From positions 62,001 through 126,000 of the forward strand of contig JANQEE010000049.1 of NCBI GenBank assembly GCA_028278525.1: DNA of 64,000 bases, read 5' to 3'. The translations under genes and the position numbers were made by a program. Every line of letters starts with the position of its first letter. The stretch's first letter is position 1. The notes beneath the pieces were generated by a model that searched no databases, was not told where the DNA came from, and saw nothing but the letters and a program-made list of their open reading frames with translations. Of the stretch, positions 1-64,000 are shown piece by piece. The stretch is from Minwuiaceae bacterium (GTDB lineage: Bacteria > Pseudomonadota > Alphaproteobacteria > Minwuiales > Minwuiaceae).

Positions 1-1
1 C

Positions 2-1348
<1,347 letters not shown>

Positions 1349-1371
1349 GGCCACGAGTGAGAGAAGTAGAA

Positions 1372-2124
1372 ATGCTAGAAATCAAAGACCTGCACGTGAC
1401 CGTCGACGGCGCAGAGATTCTGAAGGGCATCGATCTGGCGATCGCGCCGGGCGAGGTGCATGCGATCATGGGGCCGAACGGGTCGGGCAAGAGCACCTTG
1501 TCCTACGTGCTGGCCGGGCGCGACGGTTATGAGGTCACCGGCGGATCGATCCTGTACAAGGGCGAGGATCTGTTGGAGATGGCGCCGGAGGAACGGGCAG
1601 CCGCCGGCGTGTTCCTGGCCTTCCAGTACCCGATCGAGATTCCGGGCGTCGCCAGCATGACGTTCCTGAAGACGGCTCTGAACGCCGTGCGCAAGCAGCG
1701 CGGCGAGAGCGAGTTGGACGCGATGCAGTTCCTGAAGCTGGTGCGTGAGAAAGCGAAGCTGCTGAACGTCACCGACGATATGCTGAAGCGGGCGGTCAAT
1801 GTCGGCTTCTCCGGCGGCGAGAAAAAGCGCAACGAAGTGCTGCAGATGGCGGTCCTCAACCCGACCCTCGCGGTGCTGGACGAAACCGATAGCGGCCTGG
1901 ACATCGACGCCCTGAAAGTCGTCGCGGACGGCGTCAACGCGCTGCGCGGGCCGGACCGGTCGATGCTGGTCATCACCCACTATCAGCGGCTGCTGGACTA
2001 CATCGTGCCGGACCGGGTGCACGTGCTGGCGCACGGCCGGATCGCACGCTCCGGCGGCAAGGAACTGGCCCACGAGCTCGAGGCCAAGGGCTACGCCGAG
2101 TTCGGCGCCAACGAGGCGGCCTAG
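1372..2124 (+). CDS. sufC: SufC, ATPase of the SufBCD complex
   Basis: ABC-type ATPase that drives conformational change of SufB and SufD during cluster assembly; soluble, not a transporter. 250 residues, the usual length. Visible motifs are Walker A GPNGSGKS, the signature SGGEKKR and Walker B LAVLDETDSGLD, where SufC has its characteristic ETDSGLD in place of the transporter EPTSGLD. An in-frame GTG at 1357 would add five residues (MREVE), but the ATG at 1372 follows a purine-rich GAGAGAAG and gives the normal N-terminus MLEIKDLHV. It begins 23 bases after sufB. Confidence 0.96.
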   Translation: MLEIKDLHVTVDGAEILKGIDLAIAPGEVHAIMGPNGSGKSTLSYVLAGRDGYEVTGGSILYKGEDLLEMAPEERAAAGVFLAFQYPIEIPGVASMTFLKTALNAVRKQRGESELDAMQFLKLVREKAKLLNVTDDMLKRAVNVGFSGGEKKRNEVLQMAVLNPTLAVLDETDSGLDIDALKVVADGVNALRGPDRSMLVITHYQRLLDYIVPDRVHVLAHGRIARSGGKELAHELEAKGYAEFGANEAA

Positions 2125-2163
2125 GCCGGCCCCCGGTAACCCAAGATAGCGGATGAGTTGTCG

Positions 2164-3468
2164 ATGACCGAGGTCCAGACCTTCGTTGATCAGTATGGCG
2201 CTGCGAAAGCGGTGCTGCCCGGCGCCGGCCTGCCGTGGCTCGCGAGCCTGCGCGAGCAGGGTATCGAGCGCTTCGCCGCGCTCGGCTTTCCGACCCGCAA
2301 TATGGAGGCGTGGCGCTACACCAACGTCAGGCCGTTGCAGAAGGTCGCCTTCGCACCGGCCGAGCCGGCGGAGGGCGTGCAGATCGCCGTCGACCACGGC
2401 GCCGCGCATCGTCTGAGTTTCGTCAACGGCCGGTTCCGGCCGGACTTGTCGAATGTCGGCGACCTGCCGGCCGGGGTCGTACTGACCAGTTTGGCCACCG
2501 TCCTGGCCGAAGACCCGGAGTCGCTGAAAGACCATCTGGGCGCGGCTGCGGAAGATGACGGCGAGTCGTTCCTGGCGCTCAATACGGCGTTGATGGCGGA
2601 CGGCTACGTGCTGCGGATCGGCCGCGGCGTCGTGGTGGAAGATCCGATCGAGATGCTGTTCATCGGCGCGGCGTCGGACAAGTCGGTTGCCTATCATCTC
2701 CGGAACTTGATCGTCGCCGAGGAAGGCAGCGCCGCCGTCATCGTCGAGGACCATATCGGCCACGGCGAGGGCGCCTATTTCTCGAACGGCGCGACGGAGG
2801 TTTTCGCCGGGCCCGGCGCGCGCCTGAAACACTATAAGCTGCAGGACGAGGCCCGCGCCGCCTTCCATCTGCACGGCGCGTTCGTCCGGCTGGACCGCGA
2901 CAGCGCGTACGAGAGCTTCGTGCTGTCGCTCGGCGCGCGGCTTTCCAGAAACGAGATCCGCACGGTGCTAAACGGGACCGGTTCGGAATGCTTCCTCAAC
3001 GGCGCCTATGTGGTGGCCGACGAGCAGCATGTCGACAACACCACCTTCATCGACCATGCGACGCCGCATACCGACAGCCGCGAAGTCTACAAGGGCGTGC
3101 TGGACGACAAGGCGCGCGCCGTGTTTCAGGGCACGATCATGGTTCGGCCCGATGCGCAGAAGATAAACGGGCACCAGCTCAATCGGGCGTTGCTGCTGTC
3201 CGATAAGGCGGAGATCGATGCCAAGCCGGCGTTGGAGATCTACGCCGACGACGTGAAGTGCAGCCACGGCGCGACAGCCGGCGAACTGGACGACGACGCG
3301 CTATTCTATTTGCGCGCCCGCGGCATTCCGGAGCAGCAGGCACGGCGGATGCTGATTGAAGCGTTTCTGGATGACGTGATCGACGAAATCACGCATCCGA
3401 CAGTGCGTGACGCCTTCCGGGACAAAGTCTCGGCATGGCTGGCCGCACGCCATGAGGAGGACAGGTAA
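2164..3468 (+). CDS. sufD: SufD, Fe-S cluster assembly protein
   Basis: Partner of SufB in the SufB-C2-D scaffold, implicated in iron acquisition. About 434 residues, with the N-terminal helical part and the SufB-like beta-helix core seen in the family. Diagnostic stretches include NMEAWRYTNVRPL near residue 43 and, near the C-terminus, the SufD hallmark VKCSHGATAGELDDDALFYL followed by RGIPEQQARRMLIEAF. A TTG at 2158 is a possible alternative start two codons upstream. The stop codon overlaps the sufS start by one base (TAATG), implying translational coupling. Confidence 0.95.
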   Translation: MTEVQTFVDQYGAAKAVLPGAGLPWLASLREQGIERFAALGFPTRNMEAWRYTNVRPLQKVAFAPAEPAEGVQIAVDHGAAHRLSFVNGRFRPDLSNVGDLPAGVVLTSLATVLAEDPESLKDHLGAAAEDDGESFLALNTALMADGYVLRIGRGVVVEDPIEMLFIGAASDKSVAYHLRNLIVAEEGSAAVIVEDHIGHGEGAYFSNGATEVFAGPGARLKHYKLQDEARAAFHLHGAFVRLDRDSAYESFVLSLGARLSRNEIRTVLNGTGSECFLNGAYVVADEQHVDNTTFIDHATPHTDSREVYKGVLDDKARAVFQGTIMVRPDAQKINGHQLNRALLLSDKAEIDAKPALEIYADDVKCSHGATAGELDDDALFYLRARGIPEQQARRMLIEAFLDDVIDEITHPTVRDAFRDKVSAWLAARHEEDR

Positions 3469-4739
3469 TGAACGACGCCGCGACATTGGCGGAGGCCGCC
3501 GTCGGCCACAATCGCCCGGAGCCGTACGATGTGGAACGGATCCGCCAGGACTTCCCGATCCTGCAGCGGGAGGTCTATGGGCAGCCGCTGGTCTATCTGG
3601 ACAGCGCCGCCAGCGCGCAGAAACCGCGCCAGGTGATCGAAGCGGTCGAGAGCGCCTATCAGGAGGATTACAGCAACGTCCATCGCGGCGTGCACTTCCT
3701 GAGCCAGCGCGCGACCGACCGGTTCGAGGCCTCGCGCGAGGCCGCGGCGCGGTTCGTCAACGCCGCCAGCTCGGACGAGATTGTCTTCACCCGCGGCGGC
3801 ACGGAATCGATCAACCTGATTGCGGCCACCTACGGCCGGAAGTTCCTGCGCGAGGGCGACGAGATCGTCATCTCGCATCTGGAGCATCATTCGAACATCG
3901 TGCCGTGGCAGATGCTGCGCGACGAGAAGGGCCTGAAGCTGAAGGTGGTGCCGGTCGACGACGACGGCAATTTCCTGCTCGACGCCTATGCCGAACTGCT
4001 TGGGCCGAAAACGCGGTTCGTCGCGATCACCCATATGTCCAACGCGCTCGGCAAAGTTATCCCGGCCAAGGAGGTGATCCGGCTGGCGCACCAGCGGGAT
4101 ATCCCAGTGCTGTTGGACGGGTGCCAGGCGGTGTCGCACCAGGCGATCGACGTGCAGGAGCTGGACGTCGATTTCTATGTCTTCTCCGGACACAAGCTTT
4201 ATGGCCCGACCGGGGTCGGCGTCCTGTACGGCAAGATGGACCTGCTGGACAAAATGCCGCCTTACCAGGGCGGCGGCGAGATGATCTCGTCGGTGACGTT
4301 CGAGGAGAGCACCTTCAAGCCCGTGCCGCACCGGTTCGAAGCCGGCACGCCGGCGATTGTCCAGGTGATCGGGCTTGGCGCCGCACTGCAGTACGTCAAT
4401 GACCTGGGTATCGAGAACATCGCCGCGCACGAGGCTGGACTGATGGAATACGCGCATCAGCGCCTGGCGGAGATCAAGGGCTTACGCATTCTTGGCAGCA
4501 CGGAGAACAAGGCGAGCATCGTGTCGTTCACGATGGAAGGCGCGCATGCGCACGATATCGGCACCATTGTCGACCGGGCCGGGGTAGCGGTCCGCGCCGG
4601 GCACCACTGCGCACAGCCGCTGATGGACCGGTTTGACATCGCCGCCTCCGCGCGGGCATCGTTCGGACTGTATAATACTTTTGGCGAGGTCGATGCGTTG
4701 GCCGAGTCGCTTAATGCCGTGACGGAGATTTTCGGGTGA
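3468..4739 (+). CDS. sufS: SufS, group II cysteine desulfurase
   Basis: PLP enzyme that removes sulfur from cysteine, leaving alanine and a persulfide for Suf cluster assembly. 423 residues. The PLP lysine is in FSGHKLYGPTG and the persulfide cysteine in RAGHHCAQPLM, in the short-loop context of group II enzymes. It sits directly before a SufU-like gene. In systems with this pairing SufU, rather than SufE, takes the persulfide sulfur, so the same partnership is inferred here. Start and stop overlap both neighbours by one base. Confidence 0.96.
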   Translation: MNDAATLAEAAVGHNRPEPYDVERIRQDFPILQREVYGQPLVYLDSAASAQKPRQVIEAVESAYQEDYSNVHRGVHFLSQRATDRFEASREAAARFVNAASSDEIVFTRGGTESINLIAATYGRKFLREGDEIVISHLEHHSNIVPWQMLRDEKGLKLKVVPVDDDGNFLLDAYAELLGPKTRFVAITHMSNALGKVIPAKEVIRLAHQRDIPVLLDGCQAVSHQAIDVQELDVDFYVFSGHKLYGPTGVGVLYGKMDLLDKMPPYQGGGEMISSVTFEESTFKPVPHRFEAGTPAIVQVIGLGAALQYVNDLGIENIAAHEAGLMEYAHQRLAEIKGLRILGSTENKASIVSFTMEGAHAHDIGTIVDRAGVAVRAGHHCAQPLMDRFDIAASARASFGLYNTFGEVDALAESLNAVTEIFG

Positions 4740-5224
4740 TGTTTGACGATTTAAGAGAGCTATATCAGGAAGTGATCCTCGATCACGGCAAGAATCCGCG
4801 CAATTTTGGCGCGATGGATGATGCCAACCGCGCGGCGCGCGGCGACAACCCGATGTGCGGTGACCGTATCACCGTTTACCTGAGCGTTGACGACGAGGGT
4901 GTGATCCGGGAGGCAACGTTCAGCGGCCAGGGCTGCGCCATCTCGACGGCCTCGGCGTCGATGATGACGGAAATCGTCAAGGGAAAGACGGTCGACGATG
5001 CGAAGGAACTGTTCCAGAGCTTCCACAATATGTGCACCAAGGATCATTGCGATATGAGTGCGCACGAGGAAAGCGATCCGGATGCAGTGGAGCGGCTGAC
5101 GGTGCTGTCGGGCGTGCGCCAGTTTCCGGTTCGGGTCAAATGCGCCACGCTTGCCTGGCATACGCTGAACGCGGCGACGACCAGCGCCGATGAAGCCGAG
5201 CCGGAAACGGTGACGACCGAGTGA
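4739..5224 (+). CDS. sufU: SufU/NifU-type sulfur acceptor
   Basis: NifU-N fold protein of 161 residues that accepts persulfide sulfur from SufS. The three conserved cysteines and the aspartate of the SufU zinc/sulfur site are visible: MCGD near residue 39, GQGCAISTASASMM near residue 63 and VKCATLAWHTL near residue 132. The segment between the second and third cysteine carries the long insertion typical of SufU as opposed to IscU, and here it holds two extra cysteines (CTKDHC). ATG at 4739 overlaps the sufS stop (TGATG). The C-terminal tail is acidic and probably disordered. Confidence 0.92.
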   Translation: MFDDLRELYQEVILDHGKNPRNFGAMDDANRAARGDNPMCGDRITVYLSVDDEGVIREATFSGQGCAISTASASMMTEIVKGKTVDDAKELFQSFHNMCTKDHCDMSAHEESDPDAVERLTVLSGVRQFPVRVKCATLAWHTLNAATTSADEAEPETVTTE

Positions 5225-5244
5225 CGGGCGAAGAGGACAGAGCC

Positions 5245-5649
5245 ATGCAGGACGACGGTCTGTCGTTACAGGATTTCATGCCGGGCGCGGCGGTCGCCGA
5301 GGGCGATACCGCTAAGGCCGGTGTACCGCTCGTCCCCGGCGCGGCCGTCGCCTCTCGGGAGAGCGTAGTCGAAGCGCTGAAGAGCGTTCACGACCCGGAA
5401 ATTCCCGTTAACCTTTACGACCTAGGACTGATTTATGGTCTGGACATCCGGCCCGATGGCACCACATCGGTGACCATGACATTGACCGCGCCGGCCTGTC
5501 CGGTGGCGGGCCTTCTGCCGAAGCAGGTGGCAGACGCCGTCGCCGCGGTGGACGGTATCGGCGAGGTCGAGGTGGAACTGGTTTGGGATCCACCATGGAC
5601 CAAGGACCGAATGTCCGATGAGGCGCGGCTGCTGCTGGATATGTTTTGA
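5245..5649 (+). CDS. sufT: SufT, MIP18/DUF59-family Fe-S maturation factor
   Basis: Small protein of the MIP18 (DUF59) family, 134 residues. Members encoded in suf operons help mature Fe-S proteins. The domain starts near residue 38 with the family signature VHDPEIPVNLYDLGLIY and continues with MTLTAPACPVAGLLP, which contains the conserved cysteine, then VELVWDPPWTKDRMSDEAR. The N-terminal 35 residues are Ala/Gly/Val-rich linker. ATG at 5245 follows GAAGAGGA at good spacing and is preferred over a GTG at 5221 that would touch the sufU stop. Confidence 0.92.
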   Translation: MQDDGLSLQDFMPGAAVAEGDTAKAGVPLVPGAAVASRESVVEALKSVHDPEIPVNLYDLGLIYGLDIRPDGTTSVTMTLTAPACPVAGLLPKQVADAVAAVDGIGEVEVELVWDPPWTKDRMSDEARLLLDMF

Positions 5650-5690
5650 CGGCGCCTGAACCGGCGTCACCGAGAACGGATAGTTGGACG

Positions 5691-6038
5691 ATGGAAACGA
5701 TTGAACGACCGAAGGCGATGACATTGAGCGATGCGGCCGCCGACCGCGTCAAGGCGTTGATGGCCAAGGCTGATTCGACCATGCAGGGGCTCCGCGTCGG
5801 CGTTAAGGCTGGCGGCTGTTCCGGCATGACCTACTTCATCGAATATGCTGAGGGTCAGAACGATTTCGAGGAAGTGGTCGAGGACAAGGGCGTCAAGATT
5901 TTCATCGATCCAAAGGCGATGATTTACCTGCTGGGCACCGAGATGGATTTCGAGGGCGACAAGCTGCAATCCGGCTTCGTTTTCAAAAACCCGAACGAAA
6001 AAGACCGCTGCGGCTGCGGCGAGAGCTTTCGCGTTTAG
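5691..6038 (+). CDS. sufA: SufA/IscA-type A-type Fe-S carrier
   Basis: A-type carrier that takes clusters from SufBCD to target apoproteins. The HesB/IscA fold is complete, with the three ligand cysteines in KAGGCSGMTYFIEY and the C-terminal CGC motif of DRCGCGESF. About 115 residues from the ATG at 5691; an in-frame TTG at 5646 overlapping the sufT stop would add a 15-residue extension with no family counterpart, so the later start is preferred. It is the last recognisable suf gene of the run. Confidence 0.93.
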   Translation: METIERPKAMTLSDAAADRVKALMAKADSTMQGLRVGVKAGGCSGMTYFIEYAEGQNDFEEVVEDKGVKIFIDPKAMIYLLGTEMDFEGDKLQSGFVFKNPNEKDRCGCGESFRV

Positions 6039-6056
6039 CGCCGCTTACGTCTCTGC

Positions 6057-6419
6057 ATGGCCCACTTTCAGGCCGAGTTGCGGGGCATTCTGACCGGTCT
6101 GGCGGAACAGGGCCGGACTATGACCTACCGGGATTTGGCACAGGCGGCAAACATCCCGCCGCCAAAGACCATCCATAAACTAACGCTGGCGCTGGAAGAG
6201 ATGGTCCGCAGCGATCACGCCGACAGCCTGCCGCTGTTGGCGGCGCTGGCGGTTGGCCGTGGGCCGGAAGGCATTCCTGGCCCGGGCTTCTTTCAGTTGG
6301 CGGCATCGCTTGGCCTCTATGACGGCGACGACCGCGGCGCTACCGCGCAGGCTTTTCATCAAGCGGAAGTTATCCGGGTATTCGACTATTGGGGCGCAGG
6401 CCGAGCCGGATCGCGTTAA
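6057..6419 (+). CDS. Small conserved-looking protein of unknown function
   Basis: A 120-residue soluble protein 18 bases after sufA, probably in the same transcript. I do not recognise a family. The N-terminal 50 residues (LRGILTGLAEQGRTMTYRDL, then AANIPPPKTIHKLTLALEEM) look like a small helical, possibly winged-helix-like domain. The second half has PGPGFFQLAASLGLYDGDDR and a short HQAEVIRVFDYW block. There is no signal peptide and no membrane segment. Codon use matches the neighbours and the start lies close behind sufA, so I take it to be a real gene. Confidence 0.7.
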   Translation: MAHFQAELRGILTGLAEQGRTMTYRDLAQAANIPPPKTIHKLTLALEEMVRSDHADSLPLLAALAVGRGPEGIPGPGFFQLAASLGLYDGDDRGATAQAFHQAEVIRVFDYWGAGRAGSR

Positions 6420-6428
6420 AATCGCGGC

Positions 6429-6797
6429 ATGTCGGTTAGCCCTGAATACAAGGAACTTGTCGAGGAGCTACTGCACCCGCTAGGGCCGATATCCATTCGG
6501 CGTATGTTCGGCGGCGGCGGCGTGTTCTACCGGGACCTTATGTTCGCCCTGATCGCGGACGAGACTCTGTATATGAAGGTCGACGACACCAACCGGCCCG
6601 ACTACGAGGCGGCGGGGTTGGGGCCGTTCATTTACGAGACCAGCAAAGGCTCGCGCGCCATGAACGGGTATTTCCAACTGCCGGAGGAATTGCTGGATGA
6701 ACCGGACGAACTGCTCGACTGGGCCAGAAAGTCCGTCGATGTCGCGATCCGGGCGAACACGAAGAAACCCAAGCGGCCGCGGAAGAAGAAAAAGTAG
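6429..6797 (+). CDS. TfoX N-terminal domain protein
   Basis: 122 residues containing only the TfoX N-terminal domain, with the family pattern ISIRRMFGGGGVFYRDLMFALIA, then LYMKVDD and YFQLPEELLDE. In gammaproteobacteria full-length TfoX/Sxy controls competence. Short stand-alone versions like this are common in alphaproteobacteria and their role is unclear. The last dozen residues are almost all lysine, arginine or proline, which suggests nucleic-acid binding or a flexible tail. It starts 9 bases after the preceding gene and ends just before a convergent gene. Confidence 0.88.
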   Translation: MSVSPEYKELVEELLHPLGPISIRRMFGGGGVFYRDLMFALIADETLYMKVDDTNRPDYEAAGLGPFIYETSKGSRAMNGYFQLPEELLDEPDELLDWARKSVDVAIRANTKKPKRPRKKKK

Positions 6798-6799
6798 GA

Positions 6800-7024
6800 C
6801 TAGGCGCTGCCTTCAACGCCGGCGCGCGCGGCGGCCATTGCCTCTTCCAGCACGTCGGACTCCCCGATGTGGTTGGCCAGCAGCAGAACGAGTTTTGCAT
6901 TCACATGCAGGGCTTCCTGCTCGGTCAGGCCCTTGTTCATATCGATCAGCCGTTCGTAGAAACCGTCGGCATCGTCCAGCCTGAGTTCGGTTGCAAGCCT
7001 GCCGCCTGCCTGGGCATCGCTCAT
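6800..7024 (-). CDS. DUF2783 family protein
   Basis: 74-residue protein with the DUF2783 pattern: LDDADGFYERLIDMNKGL, then NAKLVLLLANHIGESDVLEE. The family has no assigned function, but it is repeatedly found directly behind FAD-dependent aromatic hydroxylases, as here. The start is fixed by a perfect AGGAGGAT Shine-Dalgarno at about 7029-7036 within the end of the hydroxylase gene; the hydroxylase stop and this ATG are one base apart. I infer that it is an accessory or partner of the hydroxylase. It is the last gene of the operon. Confidence 0.85.
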   Translation of the reverse strand: MSDAQAGGRLATELRLDDADGFYERLIDMNKGLTEQEALHVNAKLVLLLANHIGESDVLEEAMAAARAGVEGSA

Positions 7025-7025
7025 C

Positions 7026-8738
7026 CTATCCTCCTGAAGCCGCTTGCTCGGCTCCGCTCTGCCTTTGGGCGACGGCGGTGTGCAGAGCGGTTTCCAATTG
7101 ACCGATATCCAGCGACCGCCATCTGGCGCAGACATGTTGGTCTGGCCGCACCAGGTAAAAGGTTCCCGGTTCCGCCGCCAGAGCCTGCGTCACTGCGCCC
7201 AGTCTGTCGAACAGGCCGCGCAGTTTCGAGGCGGCGTTCTGCAAAGGGCTTACCAAGAAGGTGCTGACCGGAAGGTCTGCGCCGGCGAGGTCCAGCAGAC
7301 CGGACAGGATATCGCCGGGGATATCGCCTTCCGTTTCCGCGAAGTAAAGGCCGCAAAAGCCGCCGCCCAAGGCATCGGGCAGGTGGCTTACCGCGTCGCC
7401 GCCTTCGTACTGGGCCTCCACCGGCACGCTGGGGCAGGGCGTGCCCAGCGTTACGCCGGTGCCGTTGAAACCGACATTGTAGGAGTTCAGTGGCGAGTCC
7501 CGTAACAGCGTCGGCGTCGACAGGCGGCCCGAATTCACTAAGGCCCGGGCGAACGGATAGTCCCGCGCCAGTTCCAGAACCGCGTCGCGAAAGGCCCGGC
7601 TGACTGGCCCTTTCGGGGTGATGAAGTCGGTCGCGCGGGTCGAATGCATGATGCTCTCGGCAGACGCCGGCACTCGTTCCTGGTCGTAGCTTTCCAACAG
7701 AGCTTCTGGCGCGCGGCCGTTGAGAACGAGGCCCAGTTTCCAGCCGAGGTTGTCGGCATCCTGAACGCCTGTGTTGCCGCCTCTGGCGCCGAACGGACTG
7801 ACTTGGTGGGCCGCGTCGCCGATGAAGAAAACACGCCCGTGCTTGAACTTCTCCAGCCGGCGGCATTGGAAGGTGTAGATGCTGATCCACTCGAACTCGA
7901 ACTCGATATCGTCGCCAATCATCCGCTTTACCCGTGGGATGACGTTCTCCGGCTTCACCTCCCGCTCTTTGTCGATATCCCAACCGAGCTGAAAGTCGAG
8001 GCGCCATTTGTTGTCCGACTGCATATGCAGCAACGCCGATTGCTCGGGGCCCCAGGGCGGATCGAACCAGAAGCGGCGTTCGACCGGAAAGTCGACCTGC
8101 ATTTCGATGTCGGCGATCAGGAAGTGATCCTGAAAAACCTCGCCGATGAAGTCCAGGCCCATTTCGCGGCGAATGGTGGAGCGCGCGCCGTCGGCCGCGA
8201 TCAACCAATCGCAGGAGAGACTGTATTTGCCATCCGGCGTATCGACATGGACAGTTACCCCGTCGGCTGCGGCCGTATCGATACCGGTGACCTGATTCCG
8301 CCAGCGCAGCTCGATCAGATCGTTGACCTGCGCGGCCTCGACGAGGTACTGCTCGACGTAATATTGCTGGAGATTGATGAACGCCGGGAACTTGGAATCC
8401 GGTATGTCCTGCAGATTGAACTGGTAAAGCTCGCTGTCGCGGTAGAACACGCGACCGTCATTCCAGGTGACGCCTTGGTCCATCATCTTGCCGGCGACGC
8501 CCAGGCGGTCCCATATCTCGAGCGTTCTCTTCGCCTGACAGATCGAACGGCTGCCGTGGCTGACCGTCTCGTCGTCGTCCAGAACGACGCAGGCGATGCC
8601 TCTTTGCGCCAAATCCAGAGCCATCGTGAGGCCGACCAGCCCGGCGCCGACCACCGCGACGGGGTGTCGCGAGGCCGTGCCGCCGGATAGCTCGGCGGGC
8701 TTTACATAGTCGAAGCGCGGGTAGGTATAGGTCGTCAT
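7026..8738 (-). CDS. Single-component FAD-dependent aromatic hydroxylase (MhpA/PheA type)
   Basis: 570-residue flavoprotein monooxygenase of the group that uses NAD(P)H and O2 to hydroxylate phenolic acids. The FAD dinucleotide motif GAGLVGL is near residue 31, the DG motif is in WLIAADGARSTIRR near residue 180 and the GD motif in VFFIGDAAHQVSPFGARGG near residue 300. A C-terminal thioredoxin-like domain, typical of the 3-(3-hydroxyphenyl)propionate hydroxylase subfamily, fits the remaining length. It lies 34 bases behind paaK in a phenylacetate-like operon with no multicomponent oxygenase. The true substrate, free acid or CoA ester, cannot be told from sequence. Confidence 0.9.
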   Translation of the reverse strand: MTTYTYPRFDYVKPAELSGGTASRHPVAVVGAGLVGLTMALDLAQRGIACVVLDDDETVSHGSRSICQAKRTLEIWDRLGVAGKMMDQGVTWNDGRVFYRDSELYQFNLQDIPDSKFPAFINLQQYYVEQYLVEAAQVNDLIELRWRNQVTGIDTAAADGVTVHVDTPDGKYSLSCDWLIAADGARSTIRREMGLDFIGEVFQDHFLIADIEMQVDFPVERRFWFDPPWGPEQSALLHMQSDNKWRLDFQLGWDIDKEREVKPENVIPRVKRMIGDDIEFEFEWISIYTFQCRRLEKFKHGRVFFIGDAAHQVSPFGARGGNTGVQDADNLGWKLGLVLNGRAPEALLESYDQERVPASAESIMHSTRATDFITPKGPVSRAFRDAVLELARDYPFARALVNSGRLSTPTLLRDSPLNSYNVGFNGTGVTLGTPCPSVPVEAQYEGGDAVSHLPDALGGGFCGLYFAETEGDIPGDILSGLLDLAGADLPVSTFLVSPLQNAASKLRGLFDRLGAVTQALAAEPGTFYLVRPDQHVCARWRSLDIGQLETALHTAVAQRQSGAEQAASGG

Positions 8739-8772
8739 GGATAAACCGATTCCTATCTTTCCCGTTATGTAA

Positions 8773-10089
8773 CTAGGTTTTCGGCCGCAGGTCGACTATG
8801 CGTTTTGCCTTTCCTAACGAACGCTCGACGCCTTCAGGCGGTAGGATCCGAATGTCGGCGCTGACGCCCACCAAAGCCTTGATTTCATGGCGAATTTCGC
8901 CGCATGCTTTGGCGGTTTCTGCTTCGCCAGCGTCGGCGAAAGCGGAGTCGGCCTCGACGACGACCGTCAGTTCGTCCAGGTTCTTCGGCCGGCGCAGTTC
9001 CAACAGGTAGTGTGGCGAAAGGCGTTTGTCTTTCAGCAGGATTTCCTCGATCTGAGTCGGGAAAACGTTCACGCCGCGCACGATCATCATGTCGTCCGAC
9101 CGGCCCGTCACCTTTTGGAAGCGCCGATGGGTTCGCGCGGTGCCGGGCATCAGTCTGGTCAGGTCGCGGGTGCGGTAGCGAACCATCGGCAGGCCTTCTT
9201 TGGTCAGCGTCGTGATCACCAACTCGCCCAATTCGCCGTCCGGCAGCACCTCTCCCGTCGCCGGATCGACCACTTCCGGATAAAAATGGTCCTCCCAGAT
9301 GTGCAGCCCGTCCTTGGTTTCCAAGCATTCGTTGGCGACGCCCGGCCCCATGATTTCGGACAGGCCGTAGATGTCGACGGCGTGCATGTCGAAACGCCGC
9401 TCGATCTCGCCGCGCATTGCCTCGGTCCAGGGTTCGGCGCCGTGGATGCCGACCTTAATCGGGCAGGCTTTCGGGTCCAGGCCAAGCCGCTCGTACTCGT
9501 CGCCGATCGCCAGCATGTAGCTCGGCGTCACCATGATGATGTCCGGCCTGAAGTCCTCGATCAGCTGAACCTGCTTCTCGGTCTGGCCGCCGGACATCGG
9601 CACCACGGTGCAGCCCAGCCGCTCCGCGCCATAGTGGGCGCCAAGCCCGCCGGTAAACAAGCCGTATCCATAAGCGACGTGCACGATATCGCCAGGCCGT
9701 CCACCGCCGGCGCGGATCGACCGGGCCATCAGGTCGGACCAGGTATTCAGGTCTTTTTCGGTATACCCGACCACCGTCGGCTTGCCCGTCGTCCCGGATG
9801 AGGCGTGGATCCGCAGCAGCTTCTCGCGCGGGACCGCGAACATGCCGAACGGATAATTCTGCCGCAGGTCCGCTTTGCTCGTGAATGGGAATTTGGCCAG
9901 ATCCTCAAGCGAGGTCAGGTCGTCGGGATGGGCGCCGATCGCGTCGAACGCTTGCTTGTAATGCGGCACGTTGCGGTAGGCGTGACCCAACGACCACGTC
10001 AATCGTTCAAGTTGAAGCGCCGCGATCTCGTCGCGGCTGGCTGTTTCGATCGGCTCCAATTCACCCGGTTCGGGCGTGCGTCTGCTCAT
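8773..10089 (-). CDS. paaK: Phenylacetate-CoA ligase-type enzyme (PaaK)
   Basis: 438-residue adenylate-forming ligase that activates an aryl-acetic or related acid to its CoA thioester. The sequence is PaaK-like from end to end: HASSGTTGKPTVVGYT (phosphate loop), HVAYGYGLFTGGLGAHYGAE, DIYGLSEIMGPGVANEC and the C-terminal MMIVRGVNVFPTQIEEILL hinge, finishing in SLGKAKRIVDLR with the catalytic lysine region. Length and motifs match characterised PaaK. It follows paaI by 47 bases. Substrate could be phenylacetate or a hydroxylated derivative, given the adjacent hydroxylase. Confidence 0.93.
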   Translation of the reverse strand: MSRRTPEPGELEPIETASRDEIAALQLERLTWSLGHAYRNVPHYKQAFDAIGAHPDDLTSLEDLAKFPFTSKADLRQNYPFGMFAVPREKLLRIHASSGTTGKPTVVGYTEKDLNTWSDLMARSIRAGGGRPGDIVHVAYGYGLFTGGLGAHYGAERLGCTVVPMSGGQTEKQVQLIEDFRPDIIMVTPSYMLAIGDEYERLGLDPKACPIKVGIHGAEPWTEAMRGEIERRFDMHAVDIYGLSEIMGPGVANECLETKDGLHIWEDHFYPEVVDPATGEVLPDGELGELVITTLTKEGLPMVRYRTRDLTRLMPGTARTHRRFQKVTGRSDDMMIVRGVNVFPTQIEEILLKDKRLSPHYLLELRRPKNLDELTVVVEADSAFADAGEAETAKACGEIRHEIKALVGVSADIRILPPEGVERSLGKAKRIVDLRPKT

Positions 10090-10136
10090 GGTGTTCTCAA
10101 CTCCCCCGCTTGGTGTAACAGGACATCGTCCGCGGC

Positions 10137-10589
10137 TCAGCGCGTGATCGGCAGTTCCGGCACGACAGCGCCTTTAATGCTGCGGGAATGGCCCCGGAAC
10201 AGGGCGATCTTTTCGCCCTGTTCATTTGTGACCGTTACGTCGAAGGTCCCAGACCGTCCGGCGAAGGCGCGTTCTTCCGCTTCGGCGGTCAACAGGTCGC
10301 CGTTCCGCGCACCGGCGATGAAGGTGATTTCGGCGATATGGGCGACACTTACCTGGTTGTAGGAATTGCAGGCGTAGGCAAAGGCCGTGTCGGCCAGCGC
10401 GAACGTAAACCCGCCATGGCCGAGATCGTGCCCGTTTATCATGCCCGGACGCACCGGCATGGTCATTCGTGCATAGCCGGGGCGGATTTCCTTCAGTGTG
10501 ATGCCCAGGGATTGGGCGGCGATGTCGCGTTCGTACATCGCCTCGCCAACCGCCTCGGCAACATCGTTCGCCGATGCCTTGGCGCTCAC
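10137..10589 (-). CDS. paaI: Hotdog-fold acyl-CoA thioesterase PaaI
   Basis: 150-residue hotdog thioesterase that releases CoA from dead-end hydroxyphenylacetyl-CoA intermediates in the aerobic phenylacetate pathway. The PaaI pattern MINGHDLGHGGFTFALADTA with the active-site HGG region is present. The frame stays open upstream into the paaG gene, but the supported start is the GTG at 10589, placed two bases after the paaG stop and preceded by AAGGGA at suitable spacing; this gives the normal PaaI length. Confidence 0.92.
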   Translation of the reverse strand: MSAKASANDVAEAVGEAMYERDIAAQSLGITLKEIRPGYARMTMPVRPGMINGHDLGHGGFTFALADTAFAYACNSYNQVSVAHIAEITFIAGARNGDLLTAEAEERAFAGRSGTFDVTVTNEQGEKIALFRGHSRSIKGAVVPELPITR

Positions 10590-10590
10590 C

Positions 10591-11382
10591 TCAGCGTCCC
10601 TTGAAGTTGGGCGCCCGCTTCTCGAGAAAGGCGGCCACGCCTTCACCGAAGTCGTGGCTTCGGCCCAACTCGCGCTGGGAATCCCGCTCCAGGTCAAGCT
10701 GGCTGTCCAGGCTGTTGTCCCAGGCTTTGTGTAGCGCATGCCTGATCAGCCCCAGGCCCTTGGTCGGTCCGGCGGCGAGTTTGCTCGCCACCGCCATCGC
10801 TTCTTGGGAGAGGGCGTCGTCGTCGACGCATTTCCACACCAGGCCCCATTCGGCGGCGGTCTCCGCCGGCAGTTTCTCGCCCAGCAGGGCCATGCCGGCG
10901 GCGCGGGCGCGGCCGATCATCCGGGGGAGCATCCAAGTACTGCCGGCATCCGGCACCAGGCCGATATTGCAGAATGCCTGCAGGAAGCTGGCCGACCGGG
11001 CGGCCAGAATGATGTCGCAGGCCATGGCCAGGCTCATCCCGGCACCGGCGCAGGGGCCGTTTACGGCCGCAACAATCGGCATATTCAGGTCGCGCAGCGA
11101 CTTGATCAGCGGATTGTATTGCTCTTCCAAAGATAAGCCGAGATCCGGCGGACCGTCGCCGCGGGAACTGGCCCCATCCGCCAAGTCGGCGCCGGCGCAA
11201 AAGCCGCGCCCCGCGCCGGTGAACATCAGACACCGAACGTTGTCGTTGTTCGACGCGGTCGCGATGGCGTCACGCAGGTCTTCGTGCATCTGCCGGGTGA
11301 ACGCGTTCAGCCTGTCCGGCCGGTTCAAGGTGATCACGCCGACTTGGTCGACGGTCTCATAAAGGATTGTTTCGTAACTCAT
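10591..11382 (-). CDS. paaG: PaaG-type enoyl-CoA isomerase/hydratase, copy 1
   Basis: Crotonase-fold protein of 263 residues. CoA/oxyanion segments are GRGFCAGADLAD and NGPCAGAGMSLAMACDI. The residue after the second glycine-rich segment is the aspartate of LVPDAGSTWMLPRMIG, which is the PaaG-type catalytic acid, rather than the glutamates of hydratases. PaaG isomerises ring-1,2-epoxyphenylacetyl-CoA to the oxepin and shifts double bonds later in the pathway. It ends next to the paaI start and lies 3 bases behind a second, clearly related copy. The C-terminus of both copies is nearly identical (GVAAFLEKRAPNFKGR here). Confidence 0.9.
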   Translation of the reverse strand: MSYETILYETVDQVGVITLNRPDRLNAFTRQMHEDLRDAIATASNNDNVRCLMFTGAGRGFCAGADLADGASSRGDGPPDLGLSLEEQYNPLIKSLRDLNMPIVAAVNGPCAGAGMSLAMACDIILAARSASFLQAFCNIGLVPDAGSTWMLPRMIGRARAAGMALLGEKLPAETAAEWGLVWKCVDDDALSQEAMAVASKLAAGPTKGLGLIRHALHKAWDNSLDSQLDLERDSQRELGRSHDFGEGVAAFLEKRAPNFKGR

Positions 11383-11385
11383 ATT

Positions 11386-12186
11386 TCATCGTCCTTTGAA
11401 ATTGGCTTCGCGCTTTTGCAGAAATGCCGCCACGCCCTCGGCAAAATCGTGAGTAATGCCGGCCTTACGTTGAAAATCCCGCTCCAGATCGAGCTGCTGT
11501 TCCAGGGTGTTGTCGGGGGAGTGGGCGAGGGCCTGTTTGATCAGGCTCAGGCCCGCCGTCGGCCCCGTTGCGAGCCGCCCGGCAATCGCCTCGGCTTCCG
11601 CCGACAATCGGTCGTCGTCCACGCATTTCCAGATCATGCCCCATTCGACGGCCTGCTCGGCCGAGATGCGATCGCCGAAGAACGTCATGCCGTGCGCCCG
11701 CGACGGGCCGACATTGTGCGGAACCAGCCACGAACTGCCGAGGTCCGGCACGATGCCGAGTTGCGGGCCGAAGACCTGCATGAAGTAAGCGGAACGCCCC
11801 GCCACGACGATGTCCGCCGTCAGGGCCAGGCTCATGCCGCCGCCGGCCGCCGGGCCGTTCACCGCCGCGACGACGGGTATCCGCAGCGAATGCAGTCGCC
11901 GCACCATCGGATGGTATTCGTCCTCCATGGCGCGCGCGATGGCGGCGCCCCGGTCGCCGTCGGCTCCCGGACTGCCGGTTTCCGTAAGGTCAGCCCCGGC
12001 GCAAAAGCCGCGCCCGGCCCCGGTGATGAGCAGGCATCGGCAGTCGGGATCGCCGGCTATATCGTCCAATGCCGTACTGATATCGGCCCGCATCCGTGCG
12101 TTGAAGACATTCAGTACCTCAGGCCTGTTAAGCGTCAGAAAGGCAATGCCGCCAGCCTTCCGCAGCCTGATCGTGTCGAATTCCAT
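11386..12186 (-). CDS. PaaG-type enoyl-CoA isomerase/hydratase, copy 2
   Basis: 266-residue crotonase-fold protein, a diverged tandem duplicate of the following gene. It has GRGFCAGADLTE, NGPAAGGGMSLALTADI and the aspartate motif IVPDLGSSWLVPHNVG, so it too looks like an isomerase of the PaaG class. It is the first gene of the paaG-paaG-paaI-paaK-hydroxylase-DUF2783 operon, with palindromes in its upstream region. The pair may divide the PaaF/PaaG roles or act on different ring intermediates; sequence alone does not decide. Confidence 0.87.
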   Translation of the reverse strand: MEFDTIRLRKAGGIAFLTLNRPEVLNVFNARMRADISTALDDIAGDPDCRCLLITGAGRGFCAGADLTETGSPGADGDRGAAIARAMEDEYHPMVRRLHSLRIPVVAAVNGPAAGGGMSLALTADIVVAGRSAYFMQVFGPQLGIVPDLGSSWLVPHNVGPSRAHGMTFFGDRISAEQAVEWGMIWKCVDDDRLSAEAEAIAGRLATGPTAGLSLIKQALAHSPDNTLEQQLDLERDFQRKAGITHDFAEGVAAFLQKREANFKGR

Positions 12187-12202
12187 TCTCAGGTATCCAC
12201 CC

Positions 12203-12270
12203 TAACGCGTTGCTACAACCTGCTTTCGATACGGATAATCCGTATTGGCGCGGCATTTTGTAACGCGTTA
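12203..12270. promoter_or_regulatory. Palindrome cluster upstream of the paa-type operon
   Basis: Between the first paaG gene and the diguanylate cyclase end there are three symmetric elements: TAACGCGTT at 12203-12211, a perfect 8+1+8 palindrome ATACGGATAATCCGTAT at 12229-12245, and TAACGCGTTA at 12261-12270. The two TAACGCGTT copies are 58 bases apart and bracket the central palindrome. This is the arrangement expected for a dimeric repressor such as a TetR-family PaaR, but no such gene is in the window. Operator function is inferred. Confidence 0.5.
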
Positions 12271-12330
12271 GCGCAAATAAGTCGATGCGTCGATGCGGGC
12301 GTTTGGCGGTGGAGAACCGTCCCGTCAGGA

Positions 12331-13380
12331 CTACCCGGTGGCGGCGAGGGCTGCTTCCTGCTGCGAGACGACCTTGTTGCGGCCGGTCCGCTTGGCGGTA
12401 TACAGAGCCTCGTCGGCACGCCGCACCAGATCGTCGCGGGATTCGTTCCTTTTATAAAGGGCGACACCGAACGACATGCTGATCTGGCCGACATCTTCAC
12501 CTGTGCTCTTTTTGACGAGCTTTTTGGACTGCACCGCCAACCGGATCTGGTTGGAAAGGCTGACGGCGTCATGAAGTGAGGTGTTCGGCAACAGGATGGC
12601 GAATTCTTCTCCGCCGTAGCGCGCGACGCAATCGCGTTTGCTGACCCCGTTTTTCAATGTCATTCCAACGAGTTTGAGCACCTGGTCGCCAAGCTGGTGA
12701 CCCCAGTTGTCGTTGAATTTCTTGAAGAAGTCGACGTCTCCGATGACAAGGCAGAGTTCGTCACCGGTTTCCATCGCCTCTTCTGTCATAAGGCGCAACT
12801 GGTTCTCGAAATGCTTGCGGTTCGGGATGCCGGTCAATTCGTCGGTGCCGGCTTCCATCCGCGTTTGTTCCAGATCCTGCTTCAGGCTCTCGATCTGGGA
12901 CGCGGACGACTTTAACTCGGATTCCAGCTCCTGTGTGCGCTGTTGCATGTTCTGCGTTTGGGCGACCATGCCGGCGACCAGGGCGCGCAAACCCTCAGGC
13001 CCGTCGGCCTCCGCGACCTGGCCGGAGAATTCCTCCAGGGCGTCGCTGTATTGCGCCGTCTCGTCTCCGGCATCGCCGAGATACCTCATCACGTTCTGCA
13101 ACTGGTCCTGCATCGAGGCGCTGGCCTGCTGGACGGCCTCACGCTCGTTGTCGCTGGACACGAACTGCTTGTACAGCTTGTCGCAGAGCTCCGGCGTGAA
13201 GCTGCCGGGTTTCGCCAGGTGACCGTCGACCGTGCTTGTAAGATCGGCATGGCCCTTGGAAAAGTAGGTGAACCAGAGCGCGTAATTTTCCGGCGTGGCT
13301 GGAATTCTCAAATAGTTCAATTGGGCGACAGCGGCGGTCGCGATTTCTTTCGCCTGATTGTAATTGTCGCCGGATTCCAT
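12331..13380 (-). CDS. Diguanylate cyclase (GGDEF) with N-terminal helical sensor region
   Basis: About 349 residues. The C-terminal GGDEF domain makes cyclic di-GMP and has an active-site GGEEF (ARYGGEEFAILLP), plus IGDVDFFKKFNDNWGHQLGD and GTDELTGIPNRKHF. The N-terminal 170 residues match the cytosolic helical region often seen in alphaproteobacterial GGDEF proteins (YLRIPATPENYALWFTYFSK) and end in a coiled coil. There are no membrane segments. ATG at 13380 follows GGGGAG at 5-base spacing and is preferred; ATGs at 13398 and 13419 are alternatives. It lies downstream of livF on the same strand, about 190 bases away, and may be read from the transporter promoter or its own. Confidence 0.88.
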   Translation of the reverse strand: MESGDNYNQAKEIATAAVAQLNYLRIPATPENYALWFTYFSKGHADLTSTVDGHLAKPGSFTPELCDKLYKQFVSSDNEREAVQQASASMQDQLQNVMRYLGDAGDETAQYSDALEEFSGQVAEADGPEGLRALVAGMVAQTQNMQQRTQELESELKSSASQIESLKQDLEQTRMEAGTDELTGIPNRKHFENQLRLMTEEAMETGDELCLVIGDVDFFKKFNDNWGHQLGDQVLKLVGMTLKNGVSKRDCVARYGGEEFAILLPNTSLHDAVSLSNQIRLAVQSKKLVKKSTGEDVGQISMSFGVALYKRNESRDDLVRRADEALYTAKRTGRNKVVSQQEAALAATG

Positions 13381-13570
13381 CTCGCTCCCCGTGACCATCG
13401 GGTTACTTCTAATGTTCATATCGCTGGAACAAATTCCGTGTGGCGAGCAATCTGCCAACCGATATCGACTAGTGGACTATCGCGAAAATCCCTTAGGAAT
13501 CGGTTAATTCGTAGGCTGTGGGGATTATGAATTGTAGCCAAATAGCTGGTTTTGAGCCGCTACCTGCTGT

Positions 13571-14272
13571 TCAAATGCCGAGGTAGCGGTGCTGAACGTC
13601 GCGGCTGGCGACAAGCTCGGGCGAAGAGCCGGTCCAGACCACCTGGCCTTTCTCGACGATAAAATGACGGTCCGCGATGCGTGTCAGCGCGTCGACGTTC
13701 TTGTCGATGACCAGGATCGACTGGCCCTCGGACTTCAATGCGCCGAGGCAGCGCCAGATTTCCGCCCGGATCATCGGCGCCAGGCCTTCGGTGGCTTCGT
13801 CCAGGATCAACAGGCGTGGGTTGGTCATCAGCGCCCGCCCGACCGCCAGCATCTGCTGCTCGCCGCCGGATAGCTGGTTGCCCATGTTATCGGCCCGCTC
13901 GGCCATGACCGGGAACAGATCGAACACCCGCTCCAGCGTCCACGGATCGTCGATTGCCGATCGATTGCCGGCGGTGGCGACAAGGTTCTCCCGCACTGTC
14001 AGATTGGGGAAGATCTGCCGGCCTTCCGGCACCAGGCCGATGCCGGCCTGCGCCACCTTGTAGGATGGCAGCTTCTGTATCTCCCGCCCGTGGAACGTAA
14101 CGGTGCCGGCGCGGGCCTGCGTCAGGCCCATGATCGACCGGACCGTCGTGGTTTTGCCCATCCCGTTGCGGCCCATCAGGGTGACCACCTCGCCCTGGCG
14201 GACCTCGAATTCCATGCCGAACAGAACCTGGCTCTGCCCGTAGGCGGTTTCCAGCGCGCGGACCTCAAGCAT
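13571..14272 (-). CDS. livF: LivF-type ABC transporter ATPase
   Basis: Second ATPase of a branched-chain amino acid type (HAAT) importer, 233 residues. Walker A is GRNGMGKTT, the signature LSGGEQQML and Walker B LLILDEATEGLAP. The EGLAP ending is characteristic of LivF rather than LivG. It overlaps livG by 8 bases. The cargo may not be an amino acid: this family often carries aromatic acids or amides when it sits beside catabolic genes, as here. Confidence 0.92.
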   Translation of the reverse strand: MLEVRALETAYGQSQVLFGMEFEVRQGEVVTLMGRNGMGKTTTVRSIMGLTQARAGTVTFHGREIQKLPSYKVAQAGIGLVPEGRQIFPNLTVRENLVATAGNRSAIDDPWTLERVFDLFPVMAERADNMGNQLSGGEQQMLAVGRALMTNPRLLILDEATEGLAPMIRAEIWRCLGALKSEGQSILVIDKNVDALTRIADRHFIVEKGQVVWTGSSPELVASRDVQHRYLGI

Positions 14273-15026
14273 GGCCGCCGTCCTGGTCGCCGAGATAGGC
14301 GGCCTTGACTTCCGGATTGACGCGAATCTCCTCCGGCTTGCCGGACGCGATGGCTCGACCGTAGACCAGTACGGTAATCCGGTCGGCCAACGCGAACACT
14401 ACATCCATGTCGTGCTCGATCAGCAGGATGGTATGCGACTCCTTCAACCGCCGAAGCAGGTCCACCATCCTGGCCGACTCGTCGGGGCCGGTGCCCGCCA
14501 TCGGTTCGTCCAGCAACAGCATGCTGGGCTTCGTCGCCAACGCCATGGCGATCTCAAGCTGTCGCTGTTCGCCGTGGGAGAGATTGGTCGCCTGCACATG
14601 CGCGCGGTCGCCGATTCCCACCATGTCGATGAAACCTTGCGCCGGTTCCGTCAGGCGGGTGTCCTTCCGGGCGTTCTTCCAGAACCGGTAGGAATGGCCG
14701 GCATGGGCCTGGATCGCCAGCGCGACGTTCTCCAAGGAGGTGAAGTCCGGCATGATGTTGGTGATCTGGAATGACCGCGCCAACCCGCGGCCGGAGCGTG
14801 TATGCACCGGCAGGTCAGTGATGTCTTCGCCGTCGAAGTGGATGCGGCCGGAATCCGGCGCCAACTCGCCCGTCAATTGGGCGATCAACGTGGTCTTGCC
14901 CGCCCCGTTCGGGCCGATGATCGCGTGCAGTTCGCCTCTCTCGATCTCCAGGCTAAGTTTGTCGGTCGCCGTCAGCCCGCCGAAGCGTTTGATCAGGTCG
15001 ACGGTCTGGAGATGCAGATTAGCCAT
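14265..15026 (-). CDS. livG: LivG-type ABC transporter ATPase
   Basis: 253-residue ATPase of the same importer. Walker A is GPNGAGKTT, the signature LSHGEQRQLEIAMALA, and Walker B LLLDEPMAGTGPDES, the LivG form. The conserved LARSFQITNIMPDFTSLENV Q-loop region is complete. It overlaps livM and livF by 8 bases on either side, which indicates a single translationally coupled operon. Confidence 0.93.
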   Translation of the reverse strand: MANLHLQTVDLIKRFGGLTATDKLSLEIERGELHAIIGPNGAGKTTLIAQLTGELAPDSGRIHFDGEDITDLPVHTRSGRGLARSFQITNIMPDFTSLENVALAIQAHAGHSYRFWKNARKDTRLTEPAQGFIDMVGIGDRAHVQATNLSHGEQRQLEIAMALATKPSMLLLDEPMAGTGPDESARMVDLLRRLKESHTILLIEHDMDVVFALADRITVLVYGRAIASGKPEEIRVNPEVKAAYLGDQDGGHA

Positions 15027-15984
15027 CGGCGCGTTGCCTCGGCCGCAGCAGCCCGTCGATGCCGCCGCGCGCGAACAATACGACCAGGATCAGGAGCGGC
15101 CCGAAATAAAGCTGCCAGGAAATGGTGATGCTGGACAGGATCTCCTCGACCAGCAGGAAGGCGACGGCGCCGACCAGCGGCCCGAATAGGGTTCCCATGC
15201 CGCCCAGCACCACCATGATGATCAGGTCGCCGGACCGGGTCCAATGCATCATGTCGGGACTGACGAAGTCGGTCTGGTTGGCCAGCAAAAAGCCAGCGAT
15301 GCCGCAGATCACGCCGGAGATCACGAATCCGGCCAGGCGGTAGGGAAAGGTCGGAAAGCCGATCGCCTGCATCCGCCGTTCGTTGGACCGGGCGCCCTGT
15401 ATCGCCAGCCCGAAGCGGGAATTGATGATGCGATGCACGGCGTACAGGCAAATCCCCAGCGTCACGAAATTGACGTAATACATGGCTGAGTCGCTGTTCA
15501 GATCCAGCAACCCCGCGAATTCGCTTCGGCCGTAGAGGCTCAGGCCGTCGTCCGCGCCGTAGATCTCGACGCCGACAGCGACGAAATACAGCATCTGCGA
15601 AAAGGCGAGGGTAATCATGATGAAATAGACGCCTTTGGTGCGCAGCGATATGGCGCCGATGATCAGCGCGAAGAACGCCGACACGAAAATTGCGGCGGGC
15701 AGTTGGAAAAATCCGCTCGCCATCCAATCGATCCCGTCTTCGATCGAATGGAATGAGCCGATCCCGACCATATAGGCGCCGATCCCGACAAAAGCGGCGT
15801 GGCCGAAACTGACCATGCCGCCATAACCCATCACCAGATTGAGGCCGATCGCCCCGATCGCCAGAATCAGCATCCGGGAGAACAGGACGATGTAGAAAGG
15901 CTCATCCAGCCAGGTCGCGATTGGCGGAACCAGCGCCAGGCTGGCCAGCAGGCCGATAAGCAGAACGATACGAAGGCGCGCCAT
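15019..15984 (-). CDS. livM: LivM-type ABC transporter permease
   Basis: 321-residue inner-membrane permease with about eight to ten hydrophobic segments. Family motifs are GLNLVMGYGGMVSFGHAAFVGIGAY near residue 48 and the late SNERRMQAIGFPTFPYRLAGFV coupling region, followed by FGPLVGAVAFLLVEE. It pairs with LivH to form the channel. livM starts 4 bases after the livH stop. Confidence 0.92.
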   Translation of the reverse strand: MARLRIVLLIGLLASLALVPPIATWLDEPFYIVLFSRMLILAIGAIGLNLVMGYGGMVSFGHAAFVGIGAYMVGIGSFHSIEDGIDWMASGFFQLPAAIFVSAFFALIIGAISLRTKGVYFIMITLAFSQMLYFVAVGVEIYGADDGLSLYGRSEFAGLLDLNSDSAMYYVNFVTLGICLYAVHRIINSRFGLAIQGARSNERRMQAIGFPTFPYRLAGFVISGVICGIAGFLLANQTDFVSPDMMHWTRSGDLIIMVVLGGMGTLFGPLVGAVAFLLVEEILSSITISWQLYFGPLLILVVLFARGGIDGLLRPRQRADG

Positions 15985-15988
15985 GTGG

Positions 15989-16912
15989 TCAGCCGTTACT
16001 GGGCGGGAACAGACCCGCCGGGCGGAAAGCGAGGATCGTCGCCATCAGCAGATAAATCAGCATCGACGACAGGGCCGGCGCGGCGGTATCGGCATACTGG
16101 TTGGACAGCACCAGCCCCAGGATATCTGGCAAAAAAGAACGTCCGACCGTGTCGATCAGGCCGACGATCAGCGCGGCGACAAAGGCGCCCCGCACCGACC
16201 CGATGCCGCCGATCACGATCACGACGAAGGCGAGGATCAGGATGCCTTCACCCATACCCGTCTCGACCGTGAAAATCGGTCCGGCCATAACGCCGGCAAG
16301 ACCGGCTAGCGCGGCGCCGAGCCCGAAAATCAGGGTGTAGAGCAGTTTGATGTCGACGCCGAGGGCACCGACCATTTCCCGGTTGGTCGCGCCGGCCCGT
16401 ATCAACATGCCGATACGCGTCTTGGCCACCAGGAAATAGAGTCCCAGGGCCACGGCGATGCCGGTCGCGATGATCATCACCCGATAGGTCGGGTAGGGGA
16501 CGCCCGGCAGGATCTCAAAATTGCTGTTGAGGAAGTCCGGCAGAGGCACGTCAAGGCCCGCCGGACCCCATACCAGGCGCACCGCTTCGTTGAAGAACAG
16601 GATCAGGCCGAAGGTGGCGAGTACCTGATCCAGGTGGTTCCTCTGATAGAGCGTTCGCAGGCAGATGACCTCGACGACGACACCGACCAGCAGCGTGGCC
16701 GGCACCGCCAGAAAAATCGCCAGAACAAACGATCCGGTCCAACTGGTGAAGGTGGCGGCAAAATAGGCGCCGACCATATAGAGCGACCCGTGCGCCAGGT
16801 TGACCAAATCCATGATGCCGAAGACGAGCGTCAGGCCAGCAGCGAGGAGGAACAGCAGAACGCCGAGCTGGACGCCGTTCAAAACCTGTTCCAGCAGCAG
16901 AATCCAATTCAT
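15989..16912 (-). CDS. livH: LivH-type ABC transporter permease
   Basis: 307-residue inner-membrane permease. It has the LivH pattern VLNGVQLGVLLFLLAAGLTL, then VFGIMDLVNLAHGSLYMVGAY, and the coupling segment TNREMVGALGVDIKLLYTLIF. The hydrophobic profile suggests eight or so membrane helices. It is separated from livK by a 90-base gap containing a strong stem-loop. That spacing is common in these operons, where the binding protein must be made in excess. Confidence 0.92.
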   Translation of the reverse strand: MNWILLLEQVLNGVQLGVLLFLLAAGLTLVFGIMDLVNLAHGSLYMVGAYFAATFTSWTGSFVLAIFLAVPATLLVGVVVEVICLRTLYQRNHLDQVLATFGLILFFNEAVRLVWGPAGLDVPLPDFLNSNFEILPGVPYPTYRVMIIATGIAVALGLYFLVAKTRIGMLIRAGATNREMVGALGVDIKLLYTLIFGLGAALAGLAGVMAGPIFTVETGMGEGILILAFVVIVIGGIGSVRGAFVAALIVGLIDTVGRSFLPDILGLVLSNQYADTAAPALSSMLIYLLMATILAFRPAGLFPPSNG

Positions 16913-16952
16913 GAGGCGCCGAAATGCTTTTGACTTCGAATACGGAACGGCA

Positions 16953-16987
16953 AACGGCGGGGCTGCGGCCAGCGCAGCCCCGCCGTT
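16953..16987 (-). other. Strong intercistronic stem-loop between livK and livH
   Basis: Perfect 15-base-pair inverted repeat (left arm 16953-16967, right arm 16973-16987) with a 5-base loop, lying 15 bases past the livK stop. On the transcribed strand it is not followed by a long U run, so it is more likely an mRNA-stabilising or partial-attenuation element than a full terminator. It would raise binding-protein output relative to the membrane genes. Function is inferred from position. Confidence 0.65.
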
Positions 16988-17002
16988 GAATGGACGATTG
17001 TC

Positions 17003-18175
17003 CTACCAGGACATCTTGCAGTCTTTGGCGTAGGTGTCCTGATGGTTTTCCAGTACGACACTGCGGATGCTGGTGGTGTAATTACCGTCCGCATCCTTCA
17101 CCGCTTCGCGAAGGTAGAAGTTCTGGATCGGGAAGTGGTTGTTGCCGTATTTGAACGGTCCGCGGACGGAATCGAAGTTCGCCTTGCGCATCGCGTCCCG
17201 CATGCCGTCACGGTTGCTCAGGTCGCCGTTGACAGCCGTCACGGCGCTGTTGATCAGCATCACCGTGTCGTACGACTGGGCGGCGTAGAAAGTCGGGTAC
17301 TCGCCGTACTTGGCGCGGTACGCCGCGACGAACTTCTTGTTCGCCGGAACGTCCAGATCGGGCGCCCAGAACATCGTGGCCAGGCTGCCGACGGCAAGAT
17401 CCTTCAGCAGATTGACCGTTACCGCGTCGACGGTGAAAACCGAATACAGCGGGATATTGTCTTTAAGGCCGGCCTGGGAATACTGATTGAAGAACTGCGC
17501 GCCGTGCTTACCCGGATAGAACACGAACACCGCGTCCGGCTTCGCCGCCCGCGCCTTGGCCAGTTCGGCCGAGAAGTCGAGCTGAGCCGGGAACTTGGTC
17601 ATATCTTTGCCGACGATCTCGCCCTTGTAGGTGCGTTCCACACCGGTGACCATGTTTTTGCCGGCCGCATAGTTGGGCGCCATGATGTACAGGCGCTTGA
17701 TGCCTTTTTGATTCAGCACTTCGCCCATCGCCATCGGAGTCTGGTCGTTCTGCCATGACGTGGAGAAAAAGTTCGGGTTGCACAGTTTGCCGGCAAGCGG
17801 CGCCGGTCCGGCATTGGAGCTGATCAGGAAGACATCGTTCTGCACCGCCGTCTTGTACGATGCCAATAACACGTGGCTCCAGATGAAGCCGGCAAGGAAG
17901 TTCACCTTGTCCTTCTTGACCAGCTTTTCCGCTTTTTGCTTGCCGATCTCCGGCTTGAAACCGTCGTCCTCGAAAATCACTTCGACTTCGACGCCGCCCA
18001 TTTTGCCGCCAAGTTCCTCGACCGCCAGTTCGACGGCCTGTTTCATGCCCTTGCCGAACACCCCAGCACCCGTGGTCAAGGTGGTCACGAAACCGATCTT
18101 GACCTTGTCTGCGGCCACAGCCGGTGCGGCCATCAGAGCAAGTGCTGACACAAGCCCAATCACTTTTCTTTTCAT
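17003..18175 (-). CDS. livK: Periplasmic substrate-binding protein, LivK/HAAT family
   Basis: About 390 residues with a clear Sec signal peptide (MKRKVIGLVSALALMAAPAVA, cut before ADKVKIG). The mature protein follows the type I periplasmic binding fold: VKIGFVTTLTTGAGVFGKGMKQAVELAVEELGG, then VNFLAGFIWSHVLLASYKTA and YYMAPNYAAGK-like central parts. Start ATG 18175 is fixed by the signal peptide. It is the first gene of livKHMGF. An AT-rich inverted repeat, matching one before marR, lies 125-144 bases upstream. The ligand is probably an aromatic or cyclic carboxylate, by context only. Confidence 0.9.
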   Translation of the reverse strand: MKRKVIGLVSALALMAAPAVAADKVKIGFVTTLTTGAGVFGKGMKQAVELAVEELGGKMGGVEVEVIFEDDGFKPEIGKQKAEKLVKKDKVNFLAGFIWSHVLLASYKTAVQNDVFLISSNAGPAPLAGKLCNPNFFSTSWQNDQTPMAMGEVLNQKGIKRLYIMAPNYAAGKNMVTGVERTYKGEIVGKDMTKFPAQLDFSAELAKARAAKPDAVFVFYPGKHGAQFFNQYSQAGLKDNIPLYSVFTVDAVTVNLLKDLAVGSLATMFWAPDLDVPANKKFVAAYRAKYGEYPTFYAAQSYDTVMLINSAVTAVNGDLSNRDGMRDAMRKANFDSVRGPFKYGNNHFPIQNFYLREAVKDADGNYTTSIRSVVLENHQDTYAKDCKMSW

Positions 18176-18299
18176 GCCTCGATGTCTCCCATATGTACGC
18201 ACAAACGCATCCCTGGCGCCGCATAGTATGGTATTCCGGCTACCATCGAAACCGACAAGTTCCATACCCGACGCGATTGTGAATTAGTAGGGTAACCCA

Positions 18300-18319
18300 A
18301 TATTTTAAGTCTAAAATAT
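18300..18319. promoter_or_regulatory. MarR-type operator-like inverted repeat upstream of livK
   Basis: Perfect inverted repeat ATATTTTA-AGTC-TAAAATAT (8+4+8) in the region between livK and the end of the upstream catabolic operon. It matches 15 of 20 positions with the minus-strand sequence at 26691-26672 ahead of marR. Length, AT-rich arms and location are those of a MarR dimer site. Binding by the marR product at 26081-26599 is inferred. Confidence 0.6.
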
Positions 18320-18443
18320 CTACTTGGCGATCCGCAAGCCGAATACTTCCTGCTGCATTGCAAGCCGTCGAAACCCGCCGAAATCAGGGGCAATTCGGCT
18401 GACCCGCTCGCGAGAAATTGATGCAGATGAAGCCTTTTCGTCC

Positions 18444-19742
18444 TTAAGCGCGGCGGTCGGCGAATCTGGGCGCTTTGACGCTGGATTCGAATTCCGCCGC
18501 CAGGGTTCCGGAATCCAGCACGACGATTTCCGGGCTAACCTCAAAGGTTGCTTTTACGTCATTCGATACCCGTTCGCTGGCGGAGACCCGATCGGTGCCT
18601 GGCGCCACCTCGATGGAGAGACGCAGCAGATCCAGGTCCCGGTCCGTGACGATCTCGGCCTTGAAGTCGCTGACCTCCCGGTTGGCGAACATGAAGTCTT
18701 CGAATTCGGAATGATTGATATTTACGCCTCTGACCTTGAAGAACCCGGCCGTACGCTGTGCATGCTGTAGGATCGGAAACACCGACAGCGGGCCAGTGCC
18801 GGCCCCGTGATCCCGGTAGACGACAATGTCGCCGGAGAACCATCTCAGAAAAGGCGTGCAGTTGTTGGTGAACAGCGAGGTCACGATCAGCGCGCCGGGT
18901 TCGCCTTCCGCAACGGGCTCGTGCGTGTCCGGGTCCACGACTTCAATGTGGGCGAGGTCGGTCCAGATATGAAATCCGTCGTGAGCTTCCGATTCCGCGC
19001 CCATCATCGAAATTTCCGTCATCCCGAACGCGTCGAAGACGGTCGCCCCCCACATACGTTCCATTTTTTCCCGTTTCGCCATGGACAGCGGTTCCGCGGT
19101 GCACAGGATTCTGTCGACCGAGCCCTGCGTCAGGTCGATGCCGGAGGCTTCAGCCAGATTGGCAAGATGCAGTCCGTAGCTAGACATCCCCATCCACAGG
19201 GACGGTTGCAGCGAGGCGATCAGCTCAAGCTGCATGCGCGATGGGGCGGCCGCGCCGGAGCCGGCCCAGACCATGCCGATGCCCATCTGCTCTCCGGCCC
19301 GCGCCCACATATGGCCGGCCGGATGGATGCCGAGCGGGAAGGACAGATGGGCCGTTTCGCCCGCGCCGACGCCCATGCAAGCGAAGGTTCGGGTGAATCC
19401 CAGCATGGCGTAACGAATGTCTTCATAGGTGCGCGGATAGAACAACGGCCGGCCGGTCGAGCCGCCGGACCGCCAATACTCGGCGATCTCGGATTTCGGC
19501 GCGCTGCAGAAGTCGTTGTAGAAGGTGTCGTTCGAAAGGCCCCGCAGCATCTCTTTGTCGAGTATCGGGATCTTCGCCCATTCCTCCGGGTCTTCCAGCT
19601 TGGTGGTGTCGACGTGGCTTAATCGGTCCTTCCAGAAGGTCGATTGCTTGGCCCGTTCGACGGCCACGACTTTTCGTTCCCGTTGCAGGGCGGCGATTTC
19701 ATCGCGGGACTTGGGAATGGGGAGGGGGCTGACTTCCGACAT
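18444..19742 (-). CDS. PaaK-like adenylate-forming CoA ligase
   Basis: About 432 residues, distantly PaaK-like. Phosphate loop YWRSGGSTGRPLFYP near residue 110; later VFDAFGMTEISMMGAESEAHD and the hinge AGFFKVRGVNINHSEFEDFMF. The final conserved lysine region of PaaK is not obvious, so it could be a half-active adenylating enzyme or use a variant site. The open frame extends 63 codons upstream into the neighbour, but ATG at 19742 lies 4 bases after the previous stop and starts the family-like sequence. It is the last gene of the marR operon and gives that operon a second ligase besides the aryl-CoA ligase at 21805-23457. Confidence 0.85.
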   Translation of the reverse strand: MSEVSPLPIPKSRDEIAALQRERKVVAVERAKQSTFWKDRLSHVDTTKLEDPEEWAKIPILDKEMLRGLSNDTFYNDFCSAPKSEIAEYWRSGGSTGRPLFYPRTYEDIRYAMLGFTRTFACMGVGAGETAHLSFPLGIHPAGHMWARAGEQMGIGMVWAGSGAAAPSRMQLELIASLQPSLWMGMSSYGLHLANLAEASGIDLTQGSVDRILCTAEPLSMAKREKMERMWGATVFDAFGMTEISMMGAESEAHDGFHIWTDLAHIEVVDPDTHEPVAEGEPGALIVTSLFTNNCTPFLRWFSGDIVVYRDHGAGTGPLSVFPILQHAQRTAGFFKVRGVNINHSEFEDFMFANREVSDFKAEIVTDRDLDLLRLSIEVAPGTDRVSASERVSNDVKATFEVSPEIVVLDSGTLAAEFESSVKAPRFADRRA

Positions 19743-19746
19743 TGCG

Positions 19747-20754
19747 TCAGGTCTCCGGCTGTTTTCGCTGCGTCTGCAGTGCGCCGATCCATCGTCGCTG
19801 CGCCTCGTAGCTGGCCGGCAGGGCGCCCGCTTTTTCCGCTTCGACCATCTTGCCCAGGCGCTTTTCTTTCTCTGGCGTGGTCTCCGGAATGTCGTCCAGC
19901 ACATCCGACAGCGCCGCGTAATCCTTGCCAACCGGGCAGACGTCCTGACAGCGCCGGCAGCCGGTAACGACGCCGGAACCGCGCAGGATGGATTGCCAGA
20001 GATTAAAGCTGTCCTCCGACCGTATCAGTTCTTTCTGCTTTTCCGCGTCGGTCTCGTCCAAGATGCCGCCTAGATGTTCGGTAAGCTGCGCGAATCCGTG
20101 CGGCGACCGGTATCTGTCGCAGGCCGGCCAGTCCCGGTTCCAATGCCCGACGGTATCGCCGGGGCAGGTTTTCAGACAGCGGCCGCATTCCGGGCCCAGG
20201 CAGAGCGATGTCTCCATGCGTCGGTCGGGCTCGATGGGGACGGAACTGAGAACCGCGCCGATAATGACGCGCGGCCCGAATTCCGGCGTCAACAGTTGCA
20301 GGTTCAGGCCCAGCGTTCCGAGGCCTGCCTCGACCGCCGCGTGGTTGAGGGAGATCAGGGTCGACATATGCTCGTCCGGATCGTTGCGGTAGCGCCACGG
20401 ATCGACATGCGTCGGCGGCACGATGATCGCCGGATAGCCGTGATCTTCCAGCCAGTAGACGAGCTCAAGAGACGCTTCCTCCAGCCGCGTCAGGGCAAGC
20501 TCGTCGTTGTAATATTTATGCCGGTCGTTCCACGCCATGATGCGTGATGTGCCGGCAGAATAGCGTTTGGCCAAAACGATAACCCGGTCGGCGTCGTAAT
20601 CCGTGATGTCGGACGGCCGCCGCGGATTGTCGGGGTCCGGCGGGTTTTCGTCCATCACCTTGCCGTCGGCGATACCGACCAGGTCGGCACCCAGTTGCCG
20701 CGCCTTTTCCTTGACGGCATCCGCTGTTAGCGGCGCCTGAAATACCGCTACCAT
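19747..20754 (-). CDS. Reductive dehalogenase/QueG-like 4Fe-4S protein, copy B
   Basis: About 335 residues, soluble, no Tat signal. The N-terminal part has KARQLGADLVGIADGK and the central block VEAGLGTLGLNLQLLTPEFGPRVIIGAVLS, as in the cobalamin-binding half of QueG and reductive dehalogenases. It is followed by two cysteine clusters, CLGPECGRCLKTCPGD and GCRRCQDVCPVG, which suit two [4Fe-4S] centres. It lacks the C-terminal HEAT repeats of QueG and the membrane anchor partner of respiratory dehalogenases. It is a diverged tandem copy of the preceding gene (gap 21 bases). ATG 20754 is chosen; a GTG at 20766 is possible. Reaction unknown. Confidence 0.82.
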   Translation of the reverse strand: MVAVFQAPLTADAVKEKARQLGADLVGIADGKVMDENPPDPDNPRRPSDITDYDADRVIVLAKRYSAGTSRIMAWNDRHKYYNDELALTRLEEASLELVYWLEDHGYPAIIVPPTHVDPWRYRNDPDEHMSTLISLNHAAVEAGLGTLGLNLQLLTPEFGPRVIIGAVLSSVPIEPDRRMETSLCLGPECGRCLKTCPGDTVGHWNRDWPACDRYRSPHGFAQLTEHLGGILDETDAEKQKELIRSEDSFNLWQSILRGSGVVTGCRRCQDVCPVGKDYAALSDVLDDIPETTPEKEKRLGKMVEAEKAGALPASYEAQRRWIGALQTQRKQPET

Positions 20755-20775
20755 CGTGGACAACACTCCAACCGA

Positions 20776-21801
20776 TTACTGTTCCGCATCTTTCTCCGCC
20801 TGTTCGGCCATCGCCCGCTGCTTCTTTTTGAAGTCCTGCAATTGCCGGGCGACCATGCCTTGGTAGCCCTCGGGCCCGACCCACCGGACGTTCCAGTCGT
20901 TCAATCCGTCGACCGGATCGCCATTGCGCCGCGCTTCCTTGAACCCTTTGGCCTTCGCGACTTTCTCGTCGGTTTTCTCCGGTATCTTTTTCTGAATGTC
21001 GGCGAGATGGGCGTGATAGTCGTTGCCGACGGGACAGACGGCCAGGCAACGGGGGCAATCACCGAACGATCCGACGACTCGCAACAGACCCTGCCAGAAA
21101 CCGAAAAGTTCCCGGTCGACGATCATCTGGCGCTGCTCTTCCGCGTCGGCGTCGATGAACTTCTCCCAATATTTCAAGATGGTGGTGAAACCGAACTCCT
21201 GCGCTTCCTGTGCGCAGGCGCGCTTGTCGATGCCGAAATGGCGCACCGCGTCGGTCGGGCAGGAATATAGGCAGCGGCTGCAGGATTCGCCGATGCAGAC
21301 CTGTTCCGTAATCGGTGCATCCGCCTCCAGCTCCAGCTCGGTCAAGACGCCGGTCAGATAGATGCGCGGCCCGAATTCCGGTGTCAGGATATTGACCTCC
21401 AGGCCAAACGTGCCGAGGCCCGCTTCGATGCCCAGATGCCGTGTGCTTAAGCGGCCGTAGCTGGCGCGTTTGTAGTTCCAGTCGGTTTCCTGCGCCGCCG
21501 TCACGAAGGACGGGAAGCCGGCCTGTTCCAGCCGTTCGGCCAGGCGGTAGGAAACCTTGTCCATTTTGCGCAGCACCATCATATCCAGGTACTGGACCGG
21601 TACGTTCGATTTGCAACGGAAAGCGCCGACCGGGATTCGCTGCACCAGGACGATGACGCTTTTCACATGTGGCGAAATACGTTCCGGCGTTTGCGGAAAC
21701 CGCGGGTCGGGCGGAAAGGCGTTCAACGTCTTCGCGCTGGCGATACCGACCAGATCCGCGCCCAGATCAAGCGCCAGTTGTTTGACTTCCGCTGCTTCCA
21801 T
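20776..21801 (-). CDS. Reductive dehalogenase/QueG-like 4Fe-4S protein, copy A
   Basis: 341 residues. Same architecture as the following gene: LALDLGADLVGIASAKTL at the N-terminus, then RHLGIEAGLGTFGLEVNILT and the FGPR motif near residues 121-146, ferredoxin-like C169-x4-C174-x2-C177-x3-C181-P, and C249-x2-C252-x3-C256-P. These match the corrinoid/4Fe-4S reductase superfamily (QueG, RdhA). No signal peptide, so it acts in the cytoplasm. It starts 3 bases after the CoA ligase stop, so its substrate could be a CoA ester made by that enzyme. Cobalamin use and substrate are inferred, not shown. Confidence 0.83.
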   Translation of the reverse strand: MEAAEVKQLALDLGADLVGIASAKTLNAFPPDPRFPQTPERISPHVKSVIVLVQRIPVGAFRCKSNVPVQYLDMMVLRKMDKVSYRLAERLEQAGFPSFVTAAQETDWNYKRASYGRLSTRHLGIEAGLGTFGLEVNILTPEFGPRIYLTGVLTELELEADAPITEQVCIGESCSRCLYSCPTDAVRHFGIDKRACAQEAQEFGFTTILKYWEKFIDADAEEQRQMIVDRELFGFWQGLLRVVGSFGDCPRCLAVCPVGNDYHAHLADIQKKIPEKTDEKVAKAKGFKEARRNGDPVDGLNDWNVRWVGPEGYQGMVARQLQDFKKKQRAMAEQAEKDAEQ

Positions 21802-21804
21802 CGT

Positions 21805-23457
21805 TCAGCCCGCCGCTTCTTGCTCGCGCAGCACGAAGCGCTGAACCTTGCCTGTTTGCGTGCGGGGCAGGGCGTCGATGAATTCGATCTCGCGGGGATA
21901 TTTGTATGGTGCGATTTCTGCCTTTACGAAGTCTTGCAACTCTTTGACGGCGGCGTCGCCCGCATCCGATTTGTCGTTCAGCACGACGAAGGCCTTGACG
22001 ATCTGGCCGCGCTCCGCATTGGGTGCGCCGATTACCGCGCATTCCATCACCTTGGGATGATCCATCATGATTGCTTCCACCTCGGGCCCGGAGATGTTGT
22101 AGCCGGCGGAAACGATCAGGTCGTCGGTGCGGGACTGGTACCAGAAGTATCCGTCCTCATCCATCAGGTAGGCGTCGCCGGTATAGTTCCAGCCGTCTTT
22201 GACGTAGGTCGCCTGACGCTCCGCGTTGTCGAGGTAGCGGCAGCCGGTCGGGCCGCGCACCGCTAGACGGCCGACGGTGCCTGGCGGCACGTCGGCGCCG
22301 GTATCGTCGGCGATCCGCGCCTCGTAACCGGGGATCGCCTTACCGGTCGCGCCCGGGCGGATATCGTCGCCGGCCGTCGCGACGAAGATATGCAGCATCT
22401 CGGTCGCGCCCAGCCCGTCGATGATGCGAATACCGGTGGCGTCGGCCCAGCCTTTAAATGTCGGCAGCGGCAGGGTCTCGCCGGCGGAGACGCATTTCTT
22501 CAGGCTGGAAAGATCGTGCTCGCAGACCAACGGCGTCATTGCCCGATAGGCGACCGGTGCCGTGAACAGAATACTGACATTGTAGCGCGCCACGGTTTCG
22601 AGCGTGGTCTGCGGCGTGAATTGCTCGACCAGAACGGTCGAAGCGCCGACTTGCATCGGAAAGGTCACCAAGGCGCCGAGCCCGAAGGTGAAAGCGATCG
22701 GCGGGCTGCCAGTGAAAATATCGTCCGGCCCGGGCTTCAGCACATGGCGCGAGAATGTGTCGCCGATGGCCAGAATGTCCCGGTGAAAGTGCATGCAGCC
22801 TTTCGGGTCGCCCGTGGTGCCCGACGTGAAAGCGATCAGGCAGACGTCGTCGGCGGCTGTGTCGGCGTTTACGAAGGTTGCCGCCTTACTGGACATGCGC
22901 CCCTCCAGGCTGTCGGTATCGCCGTCACCGTTGAAATAGACCGCTTGTTTCAGGCTGGTTGACCGCTCGATGGCAGTTTCCATTTCCTCCGCCAGGCGCT
23001 TGTCGCACAGCGCCACCTCGATCTCGGCTTTCTCCGACATGAACTTCAGCTCGCGCCAGCGCAACAGCGGCATGGTGGCGACGGCAATGGCGCCGACCTT
23101 CATCACGGCGAACCAGCAGGCGACGTACATCGGGTTGTTCGGCGCGCGCAGCATGACCCGGTTGCCCGGTCGCACGCCCAAATCCTCGACCAGCACGTTG
23201 GCAATCCGGTTGGCACGCTCCAGCAGGTCGTCGTAGGTCCAGATATCGTCTCCGTAATAGAACACCGGGCGGTCGCCGTGTCGGCCGGCCTGCTTGTCCA
23301 GCAGTTCCGTCGCGCAGTTCATCTGTGCCGGATAGGCGGTAAGCTCAGGCAGGGTTTCGTAGGACATCGGCGCCCATTCGTCCTTGGGCGGCAGATGGTC
23401 GGTGGAGAAGGTATCGATATGCGCGGATATTCCGGTTGGTGCCCAGGGCTCAGACAC
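21805..23457 (-). CDS. Aryl-CoA ligase, 2-aminobenzoate/benzoate-CoA ligase type
   Basis: 550-residue AMP-dependent CoA ligase. The N-terminus (SAHIDTFSTDHLPPKDEW, LNCATELLD-like MNCATELLDKQ, GNRVMLRAPNNPMYVACWFA) resembles 2-aminobenzoate-CoA ligases as I know them. Core motifs are IAFTSGTTGDPKGCMH, DGLGATEMLHIF, WNYTGDAYLMDEDGYFWY and the C-terminal PRTQTGKVQRFVLRE with the catalytic lysine. GTG at 23457 overlaps the flavin oxidoreductase stop by 8 bases and starts the family N-terminus. It would activate a benzoate-like or cyclic carboxylic acid. Exact substrate is uncertain. Confidence 0.87.
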   Translation of the reverse strand: MSEPWAPTGISAHIDTFSTDHLPPKDEWAPMSYETLPELTAYPAQMNCATELLDKQAGRHGDRPVFYYGDDIWTYDDLLERANRIANVLVEDLGVRPGNRVMLRAPNNPMYVACWFAVMKVGAIAVATMPLLRWRELKFMSEKAEIEVALCDKRLAEEMETAIERSTSLKQAVYFNGDGDTDSLEGRMSSKAATFVNADTAADDVCLIAFTSGTTGDPKGCMHFHRDILAIGDTFSRHVLKPGPDDIFTGSPPIAFTFGLGALVTFPMQVGASTVLVEQFTPQTTLETVARYNVSILFTAPVAYRAMTPLVCEHDLSSLKKCVSAGETLPLPTFKGWADATGIRIIDGLGATEMLHIFVATAGDDIRPGATGKAIPGYEARIADDTGADVPPGTVGRLAVRGPTGCRYLDNAERQATYVKDGWNYTGDAYLMDEDGYFWYQSRTDDLIVSAGYNISGPEVEAIMMDHPKVMECAVIGAPNAERGQIVKAFVVLNDKSDAGDAAVKELQDFVKAEIAPYKYPREIEFIDALPRTQTGKVQRFVLREQEAAG

Positions 23458-24913
23458 GTGTCGTTTCCTTTTGTGTCGCGATAACGGTTTCCGGCAAGGG
23501 CATGTCCACGGTGACGGTGTTGGATGGCGTGCTGGCACGTCCGTTCGCGTCGAAGGCGCGTACATAGTAGCGGTAGGTCAAGCCGCCGAGCACCAGTCGG
23601 TCGACATATTTGTTGGATTTCACGGCTTCGGCGACCACGGCGGACTCGTCGTCCTCTGCCCTATAGACGTCGAAGCCGATGATCCCGCCGGCCGGCGGCC
23701 GGTTCCAACTCAGTTTGATCTGCCCGCCCTCGACAGTGGCCGCCAATGCCGCGCCGTCCGGACCCCATTGCGGGTTCTTGCCGTTCGGGTCGTCGGGCGG
23801 GGCCTGCCGGGCGCCTTTCGGCCACAGAAAGCAATGGACTTCCTTGAACTTCTCGTCCAGTTGCTTGCAGACGTTGCAATAGATGCAATGCACGATCTGA
23901 TCGCGGCGGTCCTGCTCGATCTTCTTGACCCAGTCCGGGTCGGACAGCAATTGTCGCGCCATACCGATGATGTCGGCCCGGCCGCTTTGCAACAAGCCTT
24001 CTGCGTCGTCCGGTTTGCTTATCTTGCCGATAGAAATCACCGGGACGTGATAGCCTTTACCGTTTATGTATTCCTTAACGCCCGCCGCCAGATGCGCATG
24101 GGGCAGGGGCGGGTACCAGTCGCCCGGCATGCAGCGGTCCCCGGAATAGCCGGTATAGGGGTAGAGCGGGTGCCCCTCGCGATGGATCGCATCCTCGAAC
24201 TTGCCGCCGACCGAGAGCGAAATGTAGTCTGCGCCCATCTGTGCCATGCGCAGCGCGATGCGTTTCGATTCCTCCAGGGTATAGCCGTCCTTGACCGCTT
24301 CCTCCGCCAGGAAACGCACGCCGACCGGAAAATCGCTGCCGACCTGCCGCCGAACTTCGCTCATGACCCGGCCGAACATGGCAAGCCGGCCTTCCAGGGT
24401 GCGGCCCGAAAACGCATCGCGCCGGCGGTTATGGCGGGACAGGAAGGAAGACAGCGTATAGGCGTGGGCTGAGTGCAGTTCGATCCCGTCGTAGCCGGCT
24501 TCCCGCGCCCGCGCCGCCGCCGCGCCGAACTGGCCGATGATGGTCTCGATATCCTCTGCCGACAGATCCTCGATCCGCTGCCGCCAGCCGGACCGCGCCA
24601 CCTTCAGGAAATGGATGATCTGCGGCACGATTTTGGAATCCGACGTGTCGTGCACTTGTTTCGTCAACTCGCAGTGACCGGGAATGAACTCATCGTCGGA
24701 GATCCTGAGCAACGGGCCGGACTTGTTGCCGTGCACCGCCATCGCCTCAACCACGATCAGCCCGACATGGCCGGCGGCGTATCGCACGTAGCGGTCGATG
24801 ATATCCTGGTTGACGTGTCCGTCCTCGCCGGAAAGGCGCGTCACCATGGCCGGCACGGCCACCCGGTTCGGCAGCACCATGCCGTTGATGTCCAACGGGG
24901 TCAGCAGCTTCAT
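23450..24913 (-). CDS. Old Yellow Enzyme-type NADH:flavin oxidoreductase fused to a fibronectin-III domain
   Basis: 487 residues. Residues 1-340 form a complete FMN-binding TIM barrel of the 2,4-dienoyl-CoA reductase/TMADH class ([37 protein letters not shown]). Cysteines C343, C346, C349 and C361 follow in the position of that class's [4Fe-4S] site, spaced Cx2Cx2Cx11C. The C-terminal FAD/NAD domains of the class are absent. Instead residues 388-470 are a recognisable fibronectin type III domain ([18 protein letters not shown] ... [18 protein letters not shown]). Stops and starts overlap both neighbours. Likely reduces an unsaturated CoA ester, with electrons from a separate partner. Confidence 0.87.
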
Positions 24914-26088
24914 TTGCCGAGGCCCTGGTTGAAGTTATCCAGGGTCGCCCGGGCGATCACCATCTGATTGATCTCCGTCGTGCCCTCGTAGATGCGCAGG
25001 GCGCGCACTTCGCGGTAGAGCTGTTCGACCGGCATGCCGGAGACGACGCCGGTTCCGCCGAACAATTGCACCGCCTTATCGACGACGCGCTGTGCGGCCT
25101 CGGTCGCGTACATCTTGGCCATGGAGGCCTCGCGCGTGACCCGGGCCTGGCCGGAATCCTTGGTCCAGGCGGCGCGGTAGATCAGAAGCGCCGCGGCGTC
25201 GATTTCCGTTGCCATATCGCCCAGCTTCGCCTGGGTCAGTTGGAATTCGGAGAGCTTCTGGCCGAATACCTCGCGATCCTGAGTGCGCCGCAAGGCCTCG
25301 TCGAGCGCCCGTCGGGCGAAACCCAGCGCGGCGGCGCCGACGGAGGAACGGAAGACATCGAGGTTGGACATCGCGATCTTGAAGCCTTCGCCGGGCTGAC
25401 CGATCAACCGGTCCTTCGGGATGCGGCAATCCTGGAAGCTCAGCGTGCCTAGCGGATGTGGCGCGATGACATCGATCCGCTCGCTCACGCTGAAGCCCGG
25501 GTCGCCGGCCTCGACGATGAAGGCACTGATGCCCTTGGTGCCTTTCTCCGGATCGGTCACGGCGAACACCGAATACTGGTCGGCGATGCCGGCGTTTGAA
25601 ATCCAGGTTTTCGTGCCGTTCAACACCCATGAATCGCCGTCTTCGACGGCACGTGTCTGCATCGCCGCAACGTCGGACCCGGCGTTCGGTTCCGACATGC
25701 CCAGCGCCGCGATGCGCTTACCCGCGGCAACGCCCGGCAGGTAGGTCTCGCGCTGCGCCTCGGTGCCGAACTGCGATATCGGGCCCGATCCGAGCCCCTG
25801 CATGACGAACGCGAAGTCGGCCAAGCCGTCCTGGTAGGCCAGGGTCTCTCGCGCCAGGCAGAGCGAGCGCACGTCGACCCGCTCGAACAGGCCGCCGTGC
25901 GGCGCCGGCACTGTGTAGCGCAGGTAACCGGCCTCGCCGAGGCGTGTGACCAGCGACCGCGCGGCGCCGTCCAGGTCGTCGTGCGGATGCCCGGCCAACT
26001 CTTGTTCCGCAAACACCCGCAGTTCGGCGGCGAAGCGGCGGTGGCTGTCGTCGAAGAACGGCCAATCCAGAAAGCTGCGGTCAGCCAT
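24910..26088 (-). CDS. Acyl-CoA dehydrogenase
   Basis: 392-residue FAD enzyme of the acyl-CoA dehydrogenase family. Signatures are [20 protein letters not shown], the WISNAGIAD region, [21 protein letters not shown] and, at the end, [17 protein letters not shown], whose glutamate is the catalytic base position. It oxidises a saturated acyl-CoA, possibly a ring-carboxyl-CoA. Start overlaps the marR stop by 8 bases and stop overlaps the next start by 4 (ATGA), so it is firmly in the operon. Confidence 0.92.
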
Positions 26089-26599
26089 TGTCCGACTCCT
26101 CGATTCCGTTGAGCGATGTTTTCAGCCGGCCGAGCAAGTCGAGCAGGTTCTGCATCTCCTGACGGCCCAGGCCTTCCAGCGCGTCCTCGACCCAGCTTTG
26201 ATGAGCCGACGCCATTTCGTCGAAGACCTTCTTGCCGACCGCGGTCAGTCGCACTCGCTGGGTGCGGCGATCCTGCGGCGCCGGCGTGCGGCTCACCAGG
26301 CCTTCCTGGGTCAGGCGTTCGATCAGGCCGGTGATGTTGCCGGCCGACACCATCAGCCGACCGGACAGGTCGCCCATGGTCAGGCCGTCCGGCGACCGGT
26401 TCAGTTGGGCCAGCACGTCGAAGCGGGGCAGGGTGATGTCGAAATCGTCGCGCAGCCGGGCCCGGATGCGCTTTTCCAGCAGGGTCGAGCAGGTCAGCAG
26501 CCTGAGCCACACCCTGAGTTCGAGTTTGTCGCCCATATGCAGGGCCGTCTCGAAGTCCCTCGGCGGCGCGGTAACGGACTCGCTTTGCGGGTCTGACAT
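26081..26599 (-). CDS. MarR-family transcriptional regulator
   Basis: 172 residues. The winged helix covers about residues 52-130, with [32 protein letters not shown] as recognition helix region and the wing [19 protein letters not shown]. It is the first gene of the operon that runs to 18444. An inverted-repeat-like site lies 73-92 bases before its start, consistent with autorepression relieved by an aryl-CoA, as known for other MarR regulators of aromatic catabolism (BadR, CouR). Ligand not determinable. Confidence 0.93.
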
Positions 26600-26671
26600 G
26601 TCGTCCCTATCCGGTGTCCAAACGACGCATCGTCGATCAGTCCGCCTCTCGGCGGTCAGCCCAAGCCTGAA

Positions 26672-26691
26672 TTATTTCAAGCTTAAAGTAT
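26672..26691. promoter_or_regulatory. MarR-type operator-like site upstream of marR
   Basis: Read on the minus strand this is ATACTTTAAGCTTGAAATAA, with a palindromic AAGCTT core and imperfect arms. It matches 15 of 20 positions with the perfect repeat before livK at 18300-18319. The surrounding 30 bases are AT-rich against a GC-rich background, as in a promoter. It probably overlaps the marR operon promoter. Regulator binding is inferred. Confidence 0.6.
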
Positions 26692-26746
26692 TTTTGGACG
26701 TGTCAGCAAGCGCTTCGTCGGCACACGCTGCGGGAGAACGGATGGG

Positions 26747-26989
26747 TTAGCTAAACGCCTTGAACGTGATCAGGGTAAAGGTGTCCTTGACCCCGGGCAG
26801 GGTCTGAAGCTGGCCCGTGACAAACCGGCCGATATCGTCGCCTTCATTAAGGTAGCACTTCATCAAAAGGTCATATTGCCCTGATGTTGAATGAACTTCC
26901 GAGACTTGCTCGACGTCTTCGACTGCGGAGGCCGCCACATCGTAGGCTTTGCCGAGGTCGCATTTCACCATGACGAATATCGTTTGCAT
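26747..26989 (-). CDS. Stand-alone Lrp/AsnC ligand-binding (RAM) domain protein
   Basis: 80-residue protein comprising only the RAM ligand-binding domain of Lrp/AsnC regulators: MQTIFVMVKCDLGKAYDVAA, then VEQVSEVHSTSGQYDLLMKCYL and LPGVKDTFTLITFKAF. There is no helix-turn-helix, so it cannot bind DNA as Lrp does. Such single-domain proteins form oligomers and may bind amino acids. AAGG precedes ATG 26989 at 8 bases. Confidence 0.88.
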   Translation of the reverse strand: MQTIFVMVKCDLGKAYDVAASAVEDVEQVSEVHSTSGQYDLLMKCYLNEGDDIGRFVTGQLQTLPGVKDTFTLITFKAFS

Positions 26990-27093
26990 GGGTTCGCCTT
27001 TATCGATTGCGTCGGATTGCAGCGTTGTCCGTTCGACGGATGAGGTCAGGCAAGTCTGTCATCGGTGCGGACTGTCGTCCAGCCTCAGCCCCG

Positions 27094-28572
27094 CTATTCG
27101 GCGGAAGAGGGCTCTTTCCCGGAACTGCGGGTCGGTTTCTGGCGCCGCCGTATCGGCAGGCTGAGGAATGCGGGCGTGTGATCGCCCATGCCCATGACCG
27201 GTTCTCTCGGCTCCCTCGGCTCATTCTTCTTCTTCGACGTTTTCGGCCGTCGTTTTTGAGACGACTCGGCTTTCTTCGAAGCACTGGCTGGTTTTTCCTC
27301 GGACTTGGCCGACTTTTTGGAGGCCGGTTTGTCGTCGTTGGCGGTACGCTTCGATTTCGTGCGTCGCGGCGTATCCGATTTCGCCGTATCCCGTCGGGGG
27401 CTCCGACGGCGGCCGCCACGCCGGGCGGAATCGTCGAATTCCAAGTTCTCGAAGCCTTCGACTTGGATCTCAGGAATATCGCGGCCGATCAGTTTAGTGA
27501 TGTCCTGCACGAACTTTGTGTCCGACGGCGTCGCGAGCGTGAACGCACGTCCGGGAAGGCCGGCCCGCCCGGTCCGTCCGATCCGATGCACGTAGTCTTC
27601 CGCGTTCATCGGCACGTCGAAATTGAACACGTGGCTCAGTCCCTGGATATCCAAGCCGCGCGCCGCGACGTCGGAGCAGACGAGCATGTCGACCTTGCCT
27701 TCGCGGAACATCTCCATGGTTTCGGTCCGCGAGCCCTGGTCCATATCGCCGTGCAGCTGGGCCACGTTGAAACCGTGCTTCTTCATCGACCGATACAGGA
27801 CGGCGACGTCCCGCTTCCGGTTGCAGAAAATCAGCGCGTTGCGCACTTCCTCGGTCTTGATCAGCTGGCGCAGCGCTTCCCGCTTATCGCGTTCGTCGAC
27901 GACAGCCATGCCCTGCGTCACCGTCTCCGCTGCGGAAGAGGGCGCGCTGACGGCGATTTCCTTTGGGTTGGTCAGGAACGCATCGGCCAAGCGCTTGATC
28001 TCGTTCGGCATGGTCGCCGAGAAGAACAGGGTCTGGCGGATCTTCGGCAGCAGGCCGACGATGCGTTCGACATCGGGCATGAAGCCCATATCCATCATCC
28101 GGTCGGCCTCGTCGATCACCAGGTATTTGATGCCCGACATCATCACCCGGCCGCGCTCGAAACTGTCGAGCAGCCGTCCCGGCGTCGCGATAATCACGTC
28201 GACCCCGCGTAAAAGGCGCTGGTCCTGGTCGCCATAAGACACGCCGCCCATCAGCACCACGGTGGACAGCTTCTGGTGATACTTCGTGTAGACGTCGAAG
28301 GCCTCTTCGACCTGGATCGCCAGCTCCCGCGTTGGCTCCAGAATAAGCGCCCGCGGCATCCTGGCCTTCGCCTTGCTGGTGTCCAGGATATCGATCGCCG
28401 GCAGCAGGAAGGCGGCCGTCTTGCCGGTCCCCGTTTGGGCCGTACCGAGCACGTCGCGACCCATCAATGCGTAGGGTATCGCGTTCTGTTGGATCGGAGT
28501 GGGGTTGGTGTAACCCGCTTCCTGAACGGCCTTTAGAAGCTCAGGGCTCAGGCCAAGATCGTCAAAGCTCAT
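27094..28572 (-). CDS. rhlE: DEAD-box RNA helicase, RhlE type
   Basis: 492-residue ATP-dependent RNA helicase. All core motifs are visible: Q motif NPTPIQQNAIP, AQTGTGKT, PTRELAIQ, TPGRLLD, the DEAD box VIDEADRMMDMGF, SAT, and HRIGRTGRAG near residue 330. After about residue 375 there is a 115-residue tail rich in Arg, Lys, Ser and Pro with little structure, typical of RhlE-type proteins and likely to contact RNA. It starts within a 179-base divergent promoter region shared with the isochorismatase gene. Confidence 0.95.
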   Translation of the reverse strand: MSFDDLGLSPELLKAVQEAGYTNPTPIQQNAIPYALMGRDVLGTAQTGTGKTAAFLLPAIDILDTSKAKARMPRALILEPTRELAIQVEEAFDVYTKYHQKLSTVVLMGGVSYGDQDQRLLRGVDVIIATPGRLLDSFERGRVMMSGIKYLVIDEADRMMDMGFMPDVERIVGLLPKIRQTLFFSATMPNEIKRLADAFLTNPKEIAVSAPSSAAETVTQGMAVVDERDKREALRQLIKTEEVRNALIFCNRKRDVAVLYRSMKKHGFNVAQLHGDMDQGSRTETMEMFREGKVDMLVCSDVAARGLDIQGLSHVFNFDVPMNAEDYVHRIGRTGRAGLPGRAFTLATPSDTKFVQDITKLIGRDIPEIQVEGFENLEFDDSARRGGRRRSPRRDTAKSDTPRRTKSKRTANDDKPASKKSAKSEEKPASASKKAESSQKRRPKTSKKKNEPREPREPVMGMGDHTPAFLSLPIRRRQKPTRSSGKEPSSAE

Positions 28573-28751
28573 ATGCGCTTATTACGTCCGTCCGCGCCGC
28601 AGCGTCGGTACCGGTGAAGGATAATCAGGGAGTTAGGCTATCTGCCCCGCCCTGTCAACGTTTGCGATTGAAAAAAACAAAAGTTGGTCAGTAGGTTATC
28701 TTTGCCTTTTCAGACGAATAGAATACTGCCGACAACCCAAGGAGGACTGTT

Positions 28752-29294
28752 GTGCTGGTTGACCGCGCCCGCTCTCAGCTATTGATCGTAGATGTTCAGG
28801 AACGCCTGTTGCCGGCGATGGCGGCGTCGGAGCAGGTCTTGCATGGCTGCACGCTGTTGGCGACCGCCGCCACACGGCTCGATATTCCGATAACGGTTTC
28901 GGAGCAGTATCCGAAGGGGCTGGGTCCGACGGTTTCGGCGCTGGCCGAACTGGTGCCGGAGAACCGCGTACTGGCGAAACTGGACTTCTCGTGCATGTCC
29001 GATCCGGCCATCCGCGACCGGCTCGATACCGCGGGGCGCGATCAGGTGGTCGTGGCGGGCATCGAAAGCCATGTCTGCGTGCTGATGACCGCTATGGAAC
29101 TGGTGGACGCCGGGCGGGAGGTCTTCGTCGTCGCCGACGCGGTATCCTCGCGCCAGCCGAGCAGCGCCGACCTGGCGCTCGACAGACTGCGCGCGGCGGG
29201 TGCCTCGGTGGTCAATGCCGAGATGGTTCTGTTCGAATGGCTGGGCCGGGCCGGAAGCGAAGAATTCAAAGAAATCAGTAAATTAATCAAATAG
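28752..29294 (+). CDS. Isochorismatase-family cysteine hydrolase
   Basis: 180-residue hydrolase of the YcaC-like branch. The catalytic triad Asp-Lys-Cys is visible as D14 in LLIVDVQE, the lysine in RVLAKLDFSC, and the cysteine in VVAGIESHVCVLMTAMEL. GTG at 28752 follows a perfect AAGGAGGA at ideal spacing and decides the start. Substrate unknown; family members hydrolyse amides or small esters. The next gene starts 13 bases downstream, so the two hydrolases are probably co-transcribed. Confidence 0.9.
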   Translation: MLVDRARSQLLIVDVQERLLPAMAASEQVLHGCTLLATAATRLDIPITVSEQYPKGLGPTVSALAELVPENRVLAKLDFSCMSDPAIRDRLDTAGRDQVVVAGIESHVCVLMTAMELVDAGREVFVVADAVSSRQPSSADLALDRLRAAGASVVNAEMVLFEWLGRAGSEEFKEISKLIK

Positions 29295-29307
29295 GCTGAG
29301 TATTCAT

Positions 29308-30027
29308 ATGAGTATCAGCGAGCCACTCGTCCTGGTTCCCGGACTGCTCTGCACCGCGGAACTCTGGCTACCGCAGGTCGACGCGCTCGGCGATATCGCC
29401 GATATCCGCGTCGCGGATCATACCGCGCACGACACCATGGTCGATACCGCCGCCGATATCCTCAACACCGCGCCGGATCGGTTCGCGCTGGCCGGGCTCT
29501 CGATGGGCGGTTACGTCTCGTTGGAAATCATGCGTCAGGCGCCGGAGCGGGTCACCCGTCTGGCCCTGCTCGATACCTCGGCCCGCGCCGACACGCCGGA
29601 GCAGGTGAAGCGCCGGTCCGATTTCATCAAGCTGTCGGAGATGGGCAAGTTCCATGGCGTCACGGAGACGTTGCTGCCGATCCTGATCCACGAGGCCCGA
29701 CTTGGCGACGAGGCGCTGGTCGCGACGATCTACCGAATGGCCCAGACGGTCGGTCAGGCCGGCTTCGTCCGTCAGCAGCGGGCAATCATGTCCAGGTCGG
29801 ACAGCCGGGATCTGCTTGGCCAAATCTCCTGTCCGGCTTTGGTACTTTGCGGACGACAGGACCAGTTGACGCCGCTCGATCTCCATCGGGAGATGGCGGC
29901 TGGGATTCCCGGTTCCGAACTCGTCGTCCTGGAGGACTGCGGCCATCTATCGACGCTGGAACGGCCCGACCAGGTCAACGCCGCTATGCGCGACTGGCTG
30001 ACGGGAGAAGGCAAAACACCGGCGTAA
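29308..30027 (+). CDS. Alpha/beta hydrolase
   Basis: 239 residues. Oxyanion region LVLVPGLLCTAELW at the N-terminus, nucleophile elbow GLSMGGYVS near residue 70, acid in LVLCGRQDQLTP, and histidine in EDCGHLSTLERPDQV. This is a complete Ser-Asp-His set. Substrate cannot be named. It shares a transcript with the preceding isochorismatase-like gene and ends 20 bases before a convergent gene. Confidence 0.9.
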   Translation: MSISEPLVLVPGLLCTAELWLPQVDALGDIADIRVADHTAHDTMVDTAADILNTAPDRFALAGLSMGGYVSLEIMRQAPERVTRLALLDTSARADTPEQVKRRSDFIKLSEMGKFHGVTETLLPILIHEARLGDEALVATIYRMAQTVGQAGFVRQQRAIMSRSDSRDLLGQISCPALVLCGRQDQLTPLDLHREMAAGIPGSELVVLEDCGHLSTLERPDQVNAAMRDWLTGEGKTPA

Positions 30028-30047
30028 ACGGACTCACGTCCATGCCG

Positions 30048-30485
30048 CTACTTGGACTTTTCCCAGGCGTCTCTTGCCGCATCCTCGTCGAAGAGCATTT
30101 TCAGGCCGGCGATCTTGCCATCGCGGATCTTCCAGATCAGCACCCAATACGAGTCGTACTGGACGCCCGACCGAACGATCTCGTAGGTGCTCGATCCCGC
30201 AACGACGACCTTGTCGCCGACAGCGACGTACTGGCTTGGCGGCGGGCGTGAGCATTTCTTCGTTTCGACGCTGTCGTCGTTCTTGCTGAAGAAGTCCGCA
30301 ACGCCCTTAGGTCCGTGATAGGTACCATGGTGCGGAACAATGGGCTCCGTACTACCTGGAGTAATCTCATAGACACAATCGTCTGTGAGATACTGCAGTA
30401 TCTCCTTCTTAGATTGCAGCCATAAATCGATTACACGCTCAACTAACTTAATGTTAGTTTCTTGATTGTCGACCACGTTTTTCAA
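30048..30485 (-). CDS. NTF2-like (SnoaL-type) protein
   Basis: 145 residues with the cone-shaped NTF2-like fold: helix NIKLVERVIDLWLQSKKEIL, then YLTDDCVYEITPGST, the GTYHGPKGVADFF pattern and the C-terminal DSYWVLIWKIRDGKIAGLKMLFD sheet. Family members include limonene-epoxide hydrolases, isomerases and ligand-binding proteins; no catalytic set is certain here. It follows the large cyclase gene on the same strand, with a 127-base AT-rich gap holding its likely promoter. Confidence 0.82.
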   Translation of the reverse strand: MKNVVDNQETNIKLVERVIDLWLQSKKEILQYLTDDCVYEITPGSTEPIVPHHGTYHGPKGVADFFSKNDDSVETKKCSRPPPSQYVAVGDKVVVAGSSTYEIVRSGVQYDSYWVLIWKIRDGKIAGLKMLFDEDAARDAWEKSK

Positions 30486-30612
30486 TCCCCCTAAAGTTGA
30501 TTGCAGCCGGTTACTTTCGCATATTCGTGGAGTTTATTTCGAAAGGCCAGAGAAATATCGGCCTGTTAACCATAATTTTCTGCGACTGTTGTGCCGCGAG
30601 ACAGGAAAGAGG

Positions 30613-33600
30613 CTAAATTGTCTGATGCAGAGCGCTTTGGCTGCGCTTGGCCCAGAAAGGCATGTCCAGGGTGCGATACAGTTCTACCGCGGGTTGGATT
30701 TCGGCCCTGGCCTGATCCTGCCGGCCTTGTTCCAGATAGCACTGGCCAAGACCGACGCGGGAGTGAGCCAACTGCGGCAGAAGTTCCAGGCGTTCGGTCA
30801 GGGCGATTGCCTGCATGAAGCAATCCTTGGCTTCCGCGCCTTGTTCGGTGTCGGCGCTCATGCCGCTTGTGCCGACAAGCCAGAGGGCCCAGGCTTCGAT
30901 CCCTTGGTATCTATGGCGGCGGGCGATCTCCAGTGCCGCCTGGCCGTGCTGGCGCGCCACCTCAGGGCGCGCGGCTTGCAGATGCGCAAGCCCGCAATAC
31001 ACCTGGCACCAGCCATGCATATGCGCCATGCGTTCCGATCGCGGCAGCGCCGCCTCGACCAGCTTGCGGCCTTCTTCCGCATCGCCGGTTACCGTGAGGG
31101 CGAAACCAAGGCGGCTGGCCAGCACGGGCCACATCAGGTCGATACCGCCCACCTCGCAGGCATCCAGCCCGCCGCGCAGCGAGACCGCGGCGTCGTCTAT
31201 ATCGCCCTTTAGCAGACGGGCGACGCCGTCGGCGAAGCAGGCGAGTACGGTATCGAACGGTCGATCGACCTCGCCTGCGATCTCGCAGGCCTGCCGGCAA
31301 TAGCCGAAGGCCCGGTCGAACTCGCCCAGGAACGCATGGCTGTAGCCCAACAGCCCCAGATACAGGACGGAGCCCGTCCCCGTGGTTCCGAAGCGGTGAT
31401 GGCGGTGCCGTTCCGTGATGTACGGCAACATCTCGACCAGGATCTTGGTCGCCTGCCGGTACTCGCCGTGAAACTCGTGTGCTTGGCTCAGGAAGTAGCT
31501 GGCGGCCACAAGTTGATCGGGATCCTTTGTTTCGGCGGCGATACGGCGGGCCCGGGATCCGACCTCGATGGCTTCGGTTACATCCCCGACGACGTTCAGC
31601 ACGTGGGTTTTCGAGATACTGATGGCGGCCAGACGGGGCCGGTCGGCAATCTTCGTCGCCAGTTCTTCCGCTTCCCCTAGATACGCGTACCACCGCGCGT
31701 AGTCGCCGGTGACGCCGATTGCGACGCGCAGGCTAAGGCGCGTGTCGATGGCCTGTTGCAACGCCGCCCGGTCCTCCGGCAGGTGTCGCAAAGCGGTCAA
31801 GGCGCGTTCGAAGAACCCGATAGCGGCCAAATACGCCGAGTGCTCGATCGCTTTGCTTCCGGATTGTCGCAGGTAGCCGACCGCTTTCTCCCACAGCTGA
31901 CCGCGCAGGGCATGGTGCGCTAACCGCTCGACCTGCGCCTCAAGCCGATTGCCGAACCGCGCTTCGATCGCGCCGACCACTTTGCCATGCAGGTCCCTAC
32001 GTTTATCGGACAGCAAGCTCTCGTACACGACGTCGTGCGTGAAGGCGTGATTGAACACGTAGCCCGCGTCGGCATCGGCGTCGGGGTAGGGGACGGCGGG
32101 CTTCAGGAAATTGGCCTCCTGCAATTCGCCGAGCACGCGCTCAGACATATCGTCAGGCAGTTGCGATACCGCCTGCAGCAAGGGCACCGGGACGTCCATG
32201 CCGATGACGGAAGCCGTTTGCAGCAAACTCTTGTGCTCCGGCGGCAGGCGGTCGATGCGCGCGGCCAGCACGGCCTGCACCGTGTTCGGAATCTCGATTT
32301 CGTCGATCTTTTTGGTCAGGCGCAAGTCGCCCCAATCACCGCTCAACGCGCCGGTTTCCACCAGGGTACGAACCGATTCCTCCAGGAACAGCGGCGTGCC
32401 CTGTGTCTTGTCGACCAGCAGGTCCTTTAAACTGTCCAAGCTGGAGTCGGCGCCGACCAAGTCATGCAGAAACTCGTTCGACGACTCCCTGTCGAACGGT
32501 TCGACCTGCACCAGATGGAAGTCGTCATGGTCCGTCCAGGGGCACATATATTCCGGGCGGTAGGTAACCAAAAGCAGATGGTTCGCCGCACCGATATTCT
32601 CCACAATGCGGTCCAGAACGGCCTGGGTCTCGCTGTCGACCCAATGCAGGTCTTCGACGACCAGGATCAACGGACCGTCCTCCGCCTTTCTCTGCGTAAG
32701 GGCTTCAATCGCCTGAACGATCCGGTCCCGCCGCTGCGGCGGCTCCAGTTGTTGCCATTCCCGGTCTTCGATCCGCAGGTTCAGCACCGCACGGGCGGCT
32801 GTGGAGAGGTCTTCGATGGGCGGAGACAGCGACGCGATGGCCGTTCGCACGCGCTCGGCCATCGCCGTTTGATCGTCGTTTTGGCCAATACCGAACCAGG
32901 TGCGAAGCAGGTTGTTGATCGGCAGGTAGCTTGTGTTGTTGCCGTGGGCGACCGCCCCGGTTTCGGAGATCGTGCAGCCGCGTGCCTGATAGGATTGGAT
33001 GAATTCGTGGATCAGTCGGGACTTGCCGATGCCCGGCTCGCCGGTGACGGCGACGACTTGGCCCCGGCCAGCGCGGACGTTGTTCAGGGCGCCCGCCAGT
33101 TCGCCGATCTCGCGCTGTCGCCCGACGAAATCGCCAAGCCCCTCCGCGGCGCGGATCTGCCAGCGTGTCTTGGCCAGTGAGCTGCCGACCGGCTGGTAGG
33201 AGGCAATCGGTCCGGTAATGCCGTGGACTCGTGTTTCGCCAAGAAAGCGCGCGTCGATGAAGCCCTTGGCCAGTTCGTAGGTGTCTGCCGAACAGCGCAC
33301 CGCGCCGGGTTCGGCCATCGTCTCCATCCGTTTCGCCAGATGGACTACCGGGCCCACGGCGTCGTAGTCGATCCAGAAGTCGTTGCCGATCGGCCTGACG
33401 ACAACCTCGCCGGAATGCAGACCGACCCGGATCTGCATATTCAGGTCAGTCATCGCAGCGATGGTTTCCTGCATCGCCAACGCCGCCAGGCAGGCGCGGA
33501 CCGCATGGTCCTCGTGCGACAGCGGGGCGCCGAATATCGCCATAATGCCGTCGCCCTGTACCCGATTGACCGTGCCTTCGTATCTGTGCACGCCGCCGAT

Positions 33601-33975
33601 CATGGCGTTGAGAGCGGGTTCCAGGCGCTTCAGGGCCTCTTCCGGGTCCATACTCTCGATCAAATGGGTGGACCCGACCACGTCCGCGAACAGCACGGTG
33701 ACGACCTTGCGTTCGCCTTCCGACGTGCCGTGCACGCCCAGGATCAGCTTGGCCAGTTGGCGGCGAGCGTCCGTATTGGTGGCCAGGGAAGGCGTGCCCT
33801 CCGCTACCGGCGGGCTATCGGTGGCCGACAGGTCGGCGGCACAACCGCCGCAGAACGATGCCTTCGGGCTATTGACGCGTCCGCAGGACGGGCACGGCCT
33901 CGGCAACGGGATGCCGCAGCCTTCGCAGAACAGATTCCGGGAGGAGTTCGTTGTTTGGCATTCAGGACACTGCAT
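30613..33975 (-). CDS. Large zinc-ribbon / class III cyclase / AAA-type ATPase / TPR regulator
   Basis: 1120-residue multidomain protein. Residues 1-48 hold paired zinc ribbons (CPECQTTNSSRNLFCEGCG and CPSCGRVNSPKASFCGGC). Residues 88-265 are a class III adenylate/guanylate cyclase, with metal-site aspartates in VLFADVVGST and QGDGIMAIFGAPL. An ATPase follows with Walker A TGEPGIGKSRL and Walker B PLILVVEDLHWVDSET. The last 400 or so residues are helical repeats of TPR type. No membrane segment. Family members are thought to couple signal binding to cyclic nucleotide output, but physiological roles are mostly unknown. NTF2-like genes flank it on the same strand. Confidence 0.9.
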   Translation of the reverse strand: MQCPECQTTNSSRNLFCEGCGIPLPRPCPSCGRVNSPKASFCGGCAADLSATDSPPVAEGTPSLATNTDARRQLAKLILGVHGTSEGERKVVTVLFADVVGSTHLIESMDPEEALKRLEPALNAMIGGVHRYEGTVNRVQGDGIMAIFGAPLSHEDHAVRACLAALAMQETIAAMTDLNMQIRVGLHSGEVVVRPIGNDFWIDYDAVGPVVHLAKRMETMAEPGAVRCSADTYELAKGFIDARFLGETRVHGITGPIASYQPVGSSLAKTRWQIRAAEGLGDFVGRQREIGELAGALNNVRAGRGQVVAVTGEPGIGKSRLIHEFIQSYQARGCTISETGAVAHGNNTSYLPINNLLRTWFGIGQNDDQTAMAERVRTAIASLSPPIEDLSTAARAVLNLRIEDREWQQLEPPQRRDRIVQAIEALTQRKAEDGPLILVVEDLHWVDSETQAVLDRIVENIGAANHLLLVTYRPEYMCPWTDHDDFHLVQVEPFDRESSNEFLHDLVGADSSLDSLKDLLVDKTQGTPLFLEESVRTLVETGALSGDWGDLRLTKKIDEIEIPNTVQAVLAARIDRLPPEHKSLLQTASVIGMDVPVPLLQAVSQLPDDMSERVLGELQEANFLKPAVPYPDADADAGYVFNHAFTHDVVYESLLSDKRRDLHGKVVGAIEARFGNRLEAQVERLAHHALRGQLWEKAVGYLRQSGSKAIEHSAYLAAIGFFERALTALRHLPEDRAALQQAIDTRLSLRVAIGVTGDYARWYAYLGEAEELATKIADRPRLAAISISKTHVLNVVGDVTEAIEVGSRARRIAAETKDPDQLVAASYFLSQAHEFHGEYRQATKILVEMLPYITERHRHHRFGTTGTGSVLYLGLLGYSHAFLGEFDRAFGYCRQACEIAGEVDRPFDTVLACFADGVARLLKGDIDDAAVSLRGGLDACEVGGIDLMWPVLASRLGFALTVTGDAEEGRKLVEAALPRSERMAHMHGWCQVYCGLAHLQAARPEVARQHGQAALEIARRHRYQGIEAWALWLVGTSGMSADTEQGAEAKDCFMQAIALTERLELLPQLAHSRVGLGQCYLEQGRQDQARAEIQPAVELYRTLDMPFWAKRSQSALHQTI

Positions 33976-34078
33976 GCCCGCGATCCTCCCCCGACGGCGG
34001 CAACTCTACCGATGCAATGCTAATCCAAAGGTATGAGATCGGCCAACTTTTCGAAATCCGAATGCGCGTCGGTTGCCT

Positions 34079-34480
34079 CTACGGTTCCAGCGCGTTGGCA
34101 ACGGCCAGGGTGTCGATAAACTCCGTAAACGACGTCATCTTCTTTCCGGCAATGGTGAAGACTTCCGTTACATCCGATTTATAGGACTTGCCGGTCGCCC
34201 TAACGATACCATGGACGAAACCCATAACGACAACGGTATCGCCTTCGGCGATCATCGCGTCGTTCCGCCGCTCGACCAGATCGACGTCCTTGGACAGAAC
34301 GTCAATCATTTGACGGATTTCCTGGTGGGTCTTGAAGCAGCCCGACCATGGCGAGATACCGGGGATGATCCAAACGGAATTGGCTGCATGCAAGGCCAGC
34401 ATCCCGTCGATGTCGCCTTTGTCGAACAGCTCGTAACCAAGCCGGACGAGGGCTTTGTTTTCCTCAATGGATGACGTCAT
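34079..34480 (-). CDS. NTF2-like (SnoaL/ketosteroid-isomerase-type) protein
   Basis: 133 residues: N-terminal helix KALVRLGYELFDKGDIDGML, then ALHAANSVWIIPGISPWSGCFKT, the sheet MIAEGDTVVVMGFVHGIVRATGKSY and a final FTEFIDTLAVANAL. The fold class is clear, the activity is not. It lies 103 bases upstream of the large cyclase gene on the same strand and may be its ligand-binding or enzymatic partner. It is diverged from the other NTF2-like protein downstream of the cyclase. Confidence 0.8.
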   Translation of the reverse strand: MTSSIEENKALVRLGYELFDKGDIDGMLALHAANSVWIIPGISPWSGCFKTHQEIRQMIDVLSKDVDLVERRNDAMIAEGDTVVVMGFVHGIVRATGKSYKSDVTEVFTIAGKKMTSFTEFIDTLAVANALEP

Positions 34481-34528
34481 GACGCCTCGATCGTCTTGCG
34501 GCAGTGATCCGCAGCAAACGCGCTCGGT

Positions 34529-36499
34529 CTAAACGTCCACATCCTCGACGAAGCGGGCGTTTTCCTGAATGTAGGCCAGCCGCAGTTCCGGCTTCCGTCC
34601 CATCAGTTGCTCGACCAGGTTGGCGGTTGTCGCGCTTTCAGCCTGCTCGACTTGGACCTGCTGCAGTTGGCGTTTCTCAGGGTGCATCGCGGTGTCCCGC
34701 AATTGCGCGGGCAGCATTTCGCCCAGACCTTTGAAGCGGCTCACTTCCACCTTGCCGCGGCCGCTGAACTCGGTCTCCAGCAGTTCGTCCTTGTGCGCGT
34801 CGTCCCGCGCGTAGGCTGTCTTGCCGCCCTGGCTCAGACGGTAGAGCGGGGGCATCGCCAGGTAGAGATGGCCACCGTCGATCAGTTGCGGCATTTCCCG
34901 GTAGAAGAACGTCATCAGCAGGGCGGCTATATGCGCGCCGTCGACGTCGGCGTCAGTCATGACGATGATCTTGTCGTAGCGCAGGTCGGACTCGCGATAG
35001 CGGTCGCGGGTTCCGCAGCCGAGCGCCTGGATCAGGTCGGCCAGCTCTTGGTTGGCCATCATCTTCTGGGCGGTCGCGTTGGCGACGTTCAGGATTTTAC
35101 CGCGCAACGGCAGCACCGCCTGCATCTTGCGGTCGCGGGCCTGCTTCGCGGAACCGCCCGCGGAATCGCCCTCTACCAGAAACAACTCCGTGCCGTCCGC
35201 CGCCTGCTGGCTGCAATCGGTGAGTTTTCCGGGCAGCCGCAGCTTTCGTGTCGCGGTCTTGCGGTTGACTTCGCGTTCCTGGCGCCGGCGCAGCCGGTCT
35301 TCGGCGCGCTCGACAACGCGGGCGAGAAGGGCGCCGGCAGCGTCCGGGGCGCCGGAAAGCCAGTGGTCGAAATGATCTTTTAGCGCGGATTCGACCAGTC
35401 GGGTCGCTTCCGCGTTGGCCAGCTTCTCCTTGGTCTGTCCCTGGAATTCCGGATCCGGGATAAAGATCGACAGCAGGGCGCAGGTGCCGCCCATCACGTC
35501 GTCCGGCGTGATCGTGCTGGCGCGGCGGTTGTTGGTCATTTCGCCGTAGGTTTTCAGCCCCTTGGTCATCGCCGCGCGAAGGCCGGCTTCGTGCGTGCCG
35601 CCTTGCGGCGTCGGAACCGTGTTGCAGTAGGAATTCAGGAACGACTCGCCGTATTCGGGCCAGGCGATCGCCCATTCGATGCGGCCACGGTCGTCGGGCA
35701 GGGTAATGCGCCCGGCAAACGGGGTCGGCGTGATGCAGCGGCGCTCTTCCAGGCTGGCGTTGAGAAAGTCCTCCAGCCCGCCGGGGAAGTGCAACACCGC
35801 TTCCGCCGGCGTGTCGTCCTTCAGCTTCTTGGCTTCGCATTTCCAACGGATCTCGACGCCGCGAAACAGGTAAGCCTTGGACCGTGCCATGCGGTACAGC
35901 CTGGACGGGTCGAACGCGGCATCCTTGCCGAAGATTTCCGGGTCCGGCGTAAAGCTGACCTGCGTGCCGCGGCGGTTCGGCGCTGCGCCGACCTTCTTCA
36001 GCTTGGTTCGCGGCGCGCCCTGGCTGTAGGTCTGCCGCCACAGCACCTTGTCCCGGGCGACCTCGATCGTCAGGTCCTTGGCCAGCGCGTTGACGACGGA
36101 TATGCCGACACCATGCAAGCCGCCGGATGTGTGATAGACCTTGTTGTTGAACTTCCCGCCGGAATGCAGCGTGGTCAGGATCACTTCCAGCGCCGACTTG
36201 TCCTTGAACTTGGCGTGCTTGTCGATCGGTATGCCGCGCCCGTTGTCGCGCACCGTAAGCGCGCCGTCGGCGTCCAGTTCGAACTCGATCCGGCTGGCGT
36301 GGCCCGCCACGGCCTCGTCCATCGAGTTGTCGAGGATCTCGGCCGCCAGGTGATGCAGGGCACGTTCGTCGGTGCCGCCGATATACATGCCGGGCCGCCG
36401 CCGGACCGGCTCCAATCCCTCCAGAACTTCGATGTCCTTGGCGGAATAGTCGCTGGACGGACGGTCCGGCTGCTCGAATAGATCCTTGGTCGAATCCAT
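34529..36499 (-). CDS. parE: DNA topoisomerase IV subunit B
   Basis: 656-residue ATPase subunit that with ParC unlinks daughter chromosomes. GHKL ATP site: ILDNSMDEAVAG, VRDNGRGIPID and GGLHGVGISVVNALA. Toprim domain: LVEGDSAGGSAKQARDRKMQ and MTDADVDGAHI. The length, without the GyrB-specific insert, and the C-terminal PELRLAYIQENARFVEDVDV support ParE over GyrB. The start is preceded by AT-rich sequence between 36500 and 36662. Confidence 0.96.
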   Translation of the reverse strand: MDSTKDLFEQPDRPSSDYSAKDIEVLEGLEPVRRRPGMYIGGTDERALHHLAAEILDNSMDEAVAGHASRIEFELDADGALTVRDNGRGIPIDKHAKFKDKSALEVILTTLHSGGKFNNKVYHTSGGLHGVGISVVNALAKDLTIEVARDKVLWRQTYSQGAPRTKLKKVGAAPNRRGTQVSFTPDPEIFGKDAAFDPSRLYRMARSKAYLFRGVEIRWKCEAKKLKDDTPAEAVLHFPGGLEDFLNASLEERRCITPTPFAGRITLPDDRGRIEWAIAWPEYGESFLNSYCNTVPTPQGGTHEAGLRAAMTKGLKTYGEMTNNRRASTITPDDVMGGTCALLSIFIPDPEFQGQTKEKLANAEATRLVESALKDHFDHWLSGAPDAAGALLARVVERAEDRLRRRQEREVNRKTATRKLRLPGKLTDCSQQAADGTELFLVEGDSAGGSAKQARDRKMQAVLPLRGKILNVANATAQKMMANQELADLIQALGCGTRDRYRESDLRYDKIIVMTDADVDGAHIAALLMTFFYREMPQLIDGGHLYLAMPPLYRLSQGGKTAYARDDAHKDELLETEFSGRGKVEVSRFKGLGEMLPAQLRDTAMHPEKRQLQQVQVEQAESATTANLVEQLMGRKPELRLAYIQENARFVEDVDV

Positions 36500-36662
36500 G
36501 TTTTTTTGGGCTGAATCAGGGTTAAGGCGGCGGCAGTATAGGGTATCGCCCTTAAACTACAACAACATCTAGATTGCCGGCCGGGACCTTTAGAAAGCGT
36601 TTCAATTCCCTGATTTTGACCGCCGGACCGCCGGGGGCGGCGGCCCGTCTACTCTGCCATTG

Positions 36663-36992
36663 TCAGTTGGCCGCCTCAAATTTGGGCGACGGCGGCGGCC
36701 GGAAAGCGACCACGTTATCGTAGGACCGCTCATAGAGTTGAGCCATTACGCTGCCCTGCGCCTCGACGCATGTGGCGTGGTGGCTCACGCAGGGCATGCC
36801 CTGCCATTCGTCCTTCCAGGCGCGGCTTAAATATTCCGGCTCGATCGGCATGCCGGGTTCGAAATGCCAGACCAGCCAACGGCCGCTGACCAGTTGCACG
36901 GCCCATTCTTCGCCGTGCCAGTGCAATACGTACATCTGCTCGTCGGCCAGGCGCCAGGTCGGCAGATTATTTTCAGTACGGTTTTCGATCAT
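36663..36992 (-). CDS. Hypothetical protein
   Basis: 109-residue protein with no family I recognise. It has a Trp/His-rich middle (MYVLHWHGEEWAVQLVSGRW, LVWHFEPGMPIEPEYLSRAW) and a polar tail. AGGGG precedes ATG 36992 at 8 bases and an AT-rich promoter-like region lies further upstream, which supports expression. It is upstream of parE on the same strand, with a 163-base gap. Confidence 0.65.
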   Translation of the reverse strand: MIENRTENNLPTWRLADEQMYVLHWHGEEWAVQLVSGRWLVWHFEPGMPIEPEYLSRAWKDEWQGMPCVSHHATCVEAQGSVMAQLYERSYDNVVAFRPPPSPKFEAAN

Positions 36993-37281
36993 ATCTTGCC
37001 CCTGTTGTTACCGGTTAATTGGCAAGATCCATGCCAGCGGGGCTGGGATTGGCGAGTATCCGTTAGCGCCTTGTTTTTGCTGCCACTATCCAATTTCGGC
37101 GTGGATCGCGAAAATCCGAGGTGTAAATTTTAGCGACACCTGAAATTCTGATTCTACGTCGTCTGGTTCGGTCAAATCCGAAGAAATCTTCATAACCTTT
37201 TGACAGAGAACGATTTTTCCTGAAAAGATCTGGCGGTCGAAAATGTAAATTTTTCTTAACTTTTGGGTTGGGGCATTAACC

Positions 37282-37659
37282 ATGACAAAAAGCGGCCGGG
37301 GTGATCCCGTCATCCGGGCGGCGCCGATGCCGTCCGACTGCAACTCGAACGGCGACATTTTCGGCGGTTGGGTGCTGTCGCAGATGGACGTCGCCGGCGG
37401 CATCGTCGCGGCGCGCCGTGCCAAGGGCCGGGTGGTGACACGCGCCATCGAGGCGATGACCTTCGATCAGCCTATCCAGGTCGGCGATGTGGTGTCGATC
37501 TACGGCGACGTAACCCGGGTTGGGCGGACGTCGATCACCGTTCATATGGAAACCATCGTCCGGCGTCGCCTGGATCCCGGCGAAATCAAGGTTACCGAGG
37601 GAGATTTCGTGTTCGTCGCGATCGACGACAATGGCGATCCGCGGGCGATTGGCGCTTGA
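37282..37659 (+). CDS. yciA: YciA-type acyl-CoA thioesterase
   Basis: 125-residue hotdog-fold thioesterase. The family pattern SNGDIFGGWVLSQMDVAGGIVA includes the conserved aspartate, followed by VVTRAIEAMTFDQPIQVGDVV and GRTSITVHMET. YciA enzymes hydrolyse a range of acyl-CoAs and help maintain CoA pools. The upstream 289-base gap (36993-37281) is AT-rich, holds the promoters for this gene and the divergent one, and shows no other gene that I can support. Confidence 0.92.
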   Translation: MTKSGRGDPVIRAAPMPSDCNSNGDIFGGWVLSQMDVAGGIVAARRAKGRVVTRAIEAMTFDQPIQVGDVVSIYGDVTRVGRTSITVHMETIVRRRLDPGEIKVTEGDFVFVAIDDNGDPRAIGA

Positions 37660-37669
37660 CCGTCTGAGC

Positions 37670-38479
37670 CTATTTCGGTGACCACTTGGTTTTGGTTTTC
37701 GGGACCGGTTCGCCCTCGACGAAGATGTCGTCCACCTGTTCATTGAAGAAGCAGAGGTAGTCTTTGATCCTGGCCGCTTCGTGAACCGGGTTGTCGTAGA
37801 ACCAGACGATATCCTCGTACAGCCGGTCGCCAACCTGGACCGAATAATAGTGGGCGTTGCCTTTGTAGGGGCAGGCGGTGACCGTTTCCGACGGCACCAG
37901 AAGGTCGGCTCTTACGTCGTCCTTCGGAATGTAGTAGCGCGTTGGCAGGCCGGTTTCGAACAGGAATCGACCACGGCTGGTCTCTGCCACGGTCTCTCCG
38001 CCCAGCACCACGCGAACCGGCCGCGAACTATCCAGAATGTCGACCCGGACATGCGGGTCCCTGGCGTGAACGAACACCTCTTCGTCCTCTTCGAACCAGG
38101 CGTCCATCCGGTCCCAGTAGAACGCCACATAGTCCCGTAACCCCTCCACCTCAACATAGGGGTTTTCATAGGACCAGACGGCGTTCTCGACTTGGCGATC
38201 GCCGGAACTTATCGAAAAGTAGGAGGCGTGGCCTTTGAACGGGCAATAGGTGCTGTGGTCGGTCGGCGTCAGCGCGTCCATCGCCACGTCTTCGCGCGGA
38301 ATGTAATAAACCGGCACGTGACGGCTTTCGCGGACCACAAGCGCACGGGTGCTGTCCACGACGGTCCGCCCGTCGAACGTCGCGCGAATTCGCTTCGGGC
38401 TTACCTGGAACTCGACCTTGTGTCCCGGATGCTTGGCGAAGCCCGGCGCGCGGTTGTCGCCTGTCGTTGCCGCCTCCAT
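37670..38479 (-). CDS. Tandem DUF427 protein
   Basis: 269 residues with two DUF427 domains. The first covers about residues 25-105 (RATFDGRTVVDSTRALVV ... CPFKGHASYFSI); the second about 130-230 (VRVVLGGETVAETSRGRFLF ... CPYKGNAHYYSVQVGD). Both repeat the pattern YYIPREDV/YYIPKDDV, then CPxKGxAxYxS, then ENPYVE/DNPVHE. Function unknown in the family. A perfect AGGAGGAC about 7 bases before ATG 38479 fixes the start; the frame is open for 32 further codons but without support. Confidence 0.9.
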   Translation of the reverse strand: MEAATTGDNRAPGFAKHPGHKVEFQVSPKRIRATFDGRTVVDSTRALVVRESRHVPVYYIPREDVAMDALTPTDHSTYCPFKGHASYFSISSGDRQVENAVWSYENPYVEVEGLRDYVAFYWDRMDAWFEEDEEVFVHARDPHVRVDILDSSRPVRVVLGGETVAETSRGRFLFETGLPTRYYIPKDDVRADLLVPSETVTACPYKGNAHYYSVQVGDRLYEDIVWFYDNPVHEAARIKDYLCFFNEQVDDIFVEGEPVPKTKTKWSPK

Positions 38480-38666
38480 GGGGAAGTCCTCCTTTGTGCC
38501 TCGTGCGTCTTCGATCATAGAGGTAGCGCAGCCCTTAGTCGCGCCAATAGCGGATCGCGGGCGGATAGCCGCCATTCACCGAATTGTTAAGTGGTGTGGC
38601 CGGCGCCTCTGCTACGGTCCGCGCCAATTTCGGCACCAATTTCAGCATTGGGGAGTTTTCTTAAGC

Positions 38667-39179
38667 ATGAGCAACAAGATTCAGGCCGGCGCGAAGATGC
38701 CGGAATTCGATCTGCAAAAGGTCGGCGGCGGATCGGTGCGGATCGGCGGTGAGGGGCGTTGGCAGATGGTGGTCGTCTACCGCGGCAAGCATTGCCCTCT
38801 CTGTAAACGCTACCTCGCGACCCTCGACGGCCTGACCGACGAATTGGCGAAGGTAAATACCGAGGTCGTCGCGATCTCCGGCGATCCGGAAGAGAAGGCC
38901 GCGCCGGACGTCGAAGAGATGGGGATCTCCATTCCCGTCGGCTACGGCCTGGATACTGCCCGGATGCGCGATCTCGGCCTCTATGTCTCGACGCCGCGCC
39001 CGCAGGAGACCGACCGCGAATTCGCGGAGCCGGGCCTGTTCGTGATCAATCCCGCCGGCGACGTCCAGATCGTCGATATCTCGAACGCCCCGTTTTCCCG
39101 GCCGGACATCGCCAGCGTTATTCGCGGCATCGGCCTGATCCAGGAACGCGACTATCCGATCCGGGGAACCGCTAGCTGA
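38667..39179 (+). CDS. Peroxiredoxin-like (AhpC/TSA) thioredoxin-fold protein
   Basis: 170 residues of the redoxin family, with a CPLC motif in VVYRGKHCPLCKRYLATLDGL near residue 48. The spacing resembles thioredoxin-type CxxC rather than the single peroxidatic cysteine of typical peroxiredoxins. Downstream parts TEVVAISGDPEEKA and FVINPAGDVQIVDISNAPF fit the AhpC/TSA fold. Probably a cytosolic thiol reductase or peroxidase. GGGGAG lies 11 bases before ATG 38667. Confidence 0.87.
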   Translation: MSNKIQAGAKMPEFDLQKVGGGSVRIGGEGRWQMVVVYRGKHCPLCKRYLATLDGLTDELAKVNTEVVAISGDPEEKAAPDVEEMGISIPVGYGLDTARMRDLGLYVSTPRPQETDREFAEPGLFVINPAGDVQIVDISNAPFSRPDIASVIRGIGLIQERDYPIRGTAS

Positions 39180-39303
39180 CGGTCTGGCCAACCGGTCTTC
39201 CTCTGATCGATTTGTCCGGTCGCGGCCCCGAATAATATTTGTTGGAGCGGCCCGCATGAATGCTGCATAAGCGAGGCGTCTTTTTAGTCGTGTCGCTTAT
39301 TCG

Positions 39304-40584
39304 GTGGACTGGTCGATGTTGTCGGCAATCGTGTCGTGCTGGGCCCTGCTGTTGGGCATGGGCCTGCTGATGCTCGGCAACGGGCTGCAGGGCTCGTTGC
39401 TCGGCCTGCGCGCCGTCCTGGAAGGCTTTGAAACCGCAACCACCGGCCTGGTGATGACCGGCTACTATGTCGGTTTCCTGGCCGGTTCGATGCTGGTTCC
39501 CCGCATGGTCCGGCGGGTCGGGCATATCCGGGTGTTCGCCGCCCTGGCATCGCTCGCGTCGATTGCCGTGCTGCTGCATACCGTGGTGATCGACCCGGTC
39601 ACCTGGACCGCCATGCGGCTGGTCACCGGTTTCGCCTATGCCGGCCTCTATATCGTGGCGGAAAGCTGGCTTAACGATCAGGGCACCAACCGCACCCGCG
39701 GGCAGTTGCTGTCCGTCTACATGGTCATTCAGCTTGGCGCGATGGCTCTGGGACAGTTGCTGTTGAACGTCGCAGATCCCGGCGGCTTCCTGCTGTTCAT
39801 CGCCGTATCCGTTCTCGTTTCCCTGGCCCTGGTGCCGATCCTGTTGACCGTCGCGCCCGCGCCCAGCTTCGACGAGCCGTCCCATGTCGGCCTGATGGAC
39901 CTCTATCGCATTTCGCCGCTGGGCGTCGTCGGCTCGTTCGCGGTCGGCACGGCGCATGGGTCGGTGTTCGGCATGGGTGCGGTTTACGCCGAACGGGCGG
40001 GCCTCAACGTCGCCGAGATATCCGTCTTCATGGCGCTTTACCTGATCGGCGGCATGGCGCTGCAATGGCCGATCGGCCGGCTGTCCGACCGGTTCGACCG
40101 CCGCCTGGTGATCACGGCCGTCACGCTGATCGGCGCGGCCGCTGCCGTCGCCGCCGTGTTTGCGCCGGACCTGCACCACGCCGCCCTGTTCGCCGTGATC
40201 TGCCTGTTCGGCGGACTGTCGCTGCCGATGTATTCGCTCTGCCTGGCGCATACCAACGACTATCTCGAGCCTCGGCAGATGGTCGCCGCCAGCAGTTCGC
40301 TGGTCATGCTGACCGGGATCGGCGCCTGCCTCGGCCCGTTCTCCGTCGCGATGATCATGTCGCTGCTGGGCGCGGAAGGGTTCTTCTGGTGGGTCGGCGG
40401 CATCCATGCCGGCATTGGCGTCTTTGCCATTTGGCGCATGTCGCAACGGCCGTCCCTGCCGGCCGACGAACAGGGGCCGTTCGTCGCGGTCCCGCCGCGG
40501 GCGTCGCCGCTTGCCGCCGCCGTCACGCCGAAGAAGGTGCGCGACCAGATCGACCGCGACCTGGCCAGGCTAAGCGGCAGGTAA
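39304..40584 (+). CDS. MFS transporter (YcaD-like)
   Basis: About 426 residues with twelve hydrophobic segments in two blocks of six, and the MFS loop signature GMALQWPIGRLSDRFDRRLV between helices 8 and 9, as in YcaD-like transporters. FETATTGLVMTGYYVGFLAGSML covers the first pair of helices. Substrate unknown. Start is uncertain: GTG 39304 or ATG 39316, neither with a clear ribosome site. The gene ends 3 bases before a convergent nitroreductase. Confidence 0.88.
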   Translation: MDWSMLSAIVSCWALLLGMGLLMLGNGLQGSLLGLRAVLEGFETATTGLVMTGYYVGFLAGSMLVPRMVRRVGHIRVFAALASLASIAVLLHTVVIDPVTWTAMRLVTGFAYAGLYIVAESWLNDQGTNRTRGQLLSVYMVIQLGAMALGQLLLNVADPGGFLLFIAVSVLVSLALVPILLTVAPAPSFDEPSHVGLMDLYRISPLGVVGSFAVGTAHGSVFGMGAVYAERAGLNVAEISVFMALYLIGGMALQWPIGRLSDRFDRRLVITAVTLIGAAAAVAAVFAPDLHHAALFAVICLFGGLSLPMYSLCLAHTNDYLEPRQMVAASSSLVMLTGIGACLGPFSVAMIMSLLGAEGFFWWVGGIHAGIGVFAIWRMSQRPSLPADEQGPFVAVPPRASPLAAAVTPKKVRDQIDRDLARLSGR

Positions 40585-40587
40585 GGG

Positions 40588-41310
40588 CTAAGCCGGGTTA
40601 TCGACGAAACGCGCGAACTCGCTGACCGGAACCCGTGTCGCCACCAGTCCGTTCTCCACCGCTGTCGGGTCCTGGTAGCCGACCGACATGCCGCAGACGA
40701 CCGCCTCCGTTTCCGCAATATCCAGCTGCTGCCGGATCACCCGATGATAGGGGCAGAACGCCGCCTGGGGACAGGTATGCAGGCCCTGGGCACGGGCGGC
40801 GATCATCACGTTCTGGATAAACATGCCGTAATCCAGCCAACTGCCGATCTCCAGGCGCCTGTCGATGGTGAAGATCAGTCCGACCGGCGCATCGAAGAAC
40901 GAGAAGTTGCGCGCTTGCTGTCGGCTCATGCGCTCCTTCTCGCCGCGCTCGATGCCGAGCAGCCCATAGAGATCCCAGCCGACTTTGCGCCGCCGGCTTA
41001 AGTAGGGCTCGAAGAACTCCTTCGGATAGTAGTTGTGTTCCCGGACCTGCGCCTCCGGGTCGTTCTCCCGGGCATCGAGGATCGCGTTGGTCAAGGCCTG
41101 TTTGGCGGTGCCGGTCACCACATAGACCAGCCAGGGCTGCATGTTGGTGCCGCTCGGCGCGCGGCTCGCGACTTCCAGGATATGCTCGATCGTCTCTCGC
41201 GGCACCGGCTTGGATTGGAAGGCCCGGATCGACCGGCGGCTGGTGATCGCCTCGTCGATCGAGGCGGGGAGATCGTCGCTTGGTGCTTGCTGGTCTGTTT
41301 GGGTACGCAT
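40588..41310 (-). CDS. Nitroreductase family protein
   Basis: 240-residue FMN enzyme. N-terminal ITSRRSIRAFQSKPVPRETI and ASRAPSGTNMQPWLVYVVTG are FMN-binding signatures; LDYGMFIQNVMIAARAQGLHTCPQAAF is the dimer/FMN helix region; the C-terminal GMSVGYQDPTAVENGL completes the fold. It reduces nitro compounds, quinones or enones with NAD(P)H. ATG 41310 is chosen, as the open frame upstream has no family-like sequence. Confidence 0.9.
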   Translation of the reverse strand: MRTQTDQQAPSDDLPASIDEAITSRRSIRAFQSKPVPRETIEHILEVASRAPSGTNMQPWLVYVVTGTAKQALTNAILDARENDPEAQVREHNYYPKEFFEPYLSRRRKVGWDLYGLLGIERGEKERMSRQQARNFSFFDAPVGLIFTIDRRLEIGSWLDYGMFIQNVMIAARAQGLHTCPQAAFCPYHRVIRQQLDIAETEAVVCGMSVGYQDPTAVENGLVATRVPVSEFARFVDNPA

Positions 41311-41444
41311 TACGTCACCGTTGCTTGAGAGTGAAGGAGCGGCCGGCCGGCAAGCGGCGACCGTGGCCGGGTGAATGATACCGGCTTGCCGACAGCGCGC
41401 CAATCCGGGCGGCGGCCGTCTTCGCGGTGTTGCCGAAGACTCAC

Positions 41445-41462
41445 GGTAAAAAGAAATTTACC
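41445..41462. promoter_or_regulatory. Inverted repeat in the nitroreductase / small membrane protein promoter region
   Basis: GGTAAA-AAGAAA-TTTACC is a perfect 6+6+6 inverted repeat, in the 219-base AT-rich intergenic region between two divergent genes. It lies about 70 bases before the 41530 start and about 135 before the nitroreductase start. It may be an operator, or by chance. No long U run follows on either strand. Confidence 0.35.
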
Positions 41463-41529
41463 TTATTGTTCCGTGGCTTAACGGATCTTTAAGTCAAGTT
41501 TGCCAAGCTGATCCTAAGGGGTTAATGCG

Positions 41530-41697
41530 ATGGCAACACTTCGCGATCTAAACGGCGATTCGACTTTCATCGAGGGGATCGGCGGCAATCAGCCGGATCC
41601 GGAACGGATGTCGCGCCGCGAGTCCATGGCGTTCTGGCTGATCGGGTCGGCCGTCACCTGGGCCGCGCTATTCGCCGCTTTTATGTACTTCTTCTAG
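41530..41697 (+). CDS. 55-residue single-pass membrane protein
   Basis: Small ORF with a polar N-terminal half (MATLRDLNGDSTFIEGIGGN) and one C-terminal transmembrane helix (MAFWLIGSAVTWAALFAAFM, then YFF). AAGGGG at about 41517-41522 sits 8 bases before ATG 41530. It ends 20 bases before the stem-loop at 41717-41743. I do not recognise a family. Its position facing glnA, and its clear ribosome site, argue for a real gene. Confidence 0.7.
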   Translation: MATLRDLNGDSTFIEGIGGNQPDPERMSRRESMAFWLIGSAVTWAALFAAFMYFF

Positions 41698-41716
41698 CCG
41701 CCCTGCCAAAAAGAAC

Positions 41717-41743
41717 GCCCCCCGCCGCGGAACGGCGAGGGGC
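41717..41743 (-). terminator. Terminator for glnA (stem-loop)
   Basis: GC-rich stem: GCCCC-C-CGCCG, loop CGGAA, then CGGCG-A-GGGGC, ten paired bases with one C-A mismatch. On the minus strand it is followed at 41716-41707 by CGTTCTTTTT, a U-rich tract, so it is a rho-independent terminator for glnA, 27 bases past its stop. It may also stop the convergent small gene. Confidence 0.8.
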
Positions 41744-41770
41744 AGGCACGCTACAACTCGGATTTAGGTC

Positions 41771-43192
41771 TTAGACGCTGTAGTACATCTGGAATTCGAT
41801 GGGGTGCGGGGTATGCTCGAACGCATAGACCTCTTCCCATTTCAGATCCAGGTAACCGTCGATCAGGTCGTCGGGAAACACGTCGCCCTTCTTCAGGAAG
41901 GCGCGGTCCGCGTCCAGGCTTTCCAGGGCTTCGCGCAGGCTGCCGCAGACCGTCGGCACGTCGGCCAGTTCCTCCGGCGGCAGGTCGTACAGGTCCTTGT
42001 CCATCGGGTCGCCTGGGTGGATCTTATTTTCGATCCCGTCCAGGCCGGCCATCAGCATTGCGGCATAGGCGAGGTACGGGTTGGCACCGGCATCCGGGAA
42101 CCGGATCTCGACGCGCTTGCCCTTCGGGCTCGGCGCGAACGGGATGCGGCACGATGCCGAGCGGTTGCGGGCTGAGTAGGCCAGCAGCACCGGCGCCTCG
42201 AATCCGGGGATAAGCCGCTTGTAGCTGTTGGTCAGCGGGTTGGAGAATGCGTTGATCGCCTTGGCATGCTTGATGATGCCGCCGATGTAATAGAGCGCGG
42301 TATCCGACAGATCCGCATAGCCGGTACCCGCGAACAGCGGCTGGCCCTCTTTCCAGATCGACTGGTGCGTATGCATGCCGGAGCCGTTGTCGTCCATTAC
42401 CGGCTTGGGCATGAAGGTCGCCGTCTTGCCGTAGGCGTGTGCAACGTTATGCACAACGTATTTGTAGATCTGCATGTTGTCGGCGGTCCGAACCAGGGTG
42501 TCGTAGACAATACCCAGTTCGTGCTGGCTCGGCGCCACCTCGTGGTGATGCTTTTCCGTGTTCAGGCCCATGTCCCGCATGGTCAGGACCATCTCGGCCC
42601 GCAGGTCGGAGGCGGAATCGACCGGCGGGACCGGGAAGTAGCCGCCTTTGATCGCCGGACGGTGGCCGATATTGCCGCCGTCGATGTCCTTGCCGGTGTT
42701 GTAGGGGCCCTCGCCTTCGTCGAGCTTGTAGAAGGTGTGGTTCATGCTGACGTCGTATTTGACGTCGTCGAACACGAAGAACTCGGCCTCCGGTCCGAAT
42801 ACCGCGGTGTCGCCGGTGCCGGAGAAGTTCAGATAAGCCTCGGCGCGTTTCGCGCAGGAGCGAGGGTCGCGTGTGTAGCCTTCGCCTGTCGACGGTTCCG
42901 TCACATCGCAGAACAGGATCAGCGACGGCACGGCGGAGAACGGATCCATTACGGCGGTCGTGGCGTCGGGCATCAGCGTCATGTCCGACTCGTTGATCGC
43001 TTTCCAGCCGGCGATCGAAGACCCGTCGAACATCACGCCTTCGCTGAAGGTGTCGTCGTCGACGACCGCCGCGTCCAGCGCCAGATGCTGCCACTTGCCG
43101 CGCGGGTCGGTAAATCGCACGTCCACCATCTTGACGTCGTTGTCCTTGATCGCCTTGAGGACATCCCCCGAGGATTTGCAGTTCAATGACAT
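41771..43192 (-). CDS. glnA: Glutamine synthetase, type I
   Basis: 473-residue ATP-dependent ammonia-assimilating enzyme, active as a dodecamer. Visible are [17 protein letters not shown], the metal-site [28 protein letters not shown], and, near residue 400, [13 protein letters not shown], which contains the tyrosine used for adenylylation in type I-beta enzymes. Expected control is therefore by GlnE and PII. AAAGGAG precedes ATG 43192. It lies 123 bases after glnB on the same strand, with a terminator-like hairpin between. Confidence 0.97.
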
Positions 43193-43277
43193 GTTTTGTG
43201 TCGCTCCTTTGGCTGCGTTCTAGCCGCCTCGGCCTTGTCTGTATGATGCCGGACGGATTTGCTTGGTCCTAATTCAG

Positions 43278-43301
43278 AAAAAAACCGCGTTGGTCTCAAC
43301 G
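43278..43301 (-). terminator. Intercistronic terminator/attenuator between glnB and glnA
   Basis: On the minus strand: stem CGTTG, loop AGAC, stem CAACG, then CGG and seven U (A run at 43278-43284 on the plus strand). It is a compact rho-independent terminator 15 bases after the glnB stop. Read-through would give glnB-glnA mRNA, while full termination would leave glnA dependent on its own promoter in the remaining gap. Such a hairpin lets PII and GlnA levels differ. Confidence 0.7.
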
Positions 43302-43315
43302 GTGAAATTGGGGTC

Positions 43316-43706
<391 letters not shown>

Positions 43707-43718
43707 CACGGGATTTCT

Positions 43719-43735
43719 AGCACAGGTCATGCCAA
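43719..43735 (-). promoter_or_regulatory. Sigma-54 type promoter of glnB-glnA
   Basis: Minus-strand sequence TTGGCATGACCTGTGCT matches the -24/-12 consensus YTGGCACGRNNNTTGCW at all fixed positions but two (T for C at position 7, G for T at position 13), with the essential GG and GC in correct spacing. It is 65 bases before the glnB start. No clear NtrC dimer site was found further upstream in the AT-rich stretch 43740-43850. Confidence 0.75.
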
Positions 43736-43863
43736 TTCGAAGAACGGCGTAATCTATTGATAAAAATAAAGTTTTCTGAGTTCGCCGAAAATTCGAGCAA
43801 AGATGAAGATGAATAATTAGGCAATCGACTAAAAAATAGGCATGGAATTCGAGGAGCCTCCGA

Positions 43864-45027
43864 TCAGGAGAGCCAGTCGCGAATCCGCTGCATCGCTTCC
43901 TGGATGTTCTCGATGGAATTGGCGTAGGAGAAACGGAGATAACCTTCGCCCATGGCGCCGAAGCTCGTGCCGGCGATTGCGGCCACGCCGGTCTCGTTCA
44001 GTAGGCGGTCCTGCATCTCCTTGGCGGTCTTTCCCGTACCGCTGATATTCGGAAACGCGTAAAACGCGCCAAGCGGCCGGACGCATTTGAAGCCGGGGAT
44101 GCTGTTCAATTCGTCCAGGATGATCAGGCGGCGCTCGTCGAACGCCTTGACCATGACGTCCACGGCATCCTGCGGCCCGGTCAGGGCTTCGATGCCCGCA
44201 TACTGTGTTGCCGCGTTGACGCAGGAATGGGTGTTTATCGCCAGGCGCGTCGCCGCATCGGCAAGGGAGGCGGGCCACAGGCCCCAGCCGAGCCGCCAGC
44301 CGGTCATCGCGTAGGTCTTCGACCAGCCGTCGAGGATGATCAGCCGGTCGCGGATTTCCGGGTAGGACAGCAGCGTCACATGTTTAAGGTTGTCGTAGGT
44401 CATCCGAGAATAGATCTCGTCGGACATCAGGGCGACATCCGGATGGTGCTCTAATCCGGCGACAAGCTTGTCTATTTCCGTCTTGGGCACCACGCCGCCG
44501 GTCGGGTTGGCCGGGCTGTTCAGGATGATCAGCCGGGTGCGGTCGGTAATGCTGGCCAGCAATTCGTCGGCCGAGAACGAGAAACCGTTTTCCTCGTACA
44601 GCCGGATCGGCACAGGGGTCGCACCGGAAAACCGGATCATCGACTCGTAGATCGGGAAGCCCGGATCCGGATACATGATCTCGGCGCCGGCCTCGCCGAA
44701 CATCAGCATGGCGAAGGCCATCGTCACCTTGCCGCCGGGAACGCAGACCACGTTGCCCGGATCGATTTTCTCGCCATAGCGCAAGTGCACATCGGCGGCC
44801 ACGGCTTCGCGCAATTCGGGTATTCCATTTGCCGGCGTATAGCCGTGATGGCCGTCGGCCAGCGCTTTCCGTCCGGCCTCCACCACGTTTTCCGGCGTCG
44901 AGAAGTCCGGCTGGCCGATCCCCAGATTGATGATGCTCCTGCCCTCGGCGGCCAGGGCGTTGGCGCGGGCCAGCACTTCGAAGGCGCTCTCGGTGCCCAG
45001 ATGGTTCATACGGTCTGCGAGTTTCAT
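43864..45027 (-). CDS. Class I aminotransferase
   Basis: 387-residue PLP enzyme of fold type I. NLGIGQPDFSTPENVVEAG, YTPANGIPELREAVA, SPANPTGGVVPKTE and GWSKTYAMTGWRLGW, which contains the PLP lysine, are present, and the substrate-carboxylate arginine is in YLRFSYANSIENIQEAM. Substrate could be aspartate, tyrosine or branched amino acids; sequence does not decide. It is divergent from the next aminotransferase. The 206-base gap towards glnB holds the glnB promoter and AT-rich sequence. Confidence 0.9.
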   Translation of the reverse strand: MKLADRMNHLGTESAFEVLARANALAAEGRSIINLGIGQPDFSTPENVVEAGRKALADGHHGYTPANGIPELREAVAADVHLRYGEKIDPGNVVCVPGGKVTMAFAMLMFGEAGAEIMYPDPGFPIYESMIRFSGATPVPIRLYEENGFSFSADELLASITDRTRLIILNSPANPTGGVVPKTEIDKLVAGLEHHPDVALMSDEIYSRMTYDNLKHVTLLSYPEIRDRLIILDGWSKTYAMTGWRLGWGLWPASLADAATRLAINTHSCVNAATQYAGIEALTGPQDAVDVMVKAFDERRLIILDELNSIPGFKCVRPLGAFYAFPNISGTGKTAKEMQDRLLNETGVAAIAGTSFGAMGEGYLRFSYANSIENIQEAMQRIRDWLS

Positions 45028-45155
45028 GACTTCCCTGCGCTATGCCGATCCCGCCTCTTGTTTTCCGGCTCCTGCTTCGCGGCTTGCCGCGATTTGGCCC
45101 GGCGGGTTAAGTATCCCACGGGCGGAGTCGGACGGGCAATGCAGGATTGATGACC

Positions 45156-46313
45156 ATGAAACCGGGCAACGAAATTCTATCGGGCTACGGAACCACGGTG
45201 TTCGAGGTGATGTCGCGCTTGGCGATGGAGCACGGGACCATCAATCTGGGGCAGGGGTTCCCGGACGACAACGGCCCGGACGACGTGCGCGACGTGGCGG
45301 CGAGGACTGTGCTGGAAGGACCGAACCAATATCCGCCGATGCTTGGCGTGCCTGAGCTCCGCCAGGCGGTGGCGGCCCACAACAAACGGTTCTACGGCGT
45401 CGATGTGGATTGGCAGACGGAAGTCATGGTGACCTCCGGAGCGACCGAAGCGCTCGCCGCCTGCATGTTCGCGCTGCTCGACCACGGCGACGAGGTCGTG
45501 CTGTTCGAGCCGTTGTACGACAGCTATCTGCCGATCGTCCGCCGCGCCGGCGCGGTGCCCAAACTGGTCCGGCTGGAGCCGCCGGACTGGCGTCTGCCGA
45601 TGGACCAGCTTGCCGCCGCGTTTTCCGACAAGACCAAGATGGTCCTGTTGAATAACCCGATGAACCCCACAGGCAAGGTCTTCACCGCCGACGAGCTAGC
45701 CGCCATCGCGAAGCTGGTCGAACAGCATGACGCCTACGCGCTCTGCGATGAGGTCTACGAGCATATCTATTACGAAGGCGCGGCGTTCACCTCATTCATG
45801 ACGCTGCCCGGCATGCGCCAGCGGACGCTCCGGATCGGCTCGGCGGGCAAGACCTTTTCCCTGACCGGCTGGAAAGTCGGCTATACGACGGCCCCGCCGG
45901 ACCTGCTGGGTCTGGTCGCCAAGGCGCATCAGTTCCTGACTTTCACAACGGCGCCGAACCTGCAGAAGGCGGTTGCTTACGGGCTGGGCAAGGACGACGC
46001 CTATTTCAGTGGACTTGCTTCGGAAATGCAGCGCAAACGCGATCTCATCCGGACGGGTCTGTTGGGCGTCGGGTTCGACGTGGCGGTCTGCGACGGCACC
46101 TATTTCATCAATGCCGATTTCCGGCCGCTTGGTTTCGACGGCGACGACGTGGCGTTTTGCCGCCACATTACCGAGAATGCCGGGGTAACCGCCCTGCCGG
46201 TCAGCGCCTTCTACCAGGGCGGCGGCGTCGGCCACCTGGCACGGTTTTGCTTCAGCAAGCAGGATTCGGTGCTGGAAGAGGCGGTGGACCGGCTCGACAA
46301 ATTCTTCCGATAG
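45156..46313 (+). CDS. Class I aminotransferase, methionine/kynurenine type
   Basis: 385-residue PLP enzyme. The N-terminal NLGQGFPDDNGPDDV and YPPMLGVPELRQAVA resemble methionine and kynurenine aminotransferases (YbdL/KAT group). PLP lysine in RIGSAGKTFSLTGWKVGY; arginine near the end in LARFCFSKQDSVLEEA. AGGA at 45143-45146 is well spaced from ATG 45156; ATG 45150 and TTG 45147 are too near it. Possible roles are methionine salvage or aromatic amino acid transamination. Confidence 0.88.
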   Translation: MKPGNEILSGYGTTVFEVMSRLAMEHGTINLGQGFPDDNGPDDVRDVAARTVLEGPNQYPPMLGVPELRQAVAAHNKRFYGVDVDWQTEVMVTSGATEALAACMFALLDHGDEVVLFEPLYDSYLPIVRRAGAVPKLVRLEPPDWRLPMDQLAAAFSDKTKMVLLNNPMNPTGKVFTADELAAIAKLVEQHDAYALCDEVYEHIYYEGAAFTSFMTLPGMRQRTLRIGSAGKTFSLTGWKVGYTTAPPDLLGLVAKAHQFLTFTTAPNLQKAVAYGLGKDDAYFSGLASEMQRKRDLIRTGLLGVGFDVAVCDGTYFINADFRPLGFDGDDVAFCRHITENAGVTALPVSAFYQGGGVGHLARFCFSKQDSVLEEAVDRLDKFFR

Positions 46314-46345
46314 CCGGCGGACACTCGGGCCGACATACCGCTCGC

Positions 46346-46374
46346 TTGACCGGCCAGTTTTGCCCCGTTACAAG
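46346..46374 (+). promoter_or_regulatory. Promoter of tRNA-His
   Basis: -35 TTGACC at 46346-46351, 17-base spacer, -10 TACAAG at 46369-46374. This is near-consensus spacing for the vegetative sigma factor, and it places the transcript start about 10 bases before the tRNA. Confidence 0.6.
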
Positions 46375-46391
46375 GGCTGACCGACCTTGCG

Positions 46392-46468
46392 GCGAGCGTA
46401 GCTCAGTTGGTTAGAGCACCTGACTGTGACTCAGGGGGTCGGGGGTTCAAGTCCCCTCGCTCGCCCCA
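46392..46468 (+). tRNA. tRNA-His (anticodon GTG)
   Basis: Complete cloverleaf. Acceptor GCGAGCG pairs with CGCTCGC; D arm GCTC/GAGC; anticodon stem CCTGA/TCAGG with loop CTGTGAC, giving anticodon GTG; T arm with TTCAAGT. Discriminator base is C73, and the genome provides G at 46391 as the extra G-1, both identity elements of tRNA-His. CCA is encoded at 46466-46468. It is isolated, not in an rRNA or tRNA cluster. Confidence 0.97.
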
Positions 46469-46525
46469 TTTATCTGAAATGCGCCGCCGATGGCCCTGTC
46501 CCTGGCCTGGATTCCCCCGGTCGTG

Positions 46526-46554
46526 GGGCGGCGCTACGACAAGCAGCGCCGCCC
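46526..46554. terminator. Bidirectional stem-loop between tRNA-His and flp
   Basis: GGGCGGCGCT, 9-base loop, AGCGCCGCCC: a perfect 10-base-pair GC-rich stem between two convergent units. There is no U tract on either side, so termination may be weak or protein-aided. Position 58 bases after the tRNA and 20 bases after the flp stop suggests 3' end formation for both. Confidence 0.6.
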
Positions 46555-46573
46555 GATAAGTGGGGCTAAGCGG

Positions 46574-46750
46574 TCAAGTAACCGAATTGAGCACGGCACC
46601 GGCAACGGTATTGAACAATGTCGCCAGCGAGTCGCCCAGGCTTAGTAGGGCAAGAATAGCGGCAACCGACACCAGCGCGGCGATCAAGCCGTATTCGATC
46701 GCCGTCGCACCCGACTCGTCGGCGAGAAATCTTTGTGTTACGTCGACCAT
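46574..46750 (-). CDS. flp: Flp/Fap-type pilin
   Basis: 58-residue prepilin. FLADESGATAIEYGLIAALV is the classic Flp pattern: the prepilin peptidase site GATAIEYG, with the invariant Glu-Tyr, followed by a hydrophobic helix to LLSLGDSLATLF. GGAG is 9 bases before ATG 46750. Flp pilins form Tad pili for surface adhesion. No tad assembly genes are in the window. Confidence 0.9.
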   Translation of the reverse strand: MVDVTQRFLADESGATAIEYGLIAALVSVAAILALLSLGDSLATLFNTVAGAVLNSVT

Positions 46751-47110
46751 CGTTTTCACTCCATCGTGACCATCCAGCGGAAAAGACGCCTCGATATCGT
46801 TTCGCAGTTCGCCAAGCGCCAATTATGCAGCGACTACTCTTAACGTTTCATCAACGAATCGGCCATCAGTTTAGCGAAGTTATCGATAAATATTCTAATT
46901 ATGATGCCGAAAAACGGCGAAAGACTCGTCTCTATCAATCTATATCTGAAATTTTCTTCAACAATTTATTTGTACCTATCCTTTGTCTTCAAAAGGCGAT
47001 TCTTTGCGAATACTCGGGTGCTGGTTTTCGCGCCGGCAATTGGTTGGTTAAAGGAATGCCAACCTTTTTCTGGCCCAATCTGACTAGTCTTTTGAGAGTG
47101 GGACCTGATC
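46751..47110. other. AT-rich intergenic region with divergent promoters
   Basis: A 360-base gap between flp (minus) and the coiled-coil gene (plus). From about 46840 to 47080 it is strikingly AT-rich compared with the rest. It must contain the promoters of both flanking genes. A 60-codon ORF at 46901-47083 has no ribosome site and no family-like sequence and is not called. I see no long inverted repeat and no RNA gene. Confidence 0.5.
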
Positions 47111-48055
47111 ATGGACGAAATCGAGTCATTGCGGCGGCGTGCCGAGCAGGCGCAGCAGCGGATCGGCCGGCCCGGGGCGCGGTCGGGCCAAATGAGCGAT
47201 CGGCTGGCGGAATTGGTCGAGGCGGTCGATGCGGAGATCGCGGAGCAGGCGAACGTCATCGACCAGCATAAGGCGGATATCGCTCGCCTGAATGCCGAAC
47301 TCGAAGAGGCCAAAGGTCAGGCCCAGCAGCTTAATCAGGAAAACGAGCAGGTCAGGGCGATACTGAAATCCCTACTACTGGCCATTGAAGGCGAAGGCGC
47401 GGCCGGCCTTGGCGAAACAATGGTGCAACTGGAAACCAAGGTTTCCGCGCTGGTCGACGACGATGCGATGGGTGCCGTGCCGGCCCAGGCCGTTGCGGAG
47501 CTCGAGGAAGAAGGCGTTGCCGACCAGGACATCGCTGCTTCCGACGATACCGTGGAAACGGTCGAGCTTGGCGAGGACGAGCCCGGTGAGCAGGAAGAAC
47601 TACTTGACGACCAGACTGCCCCCATCCTCGAAGCGGGCCCCGAACCGGAAGCTGACCAGGGGCTTCAGCCCGAGCCGGAGTTGGACGTCGCCTTGGATGA
47701 GCCGACCGAGATTGTCGCCGAAGTCGGTGGCGAATCCGCAGAGATTGCCGCAGTCGAAGCCGGTGCCGATCCGGAGCTCGTTGCCGAAGAACTTGCCGTC
47801 GCCGATCCCGTTGCCGAGGCACCGGAGCCTGAGCTCGAACAGGTGGCCGCCGAGCCGGCGCTCGAGGATGAGGCGGAGGCGCAGAGCAATGCGGTCGATG
47901 TCGCCGATACGGTCGGTCGCTATCTGCAGGAAGAAGAGGGCGAAGAAACCCCCGATGTGGCGGCGCCGGTCAGCGCGATCGGCGATATCGTCGAGCGTCT
48001 GAAGTCCGAAAACCAGCTTTCGGAACCGGTCGACCCGGAATCCCTGGCATCTTAA
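47111..48055 (+). CDS. Acidic coiled-coil protein of unknown function
   Basis: 314 residues. Residues 1-90 form a coiled coil (LAELVEAVDAEIAEQANVID, then ARLNAELEEAKGQAQQLNQE). Residues about 130-290 are dominated by Glu, Ala, Pro, Asp and Val in PEPE- and EPE-type repeats and are probably disordered. The C-terminus (IGDIVERLKSENQLSEPV) returns to helix. No signal or membrane segment. No known function. It ends 16 bases before the convergent S24 gene. Confidence 0.75.
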   Translation: MDEIESLRRRAEQAQQRIGRPGARSGQMSDRLAELVEAVDAEIAEQANVIDQHKADIARLNAELEEAKGQAQQLNQENEQVRAILKSLLLAIEGEGAAGLGETMVQLETKVSALVDDDAMGAVPAQAVAELEEEGVADQDIAASDDTVETVELGEDEPGEQEELLDDQTAPILEAGPEPEADQGLQPEPELDVALDEPTEIVAEVGGESAEIAAVEAGADPELVAEELAVADPVAEAPEPELEQVAAEPALEDEAEAQSNAVDVADTVGRYLQEEEGEETPDVAAPVSAIGDIVERLKSENQLSEPVDPESLAS

Positions 48056-48070
48056 ACCACGCCGGCGCGT

Positions 48071-48772
48071 TTACTCGGGGATATAGCTGCCGACCACCAG
48101 CGCGATCAGTTCGATTGCCTCCGCTTCCCGATCCGGCGGATCGTCGCCCAACAGATAGGCGAGTTCGTCGCTTCGTGCCGGCAGGTCCGGCAACCGGATC
48201 GGCGTCTGGTGTTCCGGGTGATAGCTGCGTGGCCATAGCCAGGCGATACCGTCGTCGATCACGAACTCCTTGACCGTTGCTTCGATCATGCCGTTCGGGT
48301 TGTGCCGCTGGCATATCACCCGGTCGCCGGATTCCGGGCCCCGGCCCAGATCGCCGAACCTGACGCAGATCAGGGTCGCGCCATCCGGATAGACGGCGTT
48401 CATCGAGGGTCCGCGCACCGACAGGCCGAAGCGGGACAGTTCGCCATGGGGGTCGCCCGGCGGGATGGCGATGGGGTACCAATCGTCGCGCGGCCATTCC
48501 AGTGCCTCACGCCAAGTGCCCGCCTGAACCGCGCCGCGCACGTAGATCGGTTCGATAACGGTGTTCTTCCGTTTCTCGCCGGCGGTCCCGCCGGCCTGCT
48601 TCGCCCCGCCATCCGGCAACAGCCCGTTTGCGCCGCTGGCGAGAAAATCTCGCAATGCGCTCCGGCGAACGCCCGCACTATTCGTCCAGACCAGGGTTTT
48701 AAGCTCCTGCGTAATCGCCGGCACTTTCGTTTTCGTTGCGCCGCGCTTCTTGTCGACAGTGACATCCGCCAT
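48071..48772 (-). CDS. S24/LexA-type regulator-like protein
   Basis: 233 residues. The N-terminal 80 residues are basic with a short helical part (LRDFLASGANGLLPDG) that could be a reduced DNA-binding domain. The C-terminal part matches the S24 signal-peptidase-like fold of LexA and phage CI: AVQAGTWREALEWPRDDW, then LSVRGPSMNAVYPDGATLIC with the nucleophilic serine, and IEATVKEFVID with the likely general-base lysine. AGGAGGA fixes ATG 48772. No phage genes are nearby, so it is probably a chromosomal stress-type repressor. Phased repeats lie in its promoter. Confidence 0.82.
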   Translation of the reverse strand: MADVTVDKKRGATKTKVPAITQELKTLVWTNSAGVRRSALRDFLASGANGLLPDGGAKQAGGTAGEKRKNTVIEPIYVRGAVQAGTWREALEWPRDDWYPIAIPPGDPHGELSRFGLSVRGPSMNAVYPDGATLICVRFGDLGRGPESGDRVICQRHNPNGMIEATVKEFVIDDGIAWLWPRSYHPEHQTPIRLPDLPARSDELAYLLGDDPPDREAEAIELIALVVGSYIPE

Positions 48773-48832
48773 GAGAATCGTCCTCCTGAGGGGATATAAT
48801 GAATAGCAAATTTCCAGCCCTATTCTACAAAT

Positions 48833-48860
48833 GGTAACATTGTTGGAACAAAATAGGAAC
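48833..48860. promoter_or_regulatory. Three phased GGAAC-type repeats upstream of the S24 regulator
   Basis: GGTAAC (48833-48838), GGAAC (48845-48849) and GGAAC (48856-48860) end at 38, 49 and 60, exactly 11 bases apart, so they lie on one face of the helix. They sit about 60-90 bases before the regulator start in AT-rich sequence. This suggests cooperative binding of a regulator, perhaps the S24 protein itself. Confidence 0.5.
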
Positions 48861-48936
48861 ATATATATGCCGTGTAAGAACCGGAATTCCAGCGTAGGCC
48901 AGTGATGTTGGGTACGGCGTGGGCGGGTCGGCTTTG

Positions 48937-50109
48937 TTACAGTCCGGTCAGACGGTCGGCGATGGCCGGCATCACCGTATCGTCCACGTTGGCGAACGCG
49001 AAGCGAAGGAACCGCTCCTGGTCCGGTCCGAACATGGTCCCCGGCAGGCATAGCAGGTTCTGCTCGACGGCGAGGCGTTCGGCGATCTTGGCGGAGCTGT
49101 CGCCCTCGAACGGATGCTTCAGATAGGCGAAGTAGGCGCCCATGCTGGCGATGTGCCAGCCGGTGTTCCGGCTGGTAAGGGCGTCGGTGAAGCGCGCCAT
49201 TCGGTGGTTCATCAGATCGCGTTTTTCGTCACGCCAGGCGTCCAGGTTCCGCAACCCGAACAGCGCGGCTTTTTGGCCGATATGCGGCGCACAGATCGAT
49301 ACGCAGTCCATCACCTTGGCCAGATCGACGATGAAATTCGGCGCGGCGATGACCGACCCGACCCGGTAACCGGGAATGCAGAAAGACTTGGAGAAGCTGT
49401 AGAGCTGTATCAGGTTGTCGGTCCAATCCGGTCTCTGCAGCAGGCCATGCGGCCTGACCGCGCCGGCGGGCAGGAAGTCCTTGTAGGTTTCGTCGACAAC
49501 CATAGCGATGCTGCGCTCTCTGGCCAAATTCATGAATGCGTCCAGCAGGTCCGGCGGGTAGACGGCGCCCGTCGGGTTATTGGGTGTTACCAGAACGATC
49601 GCGCGCGTCCGGTCGTCGATCAGCGCTGCCGCCTCGGCCGGGTCGGGCAGCAAGCCGTTTTCCTCCCGGCACGGCAGCAGCGCTGCCTTGATGCCCAGCA
49701 TGTCCAGCGTCATGCGGTGATTGAAATAGAAGGGCGAGGGCAGGACGATGGTGTCGCCGGCGCGGGCGAGGGTGGCGGCGGCCAGATAGAAAGCCTGGTT
49801 GCAGCCGGCGGTAATGCAGATTTGTTCGGGCGTTACGGTGCCGGCATAGAAGCCTGACATATGGTCGGCGAGGCGATTGCGGAGCGCCGGAACGCCTTCG
49901 ATGTCCGTGTAGAGCGATGTGTCGCCGACCTGCGCCTCGTCGGCCAGGTAGCCGGTCAATCCGGCATCCGGCAGATATCCCGGCACCGCCTGCGACACGT
50001 CGATAAGCGGCTTGTCCGCCGGAAAGTCGCGTCCGGCAATCCAGCTTCGCGCCTCCGCGATGGGCGGCGTTTCGACACCGGCGACAAGAGGGTTGCCGGC
50101 GTATTTCAT
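48937..50109 (-). CDS. Class I aminotransferase of the amine-catabolism operon
   Basis: 390-residue PLP enzyme. VSQAVPGYLPDAGLTGYLAD, ITAGCNQAFYLAAATLA, TPNNPTGAVYPPDLLDAF, and the PLP lysine in LYSFSKSFCIPGYRVG. The arginine is in RFLRFAFANVDDTVMPAI. It is the last gene of the ABC transporter operon, overlapping the nitrilase stop by 4 bases (ATGA). It may remove the amino group from the transported substrate after amide cleavage. Substrate not determined. Confidence 0.9.
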   Translation of the reverse strand: MKYAGNPLVAGVETPPIAEARSWIAGRDFPADKPLIDVSQAVPGYLPDAGLTGYLADEAQVGDTSLYTDIEGVPALRNRLADHMSGFYAGTVTPEQICITAGCNQAFYLAAATLARAGDTIVLPSPFYFNHRMTLDMLGIKAALLPCREENGLLPDPAEAAALIDDRTRAIVLVTPNNPTGAVYPPDLLDAFMNLARERSIAMVVDETYKDFLPAGAVRPHGLLQRPDWTDNLIQLYSFSKSFCIPGYRVGSVIAAPNFIVDLAKVMDCVSICAPHIGQKAALFGLRNLDAWRDEKRDLMNHRMARFTDALTSRNTGWHIASMGAYFAYLKHPFEGDSSAKIAERLAVEQNLLCLPGTMFGPDQERFLRFAFANVDDTVMPAIADRLTGL

Positions 50110-50924
50110 GCGCTCTGCGCCAACGGTGTTTCGGCTTGCAGCCCGCCGTATGTTTCCGGCCGGCGGTCCTCGATATAGGTGTAGCTGTTACGCACCTCGG
50201 CAATCCGTTCCTTATCCAGTTCGACCAGCAGCAGCGCTGCCTCACGCCCTGCTTGTACAACCACGGCGCCGTCCGGCCCGGCGACCGTGCTCTGGCCCAC
50301 ATAGGTCAGCGAGCCTTCCGCGCCGCAGCGGTTCGCGTAAGCCACAAAGACCTGGTTCTCGCAGGCACGGGCCGGCACCAGCAGGTCCGGTATCCGGTTC
50401 GGTGGCTGCATCAGGGCGGTCGGCACCACGATCAGATCGCAGCCGGCCAGCGCCAGAAGCCGAACGGTTTCCGGGAACTCCACGTCGTAGCAGATCAACA
50501 GGCCGACGCTGAAATCGCCAATCCGGGCGATTGCCATGGTCCCGTCGCCTGCCCGGAACAGCCGGTTCTCCTCCGCGCCATACAGGTGCGTCTTGCGATA
50601 GTTGACCAGGGCCGATCCATCGGGTCCGATCGCGAGCGCCGCGTTGTAGATCTTGTCGCCCGACCGTTCCGGGTAGCCGTAGACAATCGCCAGGCCACGG
50701 CCCCGCGCAAGACCCGCGATATGGGCCGCTGAGGGGCCGTCCTGCGGCTCCGCCAGGTCGGTCGTTCGGTCGCCGATGTTGTATCCGGTCAAAAACATCT
50801 CCGGCGCGATCAGCAGGTCGGCGCCGTCCGTTTTTGCCCGGCGCGACGCGTCGTCCAATAGTGCAAGGTTGCCGGCGACATCGCCGGGATGGCCCTCTGT
50901 CTGCAGCAGCGCGATACGCATCAT
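50106..50924 (-). CDS. Nitrilase-superfamily amidase
   Basis: 272-residue carbon-nitrogen hydrolase. The Glu-Lys-Cys triad is complete: glutamate in LLIAPEMFLTGYNIG, lysine in LVNYRKTHLYGAEE, and cysteine in GLLICYDVEFPETVR. The family includes N-carbamoylputrescine amidase and omega-amidase. With a polyamine-type transporter and an aminotransferase, an omega-amidase or N-carbamoyl amine amidase role is plausible. ATG 50924 overlaps the permease stop by 4 bases. Confidence 0.92.
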   Translation of the reverse strand: MMRIALLQTEGHPGDVAGNLALLDDASRRAKTDGADLLIAPEMFLTGYNIGDRTTDLAEPQDGPSAAHIAGLARGRGLAIVYGYPERSGDKIYNAALAIGPDGSALVNYRKTHLYGAEENRLFRAGDGTMAIARIGDFSVGLLICYDVEFPETVRLLALAGCDLIVVPTALMQPPNRIPDLLVPARACENQVFVAYANRCGAEGSLTYVGQSTVAGPDGAVVVQAGREAALLLVELDKERIAEVRNSYTYIEDRRPETYGGLQAETPLAQSA

Positions 50925-51721
50925 TCCTCCCGCGGCGACCAGGCGCCGAGCAGTTTCGGCAGATCGCCGAATTTCGCCACCAGGCCGAAGATCGCGAAAC
51001 TGACGCCGATAAACACCACCGACACCGCCGCCATAACCGGCGTATAGCCGTAGCGCAGTGCATTGAAAACCTTGATCGGCAGGGTTTCAACGGTAAAGCC
51101 GGCGACCATGTAGGCGATGATGTATTCGTTCAGGCTGATAACGAACGCAAAGGCATAGCCGGAGACGATATAGGGCAGAACCATCGGCAGGATCACGGTG
51201 CGGAACACGGTCCGCTCGTCCGCGCCCATCGTCGCCGCCGCTTCCGTGTAGGCAGGATCGATGGTCTCGAAGCCGAGCGAGATGGTGATCAGTGGCAGGG
51301 TGACCAGGAAAATCCCGTGGCTGACCACCACCGCCCAGAACTGCCCGTAAAAGCCGGTCTGGGTCCAGAATATCAGGTAGCCGAGCGCCGTGATCACCGG
51401 CGGCAGGATGAACGGCGCGATGCCGAAGCCGTACAGCAGCCGCGCATAGAAGAGGCGGTAGCGCCACAGCGCATAGGCGATAGGCAACGCGATGGAGCAG
51501 GCGGCCAGCGCCGCCAGGGCCGCGATGGACAGGCTGTTGGTCACGGCGTTCTGCCAGGACGCGTCCTGGAACAGCTCGCCGTACCATTGCAGCGAAAAGC
51601 CCTGCGGCGGGAACAGCAGCCGCTTCCGCTCGTTCAGCGAGACGCCGGCGACCACGATCAGCGGCGCCAGCAGCACCGCCGCGATGAGCCCGAAATAGAG
51701 CCGGCTGAGAGCCCGGTTCAT
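50921..51721 (-). CDS. ABC transporter permease, PotC-like
   Basis: 266-residue inner-membrane permease with about six helices and the EAA loop DPAYTEAAATMGADERTVFRTVILP. FILPPVITALGYLIFW and the ending NEYIIAYMVAGFTVETLPIKVFNALRYGYTP are typical of PotC/YdcV-type subunits. ATG 51721 overlaps the previous permease stop by 4 bases, although the frame stays open upstream. Confidence 0.92.
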   Translation of the reverse strand: MNRALSRLYFGLIAAVLLAPLIVVAGVSLNERKRLLFPPQGFSLQWYGELFQDASWQNAVTNSLSIAALAALAACSIALPIAYALWRYRLFYARLLYGFGIAPFILPPVITALGYLIFWTQTGFYGQFWAVVVSHGIFLVTLPLITISLGFETIDPAYTEAAATMGADERTVFRTVILPMVLPYIVSGYAFAFVISLNEYIIAYMVAGFTVETLPIKVFNALRYGYTPVMAAVSVVFIGVSFAIFGLVAKFGDLPKLLGAWSPREE

Positions 51722-52586
51722 GGTACGGCCCGCCGGCTTTTGCCGATCGCCACGGTGACGGCGATCAGCAGCAGGCTGGCCGCCAGCAGGGCCAACGACA
51801 TCGCGGCCGCCATCGGTACGTTGGCCCGAGCCAGCGCCTGATCGGTAATGTGAACCGCCAGGGTCCAGTGCTGCGGTCGGCCCAGCACCTGCGGGATCAC
51901 GAAGGCGCCGAGGGTGAAGACGAACACCATGATCAGCGCCGCCAGGATTGCCGGGCGCGACACCGGCACGATCATCGTGAAGAACGCCCGTACCGGCGAC
52001 GCACCCATGGTCCGCGCCGCCTCCGCCAGCGATGGATCCAGCCGCGACAGCGGCGGGTACAGCACCAGCACGGTGTAGGGGAAAGCGAGGTAGGTCAGGC
52101 CGAGCAGCATGGCGGTGCCGCTCGGCGTGAAGCTCATTGGCCTGTCCATCAGGCCGAGCCAGACCGGGATATTGGAGACCCCGGCCGTGCGCGACAGCAG
52201 CACCGACCAGGAAAACCCGATGATCACTTCCGAGAGCGCGAGCACGACGAGGACGAAGATCAGCCACGGGATCTGTTTCCGCCGCGGCAGGCGCGTCAGC
52301 CGGTAGGTGAACGGAAAGGCCAGCGCGACGGCGAGAACCGCGACGATGCCCGCAACGCTGAGCGTGTGCACCGTGTTGTTGACGAAGAAGGCCTTCGCCA
52401 GGTTGGCGAAGTTGTCCAGGACGAACGCCGGCTCGTAGGTCCCGCCGGGAACCCGGTAGTAAAAGCTGAGCGCGACCAGAATGCAGAACGGCAGCACCAG
52501 GAAGATGCCGAGCATCACGCTCGGATAAGCCAGCACCAGCAGGGCGCGACGGTGGCCGGTCCGGCCCGGCATTCGGTCGATGGAAC

Positions 52587-52590
<4 letters not shown>
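51718..52590 (-). CDS. ABC transporter permease, PotB-like
   Basis: 290-residue inner-membrane permease, with the EAA loop DPSLAEAARTMGASPVRAFFTMIVP and six or so helices. The sequence VFTLGAFVIPQVLGRPQHW is close to spermidine/putrescine-type permeases (PotB). It overlaps the ATPase stop and the next permease start by 4 bases each. Confidence 0.92.
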
Positions 52591-53648
<1,058 letters not shown>

Positions 53649-53675
53649 GCGGGGTGCGACCCGTGCCGTGCCCGG

Positions 53676-54776
53676 CTAGCCGGTGATCATCTCGATCCAC
53701 TTTTCCGCGACCCAATCGCCCTTGTCGATATAGAGGTCGTATTTCGGAATGATCGGTGCGATCTCGCTCGAGACGGCGTTGAATTCGTCGTCGGTCAGAT
53801 CCGTGCTCTCACGCGGCACCACCGGCGCGGTGCCGACCTTGCGCGACAATGCTGCCTGAACCGACGGCTGGCACATGTAGTTGATGAAGGTCTCGGCCTC
53901 CTCGGTCTTCTTGGAGGCTTTGGTGAGCACCCAGGCGCCGGAATCGACCACGCCCCCTTCTTTGGGGAAGGTCGACCGTACCGGGAACCCATCCGCCGCC
54001 GCCAAGCCGGCGACGTCATGGTAATACTGGCCCATTGGGATTTCGCCGGACTGCAGGGCCGCCTGGAACTGACCTTCGTCCCGATACCATAGCTTCACGT
54101 TGGATTTTGCTTCCGCCAGCTTCTCAAGCACCTTGATCACGCCTTCCTCGGTGTTAAGAACGTCGTTCCCGCCGAAGAAGGTATGGGCGGTGATCTCCAG
54201 CAGGAAGGAGTTGCTGGACAGCGCCAGCAGGCCGATCGCGTCCTTGTTCTCGGTGTCCCAGAACTCGGCCCAGGAGGTTGGCGCCTCCGGATAGCTCTCG
54301 GTGTTGGTCACCAGCGTGATGTACCAGGAGACGGCGCCTGCGCCGTACAGCCGTCCGTCCGGATATTTGAACACGAATTCCGGTTTCAGGTTGCCGATGT
54401 TGGCGACCTTGCTCTCGTCGAGCGCCGCCCACAGGCCGCTTCGCTCGCCGCGGATCCGCACCGTGTTCGCCATCATGCTGACGTCGGCAGGCGCCACGCC
54501 GGCCTTCGCCGCCTGTTCCAGTTGCAGCAGCCACTGGTCGCCGGTCGGTTCGGGGATGGACTCGACTGCGATGCCGGTTGCCTTGGTGAAATCCGGATAG
54601 ATATGCTTGGTGAAGGATTCCTCGAAATAGCCGCCGTAGGTGCCGATCTTCAGGCTTCTTTCCTGGGCGTGCACGGCCGGGGCGCCGAACGGCAGGCCCA
54701 TCGCCAGGGCGCCGCCTGCGGCCGCCGTTCCGGCCAGAAAGTGCCGCCGGCTCGGGGCAGGTTTACGGGTTTTCAT
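53676..54776 (-). CDS. Polyamine-type periplasmic substrate-binding protein
   Basis: 366 residues. A Tat-type signal peptide is present (SRRHFLAGTAAAGGALAMGL, twin arginines), so it folds before export. The mature part fits the PotD/extracellular solute-binding family: LKIGTYGGYFEESFTKHIYP, then FKYPDGRLYGAGAVSWYI and NYMCQPSVQAALSRKVGTAPV. AAGGAAG precedes ATG 54776. It is the first gene of a six-gene operon. The ligand is probably a polyamine or related amine/amide, by operon context. Confidence 0.9.
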   Translation of the reverse strand: MKTRKPAPSRRHFLAGTAAAGGALAMGLPFGAPAVHAQERSLKIGTYGGYFEESFTKHIYPDFTKATGIAVESIPEPTGDQWLLQLEQAAKAGVAPADVSMMANTVRIRGERSGLWAALDESKVANIGNLKPEFVFKYPDGRLYGAGAVSWYITLVTNTESYPEAPTSWAEFWDTENKDAIGLLALSSNSFLLEITAHTFFGGNDVLNTEEGVIKVLEKLAEAKSNVKLWYRDEGQFQAALQSGEIPMGQYYHDVAGLAAADGFPVRSTFPKEGGVVDSGAWVLTKASKKTEEAETFINYMCQPSVQAALSRKVGTAPVVPRESTDLTDDEFNAVSSEIAPIIPKYDLYIDKGDWVAEKWIEMITG

Positions 54777-54964
54777 TGATTTGCTTCCTTTTCCCTGTTG
54801 CGTGGCGCTGTGCTTATGGCAAGGCAACGGCACAGGCGCTCGATTTCCGCTGATTATGCATCAACCATGCCGTCCGCAAAGCCGGCCCGCAAGCCTAATC
54901 GGGCTACGGCAAGGCCGGAAATCGGGTATTCCGGATTTTGGCGCCTATGTCGTGGGGGCAGGGG

Positions 54965-55117
54965 CTAGAACAGGATACCGACGCCCCAGTCTGCGCGTTT
55001 CTCGGTGCCCTCGGCCTTGAGCCGCAGGCTCTCGCATGAGGCGGTGACCGCCGTCGCGACCAGCAGGCCAATCAGCGTCGACACCGTCCGAAGGGATTTA
55101 TGACGACGGCGGACCAT
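54965..55117 (-). CDS. 50-residue small exported or lipoprotein-like protein
   Basis: Short ORF encoding MVRRRHKSLRTVSTLIGLLV followed by ATAVTASCES and LRLKAEGTEKRADWGVGILF. A basic start, hydrophobic stretch and a TASC motif look like a lipoprotein signal, although the residue at the -3 position is Thr, not the usual Leu/Val/Ile. GAGG lies 6 bases before ATG 55117 and overlaps the phosphofructokinase stop, suggesting co-translation. No family recognised. Confidence 0.55.
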   Translation of the reverse strand: MVRRRHKSLRTVSTLIGLLVATAVTASCESLRLKAEGTEKRADWGVGILF

Positions 55118-55124
55118 TGTTGCC

Positions 55125-56279
55125 TCAGTACAGGAACATCGGCTTGCCCATCACGTGGGAGATCCGGGGCCGGTAGTTTTCGGCGTCGTACAACTCGGCC
55201 ACGTCGACTCGCTTCTCGCCCTTGATACAGCTGTCGATGGGCACGGTCGTATATTTGCCGTCCGACAGCGCCATCATCACCCCGTTGACGCCCTGTTCCA
55301 ACTGCTGGACGGCCAAGTTGCCGTAGGACGACGCGACCAGTCGGTCCAGCGCGTCAGGCGGCCCGGCCCGCATCAGATAGGCCAGGCGCTGGCTGATCAT
55401 GTCGATGCCGGTAAGCTGTTTCAGCGCTTCCGACGTCATCTCGCCGATGCCGCCCAGCTTGCGATGGCCGTAGGCATCGGCCTCGCCGCTCTCGACCACG
55501 TCGCCACCGAGCATCTGCGCGCCTTCGGAAATCACCACGACGGCATAGCGGCTCGGATTCCGCTGCCGGTCGTCCGCGACCAGCTTGGCCAGCCGCTCGA
55601 TCTCGAACGGCGATTCCGCGATCAGCACCCGGTCCGCATCCGCCAGATAACCGGCCATCAGCGCCGTCTCGCCGCTGTTGCGGCCGAACAGTTCGATCAC
55701 CGCAACACGTTCGTGGCTGCCGGTCGGGGTGCGCAGGGCATTGATGAACTCGACGCTGCGGCTGACCGCTGTGCTGAAGCCGATGCAGTAATCGGTGCCA
55801 TGCACGTCGTTATCCATGGTCTTCGGTACCGCCACCACCGGAAACCCGCTTTTCGACAGATGCGCCGCGTAGGACAGGGTATCGTCGCCGCCGATGGGGA
55901 TCAGGGTGTCGATGCCCAGGTGCGCCATCACCGCCAGCACATGGTCGGTGCAGTCCACCGTCCCGGACTTGCCGAACTTGTACTTGCCGGTCAGGAAGCC
56001 CGGCAGGTCCTTTTCCCGCGTCTTCACCGGGTTGGTCCGCGAGGTGTGCAGCACCGTCCCGCCGGTCCGGTCGATGGTGCGGACCGACTGCGGGGTCAGC
56101 GGTTCCAGCCACGCGTCCCGGTCGCTGTCGTCGTCCGGGTTGATGTTCAGCGGTCCGGCCCAGCCGCGCCGAAAGCCGAACACCTCCCAGCCGTTTTCCG
56201 CCGCGCGGTTGACGATTGCCTTGATGCAGGGGTTCAGGCCGGGCACGTCGCCGCCGCCGGTCAATACGCCGATGCGCAT
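55125..56279 (-). CDS. pfp: Pyrophosphate-dependent 6-phosphofructokinase
   Basis: 384 residues of the PfkA superfamily. The donor-site signature is GGDDTL (an aspartate where ATP enzymes have glycine) together with PKTMDND (lysine where ATP enzymes have glycine). Both changes mark PPi-dependent enzymes, which interconvert fructose-6-phosphate and fructose-1,6-bisphosphate reversibly. The N-terminal [13 protein letters not shown] and the substrate region [20 protein letters not shown] fit. Gene and organism type agree with known PPi-PFKs in alphaproteobacteria. Confidence 0.93.
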
Positions 56280-56337
56280 TCAATCTGCTCCGATGTTCCT
56301 ATTGCGAACTTTCGTAAATGGCGGTGCGGCGCCCGCA

Positions 56338-56760
56338 TCAGGCGCGCCGCACCGCGGTCGGGCGTGTGACGATCCATGTTGCCAGACAGGCCAGTCCGGC
56401 GCCGACGGCGGCGACCGCGATGCCCGGCAGGTCGGAATACAGGGCCAGCCAGACCACGCTCGCCGTCATGGTCAGCACCGCGAGAACCTTCCCGACCAGG
56501 GGGATGGCGCGATCCCGGTGCCAAGCCTGCAAAGCAGGGCCGAAACGGCGATGGTTGTACAGCCAGTTATGGAACCGCGGCGAGCTTTGCGAGAAGGCCC
56601 AAAGAGCGATCAGCAAAAACACGGTGGTCGGCATCAGCGGTACGACCACGCCGATCAGGCCAAGACCGACATTCAGCCAGCCGAACAGCCAGAGCGCCTG
56701 TCGCGATCCAAGCCGGCGCGCCGCGCGTCTCAGGACATTGGCCGATGTCGTTGTCTGCAT
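56338..56760 (-). CDS. YbaN-family (DUF454) membrane protein
   Basis: 140 residues with three or four hydrophobic helices, starting LWLFGWLNVGLGLIGVVVPL with the conserved MPTTVFLLIALWAFSQSSPRFHNWL signature of YbaN. Function unknown. ATG 56760 gives the family length; the frame is open for 36 codons further, without support. The 204-base gap to the next gene is divergent promoter space. Confidence 0.88.
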   Translation of the reverse strand: MQTTTSANVLRRAARRLGSRQALWLFGWLNVGLGLIGVVVPLMPTTVFLLIALWAFSQSSPRFHNWLYNHRRFGPALQAWHRDRAIPLVGKVLAVLTMTASVVWLALYSDLPGIAVAAVGAGLACLATWIVTRPTAVRRA

Positions 56761-56964
56761 GGTCGGAAACCTAGGTTCACAGGGTTGAACAACCTGTAAA
56801 CACAATGAATGGATCCACGAACAATCGATACTGTTATTACCCACCGGAGAAGAAGATACAAAGGTCAATTTCGTGCGAGTTGTCGGCTGGTCAAGATGGT
56901 TTGCCTATATCGGCTTGGCCGAAGCATCTAATATGGCGGTTTAGTGACAGCGGTGAGGTTTCTA

Positions 56965-58068
56965 ATGCCGACGTCGGATGGAGAGTTGTTTCGATTGGGC
57001 CATGGCGGCGGCCAGGACTGGCGGGCCGCGACGGAGGCATGTCTTGCCACGCTTGGCGCATTGCCGCCCGATTCGAATGTCGGTTTCGTCTACATCACCG
57101 ATCACTTCGCCGCGAACGCATCCGACATCGCCGACCTGTTGTGCGAAGCCACCGGTATCGGCACCTGGTCCGGGACGGCGGGGATCGGTATTTGCGTGAC
57201 CGGCCGCGAGTACTTCGACGAGCCCGCGGTCGCCGTGCTGGTGGGCGCGGTCCCGGAAGGCTCGTTCTACAGTTTCACCGCCGACGACAAAGGCGTCGAT
57301 AAATGCGCCAAGGGTTACTTCGGCGTCGTCCATTGCGACCCCCGCAACCCGCGCATGCCGGAGACCCTCACGGCCATTGCCGACGCGACCGGCGGCTATC
57401 TGGTCGGCGGCCTGACAGCCTCTCGCGGCGCCTACCCGCAATTCGGCGACAGCGTCACGGACGGCGGCATTTCGGGCATTTTGTTCTCCGACGACATCGG
57501 TGTGGTAACGGGGCTCTCTCAGGGCTGTTCCCCGATCGGCTCCGCGCATGAGGTTACGGCCTGCGAGGGCAACGTGATTATCGAGCTGGACCGCCGTCCG
57601 GCGTTCGAGGTGTTTTGCGAGGACATTGGCGAGGTGCTGGCGCGCGACCTGCAAAAGGTCGCCGGCTACATTTTTGCGGCGTTGCCGGTCAGCGGCGTCG
57701 ACAAGCCGGATTACCTGGTGCGTAACATCACCGGTCTCGATCCGCAAATCGGTCTGGTCGAAGTCGGCGAGCTCTTGCAGACGGGTGATCGGGTGATGTT
57801 CTGCCGCCGCGACCGCCAGTCGGCCCATGCCGACCTTGACCGCATGCTCGGCGATCTGAAGCAGCGGGCCGGGGACGCGGTGCCGCGCGGCGCGATCTAT
57901 TTCAGCTGCCTCGGCCGCGGCCCCAACATGTTCGGCGACGATTCGGGCGAGTTGAAGGCGATCCAGGAGGCCCTCGGCGACGTGCCGCTGGTTGGCTTCT
58001 TCTGTAACGGCGAGATCTCCAACGCCCGGCTTTATACCTACACCGGGGTTCTGTCGCTCATCCTTTAG
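56965..58068 (+). CDS. FIST-domain sensory protein
   Basis: 367-residue protein with FIST N and FIST C domains: NVGFVYITDHFAANASDIAD, then GTWSGTAGIGICVTGREYF (FIST N) and GAIYFSCLGRGPNMFGDDSG, then VPLVGFFCNGEISN (FIST C). FIST domains are proposed to sense small ligands such as amino acids and often occur with signalling domains; here it stands alone. ATG 56965 follows GTGAGG; a GTG at 56944 is an alternative. Its stop overlaps the convergent gene's stop by 3 bases. Confidence 0.88.
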   Translation: MPTSDGELFRLGHGGGQDWRAATEACLATLGALPPDSNVGFVYITDHFAANASDIADLLCEATGIGTWSGTAGIGICVTGREYFDEPAVAVLVGAVPEGSFYSFTADDKGVDKCAKGYFGVVHCDPRNPRMPETLTAIADATGGYLVGGLTASRGAYPQFGDSVTDGGISGILFSDDIGVVTGLSQGCSPIGSAHEVTACEGNVIIELDRRPAFEVFCEDIGEVLARDLQKVAGYIFAALPVSGVDKPDYLVRNITGLDPQIGLVEVGELLQTGDRVMFCRRDRQSAHADLDRMLGDLKQRAGDAVPRGAIYFSCLGRGPNMFGDDSGELKAIQEALGDVPLVGFFCNGEISNARLYTYTGVLSLIL

Positions 58069-59228
58069 CTAAGGGCATAGTCCAGTTCGGCAATTAGGTC
58101 GTCGACGTCCTCCACCCCGACCGACAGCCTGACCAGACCATCGGAGATACCAAGCTCGGCCCGAATTTCCGGCGGTATGGACGCGTGCGTCATGATCGCC
58201 GGATGCTCGATCAGGCTTTCAACCCCGCCCAGGCTTTCCGCCAACGCGAAGATCTCGCAGCGCTCGAGGAAGCGGCGCGCCACATCCAGGCCGCCGGACA
58301 GAACCGCCGTCACCATGCCGCCGTAGGAGTCCATTTGCCGTTTGGCGAGGTCGTGCTGCGAATGGCTCGGCAGGCCCGGATAGTAGACCCGCTCCACTTT
58401 CGCATGCCCTTCCAGATATTCCGCGATGGCCATCGCGTTCTCGGCATGCCGCTGCATGCGGAGCGCCAAGGTCTTAAGGCCGCGCAAAGCCAGGAAGCTG
58501 TCGAACGGTCCTGCCACGGCGCCGACGGCGTTCTGCAGGAATCCCATTTGGTCTTTCAGCGGGCTGCCCTCGCGCAGCACGGCAACGCCGCCGACCATGT
58601 CCGAATGGCCGTTCAGATATTTCGTCGTCGAATGCACGGCAATGTCGAACCCATGTTCCAGCGGCCGCTGCGTATAAGGGGAGGCGAAGGTGTTGTCGCA
58701 AACGCAGATGATGCCGCGCTGCTTGGCGATCTCCGCGATGGCCGCTAGGTCGACCAGCTTTAGCAACGGATTGGTCGGCGTCTCGACCCAGACCATCTTC
58801 GTCTCCGGCCGGATCGCCGCTTCGAACTGGGCCGGATCGCTCAGGTCGACGAAGCTGAAATCCAATCCCGCTGAGCGCTTGCGCACGTTCTCGAACAGCC
58901 GGTAACTGCCTCCATACAGATCGTCCATGGCGACGATGTGCGAGCCGCTGTCCAGCAGTTCCAAGATCGTTCCCATCGCCGCCAGGCCGGACGCGAACGC
59001 ATAACCGGCATCGCCGCCTTCCAGGTCGGCCACGCAGGCCTCGAACGCCATCCGCGTCGGGTTCTGGCTGCGCGAGTATTCGTAGCCTTTGTGGACGCCC
59101 GGACTCTCCTGCACATAGGTGGACGTCGCGTAGATCGGCGTCATGATCGCCCCGGTGGTCGGGTCGGGCCGCTGGCCTGCATGGATGGACCGGGTCGCGA
59201 AGCCGGGACGGTTCTTTGTCTTTGCCAT
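58065..59228 (-). CDS. Cystathionine gamma-lyase/gamma-synthase family enzyme
   Basis: 387-residue PLP enzyme of the Cys/Met-metabolism family. TRSIHAGQRPDPTTGAIMTP start, PLP lysine in HSTTKYLNGHSDMVGG, and SLGGVESLIEHPAIMTHAS. The gene lies 21 bases after cystathionine beta-synthase, so gamma-lyase activity (cystathionine to cysteine, 2-oxobutyrate and ammonia) is most likely. Gamma-synthase cannot be excluded by sequence. Confidence 0.9.
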   Translation of the reverse strand: MAKTKNRPGFATRSIHAGQRPDPTTGAIMTPIYATSTYVQESPGVHKGYEYSRSQNPTRMAFEACVADLEGGDAGYAFASGLAAMGTILELLDSGSHIVAMDDLYGGSYRLFENVRKRSAGLDFSFVDLSDPAQFEAAIRPETKMVWVETPTNPLLKLVDLAAIAEIAKQRGIICVCDNTFASPYTQRPLEHGFDIAVHSTTKYLNGHSDMVGGVAVLREGSPLKDQMGFLQNAVGAVAGPFDSFLALRGLKTLALRMQRHAENAMAIAEYLEGHAKVERVYYPGLPSHSQHDLAKRQMDSYGGMVTAVLSGGLDVARRFLERCEIFALAESLGGVESLIEHPAIMTHASIPPEIRAELGISDGLVRLSVGVEDVDDLIAELDYALS

Positions 59229-59249
59229 CTGTTCGATGTCTCCTCGCGC

Positions 59250-60620
59250 TCAGTCCATCGACCGGCGGGTATGGTTGATCAGGTCGACCTTGGTGATCAG
59301 GCCGAGGAACGTATCGTTGTCGACGACGATGGCGACCTTGTCCTCCCGGAACAGGGTGAGCAGGGCGTCGACGCTGGCCGACGGCGACACCACCTCCAGA
59401 CGGCTCACCATGTGATCCCGCACCAGATCGTTGAAATGCCTGGCGTCGCCGGAGACGGCCAGCATCAGGTCGGATTCGTCCAGGATGCCGAGGATCCGGC
59501 CGTCGTCCATCACCGGCACCTGCGAGATGTCGTACATCCGCATGCGGCCGTAGGCGGTCATGATGGTATCGTCCGCCCCGACAGCGACCACGTCGCCCAG
59601 GTCGGCGCGCCGATTGATCAGGTCGCGCAGGTCGTGATGCACATCGCGGGCGATAAGGCCCTGATCCAGCAGCCAGGATTCGTTGTAGGCCTTGGACAGA
59701 TACTTGTTGCCGGTGTCGCAGACGAAGCTGACGACGCGTTTCGGCTCGGTCTGTTGCCGGCAATACTTCAGCGCCGCGGTCAGCAGCGTGCCGGTCGACG
59801 TGCCGCCCAGGATGCCTTCCTTCAGCAGCAGTTCCCGCGCCGTGGCGAAAGCCTCCTGGTCGCTCACCGTCACCGCATCGGCGATCACGTCCAGGTCGCA
59901 GTTCGGCGGCACGAAATCCTCACCGATGCCTTCCACCAGCCATGATCCGACATCGTCGCTGACCTCGCCGGTCTTCACGGCTTCCGCCAGGATCGATCCG
60001 GCGGGATCGGCCAGCACCATCTTCACGTTCGGCGCCACTTTGCGGAAGTACCGGCCAAGCCCGCTGATCGTGCCGCCGGAGCCGACGCCCGCAACCACGG
60101 CGTCCAGGTTGTGTTCCATCTGTTCCCAGATCTCGGGCCCCGTCGTCTCTTCATGAGCCTTTGGATTAGCCGGATTGGCGAACTGGTTGGCCCAGAATGA
60201 GTTTGGCGTCTCGGCCGCCATCTTCTCGGCCATGTCCTGGTAGTATTCCGGATGGCCTTTGCCGACATCCGATCGGGTCAGGACGATCTCAGCGCCCAGC
60301 GCTTTCAGGTGAAAGATCTTATCGGCGCTCATCTTGTCCGGGATGATCAGGACCATGCGGTAGCCCTTTTGCGCCGCCACCAGCGCCAGACCCAGGCCGG
60401 TATTGCCGGCTGTCGCCTCGATGATCGTGCCGCCGGGCTTGATCTTGCCCTCGCGTTCGGCCGCTTCGATCATCGACAAGCCGATCCGGTCCTTGATCGA
60501 TCCGCCGGGGTTTTGGTTTTCCAGCTTGACGAACAACCGGCAGGGGCCGGTGTCCAGCTTGGTCAGTTCCATCATCGGCGTGTTGCCGATCATGTCGAGC
60601 ACGGAGGTATAGATGGTCAT
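59250..60620 (-). CDS. Cystathionine beta-synthase with CBS domain pair
   Basis: 456-residue PLP enzyme. PLP lysine in NPGGSIKDRIG (about residue 43), TAGNTGLGLALVAAQKGY, and GTSTGTLLTAALKYCRQQ. Residues about 340-450 form a pair of CBS domains (MRMYDISQVPVMDDGRILGI, then VDALLTLFREDKVAIVVDND), which may bind S-adenosylmethionine or adenylates. No heme-binding N-terminus is present. Condenses serine or acetylserine with homocysteine in the reverse transsulfuration route. The CBS pair separates it from CysK/CysM. Confidence 0.92.
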   Translation of the reverse strand: MTIYTSVLDMIGNTPMMELTKLDTGPCRLFVKLENQNPGGSIKDRIGLSMIEAAEREGKIKPGGTIIEATAGNTGLGLALVAAQKGYRMVLIIPDKMSADKIFHLKALGAEIVLTRSDVGKGHPEYYQDMAEKMAAETPNSFWANQFANPANPKAHEETTGPEIWEQMEHNLDAVVAGVGSGGTISGLGRYFRKVAPNVKMVLADPAGSILAEAVKTGEVSDDVGSWLVEGIGEDFVPPNCDLDVIADAVTVSDQEAFATARELLLKEGILGGTSTGTLLTAALKYCRQQTEPKRVVSFVCDTGNKYLSKAYNESWLLDQGLIARDVHHDLRDLINRRADLGDVVAVGADDTIMTAYGRMRMYDISQVPVMDDGRILGILDESDLMLAVSGDARHFNDLVRDHMVSRLEVVSPSASVDALLTLFREDKVAIVVDNDTFLGLITKVDLINHTRRSMD

Positions 60621-60711
60621 GCCAAAAGGTCCATTCTCAGGTCCGCTCTCTTAGCCATATTCGCCGACAGTACTCAAGAAACTTGGCGTTGCGCTGGCGC
60701 AAAAGCGAATT

Positions 60712-61671
60712 TCAGGCATTCATCTTTTCGATAGCATCGACAATATCGTCCGCGCCGATCCGGAACATGTCCTCAAGCGGCGGCGAATAGGCGACCGGAA
60801 TTCTTGGGCCGCCGAGGCGCCGGACGGGAATGCCGATCTCCTCGGCGACTGTCGCCGCGATCTCCGCACCGAACCCGCCGACCTGCACCGCCTCGTGCAC
60901 CACCAGCACCCGCCCAGTGCGGCCGGCGCTCTCCAGCACCATCTCCTTGTCCCACGGCCAGAGGCTACGGAGGTCGACGATTTCTGCATCGATGCCGTTT
61001 GCGCTCAGTTTCTCAGCCGCCACCACGCAGACCTGGGTCATCTTCGACCAGGTAACGATGGTCAGGTCGCTGCCCGCGCGGGCAAGGCGCGCTTTGCCGA
61101 TCTCATGCGGCTCGGCGCCGACCGACACTTCGTCTGCCGCCGGCCACAGATCCTTGTGCTCCAGGTAGACGACCGGATCGTCGCAGCGGATCGCCGCTTT
61201 CAGCAGACCGTAATTGTCGTCAGGCGTCGACGGTGCGATCACCACCAGCCCCGGCACATGCACGTACCAGTTCTCAAGACTCTGGGAATGTTGCGCGGCG
61301 GAGGACCGCCACATGCCCATCGGCTGCCGTACCACCATCGGCACGCGACCCTGGCCGCCGAACATGTAGCGGTTCTTGGCCGCCTGATTGACCAGTTCGT
61401 CGACGGCGCAGAGCGCGAAGTCGGAGAACCGCATCTCCACCACCGGCCGGGTGCCGACCAAGGCGGCGCCGACGGCGGCGCCCATGATCGTCGCCTCGGA
61501 AATCGGCGTGTCGGCGATCCGGTCGGGCCCGAACTCGTCGATCATCCCGCGATATTGGCCGAATACGCCGCCGCGGCCCAGGTCCTCGCCCAAGGCCCAG
61601 ACCGTACTGTCGCGGCGCATCTCTTCGGCCAGCGCCGCCTTGCCGGCGTCCAGGTAGGTCAGTTCGGCCAT
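60712..61671 (-). CDS. 2-oxoacid dehydrogenase E1 component, beta subunit
   Basis: 319 residues, with the pyrimidine-binding domain and transketolase C-terminal domain of the PdhB/AcoB/BkdB group. Diagnostic parts are VWALGEDLGRGGVFGQYRGM, then IADTPISEATIMGAAVGAAL and WSKMTQVCVVAAEKLSANG. Substrate may be pyruvate, acetoin or branched 2-oxoacids. It overlaps the alpha gene by 13 bases. No E2 or E3 gene is within the window. The cystathionine beta-synthase gene begins 91 bases further on. Confidence 0.9.
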   Translation of the reverse strand: MAELTYLDAGKAALAEEMRRDSTVWALGEDLGRGGVFGQYRGMIDEFGPDRIADTPISEATIMGAAVGAALVGTRPVVEMRFSDFALCAVDELVNQAAKNRYMFGGQGRVPMVVRQPMGMWRSSAAQHSQSLENWYVHVPGLVVIAPSTPDDNYGLLKAAIRCDDPVVYLEHKDLWPAADEVSVGAEPHEIGKARLARAGSDLTIVTWSKMTQVCVVAAEKLSANGIDAEIVDLRSLWPWDKEMVLESAGRTGRVLVVHEAVQVGGFGAEIAATVAEEIGIPVRRLGGPRIPVAYSPPLEDMFRIGADDIVDAIEKMNA

Positions 61672-62654
61672 GCCACGGCTCCCACGTCCTGGACATCGGT
61701 GTAGGCTTCGCGCAAATCGGGATGCGGTGTAGCTTTCGCCGTCTCGGCGGCCGCTACCATCTCGGCCTGCGCCTCGTCGGCGATCCGGTCCAACTCCGAA
61801 ATGCTGACGCCCAGATCGGTCAGCAACTGACGCACGCGCAGCGCCGGTTCCCGTTCGTAGGCCGCGTCTACGTCTTCCTGCCGGCGGTAAGCCGCAGGAT
61901 CGGCTGCCGTATGGCCCTTCAGCCGATAGGTGCTGGCGGTAATGAAGGCGGGGCCGCCGCCATTCCGCATCCGTCCGATCAACTCGGCGGCCAGTGCGTC
62001 GACCGCGACAATGTCGTTGCCGTCCACGTCGTGTGCCGGCACGCCAAGCGACTCGGCCCGCGCGCTCGGGCCAGGGCCCGCGGTCACCGTTCTGGTCTCC
62101 GTCGTCGACGCATAGCCGTTGTCCTCACAGACGAACAGCACCGGCAGGTCGAACACCGCTGCCCAGTTCAGTCCTTCCAGGAACGGGCCACGGTTGATCG
62201 CGCCGTCGCCGAAGAAGCAGACGGTGACCAGTTTCTCGCCTCTAATCTTCGCGCCGTGCGCCGCGCCGGCCGCGATCGGGATGCCGTCGGCGACCACGCC
62301 GTTGGCGCCCAGCATGCCGATCGAGAAATCGGCGATATGCATCGACCCGCCTTTGCCGCCGCAAGTGCCGCCCTCGCGCCCGAACAGCTCGCGCATCATC
62401 GCCACCGGGTCGGCGCCCTTGGCCAGGGTATGGCCGTGGCCGCGGTGGTTGGAGGTGATCAGGTCGGTCTTTTCCAGGTTACCACAGACTCCGGCGGCAA
62501 CCGCTTCCTGCCCGATCGACAGATGCACCGCGCCGGTGACCAGGCCCTCTTTCTGCGCCGCCTCCGCCGCTTCCTCGAAGGCGCGGATGCGCTGCATGGT
62601 CCGGTAGTGGCCGAGAATACGCGCCACATCCGGTTGATTGCGTCGTTCTTCCAA
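61659..62654 (-). CDS. 2-oxoacid dehydrogenase E1 component, alpha subunit
   Basis: 331 residues. The TPP/magnesium motif starts at FFGDGAINRGPFLEGLNWAA and ends at EDNGYAST, the GDG-x(n)-N signature. SNHRGHGHTLAKGADPVAMM and the phosphorylation-loop region RLKGHTAADPAAYRRQEDVD match PDH/acetoin dehydrogenase alpha subunits. Together with the beta subunit it makes the E1 heterotetramer. The start shares a 111-base divergent promoter region with the next gene. Confidence 0.92.
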   Translation of the reverse strand: MEERRNQPDVARILGHYRTMQRIRAFEEAAEAAQKEGLVTGAVHLSIGQEAVAAGVCGNLEKTDLITSNHRGHGHTLAKGADPVAMMRELFGREGGTCGGKGGSMHIADFSIGMLGANGVVADGIPIAAGAAHGAKIRGEKLVTVCFFGDGAINRGPFLEGLNWAAVFDLPVLFVCEDNGYASTTETRTVTAGPGPSARAESLGVPAHDVDGNDIVAVDALAAELIGRMRNGGGPAFITASTYRLKGHTAADPAAYRRQEDVDAAYEREPALRVRQLLTDLGVSISELDRIADEAQAEMVAAAETAKATPHPDLREAYTDVQDVGAVAWPN

Positions 62655-62765
62655 AACTGTCCCCGTTGCTCTTTATTCGCCGTGGTTTCGCGGCAGCTTA
62701 GCGCTATTTCTCGGCCAATGTCGGGCGCTTGGCAAGAACGCGGCGCTCGTGACAGGATGCCGGCC

Positions 62766-63599
62766 ATGACGGAAAGCGACGACGTGCCGATCCTGGTCGC
62801 CGACACGGTGACCAAGCTGGACGAGAGCCACCGCAACGCTGTGCTGATCGCCGGCAGCCACGGCGGCGTCTATGCCGGCTACTGCGCCGCCAAGGCGGGC
62901 GTTCGCGCCGTCATCCTCAACGATGCCGGCGTCGGCAAGGACCACGCGGGTATCGGCAGCCTGGACTACTTCGACGGCCTTGGCCGGCCCGCCGCGACGG
63001 TTGCCCACATCTCGGCGCGGATCGGCGACGGTGCCGACATGGCGGGACGCGGCATGATCAGCCACGTGAACAAGACCGCCGCCGCGCTCGGTTGCGCCTG
63101 GGGCCAGCACGTTGCTGAATGCGCCGAAAAGATGCGGGCGGCGCCTCCCGCCGTCGGCACGCCGCCGGTCTATGAAGAAGCCCGCTTCGTCCTCAGAAAC
63201 GAACCCGGGGAGCCGGAGGTCTGGGGTCTCGATTCCATTTCCCTGGTCAAGCGGGAGGACGAAGGCCGGATCATCGTCGGTGCGTCGCACGGCGCTTTGC
63301 TTGCCGGCAAACCGGACAGCGCCTTGAAAGCGTCGCCGCTCGCCGCGGTTTTCAACGATGCTGGTGTAGGCGCCGACGGTGTCGGTATCACTCGACTGCC
63401 GGTGATGGACCAGCGCGGCATTGCCGGCGCCACCGTCGCCGCCGACAGCGCCCGCATCGGCGATGCGCGTTCGATGTGGGAAACCGGCGTGATCAGCCAT
63501 GTCAACGACACCGCGGCTGGCCTCGGCGCGCGGCCCGGCATGACCTGCCGTCTTTTTGTCGAAACCATTATCGAAGCCAACAGGAAAGCAGTCGAATGA
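62766..63599 (+). CDS. Internally duplicated protein of unknown function
   Basis: 277 residues with two homologous halves, at about 25-125 and 167-270. Both contain SHGG/SHGA, NDAGVG, ATVAHISARIGD/ATVAADSARIGD and GMISHVNKTAAALG/GVISHVNDTAAGLG. Conserved Ser-His, Asn-Asp and Ser-His-Val-Asn sites in each half suggest a paired binding or active site. I do not recognise the family. AGGA precedes ATG 62766. Its stop overlaps the TPP enzyme start by 4 bases (ATGA), so the two are translationally coupled and probably functionally linked. The frame is open far upstream but only antisense to the E1 gene. Confidence 0.8.
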   Translation: MTESDDVPILVADTVTKLDESHRNAVLIAGSHGGVYAGYCAAKAGVRAVILNDAGVGKDHAGIGSLDYFDGLGRPAATVAHISARIGDGADMAGRGMISHVNKTAAALGCAWGQHVAECAEKMRAAPPAVGTPPVYEEARFVLRNEPGEPEVWGLDSISLVKREDEGRIIVGASHGALLAGKPDSALKASPLAAVFNDAGVGADGVGITRLPVMDQRGIAGATVAADSARIGDARSMWETGVISHVNDTAAGLGARPGMTCRLFVETIIEANRKAVE

Positions 63600-64000
63600 G
63601 TGATCCCGCCGCCTTGCCGAACGATCCCGTGCCGATGACCGGCGGCCGCGCCATGGCGGAAATGCTGCGGCTTTACGGTTCCGCGCCGATGTTCGGCATG
63701 GGCGGGTTCCAGTTGCTGCCGTTCTACGACGCGGTGCGCGATCTGGGCCTGCAGCACACCCTGATCAACGACGAACGCTGCGGGATCTTCGCTGCCGATG
63801 CCTGGGCGCGGGTGACCGGCCGCCCCGGCATCTGCGATGCGACGCTCGGGCCGGGCGCGACCAATCTGGTCACCGGTCTGGTCGAGTCGTTCAATGCCGG
63901 CGTGCCGCTCGTCGTGTTCACTGGCAACACCAACCGCGATCACTCCTGGAAGAACATGACCCAGGAATCCCGGCAGCTCGACATCCTCGGCCCTGCCGTC
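63596..64000 (+). CDS. TPP-dependent enzyme, acetolactate-synthase-like (3' end outside the window)
   Basis: The first 135 residues of a thiamine-pyrophosphate enzyme of the acetolactate synthase/benzoylformate decarboxylase superfamily. The visible N-terminal pyrimidine domain has LYGSAPMFGMGGFQLLPFYD, the catalytic glutamate in HTLINDERCGIFAADAWARVTGRPG, then TLGPGATNLVTGLVESFNAG and FTGNTNRD. The substrate cannot be told from this part. It is coupled to the duplicated protein before it. Confidence 0.88.
   Translation, partial: MSDPAALPNDPVPMTGGRAMAEMLRLYGSAPMFGMGGFQLLPFYDAVRDLGLQHTLINDERCGIFAADAWARVTGRPGICDATLGPGATNLVTGLVESFNAGVPLVVFTGNTNRDHSWKNMTQESRQLDILGPAV

Follow-up and report, generated by a model that had tools for sequence, protein, structure and literature searches.

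The question raised by this locus is which compound is processed by an operon that joins genes of CoA activation to a pair of QueG/RdhA-like [4Fe-4S] proteins, here called qA and qB. All seven open reading frames lie on the minus strand of the window (the whole 64-kb stretch of DNA that was analysed), at the positions claimed by the first-pass annotation, both in the ORF list and in the coding-potential gene calls. The genes are closely packed, with overlaps of 8 bp (marR/acad), 4 bp (acad/OYE) and 8 bp (OYE/ligase) followed by gaps of 3 bp (ligase/qA), about 20 bp (qA/qB) and 4 bp (qB/PaaK-like). Families were assigned with Pfam and NCBIfam and, together with the gene calls, agreed with the earlier description of a seven-gene operon with a MarR gene first, two ligases and an acyl-CoA dehydrogenase. 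The operon is real, and its seven genes are two joined modules, namely a set of anthranilate genes and a qA-qB-PaaK-like set, whose membership in the operon is well supported. Directly downstream, a Liv-type ABC transporter operon (13571-18133) begins with a gene for a livK-type periplasmic binding protein (17003..18133, minus strand; PF13458), followed on the same strand by the importer permease and ATPase genes livH, livM, livG and livF (13571..16912; ORFs 15989-16912, 15019-15984, 14265-15026 and 13571-14272).

The first four genes, marR (26081..26599; PF12802/PF01047), acad (24910..26088; PF00441 among the Pfam matches), OYE-FN3 (23450..24913; PF00724, E 5e-47) and bcl (21805..23457), match at the sequence level the operon for aerobic degradation of anthranilate, itself a product of tryptophan breakdown, through 2-aminobenzoyl-CoA; in this pathway, ABM is the 2-aminobenzoyl-CoA monooxygenase/reductase, a monooxygenase-OYE fusion. 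A complete ABM operon with the order ABM-bcl-OYE-acad-ECH-marR-SDR-RidA (locus L138) encodes relatives of bcl (62% identity), acad (65%), marR (61%) and OYE (40%). A second one, ordered ABM-bcl-OYE-FN3-acad (L168), carries an OYE-FN3 gene between ligase and acad, with identities of 61% for bcl, 72% over the full length for OYE-FN3 and 68% for acad. For these first four genes, the two operons contradict the earlier statement that such a set is absent from the 2-aminobenzoyl-CoA pathway, the genes of L138 other than OYE being 61-65% identical. Among solved structures, bcl, an anthranilate/benzoate-CoA ligase-type AMP ligase, scored higher with its best relative, the anthranilate-CoA ligase 4wv3 (320 bits), than with the benzoate-CoA ligase 2v7b (259 bits), and its predicted activity is of the anthranilate-CoA ligase type. 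OYE-FN3 combines an FMN barrel, including a C-x2-C-x2-C-x11-C motif of the 4Fe-4S type, with an FN3-like C-terminal domain at the place where its relatives have an FAD/NAD(P)H domain. The FN3 fusion proposed at first held insofar as this domain is kept in the 72% identical L168 relative, but the Pfam fn3 match was weak (E 0.0046) and below the cut-off. Since that relative belongs to an ABM operon, the idea that OYE-FN3 is unique to the window was ruled out.

No ABM was found among the seven operon genes or anywhere in the 64-kb window; the ABM of the same genome is encoded on another contig (G000:C18:15111-17396; 1203.8 bits against a cut-off of 1078). An operator-like 18-bp palindrome links these distant parts. 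One copy, upstream of marR (26673..26690; TATTTCAAGCTTAAAGTA), matches the consensus TATTTTAAGCTTAAAATA at 16/18 positions, and the other lies between paaK and livK (18301..18318; TATTTTAAGTCTAAAATA). These were the only 2 matches in the 64 kb, with 0 in 100 shuffles. A copy identical to the 18301-18318 site stands 62 bp upstream of the ABM gene, and within this genome the palindrome precedes marR, livK and the distant ABM. Elsewhere, it was observed at ABM, paaK, qA and OYE promoters; with the training loci left out, it occurred in 11/95 target regions versus 6/567 other intergenic regions, with 0.1 expected in shuffles. Most qA/qB loci have no palindrome with at least 14/18 matches upstream, and 0/12 box loci carried one. 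An initial guess at the operator, TTG-N8-CAA, was rejected, being present only at chance level. From these shared sites, the seven-gene operon, the liv operon and the distant ABM appear to constitute one putative MarR regulon, in which MarR would bind the palindrome. Because an oxygenase, ABM, appears in this same regulon, a purely oxygen-independent pathway is unlikely; the first suggestion that a ring acid is processed in a CoA-dependent manner is supported.

With the first four genes known, the new part of the operon is its downstream module, formed by qA (20776..21801), qB (19747..20754) and a PaaK-like AMP ligase (18444..19742), all on the minus strand. For qB, an alternative start is possible at 20766. 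Profile searches matched qA with QueG 5d08 (E 1.5e-12) and RdhA 8q4h (E 1.2e-10). Scores for qA and qB remained below the cut-offs of both the QueG family (TIGR00276; 51.0 and 45.8 bits versus 200) and the reductive dehalogenase family (TIGR02486; 38.8 and 30.5 bits versus 160.35). The AF2 model of qB (pLDDT 88) resembled RdhA (Z 18.1), QueG (Z 17.5) and MMACHC (Z about 10), and the qA model, only moderate in quality (pLDDT 70), was given a QueG/RdhA-type fold by Foldseek. Eight cysteines are conserved in qA (60 sequences) and eight are invariant in qB, while an active-site-type tyrosine was present in both (Tyr71 in 57/60 qA and Tyr82 in 49/53 qB sequences). Models and alignments together predict for each protein the QueG/RdhA (class III B12) fold with two [4Fe-4S] cysteine sets. 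The first-pass annotation as a QueG/RdhA-like reductase pair is thus borne out by fold, cysteines and conserved pairing, but not by the scores, which lie below both family cut-offs. Class III cobalamin enzymes share no distinct cobalamin-binding sequence motif (PMC4646009). We infer that qA and qB bind cobalamin and together make up one enzyme. At the position of PceA Arg305, the aligned sequences have Tyr148 in 57/60 qA and Met, Ile, Leu or Val in qB, with no basic residue in either; since the RdhA arginine is replaced, plain dehalogenation is not indicated. A role as tRNA enzyme was ruled out, because true QueG was found above the cut-off in 10/10 qA genomes checked. The PaaK-like ligase, whose nearest solved relative is 2y27 (117 bits), scored well below the cut-off of the PaaK family (137.3 versus 646.3 bits).

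In all loci with both genes (87/87), spanning Alpha-, Beta- and Gammaproteobacteria, qB followed directly after qA on the same strand, so that their pairing is obligate as far as these genomes go. A PaaK-like ligase lay directly 3' of qB in 57/81 loci with room for it, and an arrangement by chance, raised earlier as an objection, does not agree with these counts. As to the proposed co-occurrence of the whole set, the reductases were always paired and the PaaK-like ligase was usually present, but few qA/qB loci contained bcl, acad or marR, and none apart from that of the window had OYE-FN3. The reason is that these four genes are part of the ABM operon, which usually lies elsewhere in the genome. 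Liv genes (livH with at least 50% identity) were present in 16/88 qA/qB loci. Full-length ABM or abm genes were detected within qA/qB loci L055, L059, L066, L074, L094, L101 and L115, and the monooxygenase half of ABM alone in L073, where about 0.4 would be expected by chance according to a rough estimate. RdhA homologues above the curated cut-off adjoin qA-qB in L089, L094 and L045, lie within 10 kb in L048, and adjoin ABM in L189. Among plasmid records, no qA match covered 80% of the query, and only distant matches (<60% identity) were obtained. In a phylum-wide sample, qA was present in its own genome only (1/398), which shows rarity and nothing further.

Genome content pointed in the same direction. 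ABM was present in 59/61 genomes with qA/qB compared to 53/289 class genomes overall, namely in 11/11 qA genomes of the class sample (289 genomes; Fisher P 3e-9) and in 48/50 further ones, counts that may be inflated by genomes rich in aromatic pathways. Neighbourhood, common palindrome and genome co-occurrence thereby all link qA/qB to ABM at the level of sequence. BoxB was enriched as strongly as ABM (10/11 class-sample qA genomes and 46/50 others), so that the product of qA/qB could be benzoyl-CoA. Kynureninase was found in 10/11 class-sample qA genomes and in 31/50 elsewhere; a tie of qA/qB to kynurenine catabolism was rejected, as the enzyme was no commoner than in ABM genomes generally, although the local association was kept. 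Anaerobic ring reduction was likewise discarded, with the ATP-dependent benzoyl-CoA reductase in only 3/11 qA genomes.

On balance, we favour, with a confidence only somewhat above even, a MarR-controlled anthraniloyl-CoA operon extended by a second module that would funnel a ring acid reductively into the ABM or Box route. Module 1 (marR, acad, OYE-FN3 and bcl) would convert anthranilate to 2-aminobenzoyl-CoA, the distant ABM under the same palindrome would hydroxylate and reduce the ring, and module 1 would then help to process it. Module 2 (qA, qB, the PaaK-like ligase and the Liv-type importer) would import a related ring acid and ligate it to a CoA thioester, from which qA/qB, as a two-subunit class III reductase with cobalamin and 2x[4Fe-4S], would remove a ring substituent (hydroxyl, halide or amino group), the product entering the ABM or the benzoyl-CoA (Box) route. 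Both the compound acted on and the reaction are putative here, with dehalogenation or dehydroxylation as possible cases. Probably, ring acids are taken by qA/qB along a reductive side route, which an aerobic oxygenase pathway completes. More tentatively, and with the chances rather against it, qA/qB may form a functional branch of its own, the third among class III cobalamin enzymes: an aryl-CoA reductase of two subunits, carried by aerobes, that reductively removes an amino group, hydroxyl or halogen from a CoA-activated benzoate. Under that reading, the reductive step that deaminates 2-aminobenzoyl-CoA to benzoyl-CoA is possibly encoded by qA/qB.

As a rival to the favoured model, such a deamination followed by the Box pathway is an unlikely alternative, in which qA/qB would account for the 2-aminobenzoyl-CoA reductase activity reported for anaerobic Azoarcus evansii (PMC4539516). 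The near-constant presence of both ABM (48/50) and BoxB (46/50) would agree with it, as would BoxB in only 19/42 ABM genomes without qA, the comparison family kynureninase not being enriched beyond ABM genomes (31/50), and the anthranilate-CoA-type ligase immediately 5' of qA in the window. So would the arylformamidase and kynureninase, which yield anthranilate, 3' of qA-qB-paaK in L061 and the kynureninase near qA/qB in L075, L077 and L086. However, neither the palindrome nor qA/qB was found near box genes in the 12 box loci, genome G157 has qA/qB and ABM without BoxB, the Box route itself requires oxygen and would bring little evident gain over ABM, and a separate PaaK-like ligase would be superfluous. 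Less probable still is a QueG-like repair function, in which qA/qB would take oxygen off epoxides or excessively hydroxylated side products made by aryl-CoA oxygenases (ABM, Box or PaaA-like). The substrate that QueG reduces is itself an epoxide (PMC4646009), ABM yields 5-hydroxyanthraniloyl-CoA at NADH shortage (PMC3534580), PaaA-family di-iron proteins occur in several qA/qB loci, and Box genes co-occur; but a repair enzyme needs no ligase and importer of its own, and the QueG D-Y-H motif is kept only in part, the tyrosine being aligned in both proteins with the flanks Q-Y-x-D in qA and Y-N-D in qB. There is a slim chance that qA and qB are electron carriers without cobalamin that supply OYE-FN3. 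Each of the two has eight cluster cysteines, and OYE-FN3 has an FN3-like domain where relatives have a reductase domain, but nearly all qA/qB loci are without OYE-FN3, OYE-FN3 occurs apart from qA/qB in genome G122, and the B12-type domain and its tyrosine are conserved. Finally, an accidental joining of two unrelated modules in this genome, in keeping with their separation in most others, is hardly credible in view of the common palindrome, ABM in 59/61 genomes and the repeated independent neighbourhoods.

In the literature covered, class III B12 enzymes fall into only two functional groups, QueG and the reductive dehalogenases (PMC7585037, PMC4646009). The paper on the QueG structure allows for further families, for which qA/qB is a strong candidate. 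The conserved pair apparently lacks an earlier description; searches of open-licence literature for QueG-like proteins with aryl-CoA ligases yielded nothing on the qA/qB system. Its connection, by regulation and genome content, to a named pathway narrows the substrate search, and the existence of cultured relatives (Tateyamaria sp. ANG-S1 and Amorphus coralli DSM 19760) opens the system to experiment. If qA/qB acts on aryl-CoA esters, B12-dependent reductive chemistry would operate inside aerobic aromatic catabolism and could supply the gene for the reported reductive deamination activity.

Compared with known systems, the closest counterpart of module 1 is the aerobic 2-aminobenzoyl-CoA pathway of A. 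evansii (Schuhle et al. 2001, as reviewed in PMC4539516), with which the locus shares an anthranilate-CoA-type ligase, an acyl-CoA dehydrogenase and an ABM in the same putative regulon, and the gene order agrees with that of complete ABM operons of relatives. Unlike in A. evansii, the ABM is on another contig, and OYE-FN3 and the qA-qB-PaaK module, which the reviews consulted do not mention, are additions here. The 2-aminobenzoyl-CoA reductase (deaminating), for which no gene assignment was found in the literature covered, would use the ligase product and give benzoyl-CoA, and most carriers of qA/qB have Box genes. OYE-FN3 shares the FMN barrel and the cysteine motif with the OYEs of the 2,4-dienoyl-CoA reductase/BaiCD/naphthoyl-CoA reductase type, but has the FN3-like domain in place of their FAD/NAD(P)H domain. 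With RdhA (PceA, NpRdhA), the qA/qB proteins share the fold (Z 17-18 for qB), the tyrosine and the cluster motifs, but they score below the family cut-off and lack a basic residue where PceA has Arg305. QueG, in turn, has the same fold, two [4Fe-4S] motifs and active-site tyrosine and is encoded separately in the qA genomes checked, whereas qA and qB, far below its cut-off, come as an obligate pair of genes with a CoA ligase alongside.

The seven-gene operon runs on the minus strand from 26599 to 18444 with marR first, and its products belong, in order, to the MarR (26081-26599), acyl-CoA dehydrogenase (acad, 24910-26088), Old Yellow Enzyme (OYE, 23450-24913) and benzoate/anthranilate-type AMP ligase (bcl, 21805-23457) families, followed by qA (20776-21801), qB (19747-20754 or 20766) and a PaaK-like ligase (18444-19742). 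The first four genes overlap, and later gaps measure 3 to about 20 bases. The OYE combines an FMN barrel bearing C-x2-C-x2-C-x11-C with an FN3-like C-terminus. A Liv-type ABC transporter operon (13571-18133, livK first) comes next, adjoined by a phenylacetate-type block (8773-12186) encoding PaaK (713.5 bits) and PaaG (376 bits), both above their cut-offs, PaaI thioesterase and a second enoyl-CoA hydratase. Beside this block, the product of 7026-8738 falls into the PRK08132 subfamily of FAD-dependent hydroxylases (753.8 bits versus a cut-off of 416).

Profiles of qA and qB matched QueG and RdhA structures. The qB model (pLDDT 88) gave Z scores of 18.1 with RdhA, 17.5 with QueG and about 10 with the B12 chaperone MMACHC, and the weaker qA model (pLDDT 70) found the same folds. 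Eight cysteines are kept in each protein, and the tyrosine common to QueG and RdhA, which sits above the corrin (PMC4646009), is retained as Tyr71 in qA (57/60) and Tyr82 in qB (49/53). However, neither protein reached the QueG or RdhA family cut-off, the position of Arg305 in the RdhA protein PceA is occupied by Tyr in qA and by a hydrophobic residue in qB, and all 10 qA genomes checked carry a separate true QueG. On these grounds, we filed qA and qB as QueG/RdhA-like proteins, class III by predicted fold, outside both known families.

A scan of genome contigs yielded 80 loci from Alpha-, Beta- and Gammaproteobacteria plus a few other labels; together with the class-sample loci, 87 held both genes, and in all 87 these were same-strand neighbours in constant order. 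The pairwise distances of qA and qB were correlated (r 0.80). The PaaK-like ligase lay immediately 3' of the pair in 57 of 81 loci with room for it, and Liv genes were found in 16 of 88. Where the PaaK-like gene was missing, a different AMP ligase often took its place, as in cluster 12 (L037, L122-L125), whose ligase is nearest, among solved relatives, to anthranilate-CoA ligase (394 bits versus 370 for benzoate-CoA ligase). The qA-qB-PaaK-like ligase set is the new part, a module distinct from the anthraniloyl-CoA genes.

Several other genes were observed around qA/qB. At L051:13284-14527, the PaaK-like gene is adjoined by genes for a third, 305-aa QueG-like protein and a partner of 108 aa that matched no Pfam family; these recur in L053, L056, L058 and L083. 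PaaA/PaaC-family di-iron proteins scoring well below the PaaA cut-off occur in three unrelated settings (L107:16861-17592, L113:6493-7251 and L037:9005-9781), and of the 12 loci with a transglutaminase-core protein (L039:4723-5481 and relatives), 8 have it immediately 5' of qA. One typical proteobacterial qA-qB-paaK-liv locus (L091) stems from a 1.1 Mb assembly titled Candidatus Dependentiae and is probably a mis-binned contig.

RdhA homologues above the TIGR02486 cut-off immediately follow qB at L089:12048-13406, L094:12047-13405 and L045:6862-8130. Another (L189:11845-13332), 78% identical to the L089 protein, lies immediately upstream of the 2-aminobenzoyl-CoA monooxygenase/reductase gene (ABM), with a palindrome between them. 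A Defluviicoccus MAG carries a further reductive dehalogenase gene (L048:3698-5002; 201.5 bits, above cut-off) some 5 kb away from qA, and genes similar to it were also seen in L049, L054 and L064. These homologues, adjoining qA-qB or ABM or, in L048, within 10 kb, show that putative B12-type reductive chemistry recurs in the qA-qB/ABM setting.

Neighbourhood, co-occurrence and regulation connect the qA-qB module with the anthraniloyl-CoA genes. ABM or its operon genes were present in the fetched qA/qB loci L055, L059, L066, L074, L094, L101 and L115, with a rough chance estimate of 0.4; L073 held the monooxygenase half only. In the class sample of 289 genomes, ABM occurred in all 11 with qA and in 53 overall, a count including three copies fragmentary or below cut-off (Fisher P 3e-9, a statistic that ignores kinship, the 11 genomes spanning eight families). 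Similarly, 48 of 50 further qA/qB genomes carried ABM; many of the genomes sampled are MAGs whose completeness is not established.

Exactly two sites for a palindrome of 18 bp (consensus TATTTTAAGCTTAAAATA) are present in the 64-kb window, one upstream of marR (26673-26690) and one upstream of livK (18301-18318); 100 shuffles of the window gave none. The livK site is identical, letter for letter, to one 62 bp upstream of the genome's own distant ABM. Elsewhere, sites matching at least 14/18 precede qA (L055), paaK and the divergent TetR-qA operon (L094, L101), paaK, livK and marR (L089), OYE (L065, L067) and ABM (L055, L094, L137, L142, L143). Since some of these promoters had also served to derive the consensus, the two loci used for training (the window and L138) were excluded from the test, in which the palindrome was present in 11 of 95 target regions versus 6 of 567 other intergenic regions, 0.1 being expected in shuffles. 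Among freshly fetched loci, some overlapping those already counted, it preceded ABM in at least 10 of 20 and was seen in none of 12 box loci and in 1 of 8 kynureninase loci. We infer that MarR binds this palindrome.

With regard to the reaction, BoxB (benzoyl-CoA epoxidase) was found in 10 of 11 qA genomes of the class sample and in 46 of the 50 further genomes, against 54 of 289 class genomes and 19 of 42 ABM genomes without qA; kynureninase, in the 50-genome set, was not enriched beyond ABM genomes. Given the co-occurrence of both ABM and BoxB, qA/qB carriers therefore tend to hold the anthraniloyl-CoA route together with the benzoyl-CoA route. Deamination of 2-aminobenzoyl-CoA to benzoyl-CoA would fit such carriers, and we consider it unlikely; we prefer the broader reading, substituent removal feeding either route, in which a peripheral acid would lose its substituent and then join one of them. 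The absence of the PceA arginine speaks against a simple dehalogenase.

By homology, marR, acad, OYE-FN3 and bcl are an anthraniloyl-CoA operon. The nearest solved relative of bcl is anthranilate-CoA ligase 4wv3 (320 bits; benzoate-CoA ligase, 259), and the genome's own ABM lies on a separate contig (G000:C18:15111-17396; 1203.8 bits versus a cut-off of 1078). In the complete ABM operon of L138 (G079), adjoined by a divergent RidA gene, the order is ABM - bcl - OYE - acad - enoyl-CoA hydratase - marR - SDR, with 62% (bcl), 40% (OYE), 65% (acad) and 61% (marR) identity to the window genes. The partial operon of L168 (G122) reads ABM - bcl (61%) - OYE-FN3 (72%) - acad (68%), and its OYE-FN3 has the architecture and four cysteines of the window protein.
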